NCBI GenBank assembly: GCA_031317595.1
Contig: JANCMB010000001.1
Location: 3,338,468-3,402,467, forward strand
Direction: 5' to 3'
Length of the DNA: 64,000 nucleotides
Source: Glutamicibacter sp. PS
GTDB lineage: Bacteria; Actinomycetota; Actinomycetes; Actinomycetales; Micrococcaceae
The position numbers and the translations under genes were made by a program. The notes below the pieces were generated by a model. The model searched no databases, was not told the DNA's origin, and saw only the letters and a list, made by a program, of their open reading frames with translations. This document shows positions 1 to 64,000 of the stretch, one piece after another. Position 1 is the stretch's first letter. Each line of letters begins with the position of its first letter.

Positions 1-243
1 GATGACTTAGAGCAACGCATCGAGCAGATTGCTGCCCAAGAAGAGCTGGCCGCCATTCGACCAGACTTGGATGGGCAACAGATCATGGAGCTCTTGCAGG
101 TCAAGCCCGGCCCGGTGGTTGGGCGAGCCTATAAGTTCTTGCTTGAACTGCGACTCGACGAAGGGCCGCTAGGGGTTGAAGAATCCACTCGCCGCCTTCG
201 AGCGTGGTGGGCTGAACAGCCTGAATCAGCCACCGACGTATAG
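1..243 (+). CDS. CCA tRNA nucleotidyltransferase, C-terminal end (partial)
   Basis: Only the last 80 codons are in the window; the gene is open at the left edge and stops with TAG at 241-243. The peptide contains EELAAIRPDLDG, a KPGPVVGRAY segment and LRLDEGPLG followed by a WW pair, which is how actinobacterial CCA-adding enzymes of the poly(A) polymerase/tRNA nucleotidyltransferase family end. The enzyme adds or repairs the 3' CCA of tRNAs. The catalytic N-terminal head lies outside the window. A strong inverted repeat follows 13 bases after the stop. Confidence 0.8.
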   Translation, partial: DDLEQRIEQIAAQEELAAIRPDLDGQQIMELLQVKPGPVVGRAYKFLLELRLDEGPLGVEESTRRLRAWWAEQPESATDV

Positions 244-255
244 TCAAGCTGTGCC

Positions 256-292
256 GTGAAGCCCACCATGTAGTACGCGTGGTGGGCTTCAC
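256..292 (+). terminator. Inverted repeat downstream of the CCA-adding enzyme
   Basis: A 13-bp perfect stem (GTGAAGCCCACCA, 256-268, with its complement at 280-292) encloses an 11-base loop. There is no immediate T-run, although a short one occurs at about 308-312. The position just after the stop codon makes a transcription terminator or 3'-end stabiliser likely. Confidence 0.6.
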
Positions 293-467
293 TACGTGCG
301 CTGCAATCTTTTTCTCCAAAGGTGTTGTATTTCCAGTCACCCGTGCGATAAGGTTAAGCTTGTGATTGGGAAGTCTCAATGAGGCTTGCGTGATCGACTA
401 GACAATATACGTTGCAGTCTTGCCAGTACTTGGCAATCGACTCGAGCAGATTTAGGAGGTGGGAAGC

Positions 468-575
468 ATGTTTATTTTTGATTTTGCGGGCAATCGAACT
501 GCCCCGGTGCGCGGCCGTGTCTCGGCGTATACCGGCAATCGTGCTTCCAACGCCTCCAGAATGATGAAGATCTAA
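468..575 (+). CDS. Candidate small protein, 35 aa, basic
   Basis: The ORF begins at ATG 468, seven bases after a strong Shine-Dalgarno sequence (TTAGGAGGTGGG), and ends with TAA at 573-575. The product starts MFIFDFAGNR and ends SRMMKI; it is Arg-rich and has a repeated GNR tripeptide. I do not recognise it. A well-formed terminator with a T6 tail follows 17 bases after the stop, so ribosome site, ORF and terminator form a compact unit. It could be a real small protein or a translated leader. No promoter could be fixed with confidence upstream. Confidence 0.4.
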   Translation: MFIFDFAGNRTAPVRGRVSAYTGNRASNASRMMKI

Positions 576-592
576 GAATCTCACGCTTCATC

Positions 593-649
593 AAAGTTCC
601 TGGGGGCTGAAAAGTCAGTCATCGACCGAAACCCCTGAGGAACTTTTTT
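593..649 (+). terminator. Rho-independent terminator with T6 tail
   Basis: The left arm AAAGTTCCTGGGG (593-605) pairs with CCCC plus AGGAACTTT (632-646) with a two-base bulge, and the loop holds a small CTGA/TCAG hairpin (607-618). The stem runs into TTTTTT ending at 649. This is one of the clearest intrinsic terminators in the window and closes the unit containing the ORF at 468-575. Confidence 0.75.
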
Positions 650-650
650 C

Positions 651-809
651 ATGTCTGCCCCACTTTGCACCTCTCCCACAGCGAGTGCCCTACGGAACTC
701 GGAACTAATCTTCGCTGGTCCGGAAAGCCTCAAAGCGCGTGGTGTGCTGACCACGCGACAAGCTAACTCACCCGCCTCTTCATATGCAGAGAGGAGGGAC
801 ACCAAATGA
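651..809 (+). CDS. Doubtful small ORF, 52 aa
   Basis: This ATG ORF starts directly behind the T-run of the preceding terminator and ends with TGA overlapping the ATG of the next small ORF (ATGA at 806-809). The overlap suggests translational coupling, but the ribosome site is poor (GAGGA lies within the terminator stem) and the product (MSAPLCTSPT...) resembles nothing I know. It may be chance. Confidence 0.2.
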   Translation: MSAPLCTSPTASALRNSELIFAGPESLKARGVLTTRQANSPASSYAERRDTK

Positions 810-928
810 GTAGCAAACGACGCCAACAGCCTCGCAAGCGCATCTCGCTCGAAGAGCTAGATCAACGACTGCGCGAACGTGATTTGAAGAATCACTTGCC
901 TATGGAAATGTACTTCCGAGTTCGCTAG
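806..928 (+). CDS. Candidate small basic protein, 40 aa
   Basis: ATG 806 follows a good Shine-Dalgarno sequence (GAGAGGAGGGACACC) and the frame closes with TAG at 926-928. The product starts MSSKRRQQPRKRISLEELD and then has a charged helix-like segment, giving a highly basic N-terminus followed by an amphipathic stretch, as in small nucleic-acid or ribosome-binding proteins. No family is recognised. Its start overlaps the doubtful ORF upstream by four bases. The ribosome site and amino-acid composition make it the most gene-like of the short ORFs here. Confidence 0.45.
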   Translation: MSSKRRQQPRKRISLEELDQRLRERDLKNHLPMEMYFRVR

Positions 929-977
929 CGCTGATGATGCCATTACCATCATCACCGCCCGCGACACAGGAGTTCAT

Positions 978-1043
978 ATGAGATACGACGATCCCACGCA
1001 GAGGCCCGCCGGCCTTAAGCCGGCGGGCTTTCCGCATCTCTAA
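978..1043 (+). CDS. Candidate 21-aa leader-like peptide overlapping a terminator
   Basis: ATG 978 is preceded by AGGAG with seven-base spacing and the frame ends with TAA at 1041-1043. The peptide MRYDDPTQRPAGLKPAGFPHL is encoded across a GC-rich hairpin (1004-1028), so a translating ribosome would open the hairpin. That arrangement is typical of attenuators, but no downstream gene lies on this strand, so a regulatory role is unclear. Confidence 0.25.
   Translation: MRYDDPTQRPAGLKPAGFPHL
1004..1032 (+). terminator. GC-rich terminator hairpin
   Basis: GCCCGCCGGC (1004-1013) and GCCGGCGGGC (1019-1028) form a perfect 10-bp stem with a five-base loop, followed by TTTCC. It ends the plus-strand small-ORF region before the convergent ino1 gene. 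Confidence 0.6.
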
Positions 1044-1055
1044 GGGGTATGAGAA

Positions 1056-1115
1056 TAAAAAAGAGCCTCGAACTCCCCTGCCGCTGGTACAGCGGTTGAG
1101 AAACTCGAGGCTCTT
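1056..1115 (-). terminator. Terminator of ino1
   Basis: AAGAGCCTCGA (1061-1071) pairs with TCGAGGCTCTT (1105-1115), and the loop carries a second hairpin CCGCTG/CAGCGG (1081-1095). Read on the minus strand the stem is followed by a T-run (the A-run at 1056-1062). It lies 18 bases beyond the ino1 stop codon. Confidence 0.75.
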
Positions 1116-1133
1116 GCGAGTATTGGGCGATTC

Positions 1134-2219
1134 TTAACGCTCAACCTCTCCGCGGATGAACGCTTCCACCTTCGAGCGGGCCGTATCGTCGTCGTACTGC
1201 TCCGGCGGGGACTTCATGAAGTAGCTCGAGGCAGACAGGATTGGACCGCCGATACCGCGATCCAGAGCGATCTTCGCTGCGCGAACCGCGTCGATAATGA
1301 CACCAGCCGAGTTTGGCGAGTCCCAAACTTCGAGCTTGTATTCCAAGGACACCGGCGCATCACCAAAGTTGCGGCCCTCGAGGCGCACGAAGGCCCATTT
1401 ACGATCGTCGAGCCACGACACGTAGTCACTTGGACCAATATGCACATCATCATCGCCGAGCTCGGCGCTGGTGTTCGAGGTGACGGCCTGAGTCTTGGAA
1501 ATCTTCTTCGATTCGAGGCGCTCGCGTTCCAGCATGTTTTTGAAGTCCATGTTGCCACCGACATTCAGCTGGTAGGTGCGGTCGAGAACGACACCGCGGT
1601 CTTCGAAGAGTTTGGCCATCACACGGTGGGTGATGGTTGCACCAATCTGGCTCTTAATGTCGTCACCCACGATGGGCACGCCTGCATCGGTGAACTTCTG
1701 AGCCCATTCCGGGGTTCCGGCGATGAACACGGGTAGTGCGTTGACGAAAGCTACGCCGGCATCAATAGCTGCCTGGGCGTAAAACTTCGCCGCCGCGTCA
1801 GAACCTACGGGCAAATAGCAGACCAAAACATCGACCTGGGCGTCCTTGAGGCTCTGCACCATGTCGACCGGCTCAGCTGTGGACTCTTCGATGGTCTGGC
1901 GGTAGTACTTGCCCAGTCCGTCTAGGGTGTGGCCGCGCTGGACCTTTACGCCGGTGGCAGGCACGTCGGCAATCTTAATGGTGTTATTTTCACTGGCCAC
2001 AATGGCATCGGCTAGGTCCAGTCCGACCTTTTTAGCGTCTACGTCATAGGCCGCGACGAACTGTACATCGCCCACATGGTAGTCACCGAACTGTACGTGC
2101 ATAAGCCCGGGAACGGTGGCCTCCGCATCGGCATTTCGATAGTATTCAACACCTTGTACGAGCGAAGTGGCGCAGTTACCTACACCCACGATGGCTACGC
2201 GAATCGGGTTCGCCGACAC
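1134..2219 (-). CDS. ino1: Inositol-1-phosphate (myo-inositol-3-phosphate) synthase
   Basis: The 361-residue protein converts glucose 6-phosphate to inositol 3-phosphate, the first step towards phosphatidylinositol and mycothiol in actinobacteria. The N-terminus carries the Rossmann motif [14 protein letters not shown]. Family landmarks follow: [13 protein letters not shown], the [12 protein letters not shown] segment that shapes the active site, GGNMDFKNM and the C-terminal SSYFMKSPP. The length is normal for the short bacterial form. ATG 2219 follows AAGGAGATA on the minus strand. The gene stands alone with its own terminator (1056-1115). The upstream region has four copies of the palindrome TCATGA. 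Confidence 0.96.
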
Positions 2220-2308
2220 ATTATCTCCTTACGGGTACCTATCAAGCTTGAGGCAATTGGGCGCACGAAAGCGCTAAAACGAAAAAGCCCCTCATTGATC
2301 CTAAGACC

Positions 2309-2500
2309 TTTTGATCATGAAATATTCCGCATGATCCCTTACCTGGCATCCCATTGCGCGCCATGCGCCGGACAATGTGTTCTGTGGGAGACGATCGGGT
2401 GTGTCGCTCCGTCAGTTACAAAAGGCGGTTGGGTCATGACTTACCGCGGAGATTCGAGCCACATTGGCCCGGTCATGAGCAAAAACTATTTTGATCATGA
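2309..2500. promoter_or_regulatory. Cluster of TCATGA palindromes upstream of ino1
   Basis: The 296 bases between ino1 and the next gene contain four copies of TCATGA (2315, 2434, 2473, 2495). Two of them sit inside an identical 12-mer TTTTGATCATGA at 2309-2320 and 2489-2500, exactly 180 bases apart. No terminator is seen for the gene at 2516. The symmetry suggests regulator sites for ino1, but the regulator is not identifiable from the sequence. Confidence 0.35.
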
Positions 2501-2515
2501 CGGTTATATGTGGTC

Positions 2516-3724
2516 TCAGGTGACCTTTCTTCCTATCCCACGGATCTTTAGGAGAGTGCGTAACACGGGTTGCGGCAGGGCTGTGCGAATACTGTGCCTC
2601 AGCGGGCGTCGCCGCAGCTCGCTCAGGAGCTCTGGAGCGGTGCTCAGCTGTGCTGAGCGTGCCCGTTCGGCTAACACCTGCAAAGATTGCGAGAACGCCG
2701 GGGTCATCCGATGAAAGTAGTTTTCCCGAAGCCATGGCTTGTTGGGGGTCCCAAAGTTCAGCACCTGGAGATCGTCAAGGGTTCCGAGAAGGCCCGAACC
2801 ATGGAACACGATGTTGATCATTTCCTCGCTGACCCCGAAGTCGCGCAAGATCATCGTCGGCAGTCCGCGGTCGATGGATTCGAGCGCGGCGGTGGAGGAG
2901 ACGGTGACCAGTGCGCTGCCAGAGTTCAGTACCTCGGCCATGCTACCTGTGGTGAAACGCAGATGGGTGGAGCCGGAGATGCGTCCAGAAGACTTGAGTT
3001 CTTGGAAGATCTCGTCGTAGGGAAACTGCTCGAGATGTGTCTGAGGTTCGCCTGCTCGCGCGCGCAATTTCACCACGACGTCGAGCCCAGGGTTGAGCCG
3101 CGCGCAACGTTCAAGTGCCATCAGTATGCGTTCGCGTTCTTCGCGCACACATGGCACCTTTGCCTGCGGAGCGAACACGAGGCGCTTGATTGCGGCTTGG
3201 GACTCGGCAGGAAATCCAGGGGAGGAGAGGAACGGCAACTTACCGACCATAATCGTCGGTTGATGACCCTTTGCTGACTCGGAGAGGAAGGAAAAGTCGC
3301 GAGCCTCGGCATGTGAATGGCAGATGAACGCGTCGCCGGGGCGCCGATAGTTCCAGCCACGTTGCGTCGCCGGGTAGGCCACGCCGGGTAAGGCCGAAAT
3401 GAGAGCGGTGCCTCGACCCTGCTGCGGCTCATGTCGCAAAATACGCGAGTAGAGTTCGCTGACCACCGGCCCGGTAGCGGCGGCGAAGACGATGTCACAT
3501 TGCACGGCGGGGGAAACCAATTGATTCAGCGGAAGACGCAGCAGCTGGTCGGGAGCCAAGTCGGTGCCCGCAAAGGCTGCGTCGATCTGTTCTTCGGTCG
3601 GCATGATGGGTGTGCGCACAAGGGCTACCCGACGATCCCAGCTAGGACCCAAGCGATGCAGGAAGGTCGTGGCGAGCTTTAGGTAGGAGTCCGAATCGGC
3701 GACGGCGATAATTTGGGGTCGCAT
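2516..3724 (-). CDS. Putative glycosyltransferase (DUF6716-like), glycan cluster
   Basis: A 402-residue soluble protein starting MRPQIIAVADSDSYLKLA. This start and the VTVSSTAALESIDRGLPTMILRDFGVSEEM segment are what I associate with DUF6716 putative GT-B-like glycosyltransferases that accompany nonulosonate genes in actinobacteria; the assignment is from memory. The serine-rich VSSTAALES loop followed by LPT resembles the donor-phosphate region of GT-B enzymes. ATG 3724 lies seven bases after the upstream stop, and its GGAGGT site is inside the end of that gene, so the two are translationally coupled. It is the last gene of the minus-strand cluster. The acceptor and donor are unknown. Confidence 0.6.
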   Translation of the reverse strand: MRPQIIAVADSDSYLKLATTFLHRLGPSWDRRVALVRTPIMPTEEQIDAAFAGTDLAPDQLLRLPLNQLVSPAVQCDIVFAAATGPVVSELYSRILRHEPQQGRGTALISALPGVAYPATQRGWNYRRPGDAFICHSHAEARDFSFLSESAKGHQPTIMVGKLPFLSSPGFPAESQAAIKRLVFAPQAKVPCVREERERILMALERCARLNPGLDVVVKLRARAGEPQTHLEQFPYDEIFQELKSSGRISGSTHLRFTTGSMAEVLNSGSALVTVSSTAALESIDRGLPTMILRDFGVSEEMINIVFHGSGLLGTLDDLQVLNFGTPNKPWLRENYFHRMTPAFSQSLQVLAERARSAQLSTAPELLSELRRRPLRHSIRTALPQPVLRTLLKIRGIGRKVT

Positions 3725-3730
3725 ATGGAG

Positions 3731-4741
3731 CTATACCTCCAGGGAACGCGAGAGATGTTCGCGCAGTTGCTGGGAGGTGGTGTCGGTCCACCAATGTTCG
3801 GGAACCGGCAATGGGTAGAGACTGCGGGCCTCATTTCCCAGTAGCAGTCGCAGCGAAGGGATTACGGTCGAGGGTAGCGCGCGGATTTCCTGACCCGGAC
3901 GTAGATCGCGCAGACGCATTTCGATGGGAACCGTATGGGTTTTGAGATGCACATTCTCGAGCGCGTCGAGTAGCTGAAGGAACTGCGGGGTTTCCCGCCG
4001 GTGCGGGAAATAGGCCAGCGGACCGTCCGCGGCAAGGGACTTGACCCATGCCAGATAGGGTTCGGCATGGATAAGTCCGTCGGCCACCATGGCCGACCCG
4101 ATGAGCAAAGTGGGCTCGGCGAATCGTTCGGCAACCGGTTGGGTGGCGAGCCATTCGAACTTATGTTGCGCAAATTTGATGCCCAGTTCGTCCATGCGTT
4201 CGCGCTGCTCCTGTGGCACCTGAAGGGCGGAGACGATCAGCAATCGCGATTCACGTGCCAGCGCACGCATCTTGCGCCACATGGCCAGCCCCAACGAAGT
4301 GCGTGCCGCGGATTGTTTAGCGCGGGCACGCACCAGGGGTGTGGGGGAGCGCTGGGTGAGCTGCGCGATTAACGACAGCGTAGCAAGTCCGTCGTCGATG
4401 ACGATGATTTCCTTTGCACGTACCCCGCCCAATAGGGCCCGTTGCACCTTTCCGGAATAGGCGTCACCGACAACCCAGCGTTCCTTGGCGGATTTGGGCA
4501 TGGGCGGACGCTTGGCCGCTGGCTGAAAGCTGACTCCAGCCGGAGCCGAATCCAGCATGGCCCCGGTGGTGGCCTGCAGGGGCATGCCCAGGCGCGGCAC
4601 GATGTGCACGTCGCTGCCCAACAGCCCCGCGGCGTGAGTTTCCACCGCGGAGAGCAATTGCAGTGGCGATTCGACCCAAACCCGCGCGGTGCCGAAACGA
4701 GGTCGGGATACCTGGCCGGTATCGGTGCCTACAAGATTCAT
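3731..4741 (-). CDS. Putative sialyltransferase-like (GT-B) protein
   Basis: About 336 residues. Near the N-terminus is VWVESPLQLLSAVE, resembling the SPLQ/TPLQ motif at the start of bacterial sialyltransferases of the GT52 type. IDDG at residues 115-118 matches the D/E-D/E-G motif of these enzymes, and a later YFPHRRE segment sits where their HP motif would be, although the order is P-H. The function is inferred from motifs and from its place beside a polysialyltransferase-like gene, neuB and neuA. The start is uncertain: ATG 4741 begins 11 bases after the upstream stop, and ATG 4786 would overlap it; neither has a strong ribosome site. The frame stays open further upstream, but that part is antisense-like shadow. 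Confidence 0.55.
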   Translation of the reverse strand: MNLVGTDTGQVSRPRFGTARVWVESPLQLLSAVETHAAGLLGSDVHIVPRLGMPLQATTGAMLDSAPAGVSFQPAAKRPPMPKSAKERWVVGDAYSGKVQRALLGGVRAKEIIVIDDGLATLSLIAQLTQRSPTPLVRARAKQSAARTSLGLAMWRKMRALARESRLLIVSALQVPQEQRERMDELGIKFAQHKFEWLATQPVAERFAEPTLLIGSAMVADGLIHAEPYLAWVKSLAADGPLAYFPHRRETPQFLQLLDALENVHLKTHTVPIEMRLRDLRPGQEIRALPSTVIPSLRLLLGNEARSLYPLPVPEHWWTDTTSQQLREHLSRSLEV

Positions 4742-4752
4742 TTCCGCCAGAC

Positions 4753-6111
4753 TCACTTGGCCAACCGATTCAGGGAACGTGACCATTTTTCCAGTTGCCG
4801 CGAGGAGCGTCGAATAACTTTCCGTGAAACCCCGCGCAATTGTGCCGGAATCCGGCGCCTGGATCCCACGTGGGCCCACTGCGGTGGCAGGTTCAGGCTT
4901 GTCAGGCGGCGACGTTTGAAGTGCACGGCGTGACGGGCATAGTGCCGATTCAGGAACTGCTCGGCCGTTTCGCGTAGCTGCGGCAGTTGCTCGGACTGCA
5001 TGCAGTAGGACACCGCATGCAGCAATCCGGTGAGCTCGTCGTCTTCCGTGTCGGCACGCTCGGCCGGGGCGCTGACGTTCTGCACACAGAGTGCGTGGAC
5101 CAGACTCAGCGGCACGCGGTTGGAATTCTGGTAGGGCGCCAATGCCTGAAGTAGCATCGCGGTGCCCACCGCGACAACCTCGATGCCTTGCAGGTACTTG
5201 GCGGTGGCCAAGCCGGTGGAGAAGCATGACAGAACCAGGGCCGGGCGCACGGCGGCGACCACGGTTTCGGCCAGGTGGTCGGTGTCCAGCACCGTGAAAT
5301 CGAGGTCGAGGGATGCTGCGGTGCCAGCGAGCCGCGCCGCCGAGGTGGCGCTCGCCGATGGATGGGCCTTGAAAAGTACCGTGTTCAGGCCGCGGGACTT
5401 CACCTCGTGCAGCATCTGCACGTGCAACTCGAACTCCTCGTCCTCGTCGATTACCCCGAGAGAACCGAGATATTGTCCCAAGAGCAAGGCTGCGCCCTCG
5501 GGAGCGTCGGGTATCGGGTGCTGTCCGTGTGCTAACTCGTCGAACACCCGAGATAGCGCGGGGGCGGAGAGTACCTTCCGCTGTGGCTGGAGCTCGGCTA
5601 ATAGTTGCGGCTCAAGACCTGGCACTAGGTCGATGTGGATGGTGCCGACCAAGCGCTGGGCGATGGGTGTGGCAAGTTTGCTTCGCGTGGGTCCGTAGGA
5701 CATCAGTCCATCGGAATGGACCCAGATCTGCGCGTCATAGAAAACATTGGCCAGGGCGCGGGCCGGGTTCACCTGAATGGACTCGAGCACCAGGGTCAGC
5801 GGTTCATCGCCGAGCTTCCAGGCGCTGCGCAGCAATTTATTGAGCAGTAGCTGGTCCTCGACGCCACGCGGGTTGAATTGCGCCGGACGTCGCGGTGCCA
5901 GTAAGGCCGCGAAATCAACGACGCGATCGAAGCGGGAGGCAAGCTCATCGAACCCGGGCACGCGATCCAGCGGGGTGGTGAGTTCGGGAATCTGCGAACC
6001 GTTGGCCAGCACGAGAACACGTTCGTCGGCCGGCGGGAGCAGTCCCGCATCGGCCATGGCGGCCAGGGAGACCAACTGGAAATAGCTGGAGGCCTCGACG
6101 AGGGCGATCAT
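4753..6111 (-). CDS. Alpha-2,8-polysialyltransferase family protein
   Basis: 452 residues beginning MIALVEASSYFQLVSLAAM. HSDGLMSYGP (SDG at residues 133-135) and LFKAHPSA (HP at 250-251) correspond to the D/E-D/E-G and HP motifs of bacterial polysialyltransferases and related GT-B sialyltransferases. PALVLSCFSTGLATAKYL near residue 300 resembles the CMP-binding serine/threonine region. The C-terminus is very basic, consistent with membrane or polyanion contact. ATG 6111 overlaps the upstream GT2 stop (ATGA), so they are coupled. With neuB and neuA next to it, the likely role is chain extension of a nonulosonate polymer; the actual sugar (sialic acid or Kdn) cannot be read from sequence. Confidence 0.7.
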   Translation of the reverse strand: MIALVEASSYFQLVSLAAMADAGLLPPADERVLVLANGSQIPELTTPLDRVPGFDELASRFDRVVDFAALLAPRRPAQFNPRGVEDQLLLNKLLRSAWKLGDEPLTLVLESIQVNPARALANVFYDAQIWVHSDGLMSYGPTRSKLATPIAQRLVGTIHIDLVPGLEPQLLAELQPQRKVLSAPALSRVFDELAHGQHPIPDAPEGAALLLGQYLGSLGVIDEDEEFELHVQMLHEVKSRGLNTVLFKAHPSASATSAARLAGTAASLDLDFTVLDTDHLAETVVAAVRPALVLSCFSTGLATAKYLQGIEVVAVGTAMLLQALAPYQNSNRVPLSLVHALCVQNVSAPAERADTEDDELTGLLHAVSYCMQSEQLPQLRETAEQFLNRHYARHAVHFKRRRLTSLNLPPQWAHVGSRRRIPAQLRGVSRKVIRRSSRQLEKWSRSLNRLAK

Positions 6112-7103
6112 CGGGCGACCCCAATCTGCGCGGCCTGCAGGTAGGAGAGCACATGGCGGCGTCGGGCCACGTCCATTTCCAAAGCGACCTTGCGCGCGGC
6201 GGCCACATCAATTGTCGCGAACACGCGACGTAGCTGCTGCTTCATCTGCAAGCGGACCTCGGGCGGGTAGTTCTTGGTTCGTTTTTCATGGTGGCACACG
6301 ATCGCGAAGAATTGGCGCAGTGCCTTCGGCAGGTGCCGCGCGGCCTCCGGGTGCGCGTCGACCTCCTCGAATACCTGGGTGAACGCGGGAATGAAACTCA
6401 GCTGGCGCTCGTCAAAAACCTGAGTCAGTGATCCGGGCAGTCCGCGGCGGTAGAAGATATCCGCACCGGAGAGAACCGCGTAGCTGTGGTTGCGCAGGTG
6501 CAGTTTCCAGATCCACGGACGATCCTCGGCGCTGGTCAGATCTGGATCAAAATGGAAGACGCCGCGCTGGCGCATCAGCTCGGTACGATACATTCCCGCC
6601 CAGGAATATGGGTAGTCAACCATGGATGGCGCATCGATCGGCTCGATATCCGCCGCCGGATCTAGGCGCAGCCCGCGCTGTGCCTGCGGGGCCCGGTGAA
6701 TGGTGCGGTTGGTGCCGGTGACACGCACATGATCGCAGCGCACGAAGTCTACATTCAGCTCCTGTAGCCCATCGGCCAGGGTCGCCAGATGGCGTGGCCC
6801 CATCCAGTCATCGGGATCAAGGAAGGTGTAGAACTCGCCGGTGACCTGATCAAGGCCAGCGTTGCGCGCGGCCGAGACGCCGCCGTTGGCCGGCAGGCTA
6901 ATGAGCTTCAGCCCGGGCAGTTTGGACTGATAACTGCGCACCAGCTGCGCGGTGGCATCGGTCGAGGCGTCGTCGACGACCAGTACCTCGAGCTCTCGGC
7001 CGTTGAGTTCTTGCCGCGTTAGCGAGGTCAGCGCATCACAGATATACGCTTCCTGGTTGTAGGCGGGAATTACCACGGAAATGCGGCCGGGAATCGGGGT
7101 CAT
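6108..7103 (-). CDS. Family 2 glycosyltransferase
   Basis: 331 residues with a classic GT-A domain: ISVVIPAYNQEAYICDAL at the N-terminus, VVDDASTD for nucleotide binding, NGGVSAARNAGL, and FLDPDDW as the metal-binding DXD element. TSAEDRPWIWKL supplies the ED acid/base motif. I chose ATG 7103 (MTPIPGRIS) because AAGGA precedes it by five bases; an upstream in-frame ATG at 7136 lacks a site and would run into the intercistronic hairpin. It is a cytoplasmic enzyme likely adding a neutral sugar or linker to the same polymer as its neighbours. The stop overlaps the next start by four bases. Confidence 0.88.
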   Translation of the reverse strand: MTPIPGRISVVIPAYNQEAYICDALTSLTRQELNGRELEVLVVDDASTDATAQLVRSYQSKLPGLKLISLPANGGVSAARNAGLDQVTGEFYTFLDPDDWMGPRHLATLADGLQELNVDFVRCDHVRVTGTNRTIHRAPQAQRGLRLDPAADIEPIDAPSMVDYPYSWAGMYRTELMRQRGVFHFDPDLTSAEDRPWIWKLHLRNHSYAVLSGADIFYRRGLPGSLTQVFDERQLSFIPAFTQVFEEVDAHPEAARHLPKALRQFFAIVCHHEKRTKNYPPEVRLQMKQQLRRVFATIDVAAARKVALEMDVARRRHVLSYLQAAQIGVAR

Positions 7104-7140
7104 GGTTCCTTCTTCGAGGAGTGTGCGAGGGGGCATGGAT

Positions 7141-7185
7141 GCATCGCGGCGGCCGGACCGAATACTGGTCCGGCCGCCGCGATGC
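7141..7185 (-). terminator. Very stable 19-bp hairpin inside the glycan operon
   Basis: GCATCGCGGCGGCCGGACC (7141-7159) and its perfect complement (7167-7185) enclose a seven-base loop. No T-run follows in either direction. It sits between neuB and the GT2 gene, so it may reduce read-through into the transferases or stabilise the upstream message. Confidence 0.5.
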
Positions 7186-7206
7186 GCGTTGCGAAGCGCG
7201 CCGAAC

Positions 7207-8100
7207 TTAGCCGTCGACGCGGCGCAGGCGGCTCAGCGGAGCCAATTCGCCCGGGAAGACCTTCTTGACGCCGTCGCCCATGGCCTGCTCGAGGATGCGG
7301 ATGTCGCGGATCAGAGCCTCGAAGCCCTTCGGCTCCAGCGAGGAGGCCTGGTCCGAGCCCCACATGGTGCGGTCAAGGGTGATGTGGCGTTCGACGGTCA
7401 CGGCGCCCAAGGCCACCGCGGCCAGCGAGATCTGCAGGCCGCGCTCGTGACCCGAGTAGCCGACCGGCACCTGGTAGCGCTCGCGCAGGGTTTCGATGGT
7501 ACGCAGGTTGGCTTCCTCAGGAGGCAGTGGGTAGGTGCTGGTGGCGTGCATCATGACCAGCTTGTCGGTGCCCAGGGTTTCCACGGCCTTATCGATCTGC
7601 TCGATGGTGGACATGCCGGTGGAGAGAATGATCGGCTTGCCGGTTTCGGCCAGTGCCTTGAGCAGTTCAATGTCGGTCACCGAGGCGGAGGCGACCTTGT
7701 GGGTGACGGCACCCTGCTCTTCCATGAACTCAACCGAAGGTACATCCCACGGGGAAGCGAAGGCGTGCAGCCCCTTTGAGGCGGCGTAGGAGATCAATTC
7801 CTTGTACTGAGCCTGATCGAACTCGACGCGGTAGCGGTAGTCCAGGTAGGTCATGTCGCCCCACGGGGTGGAACGAATCTTGTCACGCATGTCCATCGGG
7901 GTGGAGATGTCCGGGGTGCGCTTCTGGAATTTCACCGCGTTGGCGCCGGCGGCCGCGGACACGTCGATCAGCTGCTTGGCGATTTCGAGGTCACCGTTGT
8001 GGTTAATGCCGATCTCGCCGATGACATACACCTGCTGGCCGGTGCCGAGCAGCGACTCGCCAATGGCGACGGGCTTGATGTCGGTGGTGATGGAGGTCAT
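7207..8100 (-). CDS. neuB: NeuB-type nonulosonate synthase (sialic acid or Kdn synthase), without SAF domain
   Basis: 297 residues. Condenses phosphoenolpyruvate with a hexosamine or hexose (or its 6-phosphate) to give a nine-carbon ulosonic acid. Landmarks of the TIM-barrel domain are present: GEIGINHNGDLEIA, VKFQKR, ILSTGMSTIEQID, HATSTYPLPPEE, GYSGHERG and VERHITLDRTMWGSD. The two metal-binding histidines lie in the last two motifs. The protein stops at LSRLRRVDG, just where the C-terminal SAF/antifreeze-like domain would begin; typical NeuB proteins are about 345 residues. No ManNAc-forming epimerase is nearby, and the partner NeuA carries a phosphatase domain, both consistent with a 9-phosphate route. 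ATG 8100 follows AAAGG. Confidence 0.9.
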   Translation of the reverse strand: MTSITTDIKPVAIGESLLGTGQQVYVIGEIGINHNGDLEIAKQLIDVSAAAGANAVKFQKRTPDISTPMDMRDKIRSTPWGDMTYLDYRYRVEFDQAQYKELISYAASKGLHAFASPWDVPSVEFMEEQGAVTHKVASASVTDIELLKALAETGKPIILSTGMSTIEQIDKAVETLGTDKLVMMHATSTYPLPPEEANLRTIETLRERYQVPVGYSGHERGLQISLAAVALGAVTVERHITLDRTMWGSDQASSLEPKGFEALIRDIRILEQAMGDGVKKVFPGELAPLSRLRRVDG

Positions 8101-8144
8101 GGGTTCTGCCTTTCAGTGGGTGAAACTAGGGAAAACGAAAAAAT

Positions 8145-9320
8145 CTAGACGGCGGCCGGTACCGGTGCGTGCCGCGCGGCCAGCACCAGTTCGGCTAATT
8201 CACGAACCGCGCCATGCCCGCCCGAACGGGATAGTCGGTGCCGTGCGGCGCGGTGGACCTCGACTTGGGCGTCGGACACGGCAATCGGCCAACCCACCAA
8301 CGCCATGGGGGCGAGGTCGTTGATGTCGTTACCGACATAGGCCACCCGCGCCGGGTTGACGCCCTCGTCGCGCATCCAATTGGCCAGAAAACTGGCCTTG
8401 TCATCGATGCCGTGGGCCACCTGGACGTTGAGTTTTGCGGCACGTGCGGCGACCACCGGGTTCATTTCCTTGGAGAGGATTAGGAACTTCACCCCGGCGG
8501 CCCGCAACCGGGCAACGCCCATGCCATCGGAACGCGAGACGCGCACGGTTTCGGTCCCGTGCTCGTCGACGTAGGCGGTATCCGGGGTATGCACCCCGTC
8601 GAAATCGGTCACCACGGCGTCCACGTCGATCGGCGCCGTGCTCTGCGGCACGAGCAGCGAAGCGAAGCTCAGGTCCGTTTCGGTGTCGATGTCGATGCCG
8701 TGCTCGCTCGGTACCTCGTGGATCGCGACCCGTCCGAAGAATCGGTGCTGTGCCGCCCGGAACCCGGCGGTGTTCATCACGTAGAAGGCGCCGGTTTCGC
8801 GGAAGCGTGGTTCGCGGTCCTGACGGCGTGGCCGGTGGGACATTTCGTGCCCGACGGCTACTGCCTGCTGCTGCTCATCCAGTGCCCAGTGGAACCCGTG
8901 ATCTGCTACCGCGGCAAAGCACACCTCGGCACGTGACTGCTCCACCGTCTCCACGGCGGCATCGAGGTCCTCCGGAGAGATCATCGGACTGGTGCACTGG
9001 ATGAAGACCGTTACCTCAGGGGCAGGGTCGAACTGTTCCAACACATGCTCCAGCACCGATTCACTGCTGGCGGTGTCACCGGCGATATCCGCTGGACGAT
9101 CTACCACCGTGGCCCCGTAGGACAGGGCCTCGGCTTTGATCTGCGGGTGGTCGGTGCTGACCACGACCTCGTCGATGCGCGACGCGGCCCGGGCCGAGGT
9201 GATGGCCCGTCCCAGCAGCGATTGGCCGCCGATCTGTCGCAGGTTCTTAAGCCGGATGCCCTTGGACCCTCCCCGGGCGGGAATGATCGCCAAGACTTTT
9301 GGCTGTTCGGTATTGCTCAC
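8145..9320 (-). CDS. neuA: CMP-nonulosonate cytidylyltransferase fused to HAD phosphatase
   Basis: Two domains in about 391 residues. Residues 8-225 are a NeuA-type cytidylyltransferase: IIPARGGSKGIRLKN, STDHPQIKAEA and QCTSPMISPEDLDAAV. Residues 232-380 are a KdsC-like HAD phosphatase: nucleophile D239 in VVTDFDGVHTPD, S283 (motif II), K308 (motif III) and GNDINDL with D332 and D335 (motif IV). The fusion implies removal of a phosphate from a nonulosonate 9-phosphate followed by CMP activation. I chose GTG 9320 because the family starts a few residues before VLAIIPARGG. The frame is open up to TTG 9425, and neither start has a clear ribosome site. First gene of the minus-strand glycan operon. 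Confidence 0.88.
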   Translation of the reverse strand: MSNTEQPKVLAIIPARGGSKGIRLKNLRQIGGQSLLGRAITSARAASRIDEVVVSTDHPQIKAEALSYGATVVDRPADIAGDTASSESVLEHVLEQFDPAPEVTVFIQCTSPMISPEDLDAAVETVEQSRAEVCFAAVADHGFHWALDEQQQAVAVGHEMSHRPRRQDREPRFRETGAFYVMNTAGFRAAQHRFFGRVAIHEVPSEHGIDIDTETDLSFASLLVPQSTAPIDVDAVVTDFDGVHTPDTAYVDEHGTETVRVSRSDGMGVARLRAAGVKFLILSKEMNPVVAARAAKLNVQVAHGIDDKASFLANWMRDEGVNPARVAYVGNDINDLAPMALVGWPIAVSDAQVEVHRAARHRLSRSGGHGAVRELAELVLAARHAPVPAAV

Positions 9321-9538
9321 AAAATTGAAGGTATTCGTTGGAGTTAACCGCAGGGGTGCACTCGGGTAAACGCCGGGTGAAGAGGCGGTGTCATCCCCTG
9401 CTAGTTTGCTGAATACACTGATCAACTAGCGATCGTCGCGTGCGCAAGGGTGCTGCACCAGATGAGCGGGCAGGGAAAGACGCATAGGCGTGCGAGACAT
9501 AAACCGGGCGTCGCCGCACGCGGTACGCCTCAAGCATT

Positions 9539-9554
9539 TAGGCTGGAAACCATG
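9539..9554 (+). promoter_or_regulatory. -10 element TAGGCT placed for leaderless start of the GT87 gene
   Basis: TAGGCT at 9539-9544 lies seven bases before ATG 9552, so transcription would begin at or next to the start codon. The same spacing recurs before other genes here (14267, 25511). No clear -35 box is seen. Confidence 0.5.
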
Positions 9555-11012
9555 CAGGAGTCCACCCAGTCCAAACAGTCCGCGCGACGCCGTGGCCCGG
9601 TGCGCATCACCGTGCCCTCACGGTCCGACCGCTTTTTGGCGAAGTTCACCGAGGTGATTGGCGGACCGTTGGGTCGGCATAGCGCGCCGGGACAAATTAA
9701 TCCCGGATTGTTCACCGTGGAGCGGGTGCTGATCATCATGACGGTGATTGGCTCTCTGCTCATGTTGCTGGCGAAGAATCCCTGCCGGGTGAACGGTTGG
9801 GGCGGCTCGAACCCGTACGACTATTTCTGCTACACCGACTGGGTCCCACTCTTTGGGGCACGTGGCTTTGCCGATAATCCCTTCGCCCCCTTCGCTGCCG
9901 GAGCCGACTTTGAGTATCCGGTCCTGATGAGCGCTGTGGCCTCCGTGGTCTCGGCTCTCGTACCGCAGGTGGAAACCGGTCGTTCGCTGATCTTTTTCGA
10001 TATGAACCTGCTGCTGGTTAGCGTGCTCTGGCTAATCACGGTGTTGTGCACCATGAAGATGTGTGGACGGCGTCCCTGGGATGCCGCCTTTGTGGCCATT
10101 GCCCCGGGGATTATCTTGACCGGCAGTATCAACTGGGACATGTGGGCCGTAGCGCTGCTGGCCGGCGGGATGTTGGCCTTCGCGCGCGGACATAGCATCG
10201 GGGCCGGTGTGCTCATCGGCTTGGGGACGGCTATGAAGATCTATCCCTTCTTCATTCTGGGGGCCATTCTGGTGCTTGCTTTGCGTACCGGACGGTGGTC
10301 GGTGTTCGTTAAGACCGCCGGGTTCGCCGCCGGCACTTGGGCGCTGGTGAACCTGCCCTATGCGCTCGCCTTTCCCTCCTCCTTTGCATATTTCTTCAGC
10401 TTCTCCTCCGAACGTGGGGCGGGGCTTTCCAGCTTCTGGCATGTCTGGAACATTGGGGCGAAGTACGAGTTGGTTCCCTTCCTTGCACCAGAGACAATTT
10501 CCCGGTTGGGCATTGGGTTGTTTTTCCTCTGCTGCGTGGGTGTGGCCGTGCTGGCGCTGGCCGCTCCGGAGCGCCCACGAGTGGCCTCATTGGCGTTCCT
10601 AATCATCGCCTCCTTCGTAATGGTGAATAAGGTCTACTCGCCGCAGTTCATCGTGTGGCTCATCCCGCTCTTTGCCTTGGCGCTGCCGCGGTGGAAGGAA
10701 TTCACCGCGTGGATGCTGGTGGAGGTGGCACACTTCTATGGCCTCTGGGCTTACCTTGGCTCATTCGGAGATGACAAGGACATCCACAAGACGTTCCCCG
10801 AACTGGGCTACGTATTGCTGGTCTTCGCGCACATGATCATGCTGGGCTTTTTGATGTACCGGGTGGTACGCACCGTGCTCGACCCATTGCAGGATCCGGT
10901 GCGCATCGTTGGTCAGGACGATCCGCAGGCCGGCGGGTTCGCCGGTGCCGACGACAAGTTCACGCTCTCGGCGCTTCGCGGGAAGGCACCACGTAAGGAA
11001 CAGGTCGGCTAA
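9552..11012 (+). CDS. GT87-family membrane glycosyltransferase (polyprenyl-phosphate sugar donor type)
   Basis: 486 residues with a basic cytoplasmic N-terminus and about ten hydrophobic segments (for example VERVLIIMTVIGSLLMLLAKN, AFVAIAPGIILTGSINWDMWAVALLAGG and ASLAFLIIASFVMVNKVYSPQFIVWLIPL). GSINWDMWA and KIYPFF are typical of GT87 (DUF2029) enzymes, which move mannose or arabinose from polyprenyl phosphate on the outer membrane face. A GT87 gene near rpsF is conserved in actinobacteria. ATG 9552 is preferred over an upstream in-frame ATG at 9450 because TAGGCT is placed for leaderless initiation. Its stop TAA abuts the next ATG. Confidence 0.82.
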   Translation: MQESTQSKQSARRRGPVRITVPSRSDRFLAKFTEVIGGPLGRHSAPGQINPGLFTVERVLIIMTVIGSLLMLLAKNPCRVNGWGGSNPYDYFCYTDWVPLFGARGFADNPFAPFAAGADFEYPVLMSAVASVVSALVPQVETGRSLIFFDMNLLLVSVLWLITVLCTMKMCGRRPWDAAFVAIAPGIILTGSINWDMWAVALLAGGMLAFARGHSIGAGVLIGLGTAMKIYPFFILGAILVLALRTGRWSVFVKTAGFAAGTWALVNLPYALAFPSSFAYFFSFSSERGAGLSSFWHVWNIGAKYELVPFLAPETISRLGIGLFFLCCVGVAVLALAAPERPRVASLAFLIIASFVMVNKVYSPQFIVWLIPLFALALPRWKEFTAWMLVEVAHFYGLWAYLGSFGDDKDIHKTFPELGYVLLVFAHMIMLGFLMYRVVRTVLDPLQDPVRIVGQDDPQAGGFAGADDKFTLSALRGKAPRKEQVG

Positions 11013-12428
11013 ATGGGTGAGGTAGCCGTGGTCGGGGCCGGCCCGAACGGCTTGACGGCCGCCGCCGTGATTGCACGGGCCGGGGTTCCGGTGATGGTCT
11101 ACGAAGCAAATGCAGAACTCGGCGGCGCGGCCCGCACACAACGGCTCGGCACCAGCGGTGCTACCTTCGATCTGGGCAGCGCCGTGCACCCAATGGCGCT
11201 ACTTTCACCGGCATTCGTCGATCTGGGCGTTCATCGGCGGGTCCGTTTTGAGACGCCGGAGCTGTCCTTCGCTCATGTGCTCGATCGCCGTAGCGCTCAC
11301 GCTTGGCGCGATCTGGACCGCACCGCCGAAGAACTTGGGGGTGCCGAGGGTCGCGTCTATCGGCGCCTACTCGGACCGCTTTCCGAGCACATCGATGAAC
11401 TGGCGGCCGTTTTACTTAACCCACTACCGCGTGCCGGACGCGAAGGTGCGGCCTTGGCCCGCTTTGCCGCGGCCGTTCCCTCCGCCATGGTGCTACGCGA
11501 TCTGTACTCCGAACGATTCCCGCGGGCGGCTGCACTCCTCGCCGGCTGTGCGGCGCATCTTGCCGGGGGAGGGCGCGGACCTGCGGCGTTGGGCTCTGGT
11601 CTTTTTCTGGCGGCCTCCGCCCATGCCGGTGGCTGGCCGATTCCCATTGGAGGTTCCCAAGCGATCAGCGATGCGCTCGCCGAAGAAGCCGCCGCCCACG
11701 GTGCGCAGTTTCATCGCTCGCAACCGGTGACCGACCTGAGGCAACTGGACGAAGAAGTGGTGCTGTTTGCGGTGGGAGCCGAGGAGGCCGCACGCATAGC
11801 CGGTGAACGGATCCGGCCGCCGCTACGCCGCCGCTTGGTTAGCACGCGCCGCCCACCGGGCAGTTGCGTTGTGCATTTTCTGTTGCGTGAACCGGTCCCA
11901 TGGCGTGAGAAGCAACTTCACCGGGCCGGGACCGTCCACCTGGGCGGTGACGCGCGCCGCGTGGTTCGGGTGGAACGCCAAAGTCGTACCCACACGGTAC
12001 AGCGCCCCTACGTGATCGTCTCCCAACCCTCACTGTTCGATGGTTCGCGCACCAGCGATAACACCCAAGTGCTCTGGACCTATTGCCACGTGCCGCGTGG
12101 GTCGGGCGCCGACATGGCGGCGGCGGTGACCGCGCAGATCGAGGCGGCGGCCCCCGGGTTTGGAGACACCGTGCTGGAGCGTTATGCGGTCCCGGCGGCC
12201 GGGCTGGAACAACAGAACGCCGCGCTGGTCGGTGGTGATATCACCGGAGGAAGTATGGATCTGCGTGGCGCGTTGCTTCGACCTCGATTGAGTTCCTCGC
12301 CGTGGCGGGTCGGACGTGGACTGTATTTGGTGTCTTCCGCGGCCTCTCCGGGCCCATCCGTTCATGGCATGGGTGGTTATCTCGGGGCCGCAGATATGCT
12401 CCGAACGGAGTACTCACTTACCGTGTAA
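11013..12428 (+). CDS. FAD-dependent oxidoreductase of the phytoene desaturase-like type
   Basis: 471 residues. The N-terminus VAVVGAGPNGLTAAAVIARAG is a Rossmann FAD-binding motif, followed by YEANAELGGAART, which binds the FAD ribose. The C-terminus has GLYLVSSAASPGPSVHGMGGYLGA, the closing FAD motif of CrtI/monoamine-oxidase-like enzymes. GGWPIPIGGSQAISDAL matches the substrate-domain signature of NAD(P)/FAD-dependent COG1233 proteins. The substrate is unknown; no carotenoid genes are near. It starts immediately after the GT87 stop (TAAATG), so it is co-transcribed and probably translationally coupled with it. Confidence 0.85.
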   Translation: MGEVAVVGAGPNGLTAAAVIARAGVPVMVYEANAELGGAARTQRLGTSGATFDLGSAVHPMALLSPAFVDLGVHRRVRFETPELSFAHVLDRRSAHAWRDLDRTAEELGGAEGRVYRRLLGPLSEHIDELAAVLLNPLPRAGREGAALARFAAAVPSAMVLRDLYSERFPRAAALLAGCAAHLAGGGRGPAALGSGLFLAASAHAGGWPIPIGGSQAISDALAEEAAAHGAQFHRSQPVTDLRQLDEEVVLFAVGAEEAARIAGERIRPPLRRRLVSTRRPPGSCVVHFLLREPVPWREKQLHRAGTVHLGGDARRVVRVERQSRTHTVQRPYVIVSQPSLFDGSRTSDNTQVLWTYCHVPRGSGADMAAAVTAQIEAAAPGFGDTVLERYAVPAAGLEQQNAALVGGDITGGSMDLRGALLRPRLSSSPWRVGRGLYLVSSAASPGPSVHGMGGYLGAADMLRTEYSLTV

Positions 12429-12488
12429 GCCTTTGGGAGGAGCCGATAAATCAGCACTGGGGACGGTTCGATCCATCCGTGCCGTTCC

Positions 12489-12503
12489 TAGACTTAAGGC
12501 ATG
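12489..12503 (+). promoter_or_regulatory. -10 element TAGACT before the ABC transporter operon
   Basis: TAGACT at 12489-12494 precedes ATG 12501 by six bases with no Shine-Dalgarno sequence between, again pointing to a leaderless message. Confidence 0.45.
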
Positions 12504-13427
12504 ATTCAGGCACAGGAACTTAGCAAACGCTACGGTTCGAAAACCGTTGTCGACCGCGTCTCGTTCACCGTGCAGCCGGGGCAAGTGACCGGTTTTCTCG
12601 GACCGAATGGCGCCGGTAAATCTACTACGATGCGCATGATCCTTGGCCTCGCGACGCCAACGAGCGGCTCCGTACAGGTCAACGGTGCTCCCTTCACCTC
12701 GTCGAGCCATCCGCTGACGGAGGTTGGCGCCTTGCTGGAGGCGCGAAGTGTTCACAAATCGTTGACGGCCCGAGCCCACTTGCGTTCCATGGCGGCGGCC
12801 GGGCACTTGCCAGCCAGCCGCGTCGACGCTGTACTTCAACTCACTGGGCTATGGTCGGTGCAACATAAGAAGGTCGGCGGTTTCTCGCTGGGCATGGGTC
12901 AGCGACTAGGTATCGCCACCGCGCTGCTCGGTGATCCGCAGGTTCTCATCCTCGACGAACCGGTCAACGGGCTCGATCCCGAGGGTGTGGCGTGGGTTCG
13001 TCAATTGGCTAGGCAACAGGCCGCCGAGGGGAAGACGGTGTTTATCTCCTCGCACTTGATGAGCGAAATGTCGCAGACCGCCGACCACCTGATCATCATC
13101 GGGCGCGGTCGAATCATGGCCGATGCGCCCATCGCGGAATTTCTCGCCGATGGTCGCGAGCAGACCCTGGTGCGTGCCGGTGATCTCGAAGCGCTTATGC
13201 GCGCTCTGGCAGCCAGTGGGGTGGAGCTCGTGCGGGAGGACGCTATGACCCTGCGCGTAGTTGGACCCACCTCGCAGCAGATCGGTCAGCGTGCTCTGGA
13301 GGCAGGTATTGCGCTCAGCGAATTGCGGCCGCTGAGCCGCACGCTAGAGGACGCCTATCTCGAATTGACCCGAACGGCCGTGGAATACGAATCCACCACG
13401 GCGGCGCCGATGACGGCAGGAAAGTAG
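12501..13427 (+). CDS. ABC transporter ATP-binding protein (NatA/BcrA type)
   Basis: 308 residues. Walker A is GPNGAGKST near residue 34, the signature is the variant FSLGMGQRLGIA, and Walker B is VLILDEPVNGLDP followed by the H-loop in FISSHLMSEM. A C-terminal domain after residue 215 is typical of drug or peptide exporters of this subfamily. It pairs with the permease that begins eight bases downstream. With the histidine kinase further on, it fits the common actinobacterial arrangement of an exporter with its own two-component system, often for envelope-active compounds. The substrate cannot be told from sequence. Confidence 0.93.
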   Translation: MIQAQELSKRYGSKTVVDRVSFTVQPGQVTGFLGPNGAGKSTTMRMILGLATPTSGSVQVNGAPFTSSSHPLTEVGALLEARSVHKSLTARAHLRSMAAAGHLPASRVDAVLQLTGLWSVQHKKVGGFSLGMGQRLGIATALLGDPQVLILDEPVNGLDPEGVAWVRQLARQQAAEGKTVFISSHLMSEMSQTADHLIIIGRGRIMADAPIAEFLADGREQTLVRAGDLEALMRALAASGVELVREDAMTLRVVGPTSQQIGQRALEAGIALSELRPLSRTLEDAYLELTRTAVEYESTTAAPMTAGK

Positions 13428-13435
13428 GAGAGCTC

Positions 13436-14269
13436 ATGAGCACGTCAACCGTCACCCCATCGCGCGCGGGCCGAGTCACCCTTGGCAGCGTGTTCCGTGC
13501 CGAGTCCATACGATTCTTTGCGCTGCGCTCCACCCAGATCTTGATCGTCGTCGCCGTGCTAGCGCAGATGGCACTGGCTGCCCTAGGCATCTGGTCGGTC
13601 GGAGCCTTCATGTCGAACATCCCAGCCGAAGCGGGCATGCCGAACTTCACCGACCCCGAAGTGACCGCCGAGGTCTTTGGCTCGGGAATTACCTTTTCAC
13701 AGTTAATCCTGGGTGCCATGGCTGTGCTCTTGGCCAGCGGAGAATTCACCACCGGATCCGCGGTGAGCACCTTCCTAGCCAGCCCGCAGCGACTTCGAGT
13801 TCTCTCGGCCAAGGCATTGCTCATCGCCGTGCTAACCGGGGTTATCTCGGTGGCGGGCACCTTCCTGGCCTATCTGGTCTGTCTGCCAATCGCTGGACAC
13901 TACGAGCTGGGGCTGGAACTATCCTCCGCAGCCTTCCAGCGCGTGCTCTGGTACGGAGCACTGACCACGATGATGGTGGCGTTGATTGGCTTAGCCCTTG
14001 GGTTCTTGTTGCGAAGCTCGGCCGGTGGTATCACCGTGTTACTGGGGTTGTTCTTTGTACTGTCCATTCTGGTGCAGGTCCTGATCATGGCCGTGGATTG
14101 GGTGAAGAATATTGTGCAGTACTTGCCGGATCAGGTGGTTTCAGCCTTGATCTCCCCGACGACTTCGATGTCGTCGCTTGAAACCTGGCAATTGATGTGC
14201 GCCGTGGCAGGGTGGGCGGTGATTCCGCTCGTGTTCGCCGCGTGGGCCTTGCGGGTTCGCGACATCTAG
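13436..14269 (+). CDS. ABC-2 type permease
   Basis: 277 residues with six predicted membrane spans. After a short cytoplasmic N-terminus the first span is near residues 30-50 (STQILIVVAVLAQMALAALG), the next begins ITFSQLILGAMAVLLASGEF, and later spans include ALLIAVLTGVISVAGTFLAYLV and LLGLFFVLSILVQVLIMAV. TTGSAVSTFLASPQRLRVLSAK between spans two and three is the coupling segment typical of ABC-2 permeases. ATG 13436 follows GGAGAG. It ends in TAG that also forms part of the promoter element of the kinase gene. Confidence 0.88.
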   Translation: MSTSTVTPSRAGRVTLGSVFRAESIRFFALRSTQILIVVAVLAQMALAALGIWSVGAFMSNIPAEAGMPNFTDPEVTAEVFGSGITFSQLILGAMAVLLASGEFTTGSAVSTFLASPQRLRVLSAKALLIAVLTGVISVAGTFLAYLVCLPIAGHYELGLELSSAAFQRVLWYGALTTMMVALIGLALGFLLRSSAGGITVLLGLFFVLSILVQVLIMAVDWVKNIVQYLPDQVVSALISPTTSMSSLETWQLMCAVAGWAVIPLVFAAWALRVRDI

Positions 14270-14282
14270 GCTTAACTCCATG
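14267..14282 (+). promoter_or_regulatory. -10 element TAGGCT before the histidine kinase
   Basis: TAGGCT (14267-14272) includes the stop codon of the permease and lies seven bases before ATG 14280. This gives the kinase its own leaderless promoter in addition to read-through from the ABC genes. Confidence 0.45.
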
Positions 14283-15575
14283 AGTTCACATCAGGGCGCC
14301 GACCCGCTGGTCTCCTTCGACGAACTGACCAGACGGCGCATGGGGCGGGTGCGCAGATTCATGCGCACCCACCCGCGTTTCGTCGTCGTGGCCACCGTTC
14401 TGGTGTACTTGATGCTGTCGCTGCTCGGCCTCGTCGGCCGGGCCATCGATCCGGAACTGGATCAGATCCTGATGCTCGCGGGGATCCTAGCCACGGCTCT
14501 GGCGCTACTCTTTCGCCTGCGTTACCCAATGCTGGTGTTGCTGACCGTATTTCTCATCGAATCCGGTTCCATCGTCTTGGATGCCGGCGGTGGCGGATAT
14601 AGCGGTATCGGCATGATGATCGCGCTCTATACGGTCGGCACGAAATACTCTGGCCGCCGCACCATCCCGATCGCCCTGTTTATCGGTGCGTTTCACATCT
14701 TGTTGTTCATCATGACCGGGTATCCCGATGTCAGCGAGGTCCTTGACGAGGGTGAGAGCATCGATGATTACGGGGGAGCCGCGCTCATGCTCTCGATCAG
14801 TGGTGGGTTCATGCTCGGTAGCTATGTGGCCGCCGCGGCCGTCGGAACCAATATCCGCAACGCTCGCATCCATGACGCCGAAATCAATCACTGGGCCTCC
14901 CAAGTCTCACGCCTCGCTCAGGTGCAAGAGCGCCATCGGATTGCGCGGGAGATGCATGACGTTGTCGCCCATTCACTATCGGTGATGATCGCACTTTCCG
15001 ATGGTGCCCGCGTGGTGGCCAAGAAAGACGCCGCCAGGGCCGAAACCGTCTTGGCCGAACTGTCAGGAACCGGACGCGCGGCACTCGCCGATATGCGCCG
15101 GCTCTTGGGTGTGTTGCGTCAGGTCGACGGGGCCGAACTCTCCCCGCAGCCGAGCTCTGGCAACCTAGAGCAGATGCTAGATGGGTTCCGAGTTGCCGGC
15201 TTACCCTTGACCTATAGCTACACCGGGGAGCCATTGCCCAAGGACACCACCTTTGAACTCACGGTGTACCGCATCGTCCAAGAATCGTTGACCAACGCTT
15301 TGCGCTATGCCCATGGAGCTAGTTACGTGCAGGTGCGCCTTAACCGAGAGCCTCAGTGGCTTGTCCTCGAAATCATCGATGATGGCGATGGGACGCTCTC
15401 TCATTCGGTGGGTTCCGGTCAGGGGTTGAGTGGTATGCGCGAACGAGCTGCGTTATTCGATGGAACGGTGGAGGCCGGTCCGCGGCCCGAAGGAGGCTGG
15501 ATTGTCTCCGCTTCGCTGCGGATTCCCAAATGTGACTCATCGTTACTTGAGCCTAAAACTAACCCCACCACTTAA
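14280..15575 (+). CDS. Membrane sensor histidine kinase (NarL/DesK class)
   Basis: 431 residues. Residues 35-190 hold membrane spans forming a compact sensor with no large extracellular domain. The dimerisation domain contains RHRIAREMHDVVAHSLSVM with phosphoacceptor H226, then the ATPase domain with QESLTNALRYAHG, IDDGDG and GQGLSGMRERAAL. This is the HisKA_3 class that phosphorylates LuxR-type response regulators. No regulator is next to it; the nearest is at 24815, on the other side of the giant surface protein and lipoprotein. The intervening 9.2 kb looks like an insertion into a normal kinase-regulator pair. Confidence 0.93.
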   Translation: MSSHQGADPLVSFDELTRRRMGRVRRFMRTHPRFVVVATVLVYLMLSLLGLVGRAIDPELDQILMLAGILATALALLFRLRYPMLVLLTVFLIESGSIVLDAGGGGYSGIGMMIALYTVGTKYSGRRTIPIALFIGAFHILLFIMTGYPDVSEVLDEGESIDDYGGAALMLSISGGFMLGSYVAAAAVGTNIRNARIHDAEINHWASQVSRLAQVQERHRIAREMHDVVAHSLSVMIALSDGARVVAKKDAARAETVLAELSGTGRAALADMRRLLGVLRQVDGAELSPQPSSGNLEQMLDGFRVAGLPLTYSYTGEPLPKDTTFELTVYRIVQESLTNALRYAHGASYVQVRLNREPQWLVLEIIDDGDGTLSHSVGSGQGLSGMRERAALFDGTVEAGPRPEGGWIVSASLRIPKCDSSLLEPKTNPTT

Positions 15576-15977
15576 CATCTTGTCTTGAAAATTTACTTTC
15601 AGAGTGAGCTTCTCACTCACTGAGAAAATATTCACGCCAAGGCATGATGGGGAAAATTTATGCCCAGCCGAGATCGCGATCCAAAAAACCGCGGTGTTAC
15701 CCAGCTCACTGGGCATTATTCGTGGGTATTTGATTATGCGCGCAATGGCATCGCTCGGGCCGTGAAGCGTCAACTATTGCAAGTTCCAATGGTTTATCCG
15801 TGTGACTTGTGCGTTTTTAGAACAGTGTCTACATAGTGGGGCAAGTGTTGAATTTTACGGAAATTCTGAGGTTAGTCTCAGAAAGCTATTGATTTGGACA
15901 TAGCCGACCTTGTTGAATGTGCAGTGGGGAACCTTGGGGGTTGTACACAGTAGCGCCATATACAAGGAGGGCATTTC
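15576..15977 (+). promoter_or_regulatory. 402-base upstream region of the giant surface protein
   Basis: No gene is supported here. The stretch is more AT-rich than its surroundings. A short perfect hairpin GAGTGAG-ctt-CTCACTC lies at 15602-15618, shortly after the kinase stop. No promoter could be chosen with confidence among several TTGA-like boxes. The region ends with ACAAGGAGGGCATTTC, a strong ribosome site for ATG 15978. The length suggests regulated transcription of the adhesin. Confidence 0.4.
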
Positions 15978-18900
15978 ATGCGACGCACTGCGCGCACGAA
16001 ATTTGCACCTGCAGGAAACGCGGCGTGGTGGCGAAGGCCTTTGGCACTAGGGGTGGCTTCATCCCTAGCTGTTTCGGCCTACGGCTTACCCGCCATGGCA
16101 GATGTAAACACGCAACCAGCAGAACAAACTGAATCTGCGGCGAGCATCATCGATCTCTCGCTATTCAGTAACGAAATGGCCGGCGGTGGACAGACTCGGG
16201 CCTTGTTCCCGAGTGGTCCGGAAACCGATGAAGGCGGGCTCGACGTATCGTTGCTCGGCAGCGAACTGGTCGATCTCGGACAGTTCCCGATTCCGGTCGA
16301 CCAGTTTCTGAACTTCGGCGAGCTTGGCACTCTGTTGTCACGTTCGACCGCAACCGACGGTAAGAACGGTGAAGCAATCTCCGGTGTGGCCGGAGCCGAC
16401 GGGGCGATCACCCTCGACGGTGAGCAGGGTGATTTTGGCGTGGCCAGGATCAACCTGCTTGCGCTGTTTGAAGCCGTTGGTGCCGATGCATTGACCGGCC
16501 AAGTACTGAGCAAGGCGGAACTGACCGCCGGTGCCGGTGGTGCTTGGGTTAAGGCAGTGGATGGCGTCTTCGAAGATCCAGATGGATTCGGTGGTAAGGG
16601 TCAGTACCGGGTGGCTGAAGCCAACCTGGAACTCCAGTCCCCACTGGTCGAGCAGATGGCTTCACAGCTATATGACGCCATTGGCCAGGTGGATACCACC
16701 TTGGAAGACACCATCAATGGAATGTCGCAGCTTACCGACCTACTCGACGTGCTCAGCGCGTTGCCGGTCGGCGCAGACTTCAATGTGACCGTTGATTCCA
16801 ACATTCAGGATGAGGTGTTCAACGAGCTGTTGGCTCAGCCGATCACCTCGAAGAACGAAGTGCTCAGCATCGACCTGAGCACCGGCACGTTGTACGTGGA
16901 TCTGGACAAGGCCTACTCGGGTGAACGCCCGGAGGGTGTTGACCTGCCGGATGGCATCAACAACCAGAACCCGAACACCGAGCTGATCAGCAACGAGATC
17001 TACCCGATCATCGCGGAGACCATCCACGATCTGATCGAAGAGGTCATCAAGGTCGCCACCAACGCTATTGAGGGTGCTATTTCCAGCATCACCATGACCG
17101 TTGACGCGTCGCTAACCACTCCGTTGGGTGGGGCCGAAGCTTCGTGGACCGTGAACCTCGGTGGCGAAGAAGTTGCTCCGGTATCCTGCACCCCGTCGGG
17201 TGCTGGCGGAGCGGTCGCCTGCACCACCTTGACTACCGCGATGAACACGGCAGTGATCCCAGCGGTTAACACCGCGATCATTCCGATTCGCGACTTCCTG
17301 GTGGGCGATGGTGGACACGCAATCTACGATCTGCTGATCACCGACATCAAGACCAACATGATCACCCTCCCGGTCCGTCAGGTTCTGGAGCCGGTCTTCA
17401 CGTTGGCTACGGAATTCGTGTCGCTGCAACTGAACCGTCAGGTTGAGACTACTTGTACCCTGCCTGATGGCACCGAGACGACCGAGGCCCTTGAGGTTTC
17501 TGCACTGTCGCTGGGTGTTCTTCAGTCGGCAGATGCAGGTCGTTTGAACCTCGGTAGCGCAGGTGTTCGCACCGGCGCATGTGCCGCTGCGATTGATCCG
17601 TCGATCACCGTTGACCCAACCGAGGTGCCTGCAGGTACCCCGACCAACGTCACCGGTACCGGCTTCACCCCGAGCGGTGACGTCGAGCTGCAGCTAGTAG
17701 ACGCCGATGGCCAGCCTGTGGGCGATCCGGTGACTGTGACCGCCGACGAGAACGGCGACTTCCCGTCGACCGAACTCCCGGTTGCCGCAGACGTTCCTCC
17801 GGGAACCTACGATGTGCGTGCCACCGATGTCACCACCAACACTCCGGTCACCCAGCCACTTAACGTGACTGAGCCGGACGTGCAGGAGCTGAACATCGGC
17901 CTGGACCCACCGACCGTTCCGGCCGGTGACCCAACCAACGCAACCGGTACCGGGTACACCCCGGATGGTCCGGTTACCGTTCAGTTGATCGATCCCGCCG
18001 GTAACCCGGTTGGCGATCCGATCTCCACCACCGCGGGCCCAGACGGAACCTTCACTGTTCCGGTTCCGACCCCGGCTGATGCTCAGCCAGGCGATTACAC
18101 CGTCCGCGGCACCGATGACACCACCACCAACTCGGCCGAGGCCCCGTTGACTGTGGTTGAAGCGGGCACTCCGATTATCACCGCCGATCCTGCAGAGGTT
18201 CCGGCCGGTACTCCGACCAATGTTTCGGGTACTGATTTCGCTCCGAATGACACCGTGACCGTTCAGTTGCAGGATGCCGATGGCAACCCTGTGGGCGATC
18301 CGATCACTGTTCCGTCGGATGAGAATGGTGCTTTCCCGGCAACTGAGCTGCCTGTCGCGGACACCACCGCTCCGGGTGACTACACCATCAAGGGCACGGA
18401 TACTCAGGGTGGCGAGGCTACGACCCCGCTGACCGTGACTGAGCCTACTGGTGGCAACCAGCCGTCGATCACTGCTGACCCGACTTCGGTCCCGGCTGGC
18501 GATCCGACGAATGTTTCGGGTACCGATTTCGCTCCGAATGACACCGTGACCGTTCAGCTGCAGGATGCCGATGGCAACCCTGTGGGCGATCCGATCACTG
18601 TTCCGTCGGACGAGAATGGTGCTTTCCCGGCAACTGAGCTGCCTGTTGCGGACACCACCGCTCCGGGTGACTACACCATCAAGGGCACTGATACTCAGGG
18701 TGGCGAGGCTACGACCCCGCTGACCGTGACCGACGGTGGCACCGGTGAGAACCCGGGCCAGATCGGTGATCGTGTCTGGGATGACGCCAATGGCAACGGC
18801 CTGCAGGACGACGGCGAAGCCGGCGTCGAGGGCGTGACCGTCAACGCACTGGATGCAGACGGCAACACCGCCGGTACCGCAACCACCGACGCCAACGGCA

Positions 18901-21900
18901 TCTACACCATCGGCAATCTGCCGGTGGGCGACTACACCGTTGAGTTCGTGGCTCCGGAGGGCAAGGCGTTCGCTCCTGCCAACCAGGGTGACGACGACGC
19001 GCTCGATTCCGACGCCAGCCAGGACAATGGCCGCACCGAGGTGGTCACCTTGACCGCCGAGGCTCCGACCACTGACACCGTTGACGCAGGCTTGGTCGAT
19101 GCCGACGCAACCGCTCCGGCCCTGACCGCGGATCCGTCCGAGGTTCCGGCCGGCGACTCGACCAACGTATCGGGTACCGATTTCGCTCCGAACTCGCCGG
19201 TGACCATTCAGCTTGAGGACGCCGACGGCCAGCCCGTTGGTGACCCGGTTGAGGCCACCACCGACGACCAGGGCGCATTCGGTCCGACCCCGCTGACCGT
19301 TCCGGAAGGAACGACTCCGGGTGACTACACCGTCAAGGGCACCGACCCAGAGGGTGGCGAAGCCACTGCTCCGCTGACCGTCACCGATGGTGGCGCCGGC
19401 GAGAACAACGGCGTCCTAGGCGATCGCGTCTGGAACGACAGCAACGCCAACGGAATCCAGGATGAGGGCGAGGCCGGCGTTGAAGGCGTCACCGTCAACC
19501 TGCTGAACGCCGAGGGCAACCCGGTCAACGATGCCGATGGCAACGCCATCAGCACCACCACCGATGCCAACGGTAACTACACCTTCGCCAACCTGGCACA
19601 CGGCGATTACACCGTCGAATTCGTGGCTCCGGAAGGTACCGGGTTCTCCCCGGCCAACCAGGGTGATGACGACGCGGTTGATTCCGATGCCAACGTCGAC
19701 AACGGTCGCACCGAGGTGGTCTCGCTGACCGCCGAGGCACCGACCAACGACACCGTTGACGCCGGTCTGACCGGTGTTGTGGTTTCCGAGCCGACCGTGA
19801 CCGTGGATCCGTCCGAGGTTGCACCAGGCGAGGACACCCAGGTAACCGGTGACGGCTTCAAGCCGAACTCGCCGGTTGAGGTTCAGCTGGTTGACCCAGA
19901 GGGTAACCCAGTAGGCGATCCGATCACCGTCGACACCGACGACAACGGTCACTTCACCACCCCGATCACCGTTCCGGAAGGTTCGACCCCGGGCGAGTAC
20001 GAGGTTGTGGCAACCGATGAAGACGGTGGCACCGATGCTGCTCCGCTGACCGTCACCGATGGTGGCGCCGGCACCAACAACGGCGAGCTGGGCGACTTCG
20101 TCTGGGCCGACGTTGATGGCAACGGTATCCAGGATGCAGGAGAGCCGGGCGTCGAAGGCGTCACCGTGAACCTGCTGGACGCCGAGGGCAACCCGGTCAA
20201 CGATGCCGATGGCAACGCCATCAGCACCACCACCGATGCCGACGGCATGTACGCCTTCGCCAACCTGGCACACGGTGGCTACACCGTTGAATTCGCAGAC
20301 CTGCCGCAGGGTGCTTCCTTCGCACCGGCAGATCAGGGCGATGACGACGCTGTGGACTCGGACGCCAACGTTGACAACGGCCGCACCGCAGTCGTGACCC
20401 TGACCGCCGAAGCTCCGATCAACGACACCGTTGACGCCGGTCTGCTGGGCATCCAGGTTATGGATCCGACCATTGCGATCGATCCGGTCGATGTACCGCA
20501 GGGTGAAACCACCCAGGTGACCGGTGTGGGCTACACCCCGAACGGTGACGTTCAGGTGCAGCTGGTTGACCCAGAGGGTAACAACGTGGGTGACCCGGTT
20601 GCGACCACCGCCGATGAGAACGGCGCCATTGACACCCCGCTGACGGTTCCGGGCGATGCTCCGGTGGCCGACGGCTACTCCGTCAAGGGCACCGATTCGA
20701 ACACCGGCAAGTCCGCAGAGACCCCGCTGAACGTCATCGCCGGCAACGGTGGCGACAACAACGGTGTCCTGGGTGACCGTGTCTGGAACGACATGAACGC
20801 CGACGGCATCCAGGATGAGGGCGAGGCCGGCCTGGCCGGTATCACCGTCAATCTGCTGGACGCCGAGGGCAACCCGGTCAACGATGCCGATGGCAACGCC
20901 ATCAGCACCACCACCGATGAGAACGGTAACTACCTCTTCGATGGCCTGGCCCACGGCGACTACGTCGTCGGGTTCGTGGCTCCGGAGGGTGCAACCTTCT
21001 CGCCGGCAGAGGCAGGCGACGATCGCGCAGTTGACTCGAACGCTCAGGAAGACGGCCGCACCGCGGTAGTCACCCTGACCGCCGAGGCTCCTGAGGATCT
21101 GACCGTCGACGCTGGTATCAACGGTGTTGAGATCACCGAGCCGACCGTGACCGTGGATCCGTCCGAGGTTCCGGCTGGCGAGGACACTCAGGTCACCGGT
21201 GACGGGTATGCCCCGAACTCGCCGGTTGAGGTCACCATCGTCGACGAAGACGGCAACGTCATCGCCGGTCCGATCACCGTTGAGACCGACGAGAACGGTC
21301 ACTTCACCACTCCGATCACCGTTCCGGAAGGCACCACCCCGGGCGAGTACGAGGTTGTGGCGACGGACGATGAAGGTAACACCGATTCGACTCCGCTGAC
21401 CGTCACCGAGGGTAACACCGGTGGCAACGACGGTTCGGTTGATGGTCGCTCCTGGATCGACCTGAACGAAGACGGTATTCAGGATGAGGGCGAGGTTGGC
21501 CTGGCCGACGTCACCGTCAACCTGCTGGATGCCGAGGGCAACCCGGTTGAGGACGCCGATGGCAACGCCATCAGCACCACCACCGACGCCAACGGTAACT
21601 ACACCGTCGCCGATCTGGCCGCCGGCGAGTACATCGTCGAGTTCGTGGCTCCCGAGGGCGCAGGGTTCTCCCCGGCCAACGTGGGCGACGACGACACCGT
21701 GGACTCCGACGCCGACGAGAACGGCCGCACCGAGGTGCTGGCCCTGACCGATGAGGCTCCGGCCGCATCGAACGTCGACGCTGGTATCACCGGTATCGAG
21801 ATCACCGAGCCGATCATCACCGTGGATCCGTCCGAGGTGCCGGCCGGCGAAGACACCACCGTAACCGGTGCCGGGTTCGCTCCGAACTCGACCGTAACCG

Positions 21901-23288
21901 TTCAGCTGCAGGATGCCGATGGCAACAATGTGGGTGACCCGGTTGAGGTTGAGACCGACGAAAACGGCGGCTTCACTACCGAGCTGACCGTGCCGGAAGG
22001 CACGACCCCGGGTGAGCACACCGTCAAGGCCGTTGACCTTGAAGGTGGCGAAGCAACCGCACCGCTGACCGTGACCGATGGCAACACCGGTGGCGAGAAC
22101 AACGGTAAGTTCGGTGACCTGGTCTGGAACGACGCCAACGAGAACGGCCTGCAGGACGAGGGTGAAGCCGGCGTCGCCGACGTCACCGTCAGCCTGTTGA
22201 CCTCTTCCGGTCAGCCGGTACTCGATGGCGAGGGTAACGCGGTGACCACCACCACCGATGAGAACGGTAACTACTGGTTCAGCGAACTGGCCCATGGCGA
22301 CTACGTCATCCAGTTCTCCGCACCGGAAGGCGCCTCCTTCTCGCCGGCTAACGTGGGCGACGATCGTGCCGTGGACTCCAACGCCGACGCCGAGGGCCGC
22401 ACCGCGGTGCTGACCCTCACCGCCGAGGCTGCCGAGGACCTGACCGTTGACGCCGGCCTCACCGGCCTGGGCGACGGCCAGTACGATCCGGAGATCACCG
22501 TGAACCCGAAGGACGTCAACCCTGGCGACGAGATCGACGTTCACGGCGAGGGCTTCCCGCCGAACACCGATGTCAAGGTCGAGATCCGCGACAAGGACGG
22601 CAACGTCATTGAGACCGTGGATGTCAAGACCGACGAGAACGGTGAGTTCGACGTGAAGGTCACCGTGCCGGAAGGCACCCCGGAGGGCGAGTACGAGGTC
22701 CGGGCCGAGGACAAGGACGGTAACGGCGACAGCGAGAACATCAACGTCACCGATAAGCCGGTCAACACTTGCTCCATCGACCAGTCCGTGATTGTGGTTC
22801 CGAATGAGGTCAAGGCCGGTGATACCTTCAAGGTCATCGGTAAGGGCTTCACCAAGGGTGAGGTTCTGACCCTGACCATCGTTTCGGCAGACGGCAAGAC
22901 CAAGATCGACGTCGTGGACAGCGGTGCTAAGGCATCCGCAGGCGACATCCTGAAGGTCGTCGTCGACAACAACTGCACCTTCGAAGTTGAGGTGACCGTC
23001 CCGGAGAACACCCCAGAGGGTGACTACGAGGTCATCGTCAACGACGAAGATGGCAAGAAGAAGGACTCGGCTCCGTTCAAGGTTATCGGCGACGATAACA
23101 ACAACGGAAACGGGAACAACAACGGCAATAACAACGGCAACAACAATGGCAACAACAACGGGAACAACAATGGCGATGGGCTAGCCGACACCGGCGCCCA
23201 GGTCATTGGGTACTCGCTGCTGGCCCTGTTGCTGCTCGGTGCAGGTACCTTCTTGGCACTGCGCACCCGCCGTTCGCACAAGAACTAG
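15978..23288 (+). CDS. Giant cell-wall-anchored repeat protein (choice-of-anchor G head, Ig-like and SdrD-B-like repeats, LADTG)
   Basis: 2,436 residues. Residues 1-42 are a signal peptide with RR near the start and an A-rich core ending near PAMADV. Residues 55-535 resemble the choice-of-anchor G domain (SIIDLSLFSNE...). Then come eleven Ig-like units of about 97 residues (starts near 540, 638, 732, 829, 1040, 1265, 1488, 1715, 1937, 2161, 2265; hallmark DPSEVPAG...VTGTGF) and six SdrD-B-like units of about 120 (near 921, 1140, 1363, 1592, 1817, 2040; hallmark GDRVWNDxNxNGIQDEGE with calcium-loop-like acidic residues), alternating after the first. An Asn-Gly linker (about 2373-2400) precedes LADTG at 2402-2406, a membrane span and an RTRRSHKN tail. 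LAxTG suggests a class E sortase; none is in the window. Likely an adhesin or wall stalk. Confidence 0.93.
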   Translation: MRRTARTKFAPAGNAAWWRRPLALGVASSLAVSAYGLPAMADVNTQPAEQTESAASIIDLSLFSNEMAGGGQTRALFPSGPETDEGGLDVSLLGSELVDLGQFPIPVDQFLNFGELGTLLSRSTATDGKNGEAISGVAGADGAITLDGEQGDFGVARINLLALFEAVGADALTGQVLSKAELTAGAGGAWVKAVDGVFEDPDGFGGKGQYRVAEANLELQSPLVEQMASQLYDAIGQVDTTLEDTINGMSQLTDLLDVLSALPVGADFNVTVDSNIQDEVFNELLAQPITSKNEVLSIDLSTGTLYVDLDKAYSGERPEGVDLPDGINNQNPNTELISNEIYPIIAETIHDLIEEVIKVATNAIEGAISSITMTVDASLTTPLGGAEASWTVNLGGEEVAPVSCTPSGAGGAVACTTLTTAMNTAVIPAVNTAIIPIRDFLVGDGGHAIYDLLITDIKTNMITLPVRQVLEPVFTLATEFVSLQLNRQVETTCTLPDGTETTEALEVSALSLGVLQSADAGRLNLGSAGVRTGACAAAIDPSITVDPTEVPAGTPTNVTGTGFTPSGDVELQLVDADGQPVGDPVTVTADENGDFPSTELPVAADVPPGTYDVRATDVTTNTPVTQPLNVTEPDVQELNIGLDPPTVPAGDPTNATGTGYTPDGPVTVQLIDPAGNPVGDPISTTAGPDGTFTVPVPTPADAQPGDYTVRGTDDTTTNSAEAPLTVVEAGTPIITADPAEVPAGTPTNVSGTDFAPNDTVTVQLQDADGNPVGDPITVPSDENGAFPATELPVADTTAPGDYTIKGTDTQGGEATTPLTVTEPTGGNQPSITADPTSVPAGDPTNVSGTDFAPNDTVTVQLQDADGNPVGDPITVPSDENGAFPATELPVADTTAPGDYTIKGTDTQGGEATTPLTVTDGGTGENPGQIGDRVWDDANGNGLQDDGEAGVEGVTVNALDADGNTAGTATTDANGIYTIGNLPVGDYTVEFVAPEGKAFAPANQGDDDALDSDASQDNGRTEVVTLTAEAPTTDTVDAGLVDADATAPALTADPSEVPAGDSTNVSGTDFAPNSPVTIQLEDADGQPVGDPVEATTDDQGAFGPTPLTVPEGTTPGDYTVKGTDPEGGEATAPLTVTDGGAGENNGVLGDRVWNDSNANGIQDEGEAGVEGVTVNLLNAEGNPVNDADGNAISTTTDANGNYTFANLAHGDYTVEFVAPEGTGFSPANQGDDDAVDSDANVDNGRTEVVSLTAEAPTNDTVDAGLTGVVVSEPTVTVDPSEVAPGEDTQVTGDGFKPNSPVEVQLVDPEGNPVGDPITVDTDDNGHFTTPITVPEGSTPGEYEVVATDEDGGTDAAPLTVTDGGAGTNNGELGDFVWADVDGNGIQDAGEPGVEGVTVNLLDAEGNPVNDADGNAISTTTDADGMYAFANLAHGGYTVEFADLPQGASFAPADQGDDDAVDSDANVDNGRTAVVTLTAEAPINDTVDAGLLGIQVMDPTIAIDPVDVPQGETTQVTGVGYTPNGDVQVQLVDPEGNNVGDPVATTADENGAIDTPLTVPGDAPVADGYSVKGTDSNTGKSAETPLNVIAGNGGDNNGVLGDRVWNDMNADGIQDEGEAGLAGITVNLLDAEGNPVNDADGNAISTTTDENGNYLFDGLAHGDYVVGFVAPEGATFSPAEAGDDRAVDSNAQEDGRTAVVTLTAEAPEDLTVDAGINGVEITEPTVTVDPSEVPAGEDTQVTGDGYAPNSPVEVTIVDEDGNVIAGPITVETDENGHFTTPITVPEGTTPGEYEVVATDDEGNTDSTPLTVTEGNTGGNDGSVDGRSWIDLNEDGIQDEGEVGLADVTVNLLDAEGNPVEDADGNAISTTTDANGNYTVADLAAGEYIVEFVAPEGAGFSPANVGDDDTVDSDADENGRTEVLALTDEAPAASNVDAGITGIEITEPIITVDPSEVPAGEDTTVTGAGFAPNSTVTVQLQDADGNNVGDPVEVETDENGGFTTELTVPEGTTPGEHTVKAVDLEGGEATAPLTVTDGNTGGENNGKFGDLVWNDANENGLQDEGEAGVADVTVSLLTSSGQPVLDGEGNAVTTTTDENGNYWFSELAHGDYVIQFSAPEGASFSPANVGDDRAVDSNADAEGRTAVLTLTAEAAEDLTVDAGLTGLGDGQYDPEITVNPKDVNPGDEIDVHGEGFPPNTDVKVEIRDKDGNVIETVDVKTDENGEFDVKVTVPEGTPEGEYEVRAEDKDGNGDSENINVTDKPVNTCSIDQSVIVVPNEVKAGDTFKVIGKGFTKGEVLTLTIVSADGKTKIDVVDSGAKASAGDILKVVVDNNCTFEVEVTVPENTPEGDYEVIVNDEDGKKKDSAPFKVIGDDNNNGNGNNNGNNNGNNNGNNNGNNNGDGLADTGAQVIGYSLLALLLLGAGTFLALRTRRSHKN
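18173..18748 (+). repeat. Near-identical tandem 291-bp units in the adhesin gene
   Basis: The third and fourth Ig-like units are almost identical in DNA as well as protein. For example AATGTTTCGGGTA starts at 18219, and its copy with a silent change starts at 18510, a step of 291 bases (97 codons). The few differences are mostly third-position changes, so the duplication is recent compared with other units. Long exact matches also recur in the SdrD-B-like units. Confidence 0.8.
23095..23178 (+). repeat. AAC/GGC triplet-rich linker
   Basis: A low-complexity tract built from AAC, AAT and GGN codons encodes an Asn-Gly linker just before the sorting signal. Such tracts can change length by slippage in whole codons, altering how far the protein stands off the wall. 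Confidence 0.75.
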
Positions 23289-23298
23289 CGGGATAGGT

Positions 23299-23330
23299 TC
23301 TCACACGTCGGGTCAAACCGGCGTGTGAGA
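23299..23330 (+). terminator. Hairpin after the giant surface protein gene
   Basis: TCTCACACGTCGG (23299-23311) pairs with CCGGCGTGTGAGA (23318-23330) over 13 bp with one G-U pair and a six-base loop, ten bases after the stop codon. There is no T-run. Confidence 0.6.
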
Positions 23331-23356
23331 CCAACCGGCTAGTAGGATCACGGAAT

Positions 23357-23389
23357 GGGGAGCCCCTTATCATGAGGGGTTCCCCATTT
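23357..23389 (+). terminator. Second hairpin between adhesin and lipoprotein genes
   Basis: GGGGAGCCCCT (23357-23367) and AGGGGTTCCCC (23375-23385) form an 11-bp stem with one G-U pair, followed by ATTTC. TAGGAT at 23343-23348 could be a -10 box for the lipoprotein gene, in which case this hairpin would lie at the 5' end of its message. Confidence 0.45.
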
Positions 23390-23419
23390 CGCACGTTACG
23401 ACCTAGGAGAGCTCAATCC

Positions 23420-24778
23420 ATGCGAAGCACCGCGCTGCTGCGACTGACCGCGCTGATCGGCTGCACGGCCCTACTGGCCTCGTGTAGCGCCAGCGGCGAC
23501 ACCAATCCTCAGCAGCCGCCCGCGGCGGGCTCGGCCAGTTCGGCCAGCGTCCCCTGCTCGGACGAGTTGGCGCAGGGGCTGAGCCGGGAAATGACCAGCG
23601 GCGGCACCTGGAACATGTGCTGGTCGGTGGACCCCAAGCTCGGCATGGTGCTCTCCGATATTTCCTTCGCCCCGCCGGGGGAGGAGCCCATCCCGGTGAT
23701 CAGCCAAATGTCGTTGGCTCAACTCGAGGTGCCCTATGACGACGGTGGACGCAACACCTCGGATATCACCACGGCCGGCTTCGGCGGGCCCAATATGCAT
23801 TCGCTGACCGAGCTGGAGTGCACCGGGGAGATTCTTGAAGCCCCGATTCCGAACATTGGTGACGGGAGCAAATACGGCAGTACACCCACCCGGCCGGTGC
23901 TCTGCAGCGATATGGTCGACGCCGGACTGTCCTACCGCTCGGCGGAGGTCGGGGAGCTGTTGGCCAAACGCAAGGACGACTGGCAACTGTCCACGGTTTC
24001 CAAGGTCGGCTGGTACGAGTACATCAACCAGGTCACCTTCGGGGCCGACGGTAGCATCCGCCCTTCACTGGGCGCCACCGGAGACCTCTCGCCAGTGGAC
24101 TACTCCGACGAGAAGCACGGTTCGGCGGTCGGCCCCGAAGATACCGATCACGCCTCGAGCCACTCACATAATGCCGTGTGGAAGATCGATTGGGCCCTGG
24201 GCGGAGACACCGGGCAGGTCGTCGAGCAGTTTGACGCCAAGGACACCGGTACCGAGGGCAAATACTCTCCCATCGTCGAGGGAAACTACACGAGCATCGA
24301 CACCCCGGCCACCGCGCGCTGGAGCGATCGCCGCTGGTGGAAGGTGATGGCCCCCGAGACGCTCAACGCGGACGGGCACCCGATTTCCTATCAGATCGAC
24401 ATGGGCAAAACCGACAGCTTCACCTTCGTGGACGATCAGAAGCACCACGAGGGCGAGATCGGCTACGACGTCGCATTCACCAATGCCGACGATTGCCAGA
24501 TCTACGCCACCTACAACCGTGGACGCTGTGGCCGCGGCGTGGTGGACTATGTCAAGAAGCAACAGGGACAACCCTTGGATGACGTGGTGTCCTGGGTGGC
24601 GGTCGGCTACCACCATGTGCCGCGTGATGAAGAACAGTCGCCCATGGAGGTGCACTGGCAGGGATTCACGATGGTTCCTCGGGATCTGACGGCAACGCGT
24701 ATCGATCCGCCGGAAGGTCGGGAAAACTTGAACGGAAAGCCCGAGAACTGGGGCGGACAAATGCCACCAGAAGGATAA
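23420..24778 (+). CDS. Lipoprotein with copper amine oxidase catalytic domain, atypical cofactor motif
   Basis: 452 residues. Residues 1-22 form a lipoprotein signal with lipobox LLASC (C22). The rest matches the catalytic domain of copper amine oxidases without the usual N-terminal domains. SDITTAGFG (D115) fits the catalytic-base region, LECTGEI follows it, and the cofactor site is W-Y-E-Y at 198-201, where Y199 would become topaquinone; the usual residue before it is Asn. SHSH (H248, H250) gives two copper ligands and H412 in SPMEVHWQGF the third, after GYHHVPRDE. These enzymes oxidise primary amines to aldehydes with release of peroxide. The altered motif leaves activity uncertain. ATG 23420 follows AGGAGAGC. 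It lies directly behind the adhesin gene. Confidence 0.75.
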   Translation: MRSTALLRLTALIGCTALLASCSASGDTNPQQPPAAGSASSASVPCSDELAQGLSREMTSGGTWNMCWSVDPKLGMVLSDISFAPPGEEPIPVISQMSLAQLEVPYDDGGRNTSDITTAGFGGPNMHSLTELECTGEILEAPIPNIGDGSKYGSTPTRPVLCSDMVDAGLSYRSAEVGELLAKRKDDWQLSTVSKVGWYEYINQVTFGADGSIRPSLGATGDLSPVDYSDEKHGSAVGPEDTDHASSHSHNAVWKIDWALGGDTGQVVEQFDAKDTGTEGKYSPIVEGNYTSIDTPATARWSDRRWWKVMAPETLNADGHPISYQIDMGKTDSFTFVDDQKHHEGEIGYDVAFTNADDCQIYATYNRGRCGRGVVDYVKKQQGQPLDDVVSWVAVGYHHVPRDEEQSPMEVHWQGFTMVPRDLTATRIDPPEGRENLNGKPENWGGQMPPEG

Positions 24779-24814
24779 ACTGGTAGCTATCGCACTTAGA
24801 ACCGGGGGAAACTG

Positions 24815-25513
24815 ATGGCCGAACCAACGAAGGTCCTACTGGTGGACGACCAGCCGCTACTGCGCATGGGATTCCGACTCATCCTCGAGGGCGAGCCCGA
24901 TATGCTCATCGTCGGGGAGGCCGCGGACGGATTGGAGGCGTTGACCCACACCGACGCACTGCGCCCCGATGTGGTGCTCATGGATGTGCGCATGCCGAAG
25001 ATGGACGGTATCGAGGCCACCGAGCGGATCGCCGGGGCCCACCCGGATACCAAGATCATCATTCTGACCACCTTCGATCTCGACGAGTACGCGTTCGCCG
25101 GTCTCCAAGCCGGGGCCAGCGCCTTCCTGCTCAAGGACGTCGCCCCGGAAGAGCTCGTCTCGGCGGTGCGTTTGGTGGCTTCCGGCGATGCGGTGGTGGC
25201 GCCCCGGGTGACCGCACGCCTGCTGGAAACCTATGTGCGCAATGGCGCCGAGCAACAGAGCGCCAAGCCCGAACCCACGGAACGCGACCCGTTGCTCGAT
25301 GACCTCACCCCGCGCGAGCTCGAGGTGCTGCGCGCCCTGGCAGAGGGGCTCTCCAATGCCGAGATCGCACACCGTTTCTTCCTCTCCGAGGCCACCGTTA
25401 AAACCCACGTACGGCGGATCCTGACCAAGTTGCATCTGCGCGACCGGGTGCAGGCAGTGGTGTACGCCTATGAAACCGGGCTGGTCATTCCCTCCCAGGG
25501 CCTGGATTACTAG
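24815..25513 (+). CDS. LuxR/NarL-family response regulator
   Basis: 232 residues. The receiver domain begins VLLVDDQPLLRMG, and D57 in DVVLMDVRMPKMDG is the phosphorylation site. The C-terminal helix-turn-helix has LTPRELEVLRALAEGLSNAEIAHRFFLSEATVKTHV. ATG 24815 follows GGGGGA. The lone NarL-class kinase at 14280 is its most likely partner, since such pairs are usually adjacent and no other kinase or regulator of this type is present. It probably controls the ABC exporter, and perhaps the intervening adhesin and lipoprotein genes. The pairing is an inference. Confidence 0.93.
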   Translation: MAEPTKVLLVDDQPLLRMGFRLILEGEPDMLIVGEAADGLEALTHTDALRPDVVLMDVRMPKMDGIEATERIAGAHPDTKIIILTTFDLDEYAFAGLQAGASAFLLKDVAPEELVSAVRLVASGDAVVAPRVTARLLETYVRNGAEQQSAKPEPTERDPLLDDLTPRELEVLRALAEGLSNAEIAHRFFLSEATVKTHVRRILTKLHLRDRVQAVVYAYETGLVIPSQGLDY

Positions 25514-25526
25514 GCTGGAAGCTATG
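25511..25526 (+). promoter_or_regulatory. -10 element TAGGCT before the nucleoside deaminase
   Basis: TAGGCT at 25511-25516 includes the stop codon of the response regulator and lies seven bases before ATG 25524, with no ribosome site between. Confidence 0.45.
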
Positions 25527-26030
25527 AGCATGCGGCCGTTGAGCGACTTTGACGACACCCAGTGCAGTTATCTGCTGCGCACCATCGAGTTGGCCGCCGA
25601 GGCGCTCGAGGACGGCGATGAGCCCTTTGGGTCCGTGCTCGTCGATCCGTCGGGCTTGGTGCTATTCGAGGACCGTAATCGGGTCAAGGGCGGTAACCAC
25701 ACCCGCCACCCGGAATTGGAGATCGCCCGCTGGGCCGGGGAGAACCTCGATGCAGAGCAGCGCGCGGCCTGCACCGTGTACACCTCGGGGGAACACTGCC
25801 CCATGTGCGCCGCCGCCCACGCCTGGGTGGGTCTTGGGCCCATCGTTTACGTGGCCGGAACCCATGAACTGCAGCAATGGCACGTGGAATGGGGCATTGC
25901 CGCAGGCCCTGTGCGACCGCTGAGCATCGATCAGGTCACCACGGCGTTGACCGTCTCCGGTCCGGTCCCCGAACTGCTGCCCAAGGTGCGGGCGCTGCAC
26001 GCCCAACTGCACGGCATCGATGAACCCTAA
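25524..26030 (+). CDS. Nucleoside/nucleobase deaminase (cytidine deaminase-like fold)
   Basis: 168 residues. Zinc-dependent deaminase motifs are present: TRHPELEIARWA supplies the histidine ligand and catalytic glutamate (H-P-E in place of the usual H-A-E), and SGEHCPMCAAAHAWVG supplies the two cysteine ligands. EPFGSVLVD near residue 37 is typical of guanine/cytosine deaminase-like members, not of TadA. The substrate may be guanine, cytosine or a related base. The start at ATG 25524 is preferred because of the leaderless promoter; an ORF start further upstream would lie inside the regulator gene. Confidence 0.85.
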   Translation: MSMRPLSDFDDTQCSYLLRTIELAAEALEDGDEPFGSVLVDPSGLVLFEDRNRVKGGNHTRHPELEIARWAGENLDAEQRAACTVYTSGEHCPMCAAAHAWVGLGPIVYVAGTHELQQWHVEWGIAAGPVRPLSIDQVTTALTVSGPVPELLPKVRALHAQLHGIDEP

Positions 26031-26140
26031 CCGCCGGGATCGCCGGCGCGACTCCAGGCGGAGCCGGTCGCCCAGTAAGCTGGAACACAGTCAACGTCCA
26101 CTACCGTGGACCCGATTACACGAGGAAGTGACCCACCTTC

Positions 26141-27421
26141 ATGGCATTTGCCGCAGCCCTGGCACACATCTCCGACCTGGCCGACTACGTCGCCGCATCC
26201 CCTTCCAGCTACCACGCCGCGGACAGCGCCGCGCGCCGTCTTCAAGCCGCGGGCTTCACCGCACTGGATGAGGCGCAGGCCTGGCAACTGGCCCCCGGCG
26301 GGTACTACGTGGTGCGTGATGGTGCCATCATCGCCTGGGTGCAACCCGAGGGAGCAACTGCCAGCGCGGGATTCCATATCCTCGGTGCCCACACCGATTC
26401 GCCGGGATTCAAGCTCAAGCCTAAGCCCACCACCGGCGCCCACGGTTGGTGGCAGGCCGGGGTGGAAGTTTATGGCGGGCCACTGCTGAATTCTTGGTTG
26501 GATCGTGAGCTGGTGCTCGCCGGACGTTTGGTTTTGCGCGATGGAAGCACGCACCTGACCTGTACCGAGCCGCTGCTGCGCATCCCGCAGCTGGCCATCC
26601 ATCTGGATCGAGCCGTAAATGACGGCCTGAAATTGGATCGACAGACCCATACGAACCCGATCTTCGGGGCCGGAGACCTGGCCGATGCCGACATTCTCGG
26701 TGAATTGGCCGCGGCCGCCGGGGTCGCCGCCGACCAGGTGGCGGGCTATGACGTGCTGACCGCACCGGCCCAGCGTGGCGAGGTTTTCGGAGTTGGCAAG
26801 GAGTTCTATGCGGGTTCTCGCCTCGATAATCTCAGCAGCGTGCACGCCGGGCTGATTGCCCTGCTCAACTACGCGCGCGACCCGCAGGGCGGGCGAATTG
26901 CGATGCTTGCCGCCTTCGATCATGAAGAGCTTGGCTCGGAATCGCGCTCCGGCGCCTGCGGACCCTTCCTTGAAGAGGTGCTCGGGCGGATCCAAGCGGC
27001 GCTAGGCGCCGGGGTGGAAGATAGTGCACGGGCCATGGCCAATTCGCTGTGCCTCTCGGCCGATGCCGGACATGCGGTGCACCCGAACTACCCGGAACGC
27101 CACGATCCGGCTAACCGTCCGATGCTCAATGCCGGTCCGCTACTGAAGATCAACGGCAATCAGCGCTACGCGACCGACGCGGTGGGTGCCGCCGCCTTCG
27201 CCGGCTGGTGTGAACAGGCCGAGGTTCCTTATCAGGAGTTCGTGTCGAATAATCAGGTGCCCTGCGGCTCGACCATCGGCCCGTTGACCGCGACCCGTCT
27301 CGGAATCCGCACCGTGGATGTCGGGGTGCCGCTTCTGTCCATGCACTCGGCCCGCGAGATGTGCGGAGTGGACGACCCCTGGTACCTGACCCGCGTGGCC
27401 GAGGTCTTCTTCGCGAACTAA
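26141..27421 (+). CDS. M18-family aminopeptidase
   Basis: 426 residues, the normal length for bacterial aspartyl aminopeptidase-like enzymes that remove N-terminal residues from peptides in the cytoplasm. Metal-site motifs are all present: ILGAHTDSPGFKLKP, AGSRLDNLSS, AAFDHEELGSES with the catalytic EE pair, and PLLSMHSAREM near the C-terminus. NNQVPCGSTIGP is also family-typical. GAGGAAGTG precedes ATG 26141 at a rather long distance. TAAGCT at 26076-26081 and a small palindrome GTCCAC/GTGGAC (26096-26111) lie upstream and may be promoter elements. A terminator follows 11 bases after the stop. Confidence 0.94.
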   Translation: MAFAAALAHISDLADYVAASPSSYHAADSAARRLQAAGFTALDEAQAWQLAPGGYYVVRDGAIIAWVQPEGATASAGFHILGAHTDSPGFKLKPKPTTGAHGWWQAGVEVYGGPLLNSWLDRELVLAGRLVLRDGSTHLTCTEPLLRIPQLAIHLDRAVNDGLKLDRQTHTNPIFGAGDLADADILGELAAAAGVAADQVAGYDVLTAPAQRGEVFGVGKEFYAGSRLDNLSSVHAGLIALLNYARDPQGGRIAMLAAFDHEELGSESRSGACGPFLEEVLGRIQAALGAGVEDSARAMANSLCLSADAGHAVHPNYPERHDPANRPMLNAGPLLKINGNQRYATDAVGAAAFAGWCEQAEVPYQEFVSNNQVPCGSTIGPLTATRLGIRTVDVGVPLLSMHSAREMCGVDDPWYLTRVAEVFFAN

Positions 27422-27432
27422 GTAAACGTGCG

Positions 27433-27476
27433 ACCCCTGGGGGCCAACTTCTTGTTGGGACCCGGGGGTTGGACTT
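27433..27476 (+). terminator. Nested hairpin terminator of the aminopeptidase gene
   Basis: ACCCCTGGG (27433-27441) pairs with CCCGGGGGT (27461-27469) and inside it CCAAC pairs with GTTGG (27444-27458), followed by TGGACTTT. The whole forms one long stem after the M18 stop codon. Confidence 0.65.
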
Positions 27477-27570
27477 TAACGTGCCGCTGTGCCGGCGCAG
27501 GGCAGATGGGCCGCGTAATATATCAGCACAGAGCTCCATGGGTGGATCGTTGGCGATACATAGTAGAGGG

Positions 27571-28065
27571 ATGACGAGCTTTAAAGTACGCGGGACCATC
27601 GCGCAGACCATTGGTGAACTACCCAAGGTCGGCCAGCCAGCTCCCGATTTCGAATTGACCAACGCCGAGCTGGAGGAGGTCACCAAGGCCTGGCTGGCTG
27701 GCCGGCGCGTAGTGCTGAACATCTTTCCGTCCGTCGACACCGGTGTGTGCGCCGCCTCGGTGCGCCGCTTCAACGAGCTGGCGGCAGACCTAGCTAACAC
27801 CACCGTGCTCTGCGTGTCCATGGACCTTCCCTTTGCCCTGGGGCGTTTCTGCGGGGCCGAAGGACTCGAGAATGTCGTCGTTGCCTCGGCGTTCCGCTCG
27901 AGCTTCGGCGACGACTTTGGGGTCACACAGGCCAACGGACCCTTGGCCGGGCTATTTGCTCGAGCCATTGTGGTGCTCGATGAGCAGGGGGTCGTGCTGC
28001 ACACTCAGATTAACGAGGATCTCCACGTGGAACCGGACTACTCCGCCGCGCTGGCAAGCCTCTAA
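27571..28065 (+). CDS. tpx: Thiol peroxidase (Tpx-type peroxiredoxin)
   Basis: 164 residues. It reduces hydrogen and organic peroxides using thioredoxin. QPAPDFELTNAEL, NIFPSVDTGVCAASVRRFNE with the peroxidatic cysteine, and LPFALGRFCGAEGLENV with the resolving cysteine match atypical two-cysteine Tpx proteins. ATG 27571 is preceded by AGAGGG; the open frame continues upstream but that part overlaps the terminator and the end of the M18 gene. It converges on the amidase gene at 28087. Confidence 0.95.
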   Translation: MTSFKVRGTIAQTIGELPKVGQPAPDFELTNAELEEVTKAWLAGRRVVLNIFPSVDTGVCAASVRRFNELAADLANTTVLCVSMDLPFALGRFCGAEGLENVVVASAFRSSFGDDFGVTQANGPLAGLFARAIVVLDEQGVVLHTQINEDLHVEPDYSAALASL

Positions 28066-28086
28066 GCACTTCCCCGGCCAGACCGC

Positions 28087-28881
28087 CTACCGAAGCCGCG
28101 CGTTGGCTAGAACCGGCAGTCCGGCTCGGGCTGCATCCACCTGCTCCGGATCGATCGTCAGTATCCTCATCCCTGGCTTTACGCCTAGGTCTTCGATGAC
28201 TTCCCCGAGTGGAGAGATCAGCGCACTGTGCCCCACGCCCAGAGGCACTCCCGGTGGAACATCCCGCTCGACCGAGTAAGGGTCGGCTTGATCTACGGCC
28301 ACCACAAACGTGGTGCTATCCATCGCTCGGGCACGCGTTGCAAGTTGCCACTGCTCGGCCTTGCCCGGACCCGAGGCCCACGACGCACAAACGATATTGA
28401 CCAGTGCTTCGGCCTGCGCATGTCGGAAGAATAACTCAGGGAAGCGCACGTCGTAGCATGTAGCGACGCCGAAAGTGATCCCGTTGAGCGTGAATTGTAC
28501 CGGTAGGCTACCGGCGGTGACGGATTCGGATTCGCGGTACCCAAAGGCATCGTAGAGATGAATCTTGTCGTAATGAGCTTCGATGCCGCCGCCGGTAATT
28601 AGCAAGGTGTTGCGCACACGGCCTTGCTCGCCCGGGGTAAACATGCCGACCACGACGGTGACTTGGTGTTCTTCGGCGATTCGCCGCACCGTGTTTGCCC
28701 AAGGTCCGTCAATCGGCTCGGCGACAGCTGTTAGGTCATTGCCGAATGCGCACATGGTTGCCTCGGGGAACACCACAAGCTCTGCTCCCTGTGCAGCGGC
28801 AGTCGACACGTGATCGCGAATGAGGTCCAGATTGGCAGCCGGATCGGGGCTGCTGAGAATCTGTGCCAAAGCGATTTTCAT
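28087..28881 (-). CDS. Carbon-nitrogen hydrolase (nitrilase superfamily amidase)
   Basis: 264 residues. The catalytic Glu-Lys-Cys triad is visible: E in VVFPEATMCAFG, K in HYDKIHLYDAFG, and C in VATCYDVRFPELF. The sequence after it (ASWASGPGKAEQWQLATRARAMD) is typical of Nit/omega-amidase-like members that hydrolyse small amides. ATG 28881 follows AAAGGAG. It lies about 100 bases behind the flavin reductase, separated by a hairpin, and is on the same strand as the HpaB operon, so it may process an amide formed in that pathway. Confidence 0.9.
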   Translation of the reverse strand: MKIALAQILSSPDPAANLDLIRDHVSTAAAQGAELVVFPEATMCAFGNDLTAVAEPIDGPWANTVRRIAEEHQVTVVVGMFTPGEQGRVRNTLLITGGGIEAHYDKIHLYDAFGYRESESVTAGSLPVQFTLNGITFGVATCYDVRFPELFFRHAQAEALVNIVCASWASGPGKAEQWQLATRARAMDSTTFVVAVDQADPYSVERDVPPGVPLGVGHSALISPLGEVIEDLGVKPGMRILTIDPEQVDAARAGLPVLANARLR

Positions 28882-28932
28882 GGACACTCCTTTAATGGAT
28901 GCGGTATCTTCACGAATTTCTGATGTGCGTAT

Positions 28933-28964
28933 GGGGCGCGCCAGGAAGTCTCCCGGCGCGCCCC
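28933..28964 (-). terminator. Hairpin between flavin reductase and amidase
   Basis: GGGGCGCGCC (28933-28942) and GGCGCGCCCC (28955-28964) make a perfect 10-bp stem with a 12-base loop. No T-run is present, so it may only partly separate the amidase from the operon upstream. Confidence 0.5.
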
Positions 28965-28982
28965 GCATGAGGCCGGCGGTGG

Positions 28983-29507
28983 CTAGAAAAGCCAGGGAGC
29001 CTTCTCGTGGTGGAAGTCTTCGAAGGTTCCGAATTTGCCGGCGTTAAAGGCTAGCCCGCTACCATCACGGTCGCGGCTGGCTGTGACCTGACCGAAAAAG
29101 ACTTGATGATCGCCGATATCGTACTGATTCACAACTTCGCACTCGAGCTGGCTAAGTGCTTCACCGATCACCGGTAGTCCGCCGGGTGTAGCGTCGAAGT
29201 TCCCAACTTCAAAGCGTGCTCCGCCACGGGTGGCGAACTGTCGGGCCACGGCCTCCTGCTTCGCCCCGAGGATGGAGACCGCGAAGCGGCCCCCGGCGCG
29301 GATCGCATCCCCGGTGCGGGTGTCGAAGTTCAGCGAAATCATCAGGATCGGCGGTTCCAAGCTGATGGAGGTCAGCGAATTGATGGTCATGCCCGACCCC
29401 TCGCCCTCGTGCTCGGTGGTCACCACCGCGACGCCGGTGAGGAACCGGCCCATGGCCTGGCGCATATCCAGCGGAGCGGGCACCGCAAAGTCGGTATTCA
29501 GTGCCAT
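28983..29507 (-). CDS. Flavin reductase component (HpaC-like)
   Basis: 174 residues. MRQAMGRFLTGVAVVTTEHEGEGSGMTINSLTSISLEPPILMISL is the flavin-binding beginning of the NADH:flavin reductase family, and the C-terminus GDHQVFFGQV...AFNAGKFGTF is also typical. It would supply reduced flavin to the monooxygenase three genes upstream. ATG 29507 uses GGAGG located in the last codons of the cupin gene, so translation is coupled. It is the last gene before the hairpin at 28933. Confidence 0.92.
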   Translation of the reverse strand: MALNTDFAVPAPLDMRQAMGRFLTGVAVVTTEHEGEGSGMTINSLTSISLEPPILMISLNFDTRTGDAIRAGGRFAVSILGAKQEAVARQFATRGGARFEVGNFDATPGGLPVIGEALSQLECEVVNQYDIGDHQVFFGQVTASRDRDGSGLAFNAGKFGTFEDFHHEKAPWLF

Positions 29508-29510
29508 GGC

Positions 29511-29864
29511 CTAATCCTCCTTCGAGTAGTAGCGAACCTCGAACATCTTCGCGCCATTCTCGGAGACCCAAGGTCCGTGCTCCATTCCCGGCGGGCGGGT
29601 AGCCCAGTCGCCGGCCTTGAAGGTCTGGCCCAGGCGCTGATCCACGAAGGAGCCCTCGAAGATGTAGACCTCTTCCCAGAAATCGTGGCGCAACGGGCCA
29701 TTGGGGGAGGTATCGGTGCCCGGTTCGAATTTCAGGATGCGGGTGACCGCGTCGCTGGAGTCATCGCGGGCCAAGATTGCCTCGGAGAGGCCTTCGATAT
29801 GCGGGTTGCAGTCGGTGAACTCCACCCGGGAGACGGGGCCGAATTCGTATTCTGGTTTTGCCAT
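29511..29864 (-). CDS. Small cupin-domain protein
   Basis: 117 residues with a single cupin barrel: SPNGPLRHDFWEEVYIFEGSFVDQRLGQTFKAGDWATRPPGMEHGPWVSENG. Histidine and glutamate positions compatible with metal binding are present in LRHDFWEEVYI and the later GMEHGP. In aromatic-degradation operons such cupins act as ring-cleavage dioxygenases, isomerases or storage proteins; which applies here is unknown. AAGGAG precedes ATG 29864. Tightly spaced between the monooxygenase (11 bases) and the flavin reductase (3 bases). Confidence 0.85.
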   Translation of the reverse strand: MAKPEYEFGPVSRVEFTDCNPHIEGLSEAILARDDSSDAVTRILKFEPGTDTSPNGPLRHDFWEEVYIFEGSFVDQRLGQTFKAGDWATRPPGMEHGPWVSENGAKMFEVRYYSKED

Positions 29865-29875
29865 GATGGAACTCC

Positions 29876-31348
29876 TTAGGCGTTGCTGGCTGCGGTAGCT
29901 GGTACGTGGCTGTAGCTGGCGAGGAACTCGTCGAGCTCGGCGACGTGCTTCTCGTATCCGTAATTGCGGAAGGTGTAGGCACCCTTGACGACGAACGGAG
30001 CGCCAGCGTAGAACATCTCGTACTGCTGGTGGCGGCCGGCGAACTCGGTGCCGATGATGTCCCAGGCCAGGCGGAAGAGCTTGATGCGCTCTTCGCTGGA
30101 GACGTTCGGCGAGGCGATGTAGCGGCGCACGTCGTCGCGCGTCACTTCGCTGTGCAGGTCGTTGACTCCCGAGGGCAGCTGCAGCACGCCGCCGCCGACG
30201 AGGTCGCGGAGGATCTCGATAACCTTCGGGTAGATCTCGGACTGCAAGCCCATCGTGCCGTACAGGGCGCGCTTGCCGGGAACCAGCATGCCAGCATCAT
30301 CGGTGGTGGCGGTGTATTCCGCGGCGAGCAGGGCCGATTCGACCGAAGAGATCGTGGCGGCCAGCTCGCCCAGCTTTTCCTGCACACCTGGAATCTTTTC
30401 GGTGCCGTTGACCTGAGTGATCTTACGGGCCACGGCGCCGATGAACTGCAGCTTCACGGTCAGGCGTGTCTGCGCCTGCCAGTTGCCCAGGGCGTGGGCA
30501 CCGGTGTCGAAGAACTGGCGGCGCAGCTTCTCGGGATCACGGTCGATGAAGACGCGCTCCCACGGAACGAGCACATCGTCGAAGATCACCAAGGAGTCCG
30601 GCTCGTCGTAGTTGCTGGTCAACGGGTAGTCGAACTCACTAGATGCCTGCGGGGCGAAGGGGCGGCGGCACAGAAGCTTCAGACCCTCGGTGTCCACCGG
30701 AAGAGCGAAAGAGACCGCGAAGTCCTGGTCGTCGGCACCCAACGGCTTGATGCAGGTGACGAACACTTCGTCGGCGATGGCGGCGCCCGTGGCGAGCATC
30801 TGCGAACCGCGCACGATCAGGCCTTCTGCGGTTTCACCGACCACGCCGACTTGGATGTAATCGCCTTCCCAGCCCGAGGCGGTGGTGGCACGCGAGTACT
30901 GCGGCGGAATAATGGCGTAGGAGACGTAGAGATTCTCGCGCAGAATGCGCTCGTAGTAGCGGCGGATGTTCCCCGCGAAGTCGCGCTCGGGGTGCTCGAA
31001 GACTTCCGGATGCGAGCCGAAGGCCGCGAAGAAAGTTCCTACGTGGTCGGGGCTGCGGCCCACCCAGCCGTGGGTGTGCTTTGCCCAGCGTTCCACCGCT
31101 ACACGACGAGCCTTGAGTTGCTCGGCGGTGCGTGGTGCGCTGAAGACCAAGTTGGCGGTGCCGTCGATCTCGTCGCTGTGGTACTGCATCCCATTGGCCG
31201 GGTCCGCGGCGATGTCGTAGAGTTCTGCCACGGTTTTGGCGACGTTGGCGAAGGCCGGGTGGTTCACGACGTCGTGGACCACTTCGCCGTCGAGCAGGAT
31301 CGTGCGGTTGTCATTGAGTGAGGCTAGGTATTCGGCTCCGGTACGCAT
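29876..31348 (-). CDS. 4-hydroxyphenylacetate 3-monooxygenase-type oxygenase (HpaB family)
   Basis: 490 residues. Family landmarks include RTGAEYLASLNDNRTILLDGE at the start, RENLYVSYAIIPPQYSR, EGLIVRGSQMLATGAA (flavin site), LVIFDDVLVPWERVFIDRD and a C-terminal GTEFAGRHQQYEMFYAG. The enzyme uses free reduced flavin, here from the reductase at 28983, to hydroxylate a phenol or a related ring. The surrounding genes (DUF2848, cupin, amidase) differ from the classical hpa operon, so the substrate may not be 4-hydroxyphenylacetate. AAGGAAACTAGC precedes ATG 31348, which follows the DUF2848 stop by one base. Confidence 0.9.
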   Translation of the reverse strand: MRTGAEYLASLNDNRTILLDGEVVHDVVNHPAFANVAKTVAELYDIAADPANGMQYHSDEIDGTANLVFSAPRTAEQLKARRVAVERWAKHTHGWVGRSPDHVGTFFAAFGSHPEVFEHPERDFAGNIRRYYERILRENLYVSYAIIPPQYSRATTASGWEGDYIQVGVVGETAEGLIVRGSQMLATGAAIADEVFVTCIKPLGADDQDFAVSFALPVDTEGLKLLCRRPFAPQASSEFDYPLTSNYDEPDSLVIFDDVLVPWERVFIDRDPEKLRRQFFDTGAHALGNWQAQTRLTVKLQFIGAVARKITQVNGTEKIPGVQEKLGELAATISSVESALLAAEYTATTDDAGMLVPGKRALYGTMGLQSEIYPKVIEILRDLVGGGVLQLPSGVNDLHSEVTRDDVRRYIASPNVSSEERIKLFRLAWDIIGTEFAGRHQQYEMFYAGAPFVVKGAYTFRNYGYEKHVAELDEFLASYSHVPATAASNA

Positions 31349-31349
31349 G

Positions 31350-32063
31350 CTAGTTTCCTTCCGTGATGCGATAGGTGTGGGTCAGGATGGTGTTCTCGTC
31401 GAGGGCCAGTTCGAGCTTCCACTCGGTGCCGTATTTGAAGGCTCCGCCGATCACCGGCAGTGTGCCGCCGAGGCATAGGAAGTCTTCGTCATTGCGGCCG
31501 TGGTTCTCGATCAGCAGCTCGATGACATTCGACGGGGTGCGCAAGTTCGACAGCGTTCCCTCCTGGTAGAGCTCGCCGTCCACCCAGCTGCGGGCGCGTG
31601 CGTCGTCCAAGGAGAAGGTGCTCAGGTCGGGGATCTCGATGATCTCGCGGCCAACCGGCTTGGGGCAGGCGGCCTTGGAGCGCGGGATGTCGATGGCCTC
31701 GAGCTCGCGATCGGTATGGTCCGAGGCCAGTCCCAGGAAGTAGCGACCGCCGTGGCGGATATAGAGCGGCTCGATTTCGCCGCTGGTGCGCTCGCCGACG
31801 ACACTGACGGACTCGCTGCTGGTGACGGAGGCCAGCTCGACCGGGTAGAACATGGGCACCTGCGGGGGAGGAGCGATGCCGATGGCTGCAAGCTCATCGA
31901 TGTGCTCCTGGACGGCGTGGGCATCGCGGCCGGTATAGCCCGCGACAATCACCGCGCAATTGTCCAAGACGAGGGTTTCGCCCGAGCCCTTGACGGTGAA
32001 GCTCACCGTATCTTCGGAGCCGGAGGCCTGTTCGACGTCCGCCGGTGTACCTATGCTGTGCAT
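31350..32063 (-). CDS. DUF2848 family protein
   Basis: 237 residues. TLVLDNCAVIVAGYTGRDAHAVQEHIDELAAIGIAPPPQVPMFYPV and DFLCLGGTLPVIGGAFKYGTEWKLEL correspond to DUF2848 as I remember it, a family distantly like fumarylacetoacetate hydrolases and often placed in catabolic operons. A hydrolase or decarboxylase role on a ring-opened product is plausible but unproven. ATG 32063 lies inside the end of the small ORF 32051-32206, with AAAGG as ribosome site, so it is translationally coupled. Confidence 0.8.
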   Translation of the reverse strand: MHSIGTPADVEQASGSEDTVSFTVKGSGETLVLDNCAVIVAGYTGRDAHAVQEHIDELAAIGIAPPPQVPMFYPVELASVTSSESVSVVGERTSGEIEPLYIRHGGRYFLGLASDHTDRELEAIDIPRSKAACPKPVGREIIEIPDLSTFSLDDARARSWVDGELYQEGTLSNLRTPSNVIELLIENHGRNDEDFLCLGGTLPVIGGAFKYGTEWKLELALDENTILTHTYRITEGN

Positions 32064-32206
32064 TCTTCGCTGCCTTTCGTGGTGATGTGCAAAGTGGAAA
32101 CGGCCAAGGAGGGTTGGACCATGACCCGCATCAGTTCTCCGAAGCCGAGTGGTTCCCGAGCGGAATTCTCGGCATCGATATCAAGGTGCATGAGCTGTGC
32201 GGACAT
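32051..32206 (-). CDS. Small conserved-looking protein, 51 aa, leading the monooxygenase operon
   Basis: ATG 32206 follows a strong AAGGAG site with seven-base spacing, and the frame ends with TAG at 32051-32053, overlapping the DUF2848 start by 13 bases. The product begins MSAQLMHLDIDAEN and continues with GFGELMRVMVQPSLAV. No family is recognised. The ribosome site, coding overlap and operon position make it a likely real gene, although it is short enough to be missed by gene finders. It could be a small subunit or simply a coupling peptide. Confidence 0.6.
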   Translation of the reverse strand: MSAQLMHLDIDAENSAREPLGFGELMRVMVQPSLAVSTLHITTKGSEECTA

Positions 32207-32257
32207 GTCGGTACTCCTTGGTGGTCTCTCTGCGCCCCACCAGCAGCCGGAATGTGA

Positions 32258-32908
32258 CTACCTAGTTGAGCGTTGTGTCGAGACCGCGTTTCTGGTTGAT
32301 TCGAGATGGCTTAGCGCGGCCTGGGCCGCTTGGTCTGGATTGCCAGCTTTGATGCCAGCGACAATGGCGCGGTGCTCGACAAGCACTGCCTTAAAACGGT
32401 CGGTGGTGGCTAGGACCGCCTGGATGCCGAGTCGTTCTTGCTTGAATCGCTGGGCGTCGTACACCTGCGCGAGGGTTGCGTTGCCGGCGCCCTCGACGAT
32501 GGTCCGGTGGAACGCGATGTCTAGTTCGATAAAGGCGACGGGGTCGGTGGTCTGACCCTGCTCGTCGAGGATGGCCTCCAGTTGCGGGACCAGATCTACC
32601 CGGTGCTTGGCGACCTGGCGGGTCGCCCATTCGCCGATGACCTGGCGAACCTCGAGGATCTCCTTGAGGTCGGTGCCGGTCAGCGCCGGGATGTAGGCGC
32701 CCTTGTGGGGTACCCGCCGCAGCAGTCCTTCGGCTTCCAGCCGGAGCAGGGCTTCTCGTACGGGGGTTCGTGATACCCCGGCGGCCTCGGCGATCGCATT
32801 TTCACTGAGGAATGCCTCCTGGTTGTAGGGCAATTCGCCGATCTGCTGCCTGAGCCAGCGGTAGGCCCGTTCCGGTGCAGTGATCTGCGAGTTGTGCATG
32901 ATGCTCAT
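32258..32908 (-). CDS. GntR-family transcriptional regulator (FCD/FadR subfamily)
   Basis: 216 residues. The winged helix near the N-terminus contains LSENAIAEAAGVSRTPVREALLRLEAEGLLRR, and the C-terminal half has the all-helical FCD ligand domain with ELDIAFHRTIVEGAGN, whose Asp/His residues usually bind a metal and a carboxylate ligand. ATG 32908 follows GAAGGA. It sits between the MHS transporter and the HpaB operon on the same strand, 51 bases upstream of the small ORF. The near-perfect palindrome at 34356-34389, with TTGTATACAA in its centre, is a likely binding site. Confidence 0.92.
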   Translation of the reverse strand: MSIMHNSQITAPERAYRWLRQQIGELPYNQEAFLSENAIAEAAGVSRTPVREALLRLEAEGLLRRVPHKGAYIPALTGTDLKEILEVRQVIGEWATRQVAKHRVDLVPQLEAILDEQGQTTDPVAFIELDIAFHRTIVEGAGNATLAQVYDAQRFKQERLGIQAVLATTDRFKAVLVEHRAIVAGIKAGNPDQAAQAALSHLESTRNAVSTQRSTR

Positions 32909-32961
32909 GGCATGTCCTTCGACTAAGGAGGGTTAGCTGTCGAAGTGACCATACCAACCTT

Positions 32962-34293
32962 TTAGGCATCCAGATCCGTGAGCTTGATGTTCTTTGTTTC
33001 CCGGGCGCAGGCTACCGAGATGATGGAAATCAAGCCCATCACGGCAAGATAGATGCCGATGGCCAGACCTGTTCCAAACGCCTCATAAAGGGCCAGAGCA
33101 ATGACCGGGGACAGGGCGCCGGCAATCAGCGAGGCGATGTTGTACGAGACCGAGGTGCCCGAGTAGCGAACTTCCGTGGGGAACAGCTCCGAAAAGAAGG
33201 CTCCGATCACGGAGGAGTAGGCCGCGAAGATCAGTAGCCCACCCACCGCAGCAAGGGTAATCAAGCCGGGACTCTTGGTGTCTAATAAGGCGAAGAAGGC
33301 GAATCCCCAGAGAACTGTTGCCGCCGACGCAGCGAACAAGACAGGCTTGCGGCCAATCCGATCGGCGAGGATGGCCATGAGGGGGATCGCTACGATGGCG
33401 ACTCCTTGACCGACCATTACGGCGCTAAGACCGATTCCGCGCTCCATTTTGAGGATCTCCGTGACATAGGTGATCAGGAAGAGGGAGTAAATATAGAATC
33501 CGGCATTTTCGCCCATTCGTGAGCCAGCCGCGATGAGAATTTGTCGCCAATTACCGCGGAGCAACTGAGCTAGGGGCATACGTCGTTGTTGCACACCGGC
33601 CGCGGCCTGACGCGCCTGCGATTCTTTGAACAAGGGTGTTTCTTCGACGTAAAGGCGCAAGATCAGACCGATGATGACGAGCACGGCGGAAAGACCAAAA
33701 GCGATTCGCCAGCCCCAGGAAAGGAATGCTTCGGGAGTCAGGGTGGCCGAGAGCAGAGCCAGCACACCGGCCGCCATCAAGTTGCCCATCGGCGGGCCAA
33801 CGTTGGGCCAGGAGGCCCAAAAGGCGCGCCGGGAGCTGTCGTTGGAATACTCGGAGACCAGCAGCACGGCCCCACCCCATTCGCCGCCGAGCGCGAATCC
33901 CTGGACGAGGCGCATCAGCAAGAGCAAGATCGGCGCCCAGATGCCAATGGTGTCGTAGGTGGGTATCAAGGCGATCAAGGCAGTGGAAACGCCCATCAGC
34001 ATCAGGCTCGAGATCAGTGTGGCCCGCCGTCCTTTGCGATCGCCAAGGTGCCCGAGCACGATGGCGCCCAGCGGACGGGCCAGAAAGCCCGCGGCAAAGG
34101 TGCCCAGCGCGAGCATGGTGCTCACAAAGGGGTCGCCGGTGGGGAAATACAGCTGGTTGAAGACCAAGGCAGCGGCGGTGCCGTAAAGAAAAAAGTCGTA
34201 CCATTCGACGGCCGTGCCTGCCAGAGACGAGGCTGCAACCGTCGGCAGTGAAGTGTGTTTCTTCACCGTTGCAGTCGTAGAGACTTTGCTCAT
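32962..34293 (-). CDS. MHS-family MFS transporter (metabolite:H+ symporter)
   Basis: 443 residues with twelve predicted membrane spans. TAVEWYDFFLYGTAAALVF, GHLGDRKGRRATLI and RLVQGFALGGEWGGAVLLVSEYS are hallmark MHS motifs, and ILADRIGRKPVLF repeats the loop 2-3 motif in the second half. MHS proteins import aromatic and other carboxylic acids, which fits the oxygenase operon downstream. AGGAG precedes ATG 34293. The operator-like palindrome lies 63-96 bases upstream of the start. Confidence 0.93.
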   Translation of the reverse strand: MSKVSTTATVKKHTSLPTVAASSLAGTAVEWYDFFLYGTAAALVFNQLYFPTGDPFVSTMLALGTFAAGFLARPLGAIVLGHLGDRKGRRATLISSLMLMGVSTALIALIPTYDTIGIWAPILLLLMRLVQGFALGGEWGGAVLLVSEYSNDSSRRAFWASWPNVGPPMGNLMAAGVLALLSATLTPEAFLSWGWRIAFGLSAVLVIIGLILRLYVEETPLFKESQARQAAAGVQQRRMPLAQLLRGNWRQILIAAGSRMGENAGFYIYSLFLITYVTEILKMERGIGLSAVMVGQGVAIVAIPLMAILADRIGRKPVLFAASAATVLWGFAFFALLDTKSPGLITLAAVGGLLIFAAYSSVIGAFFSELFPTEVRYSGTSVSYNIASLIAGALSPVIALALYEAFGTGLAIGIYLAVMGLISIISVACARETKNIKLTDLDA

Positions 34294-34355
34294 GGTGACT
34301 CCTGAAAAGTGGAAGAGGTAGTGATGAAATCCCGGGTGACTGTCGTCACTTCAAC

Positions 34356-34389
34356 ACTGTAGACGGGTTGTATACAACTTGTCTACAGT
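34356..34389. promoter_or_regulatory. 34-bp nested palindrome, likely GntR operator
   Basis: The outer arms CTGTAGAC (34357-34364) and GTCTACAG (34381-34388) and the inner palindrome GTTGTATACAAC (34367-34378) share one centre at 34372.5. Only two of seventeen half-site pairs mismatch within 34356-34389. The core TTGTATACAA fits the T-N-GT-N3-AC-N-A pattern of FadR-type GntR sites. It lies in the 347-base divergent region between the MHS transporter and the NCS1 permease. Confidence 0.65.
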
Positions 34390-34510
34390 TAATTTTCGGG
34401 GACCTAGGTTCAACTGAGTGCCGCTCGACCTCCTGGCGAATCTCGCGCTTCGCGGAGATTGCGTTGACTCGGATGCGACATGTTCGTTTGGTCCGCTGGG
34501 GTTGTGAGGC

Positions 34511-34540
34511 TTGACACAGCCTCGTGGCGGCCGTTCTAAT
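34511..34540 (+). promoter_or_regulatory. Promoter of the NCS1 permease operon
   Basis: A perfect -35 box TTGACA (34511-34516) is followed after 18 bases by TCTAAT (34535-34540), one mismatch from consensus. Transcription would start near 34547, giving a 5' leader of about 94 bases that contains the palindrome at 34558. Confidence 0.6.
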
Positions 34541-34557
34541 TGAACCTTGAACGCTAA

Positions 34558-34573
34558 TTGGTCATATGACCAA
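34558..34573. promoter_or_regulatory. Operator-like palindrome TTGGT-N6-ACCAA before the NCS1 permease
   Basis: TTGGTCATATGACCAA is a perfect 16-bp palindrome located about 11-26 bases downstream of the predicted transcription start, a place where a bound repressor would block elongation. The same TTGGT-N6-ACCAA geometry occurs before the TetR gene at 47562-47577. Confidence 0.6.
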
Positions 34574-34640
34574 CAAGGAAATTTTTTGGGGACATTTACC
34601 GCAATGGAGCGGTCACACTCAGCAGGAAGGATCGTGAGTC

Positions 34641-37264
<2,624 letters not shown>

Positions 37265-37284
37265 GCACACCGTGGAGCTAAACG

Positions 37285-37323
37285 ACGACGGAGCTCCCGG
37301 CCATTGGCCGGGAGCTCCGTCGT
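37285..37323. terminator. Bidirectional terminator hairpin between convergent genes
   Basis: A 19-base arm (37285-37303) and its perfect complement (37305-37323) meet almost without a loop. It lies between the stops of the serine hydrolase (plus) and the GntP permease (minus). No T-runs. Confidence 0.7.
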
Positions 37324-37346
37324 ATGGTCTACCGTTCGAGATCGGC

Positions 37347-38741
37347 TCAGGAAATGATCGCGAAGAGGGTTCCGGCCACCGCGAAACCTACAACGGAAAG
37401 AATGGTTTCGAGCACCGTCCAGGTCTTCAAGGTGTCCTTGACGGACATGTTGAAGTACTTGGAGATGATCCAGAAACCACCGTCGTTGACGTGGCTTGCG
37501 ATGATCGAACCCGAGGAGATCGCAATGACGATCAGCGCTAGCTGCGGCTGGCTGAAGTCGCCGCTGGCTAGTGAGGGGGCCAGAATACCGCCGGTAGTTA
37601 CGATGGCCACGGTGGCTGAACCCTGCGCGATACGCATGCCACAGGAGATCACGTAGGCCGAGACGATCAGCGGTAGACCGGCCTGCGACAGGGAGTCGGC
37701 CACGGCCTTGCCCACACCGGTGGCGGCCAGCACCGCGCCGAAGAAGGCGCCGGCGCCCACGACGAGCAGGATCATACCGACCGGGCGTAGGGATTCGCCG
37801 GTGATCTTGGAGAGTTCATGGGAGTTGGTGCCGCGGCGTAGGCCCAGCAGCCACATCGAGATCAGCACGGCGATGGTCAGTGCAATGGCGGGGCTGCCCA
37901 AGAAGATCAGCAGGTCGCGCAGGGCATTCTCGGGCAGGAACACGTTGCCGAAGGTGGCCCCGAGGATCAAGACCATGGGCAGACCGATGGCCAGCAACAC
38001 CGTGCCGATATGCGGCTCTGGACGTTCGTCGTGCTCCTGAACCTGATGGATATGCTCTCCGGGAACCTCGACCTTCACGCGGGCGCCGATCCAGCGTCCC
38101 CAGACGATGCCGGAGGCCCACCAAGCGGGGATGCCGCAGGCCAGCCCCATCACGATGATCCAGCCCAAGGAAACGCCGAACAATCCGGCGGCGGCCACCG
38201 GACCTGGGTGTGGCGGCAGGAATGCGTGGGTAACCGACAGGCCGGCGACCAGCGGTAGCGCGTAGAGCGCCAGCGAGCGGCCGCCGCGGATGGCCGCGAC
38301 GTAGACCAGCGGGGCCAATACGAAGATGCCGATATCGAAGAAGACGGGGATGCCTAGCACGAAGCCGGTCACGCCCATGGCAACGGGTGTGCCCTTTTCG
38401 CCGAAGATCTTCACGAGCTTATTCAGTAGCACCTGTGCGCCGCCGGAATGCTCTAGGATCGCCCCGAGCACCGTGCCGAGGCCGATGATCAGGGTGATAT
38501 GCCCGAGGATCCCGGCGAAGCCCTTTTCGATCAGGGCATCGGAGGCGCCGGTTGGCGTGCCGACGAGGTCGGTGAGGGACACCCCGCCGGCTAGGGCCAC
38601 GAGCACACCCGTGGACACCAAGGCGATGAAGGGTTCGACCTTGAACTTGATGATGAGCGAGAGTAGGAGGGCGATGCCTACGGCCGCGAGGAGCAGCAGG
38701 CCCAGGGTGTCATGCCGGAGCCAGTCAAGGAAAGTGGCCAC
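37347..38741 (-). CDS. GntP-family gluconate-type permease
   Basis: 464 residues, about twelve to fourteen membrane spans. VEPFIALVSTGVLVALAGG, IIGLGTVLGAILEHSGGAQVL, FVLGIPVFFDIGIFVLAPLV and THAFLPPHPGPVAAAGLFGV are diagnostic of the Gnt family, which imports gluconate and related sugar acids with protons. It is the last gene of the minus-strand operon with KDPG aldolase, deacylase and PLP deaminase, so the cargo is likely an amino-sugar acid or its N-acyl form. The start codon at 38741 lies 16 bases after the aldolase stop. Confidence 0.93.
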   Translation of the reverse strand: MATFLDWLRHDTLGLLLLAAVGIALLLSLIIKFKVEPFIALVSTGVLVALAGGVSLTDLVGTPTGASDALIEKGFAGILGHITLIIGLGTVLGAILEHSGGAQVLLNKLVKIFGEKGTPVAMGVTGFVLGIPVFFDIGIFVLAPLVYVAAIRGGRSLALYALPLVAGLSVTHAFLPPHPGPVAAAGLFGVSLGWIIVMGLACGIPAWWASGIVWGRWIGARVKVEVPGEHIHQVQEHDERPEPHIGTVLLAIGLPMVLILGATFGNVFLPENALRDLLIFLGSPAIALTIAVLISMWLLGLRRGTNSHELSKITGESLRPVGMILLVVGAGAFFGAVLAATGVGKAVADSLSQAGLPLIVSAYVISCGMRIAQGSATVAIVTTGGILAPSLASGDFSQPQLALIVIAISSGSIIASHVNDGGFWIISKYFNMSVKDTLKTWTVLETILSVVGFAVAGTLFAIIS

Positions 38742-38757
38742 GTTGCCACCTCCGTTC

Positions 38758-39396
38758 TTAGTTATGAGGGACGAGTGATTGCGTGAAAATTTGAGCTAAG
38801 TTCGTGATCTCGTGCCAGTCGCCTTCGGCGACCAGCTTCGGTGGGACCACGGAGGTGCCGCAACAGACGGCCAGTGCACCGGCTGCCAAGAAGTCGGCGG
38901 CGTTTTTCTCGTTGATGCCGCCGGAAGGCAGTAGCTTGATACCCGGGTAGGGGCCTTGTAGGTCCTTCAGGTATCCGGGACCGACCTGTTTGGCCGGGAA
39001 GATTTTGACGATGTCGCTACCCAAATCGCGGGCCTGTGCCACCTCGGTGGGGGTCATCGCTCCCAGACTGAACGGGACACCGGCGGCCTGAGCGACCTGT
39101 GCGACCTCGGCACGGATGCCTGGTGTTACCAGGAACTGGGCGCCGGCCTCAATAGCTGAGTGTGCCTGCCGAGCGGTTAATACGGTTCCGACCCCGACCA
39201 TCACCTGATGTTCTGCGGCGGTCTCGACAACTCGTCGAATATGAGTCTCTACGTCGGGAGTGGTGAAGGTCAGTTCCAGGGTGCGAATGCCGCCGGCCGC
39301 CAGGGCGCCGGCCAATTGCGCGGCATCCGGGATATGGTCGGCACGAACGACCGCGAGGGTGCGATCCGCGGCGAGGAGCTGTTCTAGGGTGCTCAT
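38758..39396 (-). CDS. eda: KDPG/KHG aldolase
   Basis: 212 residues. Splits 2-keto-3-deoxy-6-phosphogluconate into pyruvate and glyceraldehyde 3-phosphate. Conserved parts are ALAAGGIRTLELTFTTPD with the catalytic glutamate, VGVGTVLTARQAHSAIEAGAQFLVTPG, DIVKIFPAKQVGPGYLKDLQGPYPG with the Schiff-base lysine in KIFPA, and LLPSGGINEKNAADFLAAGALAVCCGTSVV. The ATG overlaps the upstream deacylase stop by four bases. Together with the sugar kinase at 42533 it completes the lower part of a 2-keto-3-deoxygluconate route. Confidence 0.95.
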   Translation of the reverse strand: MSTLEQLLAADRTLAVVRADHIPDAAQLAGALAAGGIRTLELTFTTPDVETHIRRVVETAAEHQVMVGVGTVLTARQAHSAIEAGAQFLVTPGIRAEVAQVAQAAGVPFSLGAMTPTEVAQARDLGSDIVKIFPAKQVGPGYLKDLQGPYPGIKLLPSGGINEKNAADFLAAGALAVCCGTSVVPPKLVAEGDWHEITNLAQIFTQSLVPHN

Positions 39397-41024
39397 AGGG
39401 CTTGGGTTCCTTCCGGAGTGTGGCGTAGGGCGCGTCCGGCACGGGCGCCGGTAGGCCGCCCCTCGCTGATCGCTGGGACGCCGTTGACGTAGACCGCACG
39501 GATACCGGCGGCGGGCTGTTTTGGTTCGGCGAAGGTGGCGGTGGCCGCGATGTCCTGCGGGTCGAAGAGTACGAGATCGGCGGCATATCCTTCGCGGATT
39601 TCACCCCGGCGTACGAGTTTGAGCCGGGCGGCGGCCCGCCCGGTGAGGTGATGCACCGTTTCCTCGAGCGACATCACCCCAAGTTCGCGGCAGTACTTTC
39701 CCAGATATTCGGGAAAGGTGCCCCAGGCGCGCGGGTGAGGTTTGGCGCCGTGGAGCAAGCCGTCCGAGCCTCCGGTATGGACCCGGTGCGTCATAATGGT
39801 GCGGACATTCTCCTCGTGTCCGACATGCTGCAAAATACCGGTGCCGAGCCGATCTTCGAGCAGGATGCGGCGGAAGACCTCGAAGGGTTCTTGGGCCTCA
39901 TTTTCGGCGATCTGGGCAATGGTTTGTCCTACGTAGGAAGCGAGTTCCGGGTTCTGCACCGAGGAGATCTCGAGGGTTTCCCACTCCGCTGTGACACCGT
40001 GGCAACCGTCGGATCCGGTGACCTCCAGATGGTGGCGAATGCGGGCTGTGTCCTGCCGGTCGCGTAGGCGCGCAAGGGTTTCGTCGACCGAACCGGCGGA
40101 GGACCAGCTAGGTAGCACGGCCGATAGGGTAGTTGACCCCGGCAAGTAGGGGTAGGTATCGAGGGTGATATCCGCTCCGCGTTCCAGGGCATCGTCAATC
40201 AGCTCGAGCAGTTCGCCGGCGCGCCCCTTGTTCTCGGCGAAGTTCATCGTCGCATGGGCCAAATGCAGTGGACAGTTCGACTCGGTGGTCAGCTCGATCA
40301 TTTCCGCATAAGCCTGTAGCGCGCCCTTACCGTAGGATCGGTGATGCGGGGCGTAGAAACCGCCGAGTTCACCCACCGTGCGACAGAGTGCTCCCAATTC
40401 GGAGGTCGAGGCATACATCCCTGGCGTATACGTCAGGCCGCTGGACATGCCGACGGCACCTTCGGCCATGCCTCGAGCAATGACCTCGCGCATGGCCTCG
40501 ATCTCTTCCCCGCTGGCTTGTTCGTTACCGAAGCCCATCACCAGCGCGCGGACCGTGCCCTGCGGGATGAGATAGGCCGCGTTGGTGGCGATGCGTCCTC
40601 CCTTAGCATCCGGGCGATCGAGGCGGTCAAGGTACTCGGCGACCGACCGCCATGAGAAGTCGAAGTCCTGGGGATTGCCGTTCCACCCGGCAATCTTCTC
40701 GCGAATGATGGGGAGAATCTGGTCGCTGACCGGGGCATAGGAGATGCCGTCCTGCCCCAACACTTCGGTGGTGACACCCTGCGAGATCTTCGCATAATGT
40801 TCCGGCTCGGTCAGTAGATAGAGGTCCGAGTGGGCGTGCATGTCGATGAATCCCGGAGACAACACAAGGCCGGTGGCATCGATGAGTTGATCGGCAGGTT
40901 CGGTCAGAGATCCCGCCGCGGCAATGGTGGTGATCGTGCCCTCGGAGATCAGAACATCGGCGGTGTAGCGTTCGGCTCCGGTGCCATCGACGACGGTGGC
41001 ATTGCGAAAGATCGTGGTGCTCAT
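39393..41024 (-). CDS. N-acyl-D-amino-acid deacylase family (possible N-acyl-D-glucosaminate deacylase)
   Basis: 543 residues of the D-aminoacylase branch of the amidohydrolase superfamily. GFIDMHAHSDLYL gives the HxH metal motif (H63, H65) and D67; SNCPLHLAHATMNF and TLDTYPYLPGSTTLSAVLPSW follow; TGGSDGLLHGAKPHPRAWGTFPEYL holds the conserved catalytic region. The usual metal-binding Cys in GNCG is absent: the segment reads GVTTEVLGQDGISYAP (GQDG at 90-93). That points to a changed metal site or substrate. ATG 41024 follows GGAGGAGG. Context (PLP deaminase upstream, KDPG aldolase downstream, GntP) suggests removal of an acyl group from a D-2-amino acid such as N-acetyl-D-glucosaminate. Confidence 0.85.
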   Translation of the reverse strand: MSTTIFRNATVVDGTGAERYTADVLISEGTITTIAAAGSLTEPADQLIDATGLVLSPGFIDMHAHSDLYLLTEPEHYAKISQGVTTEVLGQDGISYAPVSDQILPIIREKIAGWNGNPQDFDFSWRSVAEYLDRLDRPDAKGGRIATNAAYLIPQGTVRALVMGFGNEQASGEEIEAMREVIARGMAEGAVGMSSGLTYTPGMYASTSELGALCRTVGELGGFYAPHHRSYGKGALQAYAEMIELTTESNCPLHLAHATMNFAENKGRAGELLELIDDALERGADITLDTYPYLPGSTTLSAVLPSWSSAGSVDETLARLRDRQDTARIRHHLEVTGSDGCHGVTAEWETLEISSVQNPELASYVGQTIAQIAENEAQEPFEVFRRILLEDRLGTGILQHVGHEENVRTIMTHRVHTGGSDGLLHGAKPHPRAWGTFPEYLGKYCRELGVMSLEETVHHLTGRAAARLKLVRRGEIREGYAADLVLFDPQDIAATATFAEPKQPAAGIRAVYVNGVPAISEGRPTGARAGRALRHTPEGTQAL

Positions 41025-41035
41025 AATGCCTCCTC

Positions 41036-42379
41036 CTAGAAATAGGTACGAACGAGATCGATAACGCGCGCGGTCTGCGGGGACTGAGCGGAGTCCAACA
41101 CCGGGATCAGCGACCATTTATCCAGCGCAGTACAGGGGTGGGAGAGACCGAGGCGAATCACGTCGCCCGGGTTGAGCTCGGCGTCCATGGCGTAACGCAG
41201 GAAAGCGTGCTGATCATTGACCGCGGTGATCTCACCTTCGGGTAGTTCGCTCAGCTCCTCGCCGAGCGCGTGCGCGTAGCCGTGAACCACCGGTAGGCCC
41301 TCGTCGAAGGGCAGGTCGCGTTTGCCGGCGTCCAGAATCGCCAGCCCGGGCTCGGGCTGAGAGACCACGCGGACCCAGGCGTGCATGCCGGCTCGGAAGG
41401 CGGTCTCGGCATCTGGGTTGGCGCGGCCCAACGGTGAGATGCCGCGGTAGAAACCGTCGTCGTGAATTAGGTAAGCGCCCGACCGGAGCAATACCCGCAC
41501 GGCGGGCTGCCCGGCGCCGGGTTCTTGGGTGTAGGTCGAGAGCTGCTCGACAACATTGTCGAAGTAGGCGCTACCGCCGGCGGTGAGCAAGGCGGTGTCG
41601 GTCTCGTAGAGCCCTTCCTCGAGGGCGGCGCGGTGTAGCGTGCCCACGCGGTCGAGGTAGTCGCGGATGATGGCCAGTGCACTGTCGTCGGTCGTGTGCG
41701 CCAACGAACCTTCGTAACCGCCAACGCCGACGAGCCGAAGTTGCTTGGCCGAGGCGATCGCGCGCGCGATTTCGAGGCCCTCGGCATCGGTTCGGGCACC
41801 GGTGCGTCCGCCGGAAGCGCCCAGTTCGGCGATCAGCGGCAGGGTAACGCCCGGGGTTTTTGCCAGTTCGGCACTGAGTAGCTCCACGGTACGCACCGAA
41901 TCGGCCCACGAGTAGATCTCGGCCCCGGCTATGGTTTCGGCGGCGAGATAGGCAATGGCCTGCGGGTCGGTGACGGCGTTGGCGATCATTATGCGTTGGA
42001 GCCCGAAGCCACGCGCGGTGCGCACCTGGTGTGCGTTGGCCAGCGTAATGCCCCAGGCGCCGTGCTCTAATTGCCACTGCCAGAGTGCCGGCGCCATGGT
42101 TGTCTTCCCATGTGGTGCGGCGAGTACCCCATGTTGCTGGCACCACTGGGCGAAACGTTCGAGGTTTCCACTCATGGCTTCGCGATCCAGCGTAAGAACC
42201 GGGGTCTGTAGTTGGTCGAGGCCAGGAGTCGCAGCGCGGAACTGGCGTACCGTTTGCCCGTGGAACTGCGCGGGGATGGCTTGATGCTGCCAACCGAGAA
42301 CCTCCTCGGCCAGCGCAGACACACGCGCGTCATCGATCAGGTGCGTTTCGTCCTGGCGGCTGGCCATGGAATCGTTCAT
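41036..42379 (-). CDS. PLP-dependent amino acid deaminase, D-serine dehydratase-like (fold type III)
   Basis: 447 residues. TPVLTLDREAMSGNLERF begins the alanine-racemase-like barrel, and K92 in LAAPHGKTTMAPALW is the PLP lysine. LIAELGASGGRTGARTDAE and GVGGYEGSLAH are family features. The C-terminal domain ends with IRLGLSHPCTALDKW, where the His-Pro-Cys pair would bind zinc as in D-serine dehydratase. Such enzymes remove water and ammonia from beta-hydroxy D-amino acids, so D-serine, D-threonine or D-glucosaminate are candidate substrates. First gene of the minus-strand operon; it is divergent from the sugar kinase, with an IclR-like site between. Confidence 0.88.
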   Translation of the reverse strand: MNDSMASRQDETHLIDDARVSALAEEVLGWQHQAIPAQFHGQTVRQFRAATPGLDQLQTPVLTLDREAMSGNLERFAQWCQQHGVLAAPHGKTTMAPALWQWQLEHGAWGITLANAHQVRTARGFGLQRIMIANAVTDPQAIAYLAAETIAGAEIYSWADSVRTVELLSAELAKTPGVTLPLIAELGASGGRTGARTDAEGLEIARAIASAKQLRLVGVGGYEGSLAHTTDDSALAIIRDYLDRVGTLHRAALEEGLYETDTALLTAGGSAYFDNVVEQLSTYTQEPGAGQPAVRVLLRSGAYLIHDDGFYRGISPLGRANPDAETAFRAGMHAWVRVVSQPEPGLAILDAGKRDLPFDEGLPVVHGYAHALGEELSELPEGEITAVNDQHAFLRYAMDAELNPGDVIRLGLSHPCTALDKWSLIPVLDSAQSPQTARVIDLVRTYF

Positions 42380-42391
42380 CAGAATCTCCTT

Positions 42392-42420
42392 GTTGCGTAT
42401 ATTGCAACTAGCGTTGCAAT
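42392..42420. promoter_or_regulatory. Likely IclR operator in the divergent promoter region
   Basis: ATTGCAAC (42401-42408) and GTTGCAAT (42413-42420) form a perfect inverted repeat with a four-base spacer, and an overlapping GTTGC/GCAAC pair starts at 42392. It lies 13-41 bases before the start codon of the deaminase operon and about 110 before the kinase. The IclR gene at 43540 is the obvious candidate to bind it. Confidence 0.6.
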
Positions 42421-42532
42421 CTTTGCTTGCATATGTCTAGCATTGAAATTGCGACCGCGTCAACGATTTGTTGTCCAGTGGGATGCAATGTGCGCGGCGC
42501 GAAATCATGCAACTTTGAAAGGGCGGGAACTC

Positions 42533-43543
42533 ATGAGCGATGTGGTGTGCCTCGGCGAGACCATGGCGATGGTGACCGCCAGCGAGGGAACTTCGCTTCG
42601 TCACGCCACGCAGATGAACCTGAGCATGGGTGGCGCCGAGTCAAATGTGGCCCTTGGCTTGGCGGCCATGGGCGTCGCAGTTCGCTGGATCTCACGAGTC
42701 GGCGCAGATCCCTTTGGGCACCGAATCTGTGCCGAGCTCGCCGAGGGTGGGGTAGATACCTCGTTGGTGGAGGTCGATTCGAAGCGTAATACCGGGCTGT
42801 ACGTCAAGGTACCCGCCACGAGTGAGCAGCCGGCATCGGTGATCTACTACCGTGCCGGCTCGGCGGCCAGTGCTATGAGCCCAGATTTCCTCCGTGCGCC
42901 GGAGCGAACGGCCGCCCTGAGTGAGGCACGCTTGATTCATATCTCGGGTATTACCGCAGGCCTGTCGGATGACTGCGCGCAAATGCTGCGTGAACTCCTA
43001 CAGGCCCCGCGGCGCGCCAGGATATGCTTCGACGTCAACTGGCGTGCTGCACTGTGGGGCGAGCGCGATAAGGCTCTTTTACGTGAACTGGCGAATTTAG
43101 CCGATATCGTCATGGTGGGCTTAGATGAAGCAGTTCCGGCGCTCGGGGCGCATAGCGAGGAAGAGATTCGCCAGATCCTCGACCGACCTAGCTGCATTGT
43201 AGTGAAAAATGAAGATGCCAGCGCGGTCGCACTCACCACCGCCGGGCGCTACGAGGTCCCCTCATTGCAGGTCGAGGTCGTGGAACCAGTGGGAGCTGGC
43301 GATTCCTTTGCCGCCGGATACCTCAGTGGGGTACTCGCCGGTCTCGACGAACGTGCTGCCCTCCGCCGTGGACATTTGGCGGCAGCCTGCACGCTGACCG
43401 TACGGGCCGATCGCGGAAAGCTCCCGGCTCCAGAAATTCTCGATCGTCTGCTCAGCGTGAGCGATACTCAGTGGACTGCGATTACCGTTAGTACCCGGGG
43501 CATTGTCCTGAACGGCACGCCGATTACGGAGGTACACATATGA
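42533..43543 (+). CDS. PfkB-family sugar kinase, probably 2-keto-3-deoxygluconate kinase
   Basis: 336 residues. VVCLGETMAMVTASEG at the start, NLSMGGAESNVALGLAAMGV (substrate lid), and VVEPVGAGDSFAAGYLSGVLAG with the catalytic aspartate are PfkB ribokinase motifs. The MAMVT start and GGAESNVA pattern are common in 2-keto-3-deoxygluconate kinases. With the KDPG aldolase encoded divergently, phosphorylation of 2-keto-3-deoxygluconate is the best guess. ATG 42533 follows GGGCGGGA; the frame is open further upstream but runs into the opposite gene. The stop overlaps the IclR start. Confidence 0.88.
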   Translation: MSDVVCLGETMAMVTASEGTSLRHATQMNLSMGGAESNVALGLAAMGVAVRWISRVGADPFGHRICAELAEGGVDTSLVEVDSKRNTGLYVKVPATSEQPASVIYYRAGSAASAMSPDFLRAPERTAALSEARLIHISGITAGLSDDCAQMLRELLQAPRRARICFDVNWRAALWGERDKALLRELANLADIVMVGLDEAVPALGAHSEEEIRQILDRPSCIVVKNEDASAVALTTAGRYEVPSLQVEVVEPVGAGDSFAAGYLSGVLAGLDERAALRRGHLAAACTLTVRADRGKLPAPEILDRLLSVSDTQWTAITVSTRGIVLNGTPITEVHI

Positions 43544-44301
43544 GCGCAACGCTGAAACGCGCCCTCGGGCTACTCGATCTCATCTCCCAAGAACCTAAGG
43601 GGCTCGATGAAATCGCCGCGCTCGCCGAGGTCCATAAGACCACCATCATGCGTCAGCTACACACCCTCGAAGAATGCCGCTTCGTGGTGCGCAACGACCG
43701 GGGGCAGTATCAACTCGGCTCAAAGCTCTTCGAGCTGTCGTCGTTGGCTTTGGATCAGCGTAATCTGGTGGCCGTCGCCCATCCTCATCTGATCGCGCTT
43801 AACCGGCTCACCGGACACACCGTGCACCTCGCGGCCTTCGAAGGGCCCGAGGTCGTGTACATCGACAAACTCGAATCGTTGCACTCGGTGCGCATGTATT
43901 CGCGTATCGGTTTGACCGCCGCGCTCCATGCGACCGGAGTGGCCAAGGTGCTACTCGCAGACCTCTCGGTGGAGCGTCGGCGCCATATCGCCGAATCCAT
44001 TGACTACCATCCCTACACCCGCAACACCATCTCCACTGCGCAGGATTTCCTGCAGCGTCTGGACCTCGTGGCCGCGCGCGGATACGACTACGACGATCGG
44101 GAGCATGAGGAATTCGTGCACTGTGTCGCCGTACCCGTCCGCGAGGCTTCGGGGCAGGTGGTAGCCGCTATTTCTTGTTCGGTTCCGGTGGTTCTGCGTA
44201 ATCAGGCGGAACTGTTGGCACTATTGCCGGACATTCAGAACTGTGCCGAGGCTATTTCCAAGGACCTCGGCTGGACCCCTACCGAAAGGAATGCTCAATG
44301 A
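43540..44301 (+). CDS. IclR-family transcriptional regulator
   Basis: 253 residues. The winged helix has LKRALGLLDLISQEPKGLDEIAALAEVHKTTIMRQLHTLEECRFV. The ligand domain includes THTVHLAAFEGPEVVYIDKLES (read GHTVHLA), SRIGLTAALHATGVAKVLLA and HEEFVHCVAVPVREASGQVVAAISCSVP, all typical of IclR proteins that sense small acids. ATG 43540 overlaps the kinase stop (ATGA) and its own stop overlaps RidA. It likely represses or activates both divergent operons through the repeat at 42392-42420, with a pathway intermediate such as 2-keto-3-deoxygluconate as a plausible ligand. Confidence 0.93.
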   Translation: MSATLKRALGLLDLISQEPKGLDEIAALAEVHKTTIMRQLHTLEECRFVVRNDRGQYQLGSKLFELSSLALDQRNLVAVAHPHLIALNRLTGHTVHLAAFEGPEVVYIDKLESLHSVRMYSRIGLTAALHATGVAKVLLADLSVERRRHIAESIDYHPYTRNTISTAQDFLQRLDLVAARGYDYDDREHEEFVHCVAVPVREASGQVVAAISCSVPVVLRNQAELLALLPDIQNCAEAISKDLGWTPTERNAQ

Positions 44302-44699
44302 GCAAGCAGATCGTTCGCACCGACAACGCCCCGGCCCCGGCCCACACCTTTAGCCAGGGGATCAAGAAGGGTCCGATCCTTCAGGTCTCCGGCCAGGGCC
44401 CCATGGACCCGGTCACCAATCAGTACATCGCCGAAGGTGACGTGCGCGAGCAGACCCGTCAGACCCTGGAGAACGTCAAGGCCATCCTGGAGGCCGGCGG
44501 CTCCTCCGTCGAGGATGTGGTGATGTTCCGTGTGTACCTGACCAAGCGCGAAGACTTCGCCGCTATGAACGAGGTCTACGGCGAGTTCATCGAAGCCAAT
44601 GTGCCCAGCGGTCAGCTACCGTGCCGCACCACCGTGTTTGTTGACCTGCCACATGAGGTCATGCTGGTGGAAATCGACGCCCAGGCAGTCGTCGCCTAA
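44298..44699 (+). CDS. ridA: RidA-family enamine/imine deaminase
   Basis: 133 residues. ISKGPILQVSGQGP-like N-terminus (GIKKGPILQVSGQGPMDP), EQTRQTLENVKAILEAGGSSVEDVVMFRVYLTKREDF and the C-terminal PCRTTVFVDLPHEVMLVEIDAQAV are typical, with the substrate-binding arginine in CRTTV. RidA hydrolyses reactive 2-aminoacrylate-like enamines made by PLP dehydratases. Its placement with the PLP deaminase of the divergent operon fits removal of the enamine/imine intermediate. ATGA overlap with the IclR gene; a terminator follows 45 bases after the stop. Confidence 0.93.
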   Translation: MSKQIVRTDNAPAPAHTFSQGIKKGPILQVSGQGPMDPVTNQYIAEGDVREQTRQTLENVKAILEAGGSSVEDVVMFRVYLTKREDFAAMNEVYGEFIEANVPSGQLPCRTTVFVDLPHEVMLVEIDAQAVVA

Positions 44700-44744
44700 G
44701 CACCTCACCAACACCTGACATGGCCGGGCAGCCGGTCATGGGTG

Positions 44745-44795
44745 ATCAGTCGGGATGGATACTGACATCTGTCCCGGCTGATTGTTTGCTTTAGC
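44745..44795 (+). terminator. Terminator of the kinase-iclR-ridA operon
   Basis: ATCAGTCGGGA (44745-44755) pairs with TCCCGGCTGAT (44772-44782) over 11 bp with one G-U pair and is followed by TGTTTGCTTT. The gene at 44817 on the minus strand ends nearby. Confidence 0.65.
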
Positions 44796-44816
44796 CCGGT
44801 CGCCCAGTGCCCCGGC

Positions 44817-45905
44817 CTAGTTAGCGATGAGCGTGTGCCATGGGCGCTGACCGGCCTCGGCGGGCGTGCCGTCAAGTACCTTGGCGCTGCGTGAGCTTGG
44901 GTCGAGGATGACCGTGGCTAGGCTCGCCCAACGCTGCCCCATGGAGAGGTTCATATCCGGTACGCAGGTCACCGGTGGCTCACCCGAGCCGGTCACCAGT
45001 TGCTCGAAGAGTTCATCGACGGAGTCTGGCGCCCCATTGGCTAGGCGCGCGGCGAGGAAGTCGAAACGCTGACCGGAATCGGGCTGATAGAGCCAGCTCT
45101 TCTCCTCGGCCTTAGGCGTTTCGGTGAGGAAGTGGTTGGTGCGCAGGTGCGTGCCTGGCTGCAGCGGTGGCACCTCGAATACGCCGCGCGGGGTGATTTC
45201 GAGGAGTGCCGAACCCTGTCGGTCCAGTAGTGCGAAGGAGCCGGAGGAAGCGATCGGCGCGCTACGCACCACATCGATGGCCTCGGCCACCGACCCGGCA
45301 TTCTGCAGCACGTAGGCGGACAACACATGCATGGGGATTCCACCGACCGCGTCTTCGCGGTGCCCCAGAATGTTGAAGTGCAGTCCCAGGCCGGCGCTGT
45401 TGATGCCGATCTTGCCCAGAATGCCATGTTCGGTAATACCCACCATGTGGTGACGGCCGCCGATGACCTGTTGCGTGTGCCAGTGTTCGGCCAATTCGAC
45501 GTGCCAGTCCCAGGTCTGGACCCCGAAGGTCCCCGGCGGGGTCTCGCGCACGATCGTGGAACATTCTCCCGGTGCGATGTTGGCACTACGGGCCAGGATT
45601 TCGGTGCGTGCGTTGAGGGCGGCCACCTGCCACGGGGACAAATTTGCCTCGGTGGCAGTGCCAGTAATCTCTTCGGCGAGCTCGGGGGCGAAATTCGAAA
45701 TGTCCTCTAACGCGCGTTCGGCGTCGGAGCGCACCTGCTGCTGGGTTAGACCACCGAGGTCGAAGAATTTCGTGTAGATCGCCAGCGCGCCATGTAGCTG
45801 GTCGCCAAGCTGTGCCGCACGCTGTTGGCCGCGTGCGGTGGGGTTGCCGGCATCGATGCGTACATGTGGGCGCAGGGTGGGGCGTGGAGCGGGGAAATCG
45901 GTCAT
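44817..45905 (-). CDS. C45-family acyltransferase/hydrolase (isopenicillin N acyltransferase fold)
   Basis: 362 residues. NARTEILARSANIAPGECSTIV is the usual region around the autocatalytic cysteine of C45 Ntn-hydrolases (C115 in GECSTI), and QTWDWHVELAEH, GILGKIGINSAGLGLHFNIL and LRTNHFLTE are further family marks. The precursor cleaves itself before the Cys to form two chains. Family members hydrolyse or exchange acyl groups on amides. It follows the amidohydrolase by nine bases, so the two form one operon. No signal peptide. Confidence 0.85.
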   Translation of the reverse strand: MTDFPAPRPTLRPHVRIDAGNPTARGQQRAAQLGDQLHGALAIYTKFFDLGGLTQQQVRSDAERALEDISNFAPELAEEITGTATEANLSPWQVAALNARTEILARSANIAPGECSTIVRETPPGTFGVQTWDWHVELAEHWHTQQVIGGRHHMVGITEHGILGKIGINSAGLGLHFNILGHREDAVGGIPMHVLSAYVLQNAGSVAEAIDVVRSAPIASSGSFALLDRQGSALLEITPRGVFEVPPLQPGTHLRTNHFLTETPKAEEKSWLYQPDSGQRFDFLAARLANGAPDSVDELFEQLVTGSGEPPVTCVPDMNLSMGQRWASLATVILDPSSRSAKVLDGTPAEAGQRPWHTLIAN

Positions 45906-45914
45906 GGGTATTCC

Positions 45915-47537
45915 TTAGCGCAGTGCGTCGGCGGTGACGCGGTCGTGTTCGATGAGGTGACCGTCGACGACGGTGGCCACTACGGGATTGCTGGCCTGAG
46001 CACTCGGGTCGAGGCGCATCGGGTCGGCGGCAAAAATACTCAGGTCGGCGCGGGCGCCGACGGCGATCCTGCCTCCGGCCGGCGCACCGGCGGCGAGGGC
46101 AGGAATCCGCGTCATCGCCGTGTAGGACTCATCCGAGGTGAGCGCTTGTTCGACGTGGAGGGTGGCGGCCTGCGGGTCTTCGACCGGGCGGCGCAGCTGT
46201 GCGTCGGCCAACGCGATACGCGGATCGGCCACCCCGATGGGCCAGTCGGAGCCCAGGGCCAGTGGCGCCTTGGCGCGTAGCAGGTCGCGGGTGCGCCAAC
46301 CGTGGGATGCACGGTCACGACCTAGGCGAATGGACCAGTTGTCGCTGCCATCCGCGCTGGTTAGGCGCGTCCCGTGAACCGGTTGCACGCTAGCGATGAC
46401 TCCCAACTCGGCGAAGCGAGGCAGCAGCTCATCGCCGATGGATTCCAGATGCTCAATGCGGTGGGCACCGCCGCGAGCCGGTCCGGCCGCTGCTATCGCA
46501 TCGAGCGCATAGGCCACCGCGGCGTCTCCGATGGCGTGCGTGGCCGTGGGGATGCCACGGGAGGTGAAGAATTCGATTGCTTCACGGTAGGCCTGCGGAT
46601 TGCGCCAGAGACTGTCGGTGTTTTCCCCATAGCAGTCCGGGTGCGCGAACCACGCCGAACCATTATCGGCGGTGCCATCGAGCATGAATTTCACCCCGGC
46701 CACCTGCCACCGATGGCCACCAAGCTCTTGCTGCGCTACGGCCCGAGCCCAGACTTCTGGCCCGGAATCGGCGGGAATCAGTGGAGAGCAACGAACCTTC
46801 AGGGGCAGCAGATTGCGCTCATCCAGATAACTGAAGACCGCATGGGACGGGTCAGCGAAATCCAGTGCGTGTATCCCGGTAAGGCCGGCACGGGCCATGT
46901 GGCGCAGTTCCTGCAAAACAAAGTCGGCGGCCTGTTCGGTGGGTAGCGTCGGGTAGTGCTCCATCACCAGATCCATGGCCTGCAGCTCCACTATGTAGCC
47001 GTTGGGAGTGCCCTGCTCGTCAGTGTGAATCCGTGAGGCGTCGGCGAAGCGTTCGCGGCCTGTGATGCCCAACTGTTCGATGACGGCGGGGCTTACCACC
47101 AGGGCATGCGCATCGGAGGTCATGTAACTGATCTTGGCCCCGGGGAAGTGCTCGTCGAATACCCGGCCGTCCACGTGCCCGCTAAAAAGATTGACGTCTA
47201 GGTTGAACCCGGTAATCCACTGATCGGCACCCAGTGCCGCGAGGCGCTCGCCGGTGGCGGTCATCAGGGCTTCGAGTGTGTGGATTTCGGCGAGGTCGAG
47301 GGAGGTCCCGCGCTCGATGGAACCCCAGACGGGGTGCGTGTGAATATCCACGAGCCCGGGCAGAATGACGCCATCGAGCTCGATGATTCGAGTGTCTCTG
47401 GTCGAATACCGCTGCACAAGCTCTGGTCCGCCGAGGGCCAAGATGTGCTCGGCGGAAATGGCCAGTGTGGTGGCCGTGCTCACTGGTTCTCCAGGGTTGT
47501 GGATGCCCCGAGCGGAAATGATCAGGTCTGCGCCCAT
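45915..47537 (-). CDS. Amidohydrolase of the YtcJ/N-substituted formamide deformylase type
   Basis: 540 residues. Metal-site motifs of the amidohydrolase barrel are present: LPGLVDIHTHPVWGS, VKFMLDGTADNGSAW with the likely carboxylated lysine, IPTATHAIGDAAV, HRIEHLE and LALGSDWPIG. NPVVATVVDGHLI closes the small beta-sandwich domain. The length and motif order fit YtcJ-like proteins that cleave N-acyl or N-formyl groups. It is first in the operon with the C45 hydrolase and divergent from the TetR gene, with a palindromic site in between. Confidence 0.9.
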   Translation of the reverse strand: MGADLIISARGIHNPGEPVSTATTLAISAEHILALGGPELVQRYSTRDTRIIELDGVILPGLVDIHTHPVWGSIERGTSLDLAEIHTLEALMTATGERLAALGADQWITGFNLDVNLFSGHVDGRVFDEHFPGAKISYMTSDAHALVVSPAVIEQLGITGRERFADASRIHTDEQGTPNGYIVELQAMDLVMEHYPTLPTEQAADFVLQELRHMARAGLTGIHALDFADPSHAVFSYLDERNLLPLKVRCSPLIPADSGPEVWARAVAQQELGGHRWQVAGVKFMLDGTADNGSAWFAHPDCYGENTDSLWRNPQAYREAIEFFTSRGIPTATHAIGDAAVAYALDAIAAAGPARGGAHRIEHLESIGDELLPRFAELGVIASVQPVHGTRLTSADGSDNWSIRLGRDRASHGWRTRDLLRAKAPLALGSDWPIGVADPRIALADAQLRRPVEDPQAATLHVEQALTSDESYTAMTRIPALAAGAPAGGRIAVGARADLSIFAADPMRLDPSAQASNPVVATVVDGHLIEHDRVTADALR

Positions 47538-47558
47538 CGGATCTAACTACCTCTCTCA

Positions 47559-47580
47559 CTATTGGTCATGACACCAATAG
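47559..47580. promoter_or_regulatory. Operator-like inverted repeat between amidohydrolase and tetR
   Basis: CTATTGGT (47559-47566) and ACCAATAG (47573-47580) form perfect eight-base arms around a six-base spacer. This is a typical TetR autoregulatory site in a 75-base divergent intergenic region. The inner part (47562-47577) matches the palindrome at 34558-34573 in both arm sequence and spacing. Confidence 0.7.
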
Positions 47581-47612
47581 ACTGTAGAGTTCAAATCTAT
47601 TAGGGTGAGCGC

Positions 47613-48257
47613 ATGACGTCAAGCGCGCCCAAACCACGAACCCGGAAGAACCCGGAGGACCGCAGAGCAGAAATCCTCGATACCGCGGCGGCCTTAGCGC
47701 TGCGGCTGGGTTTGGAAAAGGTGACCATGCGCCTCGTGGCTGAAAAATTAGACGTGCGCCCCGGTCTTATTAGCCACTACTTCAAGAGTGTCGACGAGCT
47801 AACGTGTGCGGCTTTCGAGTTGGCCGCGGTGCGCGAGCGCGAGGCGATTTTTTCGGTGGGCATGGCCGAGGGTGATGAACTGGGAAATATCGCTCAATTC
47901 TTGGCCAATGTGGCCGCCCCGGATTTCGAAAACTTAGGCAAACTGTGGCTCAATGTCCGGCACTTATCGCGCTATCGCGAATCCTTGCGCACCGTAGTTA
48001 ATGCGCAGGAGGAATTGACACTTGTCGGGCTCACAGAACTCATTGCACGCGCCGAGCGGGCCGGGCAGGTGACCCCGCAAAACCCACGGTTGGCCGCCAG
48101 CGGCATCCTCGTGGCGATCGACGGGGCGGGTAGCTATGTCAATACCGCCGAACCGGAAGCGTTGGCCGAGCTCACGCCACTGATTCGGGTTGCCGCCGAG
48201 TATCTCTTAGGGCTCGCCCCGGGGACGTTGCCGCAACGCTCAACCGGAGGTGGCTAG
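47613..48257 (+). CDS. TetR-family transcriptional regulator
   Basis: 214 residues. RRAEILDTAAALALRLGLEKVTMRLVAEKLDVRPGLISHYFKSVDEL is the helix-turn-helix domain, ending in the SHYFKS form often seen in BetI-like regulators; the C-terminal domain carries the ligand pocket. It probably represses itself and the divergent amidohydrolase-C45 operon through the site at 47559-47580. Its stop overlaps that of the convergent secreted-protein gene by four bases. Confidence 0.92.
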   Translation: MTSSAPKPRTRKNPEDRRAEILDTAAALALRLGLEKVTMRLVAEKLDVRPGLISHYFKSVDELTCAAFELAAVREREAIFSVGMAEGDELGNIAQFLANVAAPDFENLGKLWLNVRHLSRYRESLRTVVNAQEELTLVGLTELIARAERAGQVTPQNPRLAASGILVAIDGAGSYVNTAEPEALAELTPLIRVAAEYLLGLAPGTLPQRSTGGG

Positions 48258-48835
48258 CCGACCCAACTCCAACTATTTGCTAAGTAGCGGGGCCAAAAGC
48301 GTTCCTCGGACACCATATATGCGGCTAACGAGCTCTTTCCATTAAAGTCCTGGTGACCGGCGACGTTGAGTTCGTAGGCCGGGGCGGGGTGTTGGGCGCG
48401 GATCGAACCGTAATCGACCTTGAGGGGTCCAGCGAAATATGAGTAGCGGCCGAAGTCGCTCTTTTCGCGGACGGTCGAGCGTTTCGTGCCATTGGAGTTC
48501 AACGAACTGATCCAGATTGCCGCTCCGCGCTCTTTGGTAATGCCGTAGTTTCTCCCGAAGGCGACGTTCACGGCGCAGTACTTCTTGACCTCGGAGTTCT
48601 TCAGGACCCAGATGTAGGCTTTCTTCAATTGCCCGCTGCTATCGCGCAAGCGCACTCCTCGTTTGGGAACGTATCCTGACCCGCAAATTTCCTTGGCCTT
48701 TTGGCGGGTAAAATCGCGCCCCGGGTTCGAGGCGGCAGCCTCTGGTGACTGAGCCGTGTTCACGGCGAGTGCTCCGGTTAGTGCAAGCGCGCAGATGCTA
48801 CCGCGAGCTAGCCATTTTTTAAGGTGGATATTCAT
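48254..48835 (-). CDS. Secreted protein of unknown function
   Basis: 193 residues. MNIHLKKWLARGSICALALTGALAVNTAQSPEAAAS is a clear signal peptide. The mature part is basic, with two cysteines (EICGSGY and KKYCAVNV) spaced as if for a disulfide, and a core VNVAFGRNYGITKERGAAIWISSLNSNGTKR...YSYFAGPLKVDYG that looks like a small beta-sandwich. It ends with aromatic residues (NSWSWVG). I do not recognise a named family. ATG 48835 follows GGAGG; an upstream in-frame start lacks this site. Confidence 0.75.
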   Translation of the reverse strand: MNIHLKKWLARGSICALALTGALAVNTAQSPEAAASNPGRDFTRQKAKEICGSGYVPKRGVRLRDSSGQLKKAYIWVLKNSEVKKYCAVNVAFGRNYGITKERGAAIWISSLNSNGTKRSTVREKSDFGRYSYFAGPLKVDYGSIRAQHPAPAYELNVAGHQDFNGKSSLAAYMVSEERFWPRYLANSWSWVG

Positions 48836-49169
48836 GAGGGCCTCCGGTGGTGCTGTGCGTGGTCTCGCCAATCTAGTGGCGAGCGTTTTATTTGGCTACG
48901 GGGAGAACTCCCCTTCGGCTCCTATTTAGCGGAGCCGTTGAATTTGGCTGCCGAAACCCGCCTTGTTATCACTGGTTGATAATTTACGGTTACAAATAAG
49001 CCGTACTCGATTAACGCCTAGGTGAACGCGACTATAGTGGCACGAAATATATCTACGACTTCTTAAAAACTATTGTGACTGATGGCACTAAATCGGTAAT
49101 GTCAGCCTCGTTAGCGAGATAGCGCGGTGATGGTGGGCCCACGCGGTGACGGTGCGGGGAGGTGGAAAC
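48836..49169. other. Divergent intergenic region with short hairpins
   Basis: No gene found. GGGGA/TCCCC (48900-48913) and CGGCTCC/GGAGCCG (48916-48937) are small hairpins near the secreted-protein start. The AT-rich part 49000-49100 contains TTGTGA (49073-49078) and GGTAAT (49095-49100), a weak candidate promoter for the small ORF at 49170. Confidence 0.35.
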
Positions 49170-49223
49170 GTGGATGCTCTGCTTGAATTGATTTTAGGAT
49201 TGCTCGGAGGTTTGGGAGGCTAA
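49170..49223 (+). CDS. Candidate 17-aa hydrophobic peptide
   Basis: GTG 49170 is preceded by GGGGAGGTGG with good spacing and the frame ends with TAA at 49221-49223. The peptide MDALLELILGLLGGLGG is a short Leu/Gly-rich amphipathic or membrane-active-looking segment. A 13-bp terminator hairpin begins 30 bases after the stop. Ribosome site, ORF and terminator together suggest a real small transcript, but the ORF is short enough to arise by chance. Confidence 0.35.
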   Translation: MDALLELILGLLGGLGG

Positions 49224-49252
49224 GCTACTGAGCCAACCCCTTGGGTGAAGTT

Positions 49253-49283
49253 GTGGCGTCCCGACCGCGTGTCGGGGCGCCAC
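49253..49283 (+). terminator. Hairpin after the 17-aa ORF
   Basis: GTGGCGTCCCGAC (49253-49265) pairs fully with GTCGGGGCGCCAC (49271-49283), with one G-U pair and a five-base loop. No T-run. It isolates the acyltransferase gene from the short transcript upstream. Confidence 0.55.
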
Positions 49284-49383
49284 GCTCGTACAGAGCGGCG
49301 CATGCGCATTCTCGCAGTACATTCCAAGCCGCACGTCGAAGGCTGTTTCCCTTCCGTTCACACGTATCTGTTCTGCTAGAAAG

Positions 49384-51453
49384 ATGCAGGGACAACAGAC
49401 TGGGATACGGCGCGGATTCCGACCCGAAATACAGGCATTACGCGCACTGGCCGTATTGCTCGTGGTGATCTACCACCTCGAACCACGAATCGTCCCCGGT
49501 GGTTACATCGGGGTCGATATCTTCCTTGTCATCTCCGGCTTTCTCATCACCTCTCATTTGCTCAAAGAAGCCGAGAGCACCGGCCGGATTAATCTGCTTT
49601 CTTTCTACGCGGGGCGCGTGCGAAGGATCCTGCCAGCGGCCCTATTGGTCATCCTTGTCGTGGTGCTGTTGACCTTGCTGATCACCCCATCCACCCAATG
49701 GCATTCGGTCGGCGTCCAGGCGGTGGCTAGTGCCCTCTCGGTGCAAAACTGGGTGCTCGCCGCATCGTCGGTGGACTACTTGTCAGCCGATGAAGCGCCT
49801 AGTGCGCTACAACATTTCTGGTCATTGGGAGTTGAAGAGCAGTTCTACTTTGTCTGGCCGCTGATAGTGCTAGCCGTATGCTGGCTACTTCCGGCACGGG
49901 CCCGCACTGCCGGGCTCTGGACCGGGTTCTCCCTAGTTTTCGTTCTGTCGCTGGGCTTCTCCGCGTACTTAGGATTCACCGCAGATGCCAGCGGCTATTT
50001 CGTGACCACCACTCGGGCCTGGGAGCTGGCCGCAGGTGGGCTCCTGGCGTTACTGGCTGCCCGAAGCACGAGCGCCACCCGAGGGTTGCTTTACGGGCTA
50101 CCGCAATGGAGTCGCAACCTCTTGGTACTGTTCGCGTTGGCGGCCATCGCCGGCGCCGCGTTCAGCTATGACGGGCACACCGCCTTCCCCGGCCTGGCCG
50201 CCCTGGTGCCGGTGCTAGCCACCATGCTGATCATTGCCGCCGAACGCACCGAGGGTGTTTTCTCCCTGCGCCGGGTGATTGACAGCGCTCCGGTCCAATG
50301 GGTCGGCGCGGTGTCCTATTCGCTCTATTTATGGCACTGGCCGCTGATCGTCTTTGCCGCGCAACTGACCGGAGAAGACCCCGGCCCACTTGAATCCATT
50401 GGCCTCTTGGCGCTTTCCCTGATGCTGGCACAACTCAGCTATCGGCTGGTGGAGAACCCTGTGCGCCGCTGGTCGGGGCTCTCGCGTGGCGCGGGACGCA
50501 CCGTACTGGCAGGCGTTGCGGCGGTAGCCGTCGTCGCCGGTGTGGGGTTCGCGCCGCAGTACGCGCAACAGCGGCTGGTGGCCGAGCAACGCCAGCAGGT
50601 GCGCCAACTTGAACAGGCACCGCCCCAGGGATTCGGGGCACCCTCCCTCCAGACCGGTGCTCCGGCGTTTCTCGAGGGCAATACGCAGATCGTTCCGGCG
50701 CTGTCCGAGGCGGCCGAGGATTTGCCGCAAATCGGGGATTGCGTGCAAAAGCCGCAGGCCACGGAAACCAAGGAGTGCGAATTCGGCAACCCGAAGGCGA
50801 AGACCACGATCGCGTTGGTGGGGGACTCGCACGCCACGCACTGGTACCAGGCGGTGCTTGACCTTGTGCAACGCAACGACTGGAAGCTGGTGACCTACCT
50901 CAAGAACTCCTGCCCCTTCACCGCCGCCACTCGAGAGGCGGAGCAAACCGGTTCGATTTCTTGCCGTGCGGCGAATCAGGCCAGTTTGGAACGGATTCTT
51001 GGGCGTTCCGATATTGACGTGGTGATCACGGCCTACTGGGCAGCGGCGAGCTACACCAGTGACCCGGCCGCGGGTTTTGCCGAGTATTGGGGCGAGCTGG
51101 AGGATGCGGGTATCGACGTGATCCCGCTAGTGGATACGCCGCGTCCCGAAGGCAAGCAATTCGCGCGCGATTGCCTAGCCGGACACTTGCAGCATCCGCA
51201 AGAATGCGCCACGGAACGGAAGCACGCCCTAGAGCCGGCGGATGCCACGAAGCGGGCCGCCGAGCTAGAGCCCCGGGTGCAGGTGCAGGATTTCACCGAC
51301 GAGTTTTGTACCGAAAACACATGTCCCGCCGTGGTCGGCAACGTTCTGGTCTACCGCGACAAGCACCATATTTCCGACACCTATATGCGCACGTTGGCCC
51401 CGGAGTTCGCGAAGCGTCTCGAGCCGGTGATCTCCGGGGACCTACGTCGGTAG
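49384..51453 (+). CDS. OatA-like membrane O-acyltransferase with SGNH domain
   Basis: 689 residues. The first about 390 form an acyltransferase-3 domain with ten membrane spans: FRPEIQALRALAVLLVVIYHLEP with the conserved histidine, GGYIGVDIFLVISGFLI, and FWSLGVEEQFYFVWPL. The remainder is an extracytoplasmic SGNH esterase-like domain: LVGDSHATHWYQAV with the nucleophile serine and RDKHHISDTYM with the Asp-His pair. Such proteins pass acetyl groups across the membrane to peptidoglycan or surface polysaccharide. A target could be the polymer made by the 2.5-9.3 kb cluster, but that is a guess. TAGAAA lies directly before ATG 49384. Confidence 0.93.
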   Translation: MQGQQTGIRRGFRPEIQALRALAVLLVVIYHLEPRIVPGGYIGVDIFLVISGFLITSHLLKEAESTGRINLLSFYAGRVRRILPAALLVILVVVLLTLLITPSTQWHSVGVQAVASALSVQNWVLAASSVDYLSADEAPSALQHFWSLGVEEQFYFVWPLIVLAVCWLLPARARTAGLWTGFSLVFVLSLGFSAYLGFTADASGYFVTTTRAWELAAGGLLALLAARSTSATRGLLYGLPQWSRNLLVLFALAAIAGAAFSYDGHTAFPGLAALVPVLATMLIIAAERTEGVFSLRRVIDSAPVQWVGAVSYSLYLWHWPLIVFAAQLTGEDPGPLESIGLLALSLMLAQLSYRLVENPVRRWSGLSRGAGRTVLAGVAAVAVVAGVGFAPQYAQQRLVAEQRQQVRQLEQAPPQGFGAPSLQTGAPAFLEGNTQIVPALSEAAEDLPQIGDCVQKPQATETKECEFGNPKAKTTIALVGDSHATHWYQAVLDLVQRNDWKLVTYLKNSCPFTAATREAEQTGSISCRAANQASLERILGRSDIDVVITAYWAAASYTSDPAAGFAEYWGELEDAGIDVIPLVDTPRPEGKQFARDCLAGHLQHPQECATERKHALEPADATKRAAELEPRVQVQDFTDEFCTENTCPAVVGNVLVYRDKHHISDTYMRTLAPEFAKRLEPVISGDLRR

Positions 51454-51454
51454 C

Positions 51455-52813
51455 CTAGGCGGCCAGATGTGATTGGTGGATTGGGTTTTTGTTCTTGCGT
51501 CCGTAGGACAGGAGCAGATAGAGCAAGAAGGTCACCACGAAGGTCGGTAGGGTCGCTCCGATGGGGCTTGGCCAAAGGTAGGCCAGCGCGTACGACAGCG
51601 CCGCTCCAACGACCCAAGAGCAAATGGCGATCGGGTTGAAGCCACCCGAATACCAGTAGGCTCCGCTACTCGCGCGCAGGATGTCTCGGGAGTAGGCAGC
51701 CCTGGCGATGAAATAGTAGTCCACGATCATGATGGCGAAGACCGGTACAAAGAAGGAACCGATCAGGATCATGAAGTTCGTAAAGCTATCCAGTAGGCCC
51801 AGGAAGGTCGAACCGAGAATCGAGATAAGGCCCAGCACGAGAGCCGCCGGAAGGAAGCGCATATTTCCTTCGGCGCGCGCGTTGACCAGTGAGGTGGTCA
51901 TGCCGAAGACGACCATGGTGTTGGTGGCCATCACCGAGAAGAAAATGACGATCGCAATGGGTGCGCCAAAGGCCGAGACCACGGTTCCTGGATCGAAGGC
52001 GATGGCCTCATCGCCGCGCTTGAGCACATAGGCAAAGACGGTCGCTCCCAACGCCATCGCTGAGACCGTCGAGACGATGTAGCCGATCCCCGAGCCCAGC
52101 ATGCCGGATTTCGGACTCTTGGCGGTGCGATTGATATCCGCCGAAAGCACGGTCCACGAGATCGCCGTGGCGAAGACAACGTCGAAGACGAGCCCGCCGG
52201 TCATGCCCTCTTCTGCGGGGGCCGGCAGGGAGTTGAGGTCTCCGGGGGTGAAGGTCGAGAAAATCGTGAAGAAGATCCATCCCATGATCGCCAGCATGAT
52301 CACCGCGAGCCACGGTTCGATCTTCGCGATGCCCTCGTGCCCGCGGATCGCCAGAATGACCACAATGATTTCGCTGAGTACGGAGAACAGGATCGGGTTG
52401 GAGTAGCCGGTCCACGAGTGCACGAGGTAGTCGACGGTAACACCAGCCAACATGGCCTGCACCCAGCTCCAACCCATGAGCACAATGAGATTAGCCGCCA
52501 CAGGCAGGTAACTGCCGCGGATGCCGAAGGCGCCGCGCGTCAATGCCATGGTGGGTAATCCGGTGCGCGTGCCGATGTTGCCGATGGTAATCAGCACCAG
52601 GGCGCCGGCTACGGTACCTAGCACGATCAACCCGATCGTCGCGCCCCACGAGACGGAGGGAACGAATAGGGTACCGGTCAACATCGTGGTCACCACGAGG
52701 TTGGCGGCGAGCCAGATCATGCCGATGCGACCGAGGGATAGGGTGCCGCGGATCGGCCCGGAATCGTCGGAGGTGAGGTTCAGCCGTCGTTCGAGTCTGT
52801 CGATCATGGACAT
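51455..52813 (-). CDS. NCS1-family cytosine/purine permease (CodB-like)
   Basis: 452 residues, about twelve membrane spans. GRIGMIWLAANLVVTTMLTGTL, GLPTMALTRGAFGIRGSYLPVAANLIVLMGWSWVQAML and FATAISWTVLSADINRTAKSPKSGMLGSGIGY are characteristic of CodB-type members. It starts 10 bases after the stop of the NTF2-like gene, so the two are co-transcribed. It differs clearly from the other NCS1 protein at 34641, so the two probably import different compounds. The likely cargo is a nucleobase or other small heterocycle. Confidence 0.9.
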   Translation of the reverse strand: MSMIDRLERRLNLTSDDSGPIRGTLSLGRIGMIWLAANLVVTTMLTGTLFVPSVSWGATIGLIVLGTVAGALVLITIGNIGTRTGLPTMALTRGAFGIRGSYLPVAANLIVLMGWSWVQAMLAGVTVDYLVHSWTGYSNPILFSVLSEIIVVILAIRGHEGIAKIEPWLAVIMLAIMGWIFFTIFSTFTPGDLNSLPAPAEEGMTGGLVFDVVFATAISWTVLSADINRTAKSPKSGMLGSGIGYIVSTVSAMALGATVFAYVLKRGDEAIAFDPGTVVSAFGAPIAIVIFFSVMATNTMVVFGMTTSLVNARAEGNMRFLPAALVLGLISILGSTFLGLLDSFTNFMILIGSFFVPVFAIMIVDYYFIARAAYSRDILRASSGAYWYSGGFNPIAICSWVVGAALSYALAYLWPSPIGATLPTFVVTFLLYLLLSYGRKNKNPIHQSHLAA

Positions 52814-52823
52814 GTCTTGGCTC

Positions 52824-53222
52824 CTAGGCGGTGATGGTGGACAGGTGCTCGTGAACGGCGATCAGCTCGCCATCGACGTCCTTGAAGATGATGGATTCCC
52901 GCTCGACATAGGACTCTTCGCCCTCACCCTCCACGTGCACCGTGGTGGCGACGGTATGGCTGAAGGCCGCACCGCCTGGCCAAGACTGCACCAAGGGATC
53001 ACTGGACTCGCAGGACACGACACGCCAACCTTCGCGTAGCCAGGATGCCCACAGTTCCTCGTACTCGGCGCGGCTATTCAGGCGCTGTGGTTCGGGATGA
53101 AAGATGAAGCTGGCGTCTTCGCTGAACTTCGCAAAGTAGCTCTCGGTGTCGGTGCCGGCAAAGGCCTGAACAATGGCCGCCGCCGCGGCCAGCACTTGAT
53201 TCTCGGTGGGTTGGGCGAGCAT
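52824..53222 (-). CDS. NTF2/SnoaL-like small protein
   Basis: 132 residues with a cone-shaped alpha/beta fold pattern: an N-terminal helix (ENQVLAAAAAIVQAFAGTDTESYFAKFSEDASFIFH), LNSRAEYEELWASWLREGWRVVSCESSDPLVQ, and beta strands ending VHEHLSTI. Members of this fold act as isomerases, dehydratases or binding proteins. It is transcribed with the CodB-like permease and so may act on the imported compound. No catalytic residues can be assigned with confidence. Confidence 0.75.
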   Translation of the reverse strand: MLAQPTENQVLAAAAAIVQAFAGTDTESYFAKFSEDASFIFHPEPQRLNSRAEYEELWASWLREGWRVVSCESSDPLVQSWPGGAAFSHTVATTVHVEGEGEESYVERESIIFKDVDGELIAVHEHLSTITA

Positions 53223-53359
53223 GACCTGCCTCTTTTCCTATAGGGAAACTCTCGTAGTCACTAGCGAAACATCCTGACGGGCGAAGCGCAATACTGTACC
53301 GCAAATGTTGACGCAAGTTACCTGTGTCACAAAGGTTACGAGGCGTCATGTGTATCGTC

Positions 53360-53480
53360 TAGACTTGATAGGTCTGTGCCGGATCCTGCCTGAAATCTGG
53401 GTAGTGAGCCGCGCGGATAACGCTAGAACCTCCTGTTGCGGAGATGCCGCAACCGCTTAGCCCAAAGGAGGTGGGTTCAC
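53360..53480 (+). promoter_or_regulatory. rpsF leader with hairpin, candidate S6:S18 autoregulatory site
   Basis: TAGACT at 53360-53365 could be the -10 box. The leader then carries TTGCGG-agatg-CCGCAA (53436-53452), 28 bases before the rpsF start. S6:S18-binding leaders known in many bacteria use a hairpin with an exposed CCG near the rpsF ribosome site, and this is a weak candidate for one. The strong AAAGGAGGTG site follows. Confidence 0.35.
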
Positions 53481-53777
53481 ATGCGTGCTTATGAACTTAT
53501 GGTTCTGATTGATCCCGAGGTCGACGACCGCACCGTCGAGCCAACCATCGAGAAGTACCTCGAGGTTGTCCGCACCGCCGGTGGTTCCATCGAGAAGGTT
53601 GATATCTGGGGTCGTCGCAAGATGGCCTACGAGATCAAGAAGAAGGCGGAAGCCATCTACATCGTGGTGAACTACACCGCAGATCCTGCTACTTCGTCCG
53701 AGCTTGAGCGCCAGCTGAAGATCAACGAGCAGATCCTGCGCCACAAGGTCACCCGTCCGGAAGAGGCCCGCGTTTAA
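53481..53777 (+). CDS. rpsF: 30S ribosomal protein bS6
   Basis: 98 residues. MRAYELMVLIDPEVDDRTVEPTIEKYLEVV, KVDIWGRRKMAYEIKKKAEAIYIVVNY and EQILRHKVTRPE are conserved bS6 sequences. The start ATG 53481 has an AAAGGAGGTG site; an upstream in-frame start would lie in the leader. First gene of the conserved rpsF-ssb-rpsR-rplI operon. Confidence 0.98.
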   Translation: MRAYELMVLIDPEVDDRTVEPTIEKYLEVVRTAGGSIEKVDIWGRRKMAYEIKKKAEAIYIVVNYTADPATSSELERQLKINEQILRHKVTRPEEARV

Positions 53778-53833
53778 TTACGCCCCTTTCCCGTCGTAGT
53801 GCAAACAACGTTCACCCCACTTAAGGAGAGTCA

Positions 53834-54397
53834 ATGGCAGGCGAGACTGTAATTACCGTTATCGGAAATCTGACCGCCGACCCGGAGCTGCGTTTCACGC
53901 CGTCCGGTTCAGCCGTAGCGAACTTCACGATCGCTTCGACTCCGCGCACCTTCGATCGCCAGTCCAATGAATGGAAGGACGGGGAAGCCCTGTTCTTGCG
54001 TGCATCGGTGTGGCGCGAGGCGGCCGAGAACGTTGCCGAAACGCTGACCAAGGGCATGCGCGTCATCGCCCAGGGTCGCCTGCGTTCGCGCTCGTACGAC
54101 ACCAAGGAAGGTGAACGCCGCACCGTCATGGAGCTTGAGGTCGATGAAATCGGCCCCTCGCTTCGTTTCGCGTCCGCCAAGGTAACCCGCACCCAGCGCT
54201 CCGGCGGTGGGGGCGGTGGCTTCGGCGGCGGTGGAGGTTTCTCCAACGCACCGCAGCAGAACGCCCCACAGCAGCAGCAACAGCCGCAGCAGGGTGGTGG
54301 ATGGAATGCTCCATCCAACGACCCGTGGAGCACCGGCGGTGGCAACAACAACGGCGGTGGCTGGGGCAACCCGGGCAACGACGAACCACCTTTCTAA
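53834..54397 (+). CDS. ssb: Single-stranded DNA-binding protein
   Basis: 187 residues. The OB fold occupies residues 1-115 ([60 protein letters not shown]). A flexible Gly/Gln/Asn-rich tail follows and ends in DEPPF, the acidic C-terminal tip that binds partner proteins. AAGGAG precedes ATG 53834. Located between rpsF and rpsR as in most bacteria. Confidence 0.98.
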
Positions 54398-54457
54398 ACT
54401 CATTTATTCACCATCCCGCAGATAACTCTGCGGGCTCCCAAGCTAAGGAGCTCCACG

Positions 54458-54697
54458 ATGGCTAAGGCTGAAATCCGTAAGCCCAAACCAAAGTCCAACC
54501 CCTTGAAGGCCGCTGACATCACCGTCATCGACTACAAGGACACCGCATTGCTGCGCAAGTTCATCTCCGACCGCGGCAAGATCCGCGCTCGTCGCGTGAC
54601 CGGTGTGTCCGTTCAGGAACAGCGCAAGATCGCACAGGCTATCAAGAACGCCCGCGAAGTTGCCCTGCTGCCTTACTCCGGCGCTGGCCGCGGTTAA
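54458..54697 (+). CDS. rpsR: 30S ribosomal protein bS18
   Basis: 79 residues. [54 protein letters not shown] is the conserved bS18 core. No CxxC zinc motif is seen, so this is the zinc-free form. TAAGGAG precedes ATG 54458. Confidence 0.98.
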
Positions 54698-54712
54698 GGA
54701 AGGGATACCACC

Positions 54713-55171
54713 ATGGCAAAGATCATTCTGACTCACGAAGTATCCGGTCTGGGTACCGCTGGCGACATTGTCGAGGTAAAGAACGGCTACGCCCGTAACT
54801 ACCTGCTGCCGCGCGGCTACGCAATCATCTGGACCAAGGGCGGTGAGAAGCAGGTTGAGTCGATCAAGGCTGCTCGCGCTGCTCGCGCCGTTGCCAACCT
54901 TGAGGAAGCTCAGGCATTGGCAGCATCGCTGAAGTCCCAGCCGGTTAAGGTCACCGTCAAGGCTGGCGCTAACGGCCGCCTGTTCGGCACCGTCAAGAAC
55001 GCTGACATTGCAGCTGCTGTTGAATCTGCCGGTTTGGGCAAGATCGACAAGCGCAACATCGAGTTCGATGACCGCATCAAGGCTACCGGCAACTACACCG
55101 CCACCGTGCGTCTGCACGAGGACGTCGTTGCCAACCTGCGCCTGCAGGTTGTGGCTGCCGCCAAGAAGTAA
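54713..55171 (+). CDS. rplI: 50S ribosomal protein bL9
   Basis: 152 residues. The N-terminal domain has [33 protein letters not shown], the signature of bL9, then the long connecting helix and the C-terminal domain with [16 protein letters not shown]. It begins 15 bases after rpsR and ends the operon; a strong terminator lies 23 bases after the stop. Confidence 0.98.
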
Positions 55172-55194
55172 GGCCCTTTCGGCTTCACTTTGAT

Positions 55195-55246
55195 CAATGG
55201 GTGGCATCCCGTTCCACGTGAACGGGATGCCACCCATTGGCGTTTT
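55195..55246 (+). terminator. Terminator of the rpsF-ssb-rpsR-rplI operon
   Basis: A perfect 20-bp stem (left arm 55195-55214, right arm 55220-55239) with a five-base loop is followed by GCGTTTTT. It is the strongest terminator of the window and also faces the convergent gene at 55266. Confidence 0.9.
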
Positions 55247-55265
55247 TGGTTACGAAGCACTCCCG

Positions 55266-55844
55266 CTAGGGGTGCGGGGTAGGGCGATAACTCAACTCCT
55301 GGGTGCGTGAATCCAGCAGTCGGGCGTCTAGTAGCTCTAGGTCAAAGTCGCCGACCTCGGCGAAGATCCGGTCGCTACCACTGGCGCCGGTGAGCGCCGG
55401 GAAAACCGTAAGTTGCACGATATCGACCAGCCCGGCATTCAACAGCGCTCGGTTCATCCGAATACTTCCATGAGAGCGCAGCGGCACGCTGGATTCCTCG
55501 CGTAACCGTGCCACCACCTCGGTCGCATCACCCCGCTCTAACCGCGCATTGGGTAGATCCAGCGGTTCGTGCAGACTTGTGGAGATCACCAGCATCGGTT
55601 GGCTGAGCATTGCGCTGACCCAAGGATCAAAAACTTCGGAATCCGGTGGCTCGGTGGCCAAGAAATGCGCGAAGAGCCGGTAGGTTGCCGCGCCGAGTAT
55701 GAGCAGGCAGGGCTCCGAATAGATGGCTAGGCGCCGAGCCAGGAGTTCGGGGCCCTGCTTGCCCCAGTAGCCGCCCCAGTGCTCGCTGGTGCTGGCATAT
55801 CCATCCAGACTTGAAAACACGTCATAGGTGAATGTTTGAGACAT
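55266..55844 (-). CDS. Dihydrofolate reductase-fold (RibD C-terminal-like) protein
   Basis: 192 residues. FTYDVFSSLDGYASTSEHWGGYWGKQGPELL at the start, then LILGAATYRLFAHF and SVPLRSHGSIRMNRALLNAGLVDIVQLTVFPALTGASGSDRIF, follow the RibD_C pattern (SLDG, GxxTY, GS-x-x-x-x-x-LL, E/Q-L-x-x-x-P). These proteins bind NADPH; the biological substrate of the stand-alone forms is mostly unknown. Confidence 0.88.
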   Translation of the reverse strand: MSQTFTYDVFSSLDGYASTSEHWGGYWGKQGPELLARRLAIYSEPCLLILGAATYRLFAHFLATEPPDSEVFDPWVSAMLSQPMLVISTSLHEPLDLPNARLERGDATEVVARLREESSVPLRSHGSIRMNRALLNAGLVDIVQLTVFPALTGASGSDRIFAEVGDFDLELLDARLLDSRTQELSYRPTPHP

Positions 55845-56065
55845 GCTGTCCCCCTAGCCCATTTCTGCCGACATGGCCCGTGGAGGCCTAGTCTACGCCG
55901 CGTTCCGCGGGCTCAACAGCCCGAATGATCGCGCGTTCGATCAGGGCCTGTGGCGGTGTCCAGCGGAACGTGGTCATGAGTTAACACGGAGGCGGGTCCG
56001 CCGACGCCCCGGTGCTACGCTGGGCCGTGAATCACCGGCATCAAGCAGAGCAATGGGGTTTTAGC

Positions 56066-56383
56066 ATGGGCGCAGTCTTTCCCGACCAGTCGCAGTTGGA
56101 CGATTCCGCCAAGGAACGCGTGGCCGAACATCGGCGGAGCCTTGAACAGGCCGAACGTGAAGAGAACTTGCGTGAGCTCCGTGAGCGCGCGGGCTTGAGC
56201 CAACAGGAGTTGGCCACCCTGCTGAAGGTCAAAGCGGAGCGGATCGGCAAGCTCGAGCGCGGCGAATTCGACCGGGTGCAGTTCGCGACACTACAGCGCT
56301 ATGTCGAGGCACTGGGAGGTAGCCTACGCCTCGAGGTGGACTCGGCTGAGGGACCTCAGGCCCCTAGTATCCGGATCTTCTAA
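56066..56383 (+). CDS. XRE-family helix-turn-helix protein
   Basis: 105 residues. EENLRELRERAGLSQQELATLLKVKAERIGKLERGEFDRVQFATLQRYVEALGGSLRLEV is a Cro/C1-type DNA-binding domain followed by the GG-x-L-x-L-E-V strand typical of HigA/MqsA-like antitoxins. No toxin gene was found on either side, so it is either an orphan antitoxin or an ordinary regulator. The start is uncertain: GTG 56027 is in frame and has TACGCT five bases upstream, which would suit a leaderless message; ATG 56066 is the conservative choice. Confidence 0.8.
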   Translation: MGAVFPDQSQLDDSAKERVAEHRRSLEQAEREENLRELRERAGLSQQELATLLKVKAERIGKLERGEFDRVQFATLQRYVEALGGSLRLEVDSAEGPQAPSIRIF

Positions 56384-56393
56384 ACGAGCGCCC

Positions 56394-56861
56394 TCAGGAC
56401 CCCGAGGCAGCCGCTGCAAGCCCGGTACGTAGTGTTTGGGCCTGCCCTGCCTGAAATGCTGTCTGCGTGATTAGATGGGCAATGACGCGGCGCAGGGACC
56501 ACGTGCTGCCCGGCGGAGTCCATGGGGTTGGCGGAACGCTCAGCCTCCGGTCGAAGACCGTGAGCGAACTGATCAGCGCATCGGTCGCTGCGGCCACCGA
56601 TGCATACTGCTGCAGGGCGGCCGTTATTGAGCTCGATGTGGCGACGGAAGGTTTGGTGTCCTGCGCTCGTTCGCCGTGTGTGATCAGCGCGCACCACCCC
56701 AGCTCCAATTCAATGGCTAACCGCAGGGGGTCTTGGAGACTGGGCGCTTCGGGGTGGGACCGTCGGGTAAACTCCTGTTCGTCGAGATCTGCGTAGGCCT
56801 CGCGCAAGAGCGAACGACTGTCGCCCAGGGCGTCGAGTAGGTCAGGAATCTCGGTGTGCAT
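56394..56861 (-). CDS. DinB/maleylpyruvate isomerase-like helical protein
   Basis: 155 residues, all-helical. IPDLLDALGDSRSLLREAYADLDEQEFTRRSHPEAPSLQDPLRLAIELELGWCALITHGER resembles the four-helix bundle of DinB and mycothiol-dependent enzymes, and RVIAHLITQTAFQAGQAQTLRTGL supplies the C-terminal helix with the HxxxxxxH-like pattern. Function unknown. ATG 56861 follows GGAGC; it converges on the XRE gene. Confidence 0.65.
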   Translation of the reverse strand: MHTEIPDLLDALGDSRSLLREAYADLDEQEFTRRSHPEAPSLQDPLRLAIELELGWCALITHGERAQDTKPSVATSSSITAALQQYASVAAATDALISSLTVFDRRLSVPPTPWTPPGSTWSLRRVIAHLITQTAFQAGQAQTLRTGLAAAASGS

Positions 56862-56997
56862 ACTTGCTCCATTCGGGGTCGCCACCGGCGGTGTACTTGC
56901 ACTATAGCCATCAAGACACGCCCCTGAACAGGGTTTATTTCGCGAAACAATGGCGCAATGCACCTCGTGTCATCTCGTTCTGTGCGAGAGTTGAGCT

Positions 56998-57711
56998 ATG
57001 AAATCGGCCAAGCGAACCTTGCGCGCGCGGTGGCGTCGGCTTGCCTTCGATGACGGCTTCCGACTTGCGGTAACCTCGCTACCGCTCTTGCCTGCACTAC
57101 TTATCGGTTCACTACTGTCCCGCTCCGACATAAATGGTGCGGCGTTGCTGGTCACCACTGTTGGTGGTGGCTTGGCCTTGGCTCTGGTGCTTAATCTTTG
57201 CTGGACACATTGGTTATATACCCGCACCGACCCACGTCTGCTCGAACGCATCGCGCGTTACCAATGGCAGCACGGGCCGAGCCAGTTAAGCCGATTTATG
57301 GGCGCGCATGACGCGCAGGCCTGGTCTCTCTCGCTAGCGCTGGTCTCGCTCGTGGTGGCTATCGGCCTGGTCCTCACGCCATGGGACAGTCCCAGCGCAC
57401 TCGTACCCGCGCTGGTTATCGTAACGGCCGCGGCCAGTTGGGTTTCGGTGGGTTACACCTTCGCCTTGCAGTATTTCCGGCTCAATGCCGCCGGTGAACA
57501 CATTGACTTCGACATCCGCGAGGCACCGGACTTCGGTGACTTTCTTTCCATGGCACTGATGGTCTCGGCCGCGGGAGCCTATAACGGAGGCACCCCGCGC
57601 ACCCGCCAGGGCCTGCGCACCATTCGGACGCATACCTATGTGGCCTTTCTCTTCAACACCGCGGTGCTGGCGATGATTATCTCGCTGATCAGTGGCAGCA
57701 TTTTGGGCTGA
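56998..57711 (+). CDS. DUF1345 membrane protein
   Basis: 237 residues with a basic N-terminus and about five membrane spans (LAVTSLPLLPALLIGSLL, AALLVTTVGGGLALALVLNL, WSLSLALVSLVVAIGLVL, ALVPALVIVTAAASWVSVGYTFAL, AFLFNTAVLAMIISLISGSILG). VGYTFALQYFRLNA and APDFGDFLSMALMVSAAGA match the DUF1345 pattern. Function unknown; it stands alone. Confidence 0.75.
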   Translation: MKSAKRTLRARWRRLAFDDGFRLAVTSLPLLPALLIGSLLSRSDINGAALLVTTVGGGLALALVLNLCWTHWLYTRTDPRLLERIARYQWQHGPSQLSRFMGAHDAQAWSLSLALVSLVVAIGLVLTPWDSPSALVPALVIVTAAASWVSVGYTFALQYFRLNAAGEHIDFDIREAPDFGDFLSMALMVSAAGAYNGGTPRTRQGLRTIRTHTYVAFLFNTAVLAMIISLISGSILG

Positions 57712-57816
57712 GTCCGCTCACGCCTTGTGAACAACGAAGATTACGCGTTGTGAGTCCGTGAGTGACGCGGCGGGTCGAATAAACCGGTGAATATTGAGCT
57801 TTGCTACGCAGTTTGT

Positions 57817-57846
57817 TTGACCCTCGCGACATGTAGCCCATATTGT
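57817..57846 (+). promoter_or_regulatory. Promoter driving the riboswitch and flavin reductase
   Basis: TTGACC (57817-57822) and TATTGT (57841-57846) are separated by 18 bases. The predicted start near 57853 falls just before the first stem of the riboswitch-like element. Confidence 0.55.
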
Positions 57847-57854
57847 TCTTAACA

Positions 57855-57975
57855 GAATCAAGAGTGTCGACATCTAGCCCTGGCTTGTCGGCCGGCAACC
57901 CTCTCAACGGTAGTGGGGTGCTCCAGGTGACGATTCGGTCCCGTACTGGCCGTGCGGGGCAAGTACCGCACATCG
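57855..57975 (+). promoter_or_regulatory. SAM riboswitch (SAM-IV or SAM-I/IV type)
   Basis: The closing stem is GAATC (57855-57859) with GATTC (57932-57936). Inside it are the highly conserved GGCCGGCAACCCTC (57890-57903) and GTGGGGTGCTCCAGGTGA (57913-57930) segments of the SAM-IV/SAM-I/IV aptamer, with the AGCC/GGCT helix at 57876-57885. A further hairpin GTGCGG/CCGCAC (57952-57971) corresponds to the extra 3' stem and pseudoknot region of this class. No T-run follows, so control is probably at translation of the flavin reductase gene, 69 bases downstream. Confidence 0.75.
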
Positions 57976-58039
57976 AGACGAAAACCATGGAAACCAGCGG
58001 TCTCGTGCCGCAGAGCGTCCATGTCACGCATCGGTGGGC

Positions 58040-58555
58040 ATGAGAACGAAGGATAAAACCTTGTCGCTGAACTACGATCTCGATTCTCACTCCCTGCGTA
58101 CGGTCTTTGCCCGACACCCCTCAGGAATTGCAGCCTTGTGCGCCACCGTAGAAGGGCGTCAAGAGGGATTCGTGGCGTCCTCCTTTACTGTTGGTGTTTC
58201 TCTCGAGCCACCGCTGGTGATGTTCGCTGTGCAAAAGTCCTCGCGAACCTGGCCTCGGTTGCGGCGGGCTGGACGCATTGGAATTTCGGTGCTGAGTGAA
58301 CGCAACGAGTGGGTGTGTGCCCAGTTGGCGTCGAAGCATGGCGACCGCTTCGCCGGCGTATCCGCTGAAGTTACCGCCGACGGGGCCTTGTTGCTGGATG
58401 ACTCGGCCGCCCACTTTGAAACCTCGATCTACTCCGAGGTCGATGCAGGCGATCACTGGGTAGTGCTACTGCGCGTGCATGCGCACCGGGTGGCCGAGCA
58501 TGACCCGGTCGTTTTCCAAGACTCGGCCATTCGCCGACTGCCCACGCTTGTCTAG
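58040..58555 (+). CDS. Flavin reductase-like domain protein, probably SAM-regulated
   Basis: 171 residues. SLRTVFARHPSGIAALCATVEGRQEGFVASSFTVGVSLEPPLVMFAVQKSSRTWPRL is the FMN-binding beginning of the flavin reductase family, and DHWVVLLRVHAHRV...PVVFQDSAIRRL is the usual end. It likely supplies reduced FMN to a partner monooxygenase. No partner is adjacent. The riboswitch upstream links it to sulfur or methionine supply, for example a sulfonate or dimethylsulfone monooxygenase elsewhere in the genome. Start uncertain: GTG 58034, ATG 58040 or TTG 58061, the last having GAAGGA at proper spacing. Confidence 0.88.
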   Translation: MRTKDKTLSLNYDLDSHSLRTVFARHPSGIAALCATVEGRQEGFVASSFTVGVSLEPPLVMFAVQKSSRTWPRLRRAGRIGISVLSERNEWVCAQLASKHGDRFAGVSAEVTADGALLLDDSAAHFETSIYSEVDAGDHWVVLLRVHAHRVAEHDPVVFQDSAIRRLPTLV

Positions 58556-58591
58556 GGTCACACGCCCGACTCTGCACAAGGTATGAAAAGA

Positions 58592-58928
58592 TTCCACATA
58601 GTTATCCACAATCCAGTGGATAACTTGTTGATAAGGGGTTGAAAACCTCCCTAAAGCCCCGGAAACGCGGTGATTCGCTGTGGACAAGTGATATCTACAG
58701 GCTGAACAACTGTGAAAAATAAACTTGTATCCACAGAACCCGTTTTCTAAATGTCCTTGTCAGGTAGCTATTGACAAGATGTGATTTTAATAATCCACAG
58801 AGTTCTCCCCAAGTCGTAAACAGCGAATCCACAAGGGCTCCACCTTTATCCACATATTTTGTGGATAAGTGGGTTTCGATCCGTGGTAAACGCGCCTATC
58901 GTTGGCACAGGGCGGACGAATATCCACA
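58592..58928. other. oriC-like cluster of DnaA boxes upstream of dnaB
   Basis: Perfect boxes: TTATCCACA at 58602-58610 and 58846-58854, its reverse complement at 58860-58868, and the actinobacterial form TTGTCCACA (reverse) at 58679-58687. One-mismatch boxes lie at 58615, 58626, 58727, 58791 and 58920. Several are paired head to head (58602/58615 and 58846/58860), and AT-rich stretches lie at 58712-58730 and 58770-58795. The DNA between the flavin reductase stop and dnaB has no other coding content. Confidence 0.85.
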
Positions 58929-59034
58929 ATGTCACGACTCAACCTGTCGGTAACGCCTGACAGTGTTGGTGAGTTGGTCAGAAGGTGGGGGCAGAGCCGC
59001 CCGGGTGGAACTCAAGGGGATGGAAGTGTCAGTT

Positions 59035-60393
59035 ATGAGCGCTGAGCCGACGTACGAAAGCCGCGACGCGGATGCGGGGCGCACACCTCCACAGGATCTG
59101 GCCGCCGAGTCTTCCGTGCTGGGCGCCATGATGCTTTCCAAGGATGCCATCGCCGATGTCGTCGAGGTGGTGCGCGGTGCGGACTTCTACCGTCCCGCCC
59201 ACGAATTTATCTACGAGGCCATCGTGGATCTCTATGGTCGCGGTGAGCCGGTCGATGCGGTGACCGTGGCCGATGTGCTGACCAAACGCAATGAACTGGC
59301 GCGCGTAGGCGGCGCCGCTTACCTGCACAATCTGGTCCAGCAAGTCCCCACGGCAACTAACGCGGCCTACTATGCGGAGATCGTGCGTGAACGTGCGGTG
59401 TTGCGCCGCCTGGTGGATGCCGGTACGCGCATTGTGCAAATGGGCTACTCACCCGACGGCGAGGTCGATGCCATCGTCAACGAGGCCCAGGCCGAGGTTT
59501 ACAAGGTCGCCGAAAACCGCAATTCCGAAGACTATGTGCGCCTGAGCGACATCATTGAGGGCACCGTCGATGAGATCGAGAACGCCGCTAACGCGGGCGA
59601 TGGCATTACCGGCGTGCCCACCGGCTTCTACGAATTCGACGAGCTGACCCAAGGCCTGCAGGGCGGACAGATGATTATCATCGCGGCTCGCCCGGCGGTG
59701 GGTAAGTCCACCTTCGCCCTGGACTTCGCGCGCTCGGCAGCCATCAAGCACCGTATGGCCACCGTGTTCTTCTCGCTGGAAATGGGCCGCAATGAAATCG
59801 CCATGCGCCTGCTCTCGGCCGAGGCCTCCATTCAGTTGCAGGCGCTGCGTAAGGGCGATGTGGCCGATGAGCAGTGGACTAAGATCGCTACCACCATGGG
59901 ACGCCTTAACGAGGCGCCCTTGTTCATTGATGACTCACCGAACATGTCGATGATGGAGATTCGCGCCAAGTGCCGTCGCCTGAAGCAGCGCAATGAGCTA
60001 CGTATGATCGTGCTGGACTACCTACAGCTGATGAGCTCGGGAAAGCGTGTCGAATCGCGTCAGCAGGAAGTCTCCGAGTTCTCGCGTAACTTGAAGCTAC
60101 TGGCCAAGGAACTGGATGTCCCGCTGATCGCGCTCTCGCAGCTAAACCGTGGTTCGGAACAGCGCACCGACAAGAAGCCCATGGTCTCGGATCTGCGTGA
60201 ATCCGGTTCCATCGAGCAGGACGCCGACATGGTCATTCTGCTACACCGCGATGACGTCTACGACAAGGAAAACCGTCCGGGGGAGGCCGATGTCATCGTG
60301 GCCAAGCACCGTAACGGTCCCACCAAGACCATCACCGTGGCCTTCCAGGGTCATTACTCTCGCTTCAACAACATGTCGAACGAACCAAGCTAG
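59035..60393 (+). CDS. dnaB: Replicative DNA helicase
   Basis: 452 residues. The N-terminal primase-binding domain starts RTPPQDLAAESSVLGAMMLSKDAIADVVEVV. The RecA-like ATPase domain has IIAARPAVGKSTFALDFAR (Walker A), FFSLEMGRNEIAMRLLSAEA, MIVLDYLQLM (Walker B), ALSQLNRGSEQR and DLRESGSIEQDADMVILLHR. No intein is present, although inteins are common in actinobacterial DnaB. ATG 59035 has GGAAG nine bases upstream and gives the usual family N-terminus; longer in-frame starts at 59020 or GTG 58963 are less typical. The DnaA-box cluster lies directly upstream. Confidence 0.97.
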   Translation: MSAEPTYESRDADAGRTPPQDLAAESSVLGAMMLSKDAIADVVEVVRGADFYRPAHEFIYEAIVDLYGRGEPVDAVTVADVLTKRNELARVGGAAYLHNLVQQVPTATNAAYYAEIVRERAVLRRLVDAGTRIVQMGYSPDGEVDAIVNEAQAEVYKVAENRNSEDYVRLSDIIEGTVDEIENAANAGDGITGVPTGFYEFDELTQGLQGGQMIIIAARPAVGKSTFALDFARSAAIKHRMATVFFSLEMGRNEIAMRLLSAEASIQLQALRKGDVADEQWTKIATTMGRLNEAPLFIDDSPNMSMMEIRAKCRRLKQRNELRMIVLDYLQLMSSGKRVESRQQEVSEFSRNLKLLAKELDVPLIALSQLNRGSEQRTDKKPMVSDLRESGSIEQDADMVILLHRDDVYDKENRPGEADVIVAKHRNGPTKTITVAFQGHYSRFNNMSNEPS

Positions 60394-60416
60394 CGAAGAT
60401 TCCACTGCCGGGTCGA

Positions 60417-60431
60417 TAGGCTGGAGCCATG
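60417..60431 (+). promoter_or_regulatory. -10 element TAGGCT before the ZIP transporter
   Basis: TAGGCT at 60417-60422 lies six bases before ATG 60429, with no Shine-Dalgarno sequence. Confidence 0.45.
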
Positions 60432-61169
60432 TTCGAGGCTCTCACTGCGTTTCTCTGGGGTTCGGTCGCCGGTGCGGCGCTGTTGCTCGGCGCGGGGCTG
60501 GCCTGGTTCCTGCGGATACCGCGAAGCATCATCTGCGCGGTGATGGCCTTTGGTTCCGGGGTGTTGATTAGCGCGCTGAGTTTCGAACTTGTGCTCGAAG
60601 CGGCGGACGCCGGAGGGCTACTGGCGACCGCCGGTGGCGTGGCCGCTGGCTCGTTGCTCTATTTCGCTGCAAACCGGCTCGTCGGTGCCCGCCCGAAGCG
60701 TAAGGCCGCGGCCAGCGGGAGCGGTGCGCAGAACAACTCGGGTATCGCCATCGAGATCGGCGCACTGATTGACGGGATCCCGGAATCGGTAGCCCTCGGA
60801 GTTGGCCTGGTGGCCGGGGGCGGGATCAACCCGACCATGGTTGCCGCGATTTTCATCTCCAATGTCCCCGAAGGGTTGGCCAGTACCGCGGATCTGAAGT
60901 CCGGAGGGCGCAACGCACGCTCGGTGTTCGGGTTGTGGACCGGTACGGTCAGTGCCTCCGGACTGGCCGCGGCCCTGGGCTACCTGTTGCTGGCTGCTGC
61001 GGCCCCGGAGGTGTTGGCCTTCGCCACCGCGGTGGCCGCTGGCGGCATCTTGACGATGCTCGCCGACACCATGATTCCCGAGGCCTATGCCGGCGAGGGC
61101 GACGTGACCGGTTTATTGGTCGTCTTGGGATTTCTGTCGGCCTTCGCACTGCATGTTATCGGTGGCTAG
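60429..61169 (+). CDS. ZIP-family metal transporter
   Basis: 246 residues with about eight membrane spans. IEIGALIDGIPESVALGVGLVAGG (span 4 with its H/D-x-x-P-E-S-type metal site, here D-G-I-P-E-S) and VAAIFISNVPEGLASTADL (span 5, NVPEG) are the signature ZIP motifs. It would import a divalent metal such as zinc. The usual first His of HxxPE is replaced by Asp, as seen in some bacterial members. The gene is monocistronic. Confidence 0.88.
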   Translation: MFEALTAFLWGSVAGAALLLGAGLAWFLRIPRSIICAVMAFGSGVLISALSFELVLEAADAGGLLATAGGVAAGSLLYFAANRLVGARPKRKAAASGSGAQNNSGIAIEIGALIDGIPESVALGVGLVAGGGINPTMVAAIFISNVPEGLASTADLKSGGRNARSVFGLWTGTVSASGLAAALGYLLLAAAAPEVLAFATAVAAGGILTMLADTMIPEAYAGEGDVTGLLVVLGFLSAFALHVIGG

Positions 61170-61213
61170 TCAGTCCTGCTGGTTTCTGGCCCAGACAGTG
61201 AAAGAATAGCTTT

Positions 61214-62575
61214 ATGCATTCAACCGGTCCGTCCGAACGGATCCATCCCCGACCGACGACGGTCTTCAGTCCTAAGTACCTGGGCACCACTCTGGGCATG
61301 TTCGTGCTGGTGTTCATGGTGGCATTTGAGGTCATGGCGGTAACCACCGCCATGCCGGTCATCAGCGAAGCGCTACAGGGGCGCGAGCTCTACGCGCTGG
61401 CCTTCTCCGCGCCGCTAGCCAGCGGCATGGTCGGTATGGTGGCCGCCGGTGAACTGGCGGACCGGCGCGGGCCTAAGCTCCCGCTCTTCGCCTCGGTATT
61501 GATCTTCGTCGTCGGCCTACTGATCTGTGGCGTGGCAGTGAGTATGCCGATGCTCGTTACCGGTCGGCTGATTCAAGGTGTGGGCGGTGGCGCCATTACG
61601 GTGGGTATCTACGTGCTGATCGCCCGCCTCTATCCGGGGCATCTGCACCCGAAAATCTTCGCGCTCTTTGCCGCCGCTTGGGTGCTCCCGGCGCTCATCG
61701 GTCCCTGGATTGCCGGACTTGTGGCCACCTTTATCGGCTGGCGATGGGTGTTCCTGGGAGTCTTGCTGCTCGTGGTGGTCGCGTTTTCGGCCGTGGTTCC
61801 CGCCCTGCGCTCGCTGCAACCCGAACACAATGCCGAGCTGGGACCCGTCTCGGTCCGCCGTCTACTATTGGCCGCCGCTACCGCGGTCAGCGTGCTGGCG
61901 ATGAGCCTTTTGGGACGTTTACCGGGTATCGGTCCGATCTGTGTGGTGGTGGCCTTGGCGGCGGCCCTGCTGGCCCTGAAGCCGTTGCTACCGGCCGGAA
62001 CCCTGCGGGCGGCCCGCGGACTGCCGGCTACGGTGCTCTCCCGCGGGTTGGTGGCCGCGGCCTTCTTCGGTACAGAGGTATACCTACCGTATATGCTGCG
62101 TGAGGATTACGCGCTACGCCCGGATCTCGCCGGATTGGTGCTTACCGCCTCGGCGCTGTCCTGGTCGGTGGGCTCATGGCTCCAGGGGCGCACGGGGGAG
62201 CGTTTTAGCAACGCCGCATTCATCACCGTCGGATCGCTGGCCGCCACCGCGGCGATCGGCACCGCACTGGCCACCGCCACCTGGCATTTGCCGGTGCCGA
62301 TCTTGGTGGCTGGATGGGCCCTTGGCGGCTTCGGTATGGGGCTGATTTATCCGCGGCAGAACGTGAATATGCTCAGCCTCTCACCCAAGGACCAGCAGGG
62401 CTTTAATTCCTCGGCGATGACGCTGGCCGATTCCCTGGGCTCGGCCAGTGCCACCGCCGTGGCTGGCGTGGTGTTCGTGCTTGCCGGTGCCGCGCCATTT
62501 GCCGCCGTGTTTGCGCTGACCTTCGTGGTGGCGCTGGCTATGGTTCTCGTCGCCGGGCGTACCGCGCCGCGCTAA
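61214..62575 (+). CDS. MFS transporter (drug:H+ antiporter type)
   Basis: 453 residues with twelve or more membrane spans. VFMVAFEVMAVTTAMPVISEALQG, GMVGMVAAGELADRRGPKLPLFASVLIFVVG (loop 2-3 motif) and VTGRLIQGVGGGAITVGIYVLIARLYP fit the EmrB/QacA-like exporters, and AWVLPALIGPWIAGLVATFIGWRWVFLG holds the motif C-like antiporter sequence. The export substrate is unknown. The stop overlaps the convergent acetyltransferase stop by four bases. Confidence 0.9.
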   Translation: MHSTGPSERIHPRPTTVFSPKYLGTTLGMFVLVFMVAFEVMAVTTAMPVISEALQGRELYALAFSAPLASGMVGMVAAGELADRRGPKLPLFASVLIFVVGLLICGVAVSMPMLVTGRLIQGVGGGAITVGIYVLIARLYPGHLHPKIFALFAAAWVLPALIGPWIAGLVATFIGWRWVFLGVLLLVVVAFSAVVPALRSLQPEHNAELGPVSVRRLLLAAATAVSVLAMSLLGRLPGIGPICVVVALAAALLALKPLLPAGTLRAARGLPATVLSRGLVAAAFFGTEVYLPYMLREDYALRPDLAGLVLTASALSWSVGSWLQGRTGERFSNAAFITVGSLAATAAIGTALATATWHLPVPILVAGWALGGFGMGLIYPRQNVNMLSLSPKDQQGFNSSAMTLADSLGSASATAVAGVVFVLAGAAPFAAVFALTFVVALAMVLVAGRTAPR

Positions 62576-62910
62576 TCCTTGGGCAATGCCGCGAGATGCC
62601 GCGCGGCGACCTTTACTAGGTGCGCGTCGAAATCATGGTGCTTGGCAACGTAGGCCTTGATATAGGGGCAGACGGCCACGATCTGAGCGCCCTGAGCGAC
62701 CGTGTCCGTGAGCGCGTAGTTTGCTAACTTCCCGGCAAGTCCCTGCCCGCCGTAGGCCTCGTCCACCACGGTGTGGAAGAAGATACGCTCGGTGCCCTCG
62801 TTGTTACTGCCCGGCACCTCGCGGTAGTGGGCCGCGCCAATATGCGTTCCCGCGTCTTCGAGGACATAACGCTGCTTCTCGGGCAGGTGCCGGATGCTGA
62901 TTTCGTTCAT
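62572..62910 (-). CDS. GNAT-fold N-acetyltransferase (YjdJ/COG2388 type)
   Basis: 112 residues. IFFHTVVDEAYGGQGLAGKLANYAL is the acetyl-CoA binding motif, and IVAVCPYIKAYVAKHHDF closes the fold; both are typical of the small GNAT proteins of this group. ATG 62910 follows CAGGAGATC. The start overlaps the pirin stop by four bases, so the two are co-translated. The longer open frame upstream is the antisense shadow of pirin. Confidence 0.9.
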   Translation of the reverse strand: MNEISIRHLPEKQRYVLEDAGTHIGAAHYREVPGSNNEGTERIFFHTVVDEAYGGQGLAGKLANYALTDTVAQGAQIVAVCPYIKAYVAKHHDFDAHLVKVAARHLAALPKD

Positions 62911-63917
62911 TTCTGATCTCCTGGATTGGGGCGTGGGCGTAGGCGCACCGTGGGTAGCTCCGGGGCCGGTAACGGGGCTGGCGTATCGGGTGGAAAAGGA
63001 CCGAACTGTTCGCCGTGCAGCGTACCTGGTTCGGCGCCGATCTCGGCTTGCCACTGGGCGCGGTACGCGATGACTTCCTCGTGGGTTCGCCCCACGAAAT
63101 TCCACCACATGAGGATTTGTTCGTTGAGCGGCTCCCCGCCGATGAGCAGCGCGCGCACCGGCTCCGCGCCGGCGCGGAGGTGCAAGGAGCCGGCGCCGGC
63201 TGGAATGAATCCCAGCTCTCGGTGTGCGAGCGGCTGGCCCTGTACCTGTGGGGTTCCGGCATCGACCAGAACACCGTGCTCGTGATGGACCGGTACGTCG
63301 ATATTCAGTTCCGTATGCGGTTCTAGCCACAGTTCGGCGCCGCTGACTTCGGTGTGGGTTTGCACCGGTGAGGTGCTGCTGTGTCCTTGAGCGCCGAGCG
63401 TCCCGAGGAAGACGCGCAGGCTGTACCCGGGGCCGTGCAGCGGCTCGGGACGGTAGTTCTCGAAGGTCGGTGGCATAAAGCGGGTTCGATCGGGCAATGC
63501 TATCCACAGTTGTGCCCCGTGCAGTACTGTGGTGTCCTCGCTGAGAAACTCGGAGTGGCTGATGCCCTGTCCGGCGGTCATTAGGTTGACCTCGCCGGGG
63601 CGTACGGTGGCGCTAAAGCCCGCCGAATCAAGATGTTCGATGGCGCCGGTGAACAGCCAGGATACGGTCTGCAAACCGGTGTGAGGGTGGCGGGGTACGC
63701 GCATGCCGCCGGTGCGGGCGACGTCGTCGGGGCCGTAGTGGTCCAGGAAGCACCAGGCGCCGATCAGACTGCGCTGCTTTTGCGGCAGGGTGCGGAAGAC
63801 CGTCATGGCCCGCGGTCCGCCGAGCGGTACCGGCCGTGGTTCGAGGATCTGAAGCTCATCGAGGCAGGGGAGGGTCCTGCAGTCCTGTTCGGCAGGCACC
63901 TGTTCAAGGTTGCTCAT
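62907..63917 (-). CDS. Pirin family protein
   Basis: 336 residues with two cupin domains. MRVPRHPHTGLQTVSWLFTGAIEHLDSAG and LMTAGQGISHSEFL hold the iron-binding histidines and glutamate of the N-terminal cupin, and LDHYGPDDVARTGG precedes them as in other pirins. The C-terminal part contains the family RALLIGGEPLNEQILMWWNFVGRTHEEV. Pirins are non-haem iron proteins, some with quercetinase activity, others of regulatory role. Upstream of the co-transcribed acetyltransferase. The 83 bases from here to the window edge hold nothing recognisable. Confidence 0.93.
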   Translation of the reverse strand: MSNLEQVPAEQDCRTLPCLDELQILEPRPVPLGGPRAMTVFRTLPQKQRSLIGAWCFLDHYGPDDVARTGGMRVPRHPHTGLQTVSWLFTGAIEHLDSAGFSATVRPGEVNLMTAGQGISHSEFLSEDTTVLHGAQLWIALPDRTRFMPPTFENYRPEPLHGPGYSLRVFLGTLGAQGHSSTSPVQTHTEVSGAELWLEPHTELNIDVPVHHEHGVLVDAGTPQVQGQPLAHRELGFIPAGAGSLHLRAGAEPVRALLIGGEPLNEQILMWWNFVGRTHEEVIAYRAQWQAEIGAEPGTLHGEQFGPFPPDTPAPLPAPELPTVRLRPRPNPGDQK

Positions 63918-64000
63918 AGGGCCAGCCTAGGCGTCTGTCCTCGAGCTGACCAGCGCCCGAATCATCTAGACGTGCGAGGATGTGAAGTGGCAGTAGTGAG

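Follow-up and report, generated by a model that had tools for sequence, protein, structure and literature searches.

The window, that is, the whole stretch of 64,000 nucleotides that was analyzed, holds a cluster of seven genes arranged in two divergent arms (Table 1). All seven are intact open frames at the place given by the sequence-only reading, and profile matches at each of them bear out the gene families and strands that it had assigned to both operons. The genes are tightly coupled: four-base stop/start overlaps join the deacylase to the aldolase, the kinase to the IclR regulator, and the regulator to RidA, while the divergent promoter between the two arms measures 153 bp.

Table 1. 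Genes and candidate regulatory elements of the cluster (positions within the window).
Feature	Position	Strand	Details
GntP-family (gluconate:H+ symporter type) permease	37347..38741	-	464 aa, GTG start; TIGR00791, PF02447
KDPG/KHG aldolase	38758..39396	-	212 aa; VKIFPA at 130, PSGGI at 157; TIGR01182, PF01081
GQDG-type amidohydrolase (D-aminoacylase-like deacylase)	39393..41024	-	543 aa, ATG at 41024; PF07969, 1m7j
D-serine-dehydratase-like fold-type III PLP enzyme	41036..42379	-	447 aa; PF14031, 3gwq; PHGK at 89, SHPC at 413
Dyad TTGCGTATATTGCAA	42393..42407		candidate operator for the IclR regulator
Second dyad TTGCAACTAGCGTTGCAA, overlapping the first	42402..42419		
PfkB kinase, KDG-kinase-like	42533..43543	+	336 aa, ATG at 42533; PF00294, 1v19
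IclR-family regulator	43540..44301	+	PF01614; KdgR model best but below cut-off
RidA family protein	44298..44699	+	133 aa; TIGR00004

The permease reaches 373.9 bits on TIGR00791 (cut-off 292.75) and 417 bits on PF02447, and scores closer to gluconate than to D-serine carriers; the D-serine carrier DsdX was set aside, as only 202 of 618 bits are reached on its model. The aldolase scores 203 bits on TIGR01182 (cut-off 156), and its VKIFPA and PSGGI segments are presumably the catalytic motifs of a KDPG aldolase. The kinase (PF00294, 172 bits) carries the motifs GGAESN, YYR, DVNWR, and GAGDSF, and its closest solved protein is the KDG kinase 1v19 from Thermus (4e-38). Both the kinase and the regulator (PF01614, 152 bits) stay under every NCBIfam equivalog cut-off: the best model for the former is NF041332, with 163.6 of 440 bits and thus below the KDG kinase equivalog, and for the latter KdgR (PRK15090), with 167 of 275 bits. 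RidA passes the cut-off of TIGR00004 (110.1 against 106.25 bits).

The PLP enzyme has the features of a fold-type III D-serine dehydratase-like protein, namely the PF14031 domain (67 bits, cut-off 22) and the segments PHGK and SHPC, which we take to be the PLP lysine motif and the HxC metal motif. Its nearest solved relative is 3gwq, named a D-serine deaminase (2e-59). An identity as the 3-hydroxy-D-aspartate aldolase BhcC was rejected, with only 108 of 690 bits on NF045642.

The cluster is, in large part, common to many actinobacteria, including Streptomyces, Nocardia, Amycolatopsis, and many of their relatives, and in Tsukamurella the seven genes occur in identical order. Among the best 80 named loci, picked by the deacylase alone and searched for partners within 8 kb, the deaminase is found at all 80, the IclR regulator at 73, RidA at 72, the kinase at 71, the GntP permease at 54, and the KDPG aldolase at 18. 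This recurrence of partners is probably more than chance: the PLP enzyme itself turns up in just 26 of the 396 genomes searched from the phylum (E 1e-40). Of 60 loci that carry the PLP enzyme, 22 show no deacylase. At eight loci in other genera, the PLP enzyme lies beside a second type of deacylase (class B), with RidA at six, the kinase at five, and the KDPG aldolase at three of the eight. The borders of the cluster as first given look right, because the labels of five neighboring genes other than the serine hydrolase at the left are nearly absent from 60 relative loci: C45, NCS1, and TetR are never found, YtcJ once (24% identity), and MFS at three loci, all of which carry a class-B deacylase.

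The two dyads between the arms are candidate operators of the IclR regulator. The pattern TTGCRNNNNNYGCAA (TTGCR-N5-YGCAA) occurs within 400 bp of the 5' end of the deaminase gene in 95 of 99 loci, where 0.026 (base shuffle) or 0.045 (first-order Markov) occurrences would be expected per whole locus. Over 12 genomes, among the sites listed, the pattern exceeds its reversed control in two (28 against 5 in G114, 28 against 18 in G144), and the window's own genome holds 17 sites against 18 for the control. A 15-mer common to a second cluster-bearing genome of the same genus adjoins a thioredoxin-reductase-like gene, as judged by eye, and unrelated regulators.

Taken together, the cluster probably catabolizes a 2-amino-2-deoxy-aldonic acid bearing an N-acyl group, with N-acetyl-D-glucosaminate, the oxidized unit of chitin, as the likeliest candidate. 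Reactions, substrate, metal ligation, and inducer are all inferred in what follows. In the proposed route, the GntP permease would bring in the aldonate by proton symport, and the GQDG amidohydrolase, with its metal on Asp, His, and His, would strip the acyl group. The PLP enzyme would then eliminate water at C2-C3 of the free D-amino aldonate, and hydrolysis of the enamine would yield 2-keto-3-deoxygluconate (KDG) and ammonia, with RidA speeding this step or detoxifying the enamine/imine. Phosphorylation by the PfkB kinase would give KDPG, which the KDPG aldolase would split into pyruvate and glyceraldehyde 3-phosphate. The IclR protein is predicted to govern both arms through the conserved dyads, probably answering to KDG or the aldonate. 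This order of import, deacylation, beta-elimination, phosphorylation, and aldol cleavage, with the assistance of RidA, is the one first read from the sequence, and agrees with gene content, conservation, and the precedent of the ong cluster. Its weak points are the aldolase and the permease, with their 18 and 54 occurrences at the 80 named loci, and the equivalog cut-offs that the kinase and the regulator fail to reach.

It is at the deacylase that support for the substrate as first stated fails. This protein (PF07969, 147 bits) has the D-aminoacylase 1m7j as its nearest solved relative, and the position of the metal cysteine is held by Asp (residue 93 of the 544-residue read, bases 40749-40751). 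In one alignment taking in the deacylases of all 80 named loci, Cys97 of OngB is replaced by Asp in 80/80, Lys254 by Thr in 79/80, Glu226 by Tyr in 80/80, and Ser292 by Thr in 80/80, as in the window's enzyme. Because the following loop differs in length and the register at Gln298 is uncertain, the claim there is limited to no Gln following, which is so in 80/80. Both metal histidines and the catalytic Asp after strand 8 (D422) are present at all 80 loci, and the HxH (H64, H66) is invariant in 39 aligned rows. The protein therefore keeps the HxH and catalytic Asp of a subtype V amidohydrolase (D-aminoacylase) and lacks its Cys/His/His site, so that the metal would be held by Asp, His, and His. 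Such a site is not among the amidohydrolase subtypes named in the portions of the literature available to us, nor is its chemistry treated in them. Since the OngB contact residues are replaced, the deacylase must bind the substrate carboxylate differently. N-acetyl-D-glucosaminate remains the favorite, albeit unproven, substrate; the exact food molecule still needs proof because the metal site of the first enzyme is unusual, and the reading is further weakened by the lack of detectable AA10, GH18, and GH20 in the genome.

The same logic could serve another N-acyl aldonate, such as N-acetyl-D-galactosaminate, the 1,5-lactone form, or an acid with a different acyl group. Such a substrate would explain the lost carboxylate and hydroxyl contacts of OngB: Lys254 and Glu226 give way to Thr and Tyr in class A and, as aligned, to His and Tyr in class B, and there is no Gln298. 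The sugar can vary, since the annotation of a Klebsiella ong-type cluster names a KDGal kinase and a KDPGal aldolase. However, GntP carriers take aldonates, the PSGGI segment of the aldolase is, as we take it, closer to KDPG- than to KDPGal-type enzymes, and GlcNAc1A is, to our knowledge, the sole such compound with a large natural source, all of which makes another aldonate rather unlikely.

A scavenging of N-acyl-D-amino acids, in which N-acyl-D-Ser or -Thr would end as pyruvate or 2-oxobutyrate and the kinase, aldolase, and permease would serve gluconate or KDG by an accident of position, seems more doubtful still. The closest solved structures do lean this way, being D-aminoacylases for the deacylase and a named D-serine deaminase for the PLP enzyme, as do the 22 of 60 PLP-enzyme loci where the deacylase is missing and the activity of OngC itself on D-Ser and D-Thr (PMC9537276). 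Yet it leaves unaccounted for the kinase at 71/80 and the GntP permease at 54/80 named loci, the KDG-type kinase at 5/8 class-B loci, and KdgR as the best model for the regulator.

Regarding the origin of an oxidized amino sugar, the window's genome offers no visible source, because AA10 LPMO, GH18, and GH20 were not detected in it; BBE oxidases are likewise absent. Within the family, AA10 occurs in 4 of 16 genomes with a class-A deacylase (defined by our own cut of E below 1e-150) against 2 of 133 without it (Fisher p 0.0012, kinship ignored). AA10 is missing from the other twelve class-A genomes, and three of the four carriers belong to one genus. A chitin link is thus only hinted at by the co-occurrence of LPMO and GH18 in the family, kinship being ignored. 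Should the preferred amino-aldonate reading be true, non-chitinolytic cells could live on aldonic amino sugars freed by the LPMOs or oxidases of others, and the cluster would predict, in actinobacteria, a second sink for the amino-aldonates that LPMOs release. It also predicts enzymes and an operator that are open to test, together with Asp/His/His metal ligation in an amidohydrolase.

A marine Gram-negative route of this logic, mentioned in the sequence-only reading, does exist: in Pseudoalteromonas prydzensis ACAM 620, the ong cluster encodes a GlcNAc1A pathway that has been characterized by mutants and enzyme assays, has the same step types, and requires RidA. According to the same source, the catabolic route is reported from Gammaproteobacteria and one betaproteobacterium, and kdgA is added to the cluster in Vibrio, Klebsiella, and Serratia (PMC9537276). 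No description of an actinobacterial version was found in the open-licence literature, in line with the sequence-only reading, which knew of none. Both systems share a deacylase of D-aminoacylase fold, a fold-type III PLP deaminase, a KDG kinase and RidA (matched here by family and nearest solved relative, the kinase staying under the equivalog cut-offs), and in both deacylation and deamination precede phosphorylation. In contrast, the regulator is of the IclR instead of the RpiR type, the carrier is GntP instead of SSS, and no GH20 such as OngA, TonB receptor, or LPMO is seen with the actinobacterial cluster. The active site of the deacylase also differs, with Asp for the metal Cys of OngB: five OngB-type deacylases from named records retain Ser292 and Gln298, and PpOngB retains Ser292 in a printed fragment that ends at 294, its Gln298 being given elsewhere (PMC12017989). 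The deaminases of four ong-type clusters, Cupriavidus, and 3gwq form one group (SH-aLRT 99) and the window's enzyme falls in another, in a quick tree that does not include the P. prydzensis OngC. With deacylase residues, deaminase clade, regulator, and permease all different, the cluster fails as a member of ong.

Shared enzyme superfamilies and step order could also mean that the deacylase and deaminase descend from a pathway ancestor common with OngB and OngC and then diverged in actinobacteria. A clade uniting OngB and the actinobacterial deacylases withstands the test when only AfDam, BbDam, and a Comamonadaceae protein are held outside (p-AU 0.61), a test that is close to empty as the tree has no outgroup; it is rejected with all seven other rows (p-AU 3.6e-6) or five of them (p-AU 0.004) outside. 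These tests keep inside the clade a Pantoea protein that nests in the OngB group; putting it outside gives p 2e-8, an unfair comparison. All trees are quick ones, without bootstrap and with long branches flagged. These comparisons make it likely that the deacylase has an ancestry of its own, with an outcome that varies with the choice of outgroups. Together with the position of the deaminase outside the OngC/3gwq group, and with 396 actinobacterial genomes offering nothing above 41% identity to the OngB fragment among the matches listed, this makes such a common descent highly improbable. Actinobacteria may instead have assembled a complete oxidized-amino-sugar pathway independently of the marine Gammaproteobacteria, from the same superfamilies and with an Asp/His/His deacylase and another grip on the substrate, a proposal we hold tentatively.

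Other known systems resemble the cluster in part. The ong-like cluster of Cupriavidus campinensis (L110/L121) is alike, by blastp to the window's proteins, in its GntP permease, RidA, PLP enzyme, kinase, and KDPG aldolase; however, its deacylase is of the OngB type, with Cys97, Lys254, Ser292, and Gln298, and its PLP enzyme groups with 3gwq. The D-aminoacylases 1m7j (AfDam) and 3gip (BbDam) share the fold family, the HxH, the two metal histidines, and the GSDG and HPR motifs with the cluster deacylase, which differs in having Asp for the metal Cys, Thr for the carboxylate Lys, and Tyr for Glu226. Finally, the D-glucosaminate-6-phosphate route (DGL ammonia-lyase) reportedly also turns an amino aldonate into a keto-deoxy acid, but uses a phosphorylated substrate, whereas the cluster described here is expected to use the free acid.

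All seven genes proposed in the sequence-only reading are present where it had placed them, each in the family it had named. The minus arm holds, in order, the deaminase (a D-serine-dehydratase-like PLP enzyme), the deacylase, a KDPG aldolase, and a GntP carrier, while the plus arm holds the kinase, an IclR regulator, and RidA, with a divergent gap of 153 bp from the minus to the plus arm. Four-base frame overlaps at three joints within the cluster are a sign of coupled translation. Adjoining the cluster are found a C45 autoproteolytic hydrolase and a YtcJ-like amidohydrolase, labels which occur in 0/60 and 1/60 (at 24% identity) of the relative loci, respectively.

Coordinates of the features discussed, each in its own record
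Feature	Record	Position	Strand
Seven-gene cluster	window	37347..44699	
Deacylase start (ATG)	window	41024	minus
Dyad TTGCGTATATTGCAA	window	42393	
Dyad TTGCAACTAGCGTTGCAA	window	42402	
Kinase start (ATG)	window	42533	plus
C45 hydrolase and YtcJ-like amidohydrolase	window	44817-47537	
Split deacylase	L058 (genome G144)	10002-11749	
OngB-type cluster	L119 (Klebsiella pneumoniae plasmid record)	7574-14838	
Deacylase-like gene	L123 (haloarchaeal Natrononativus)	6986-8584	
Deacylase-like gene	L124 (Rhodovastum)	6995-8590	

The species-genome scan, with an alignment of nine deacylases (A1) as query, found relatives encoded in at least 490 stretches, the best 80 of which, picked by the deacylase alone with neighbours ignored, were kept for neighbour counts. 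By title, all 80 are actinobacterial, and the closest among the matches listed is the deacylase of Glutamicibacter uratoxydans (79%). Within 8 kb of the deacylase, these best 80 of at least 490 loci encode the PLP enzyme (80/80), IclR (73/80), RidA (72/80), the kinase (71/80), GntP (54/80), and KDPG aldolase (18/80), as raw counts without a random-locus control (blastp, E 1e-10 against window proteins), which can only be lowered by the fact that 13/80 loci are shorter than 17.5 kb. Tsukamurella tyrosinosolvens carries the seven genes in an order identical to that of the window.

At E 1e-40, the PLP enzyme is matched in 26 of 396 actinobacterial and 36 of 149 Micrococcaceae genomes, and the deacylase in 31 of the 149, 16 of which hold class A (the window's type, E below 1e-150). 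Given this patchy occurrence, and with the PLP enzyme in 2/8 genomes of the window's genus, the cluster is an accessory trait. In a set of 60 loci selected with the PLP enzyme, the deacylase is class A in 28, class B (sharing about 35-37% identity with the window deacylase) in 8, Cys-type in 2, and absent from 22. The class-B GQDG deacylase adjoins the PLP enzyme at loci L061-L066, L077, and L078, and these eight include RidA (6/8), the kinase (5/8), and KDPG aldolase (3/8). At L058, the deacylase is split over two overlapping open frames, which reflects either a broken frame or misassembly.

Two dyads that overlap each other lie in the divergent promoter. The search pattern TTGCRNNNNNYGCAA, drawn up after inspecting about 20 of the same loci, lies no more than 400 bp from the 5' end of the deaminase gene in 95/99 loci (the window plus 98 related loci, of which L059 and L148 are one record), against an expectation per locus of 0.026 (shuffle control) or 0.045 (Markov control). 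It has 105 matches in 1.67 Mb of loci, 10 of them elsewhere. Of the four missed loci, two (L076 and L188) do contain a match but their deaminase frame is too long; the other two (L176 and L182) lack any match. In the window genome, the pattern is not commoner than its reversed control (17 vs 18 sites); in genomes G114 and G144, its sites exceed their own controls. We infer that this dyad is a candidate operator for the cluster's own IclR protein.

A kinase resembling KDG kinases, a regulator resembling KdgR, a carrier of the gluconate type, and a KDPG aldolase together suggest a sugar acid destined to become 2-keto-3-deoxygluconate (KDG). Since a D-amino-acid enzyme pair precedes these KDG genes, the natural reading of the substrate class is an N-acyl-2-amino-2-deoxy-aldonate, with N-acetyl-D-glucosaminate (GlcNAc1A) as first candidate. 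The N-acyl-D-glucosaminate-like substrate proposed earlier thereby stays a candidate, not a certainty: the gene set fits it, but the carboxylate site is altered and no LPMO, GH18, or GH20 was detected in the window genome, so that Glutamicibacter sp. PS would be a scavenger of this substrate. Across the family, and with kinship ignored, AA10 is found in 4/16 class-A genomes vs 2/133 others (p 0.0012), GH18 over the cut-off in 7/16 vs 13/133 (p 0.0015), and strong GH18 in 3/16 vs 3/133 (p 0.017). In three genomes of one genus (G097, G114, and G144; L113-L115 and L117), the deaminase and an AA10 LPMO gene are 17-39 kb apart, and two of these genomes (G114 and G144) also have the surplus of dyad-pattern sites.

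That no actinobacterial version of the route is known agrees with the open-licence literature, where no description of an actinobacterial GlcNAc1A or glucosaminate pathway was found; because the literature covered was open-licence only, this is weak evidence of novelty. An Aeromonas study sought this route and was unable to confirm it (PMC11653859).

Assignment as an ong cluster, the GlcNAc1A system of Pseudoalteromonas, was rejected, as the window deacylase differs from OngB at residues named in the PpOngB structure paper (PMC12017989). Relative to PpOngB and the OngB-type deacylases of five named records (two of Pseudoalteromonas and one each of Vibrio, Klebsiella, and Cupriavidus), it replaces Cys97 with Asp, Lys254 with Thr, Glu226 with Tyr, Ser290 with Gly, and Ser292 with Thr (OngB numbering), and its equivalent of the Gln298-bearing loop lacks any Gln; His68, His70, His222, His252, and Tyr285 are kept, as are the GSDG and HPR motifs. 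In the best 80 of at least 490 loci, Asp, Tyr (for Glu226), and Thr at 292 are found in 80/80, Lys254 is replaced by Thr in 79 and Val in one, and Gln occurs in the Gln298 loop of 0/80. Class-B rows have Asp in 9/9, His for Lys as aligned, and Ser or Thr at 292. Asp with Lys and Glu kept is seen in the L123 and L124 proteins, non-actinobacterial, annotated as D-aminoacylases, and outside classes A and B, which indicates that this metal-site Asp is distributed more widely than the pathway. The L123 gene lies near a GH20 gene and genes for Gfo/Idh/MocA oxidoreductases.

In a quick tree with no outgroup, whose groups were named once it had been seen, the actinobacterial deacylases form one set of 39 rows (SH-aLRT 96), separate from a group of 10 rows (99) that unites OngB with D-aminoacylases. 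The outcome of testing OngB and the actinobacterial deacylases as one clade depends on the rows held outside, with p-AU 3.6e-6 for seven, 0.004 for five, and 0.61 when these are only the D-aminoacylases AfDam and BbDam and a Comamonadaceae protein. The window deaminase falls outside the group formed by the deaminases of four ong clusters, that of Cupriavidus, and the solved 'D-serine deaminase' 3gwq (SH-aLRT 99), and an OngB fragment finds, among the matches listed from the 396 actinobacterial genomes, a best match of 40% across the whole fragment and one partial match of 41%. Separate assembly of the actinobacterial pathway is the better, if not settled, reading.

The steps themselves are of the types shown by mutants and assays for Pseudoalteromonas ong, where OngB deacetylates GlcNAc1A, OngC deaminates GlcN1A to KDG, KdgK then phosphorylates KDG, and RidA is essential in a role given as unknown (PMC9537276). 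Downstream enzymes vary between ong-type clusters, as seen in L119, which combines an OngB-type deacylase, PLP deaminase, RidA, and SSS carrier with a kinase and an aldolase annotated for KDGal and KDPGal, respectively. The ong clusters of Vibrio, Klebsiella, and Serratia add a KDPG aldolase, according to the same study (PMC9537276); the window cluster resembles them in having one too, and its route would therefore run, on paper, from import through to pyruvate and glyceraldehyde 3-phosphate.
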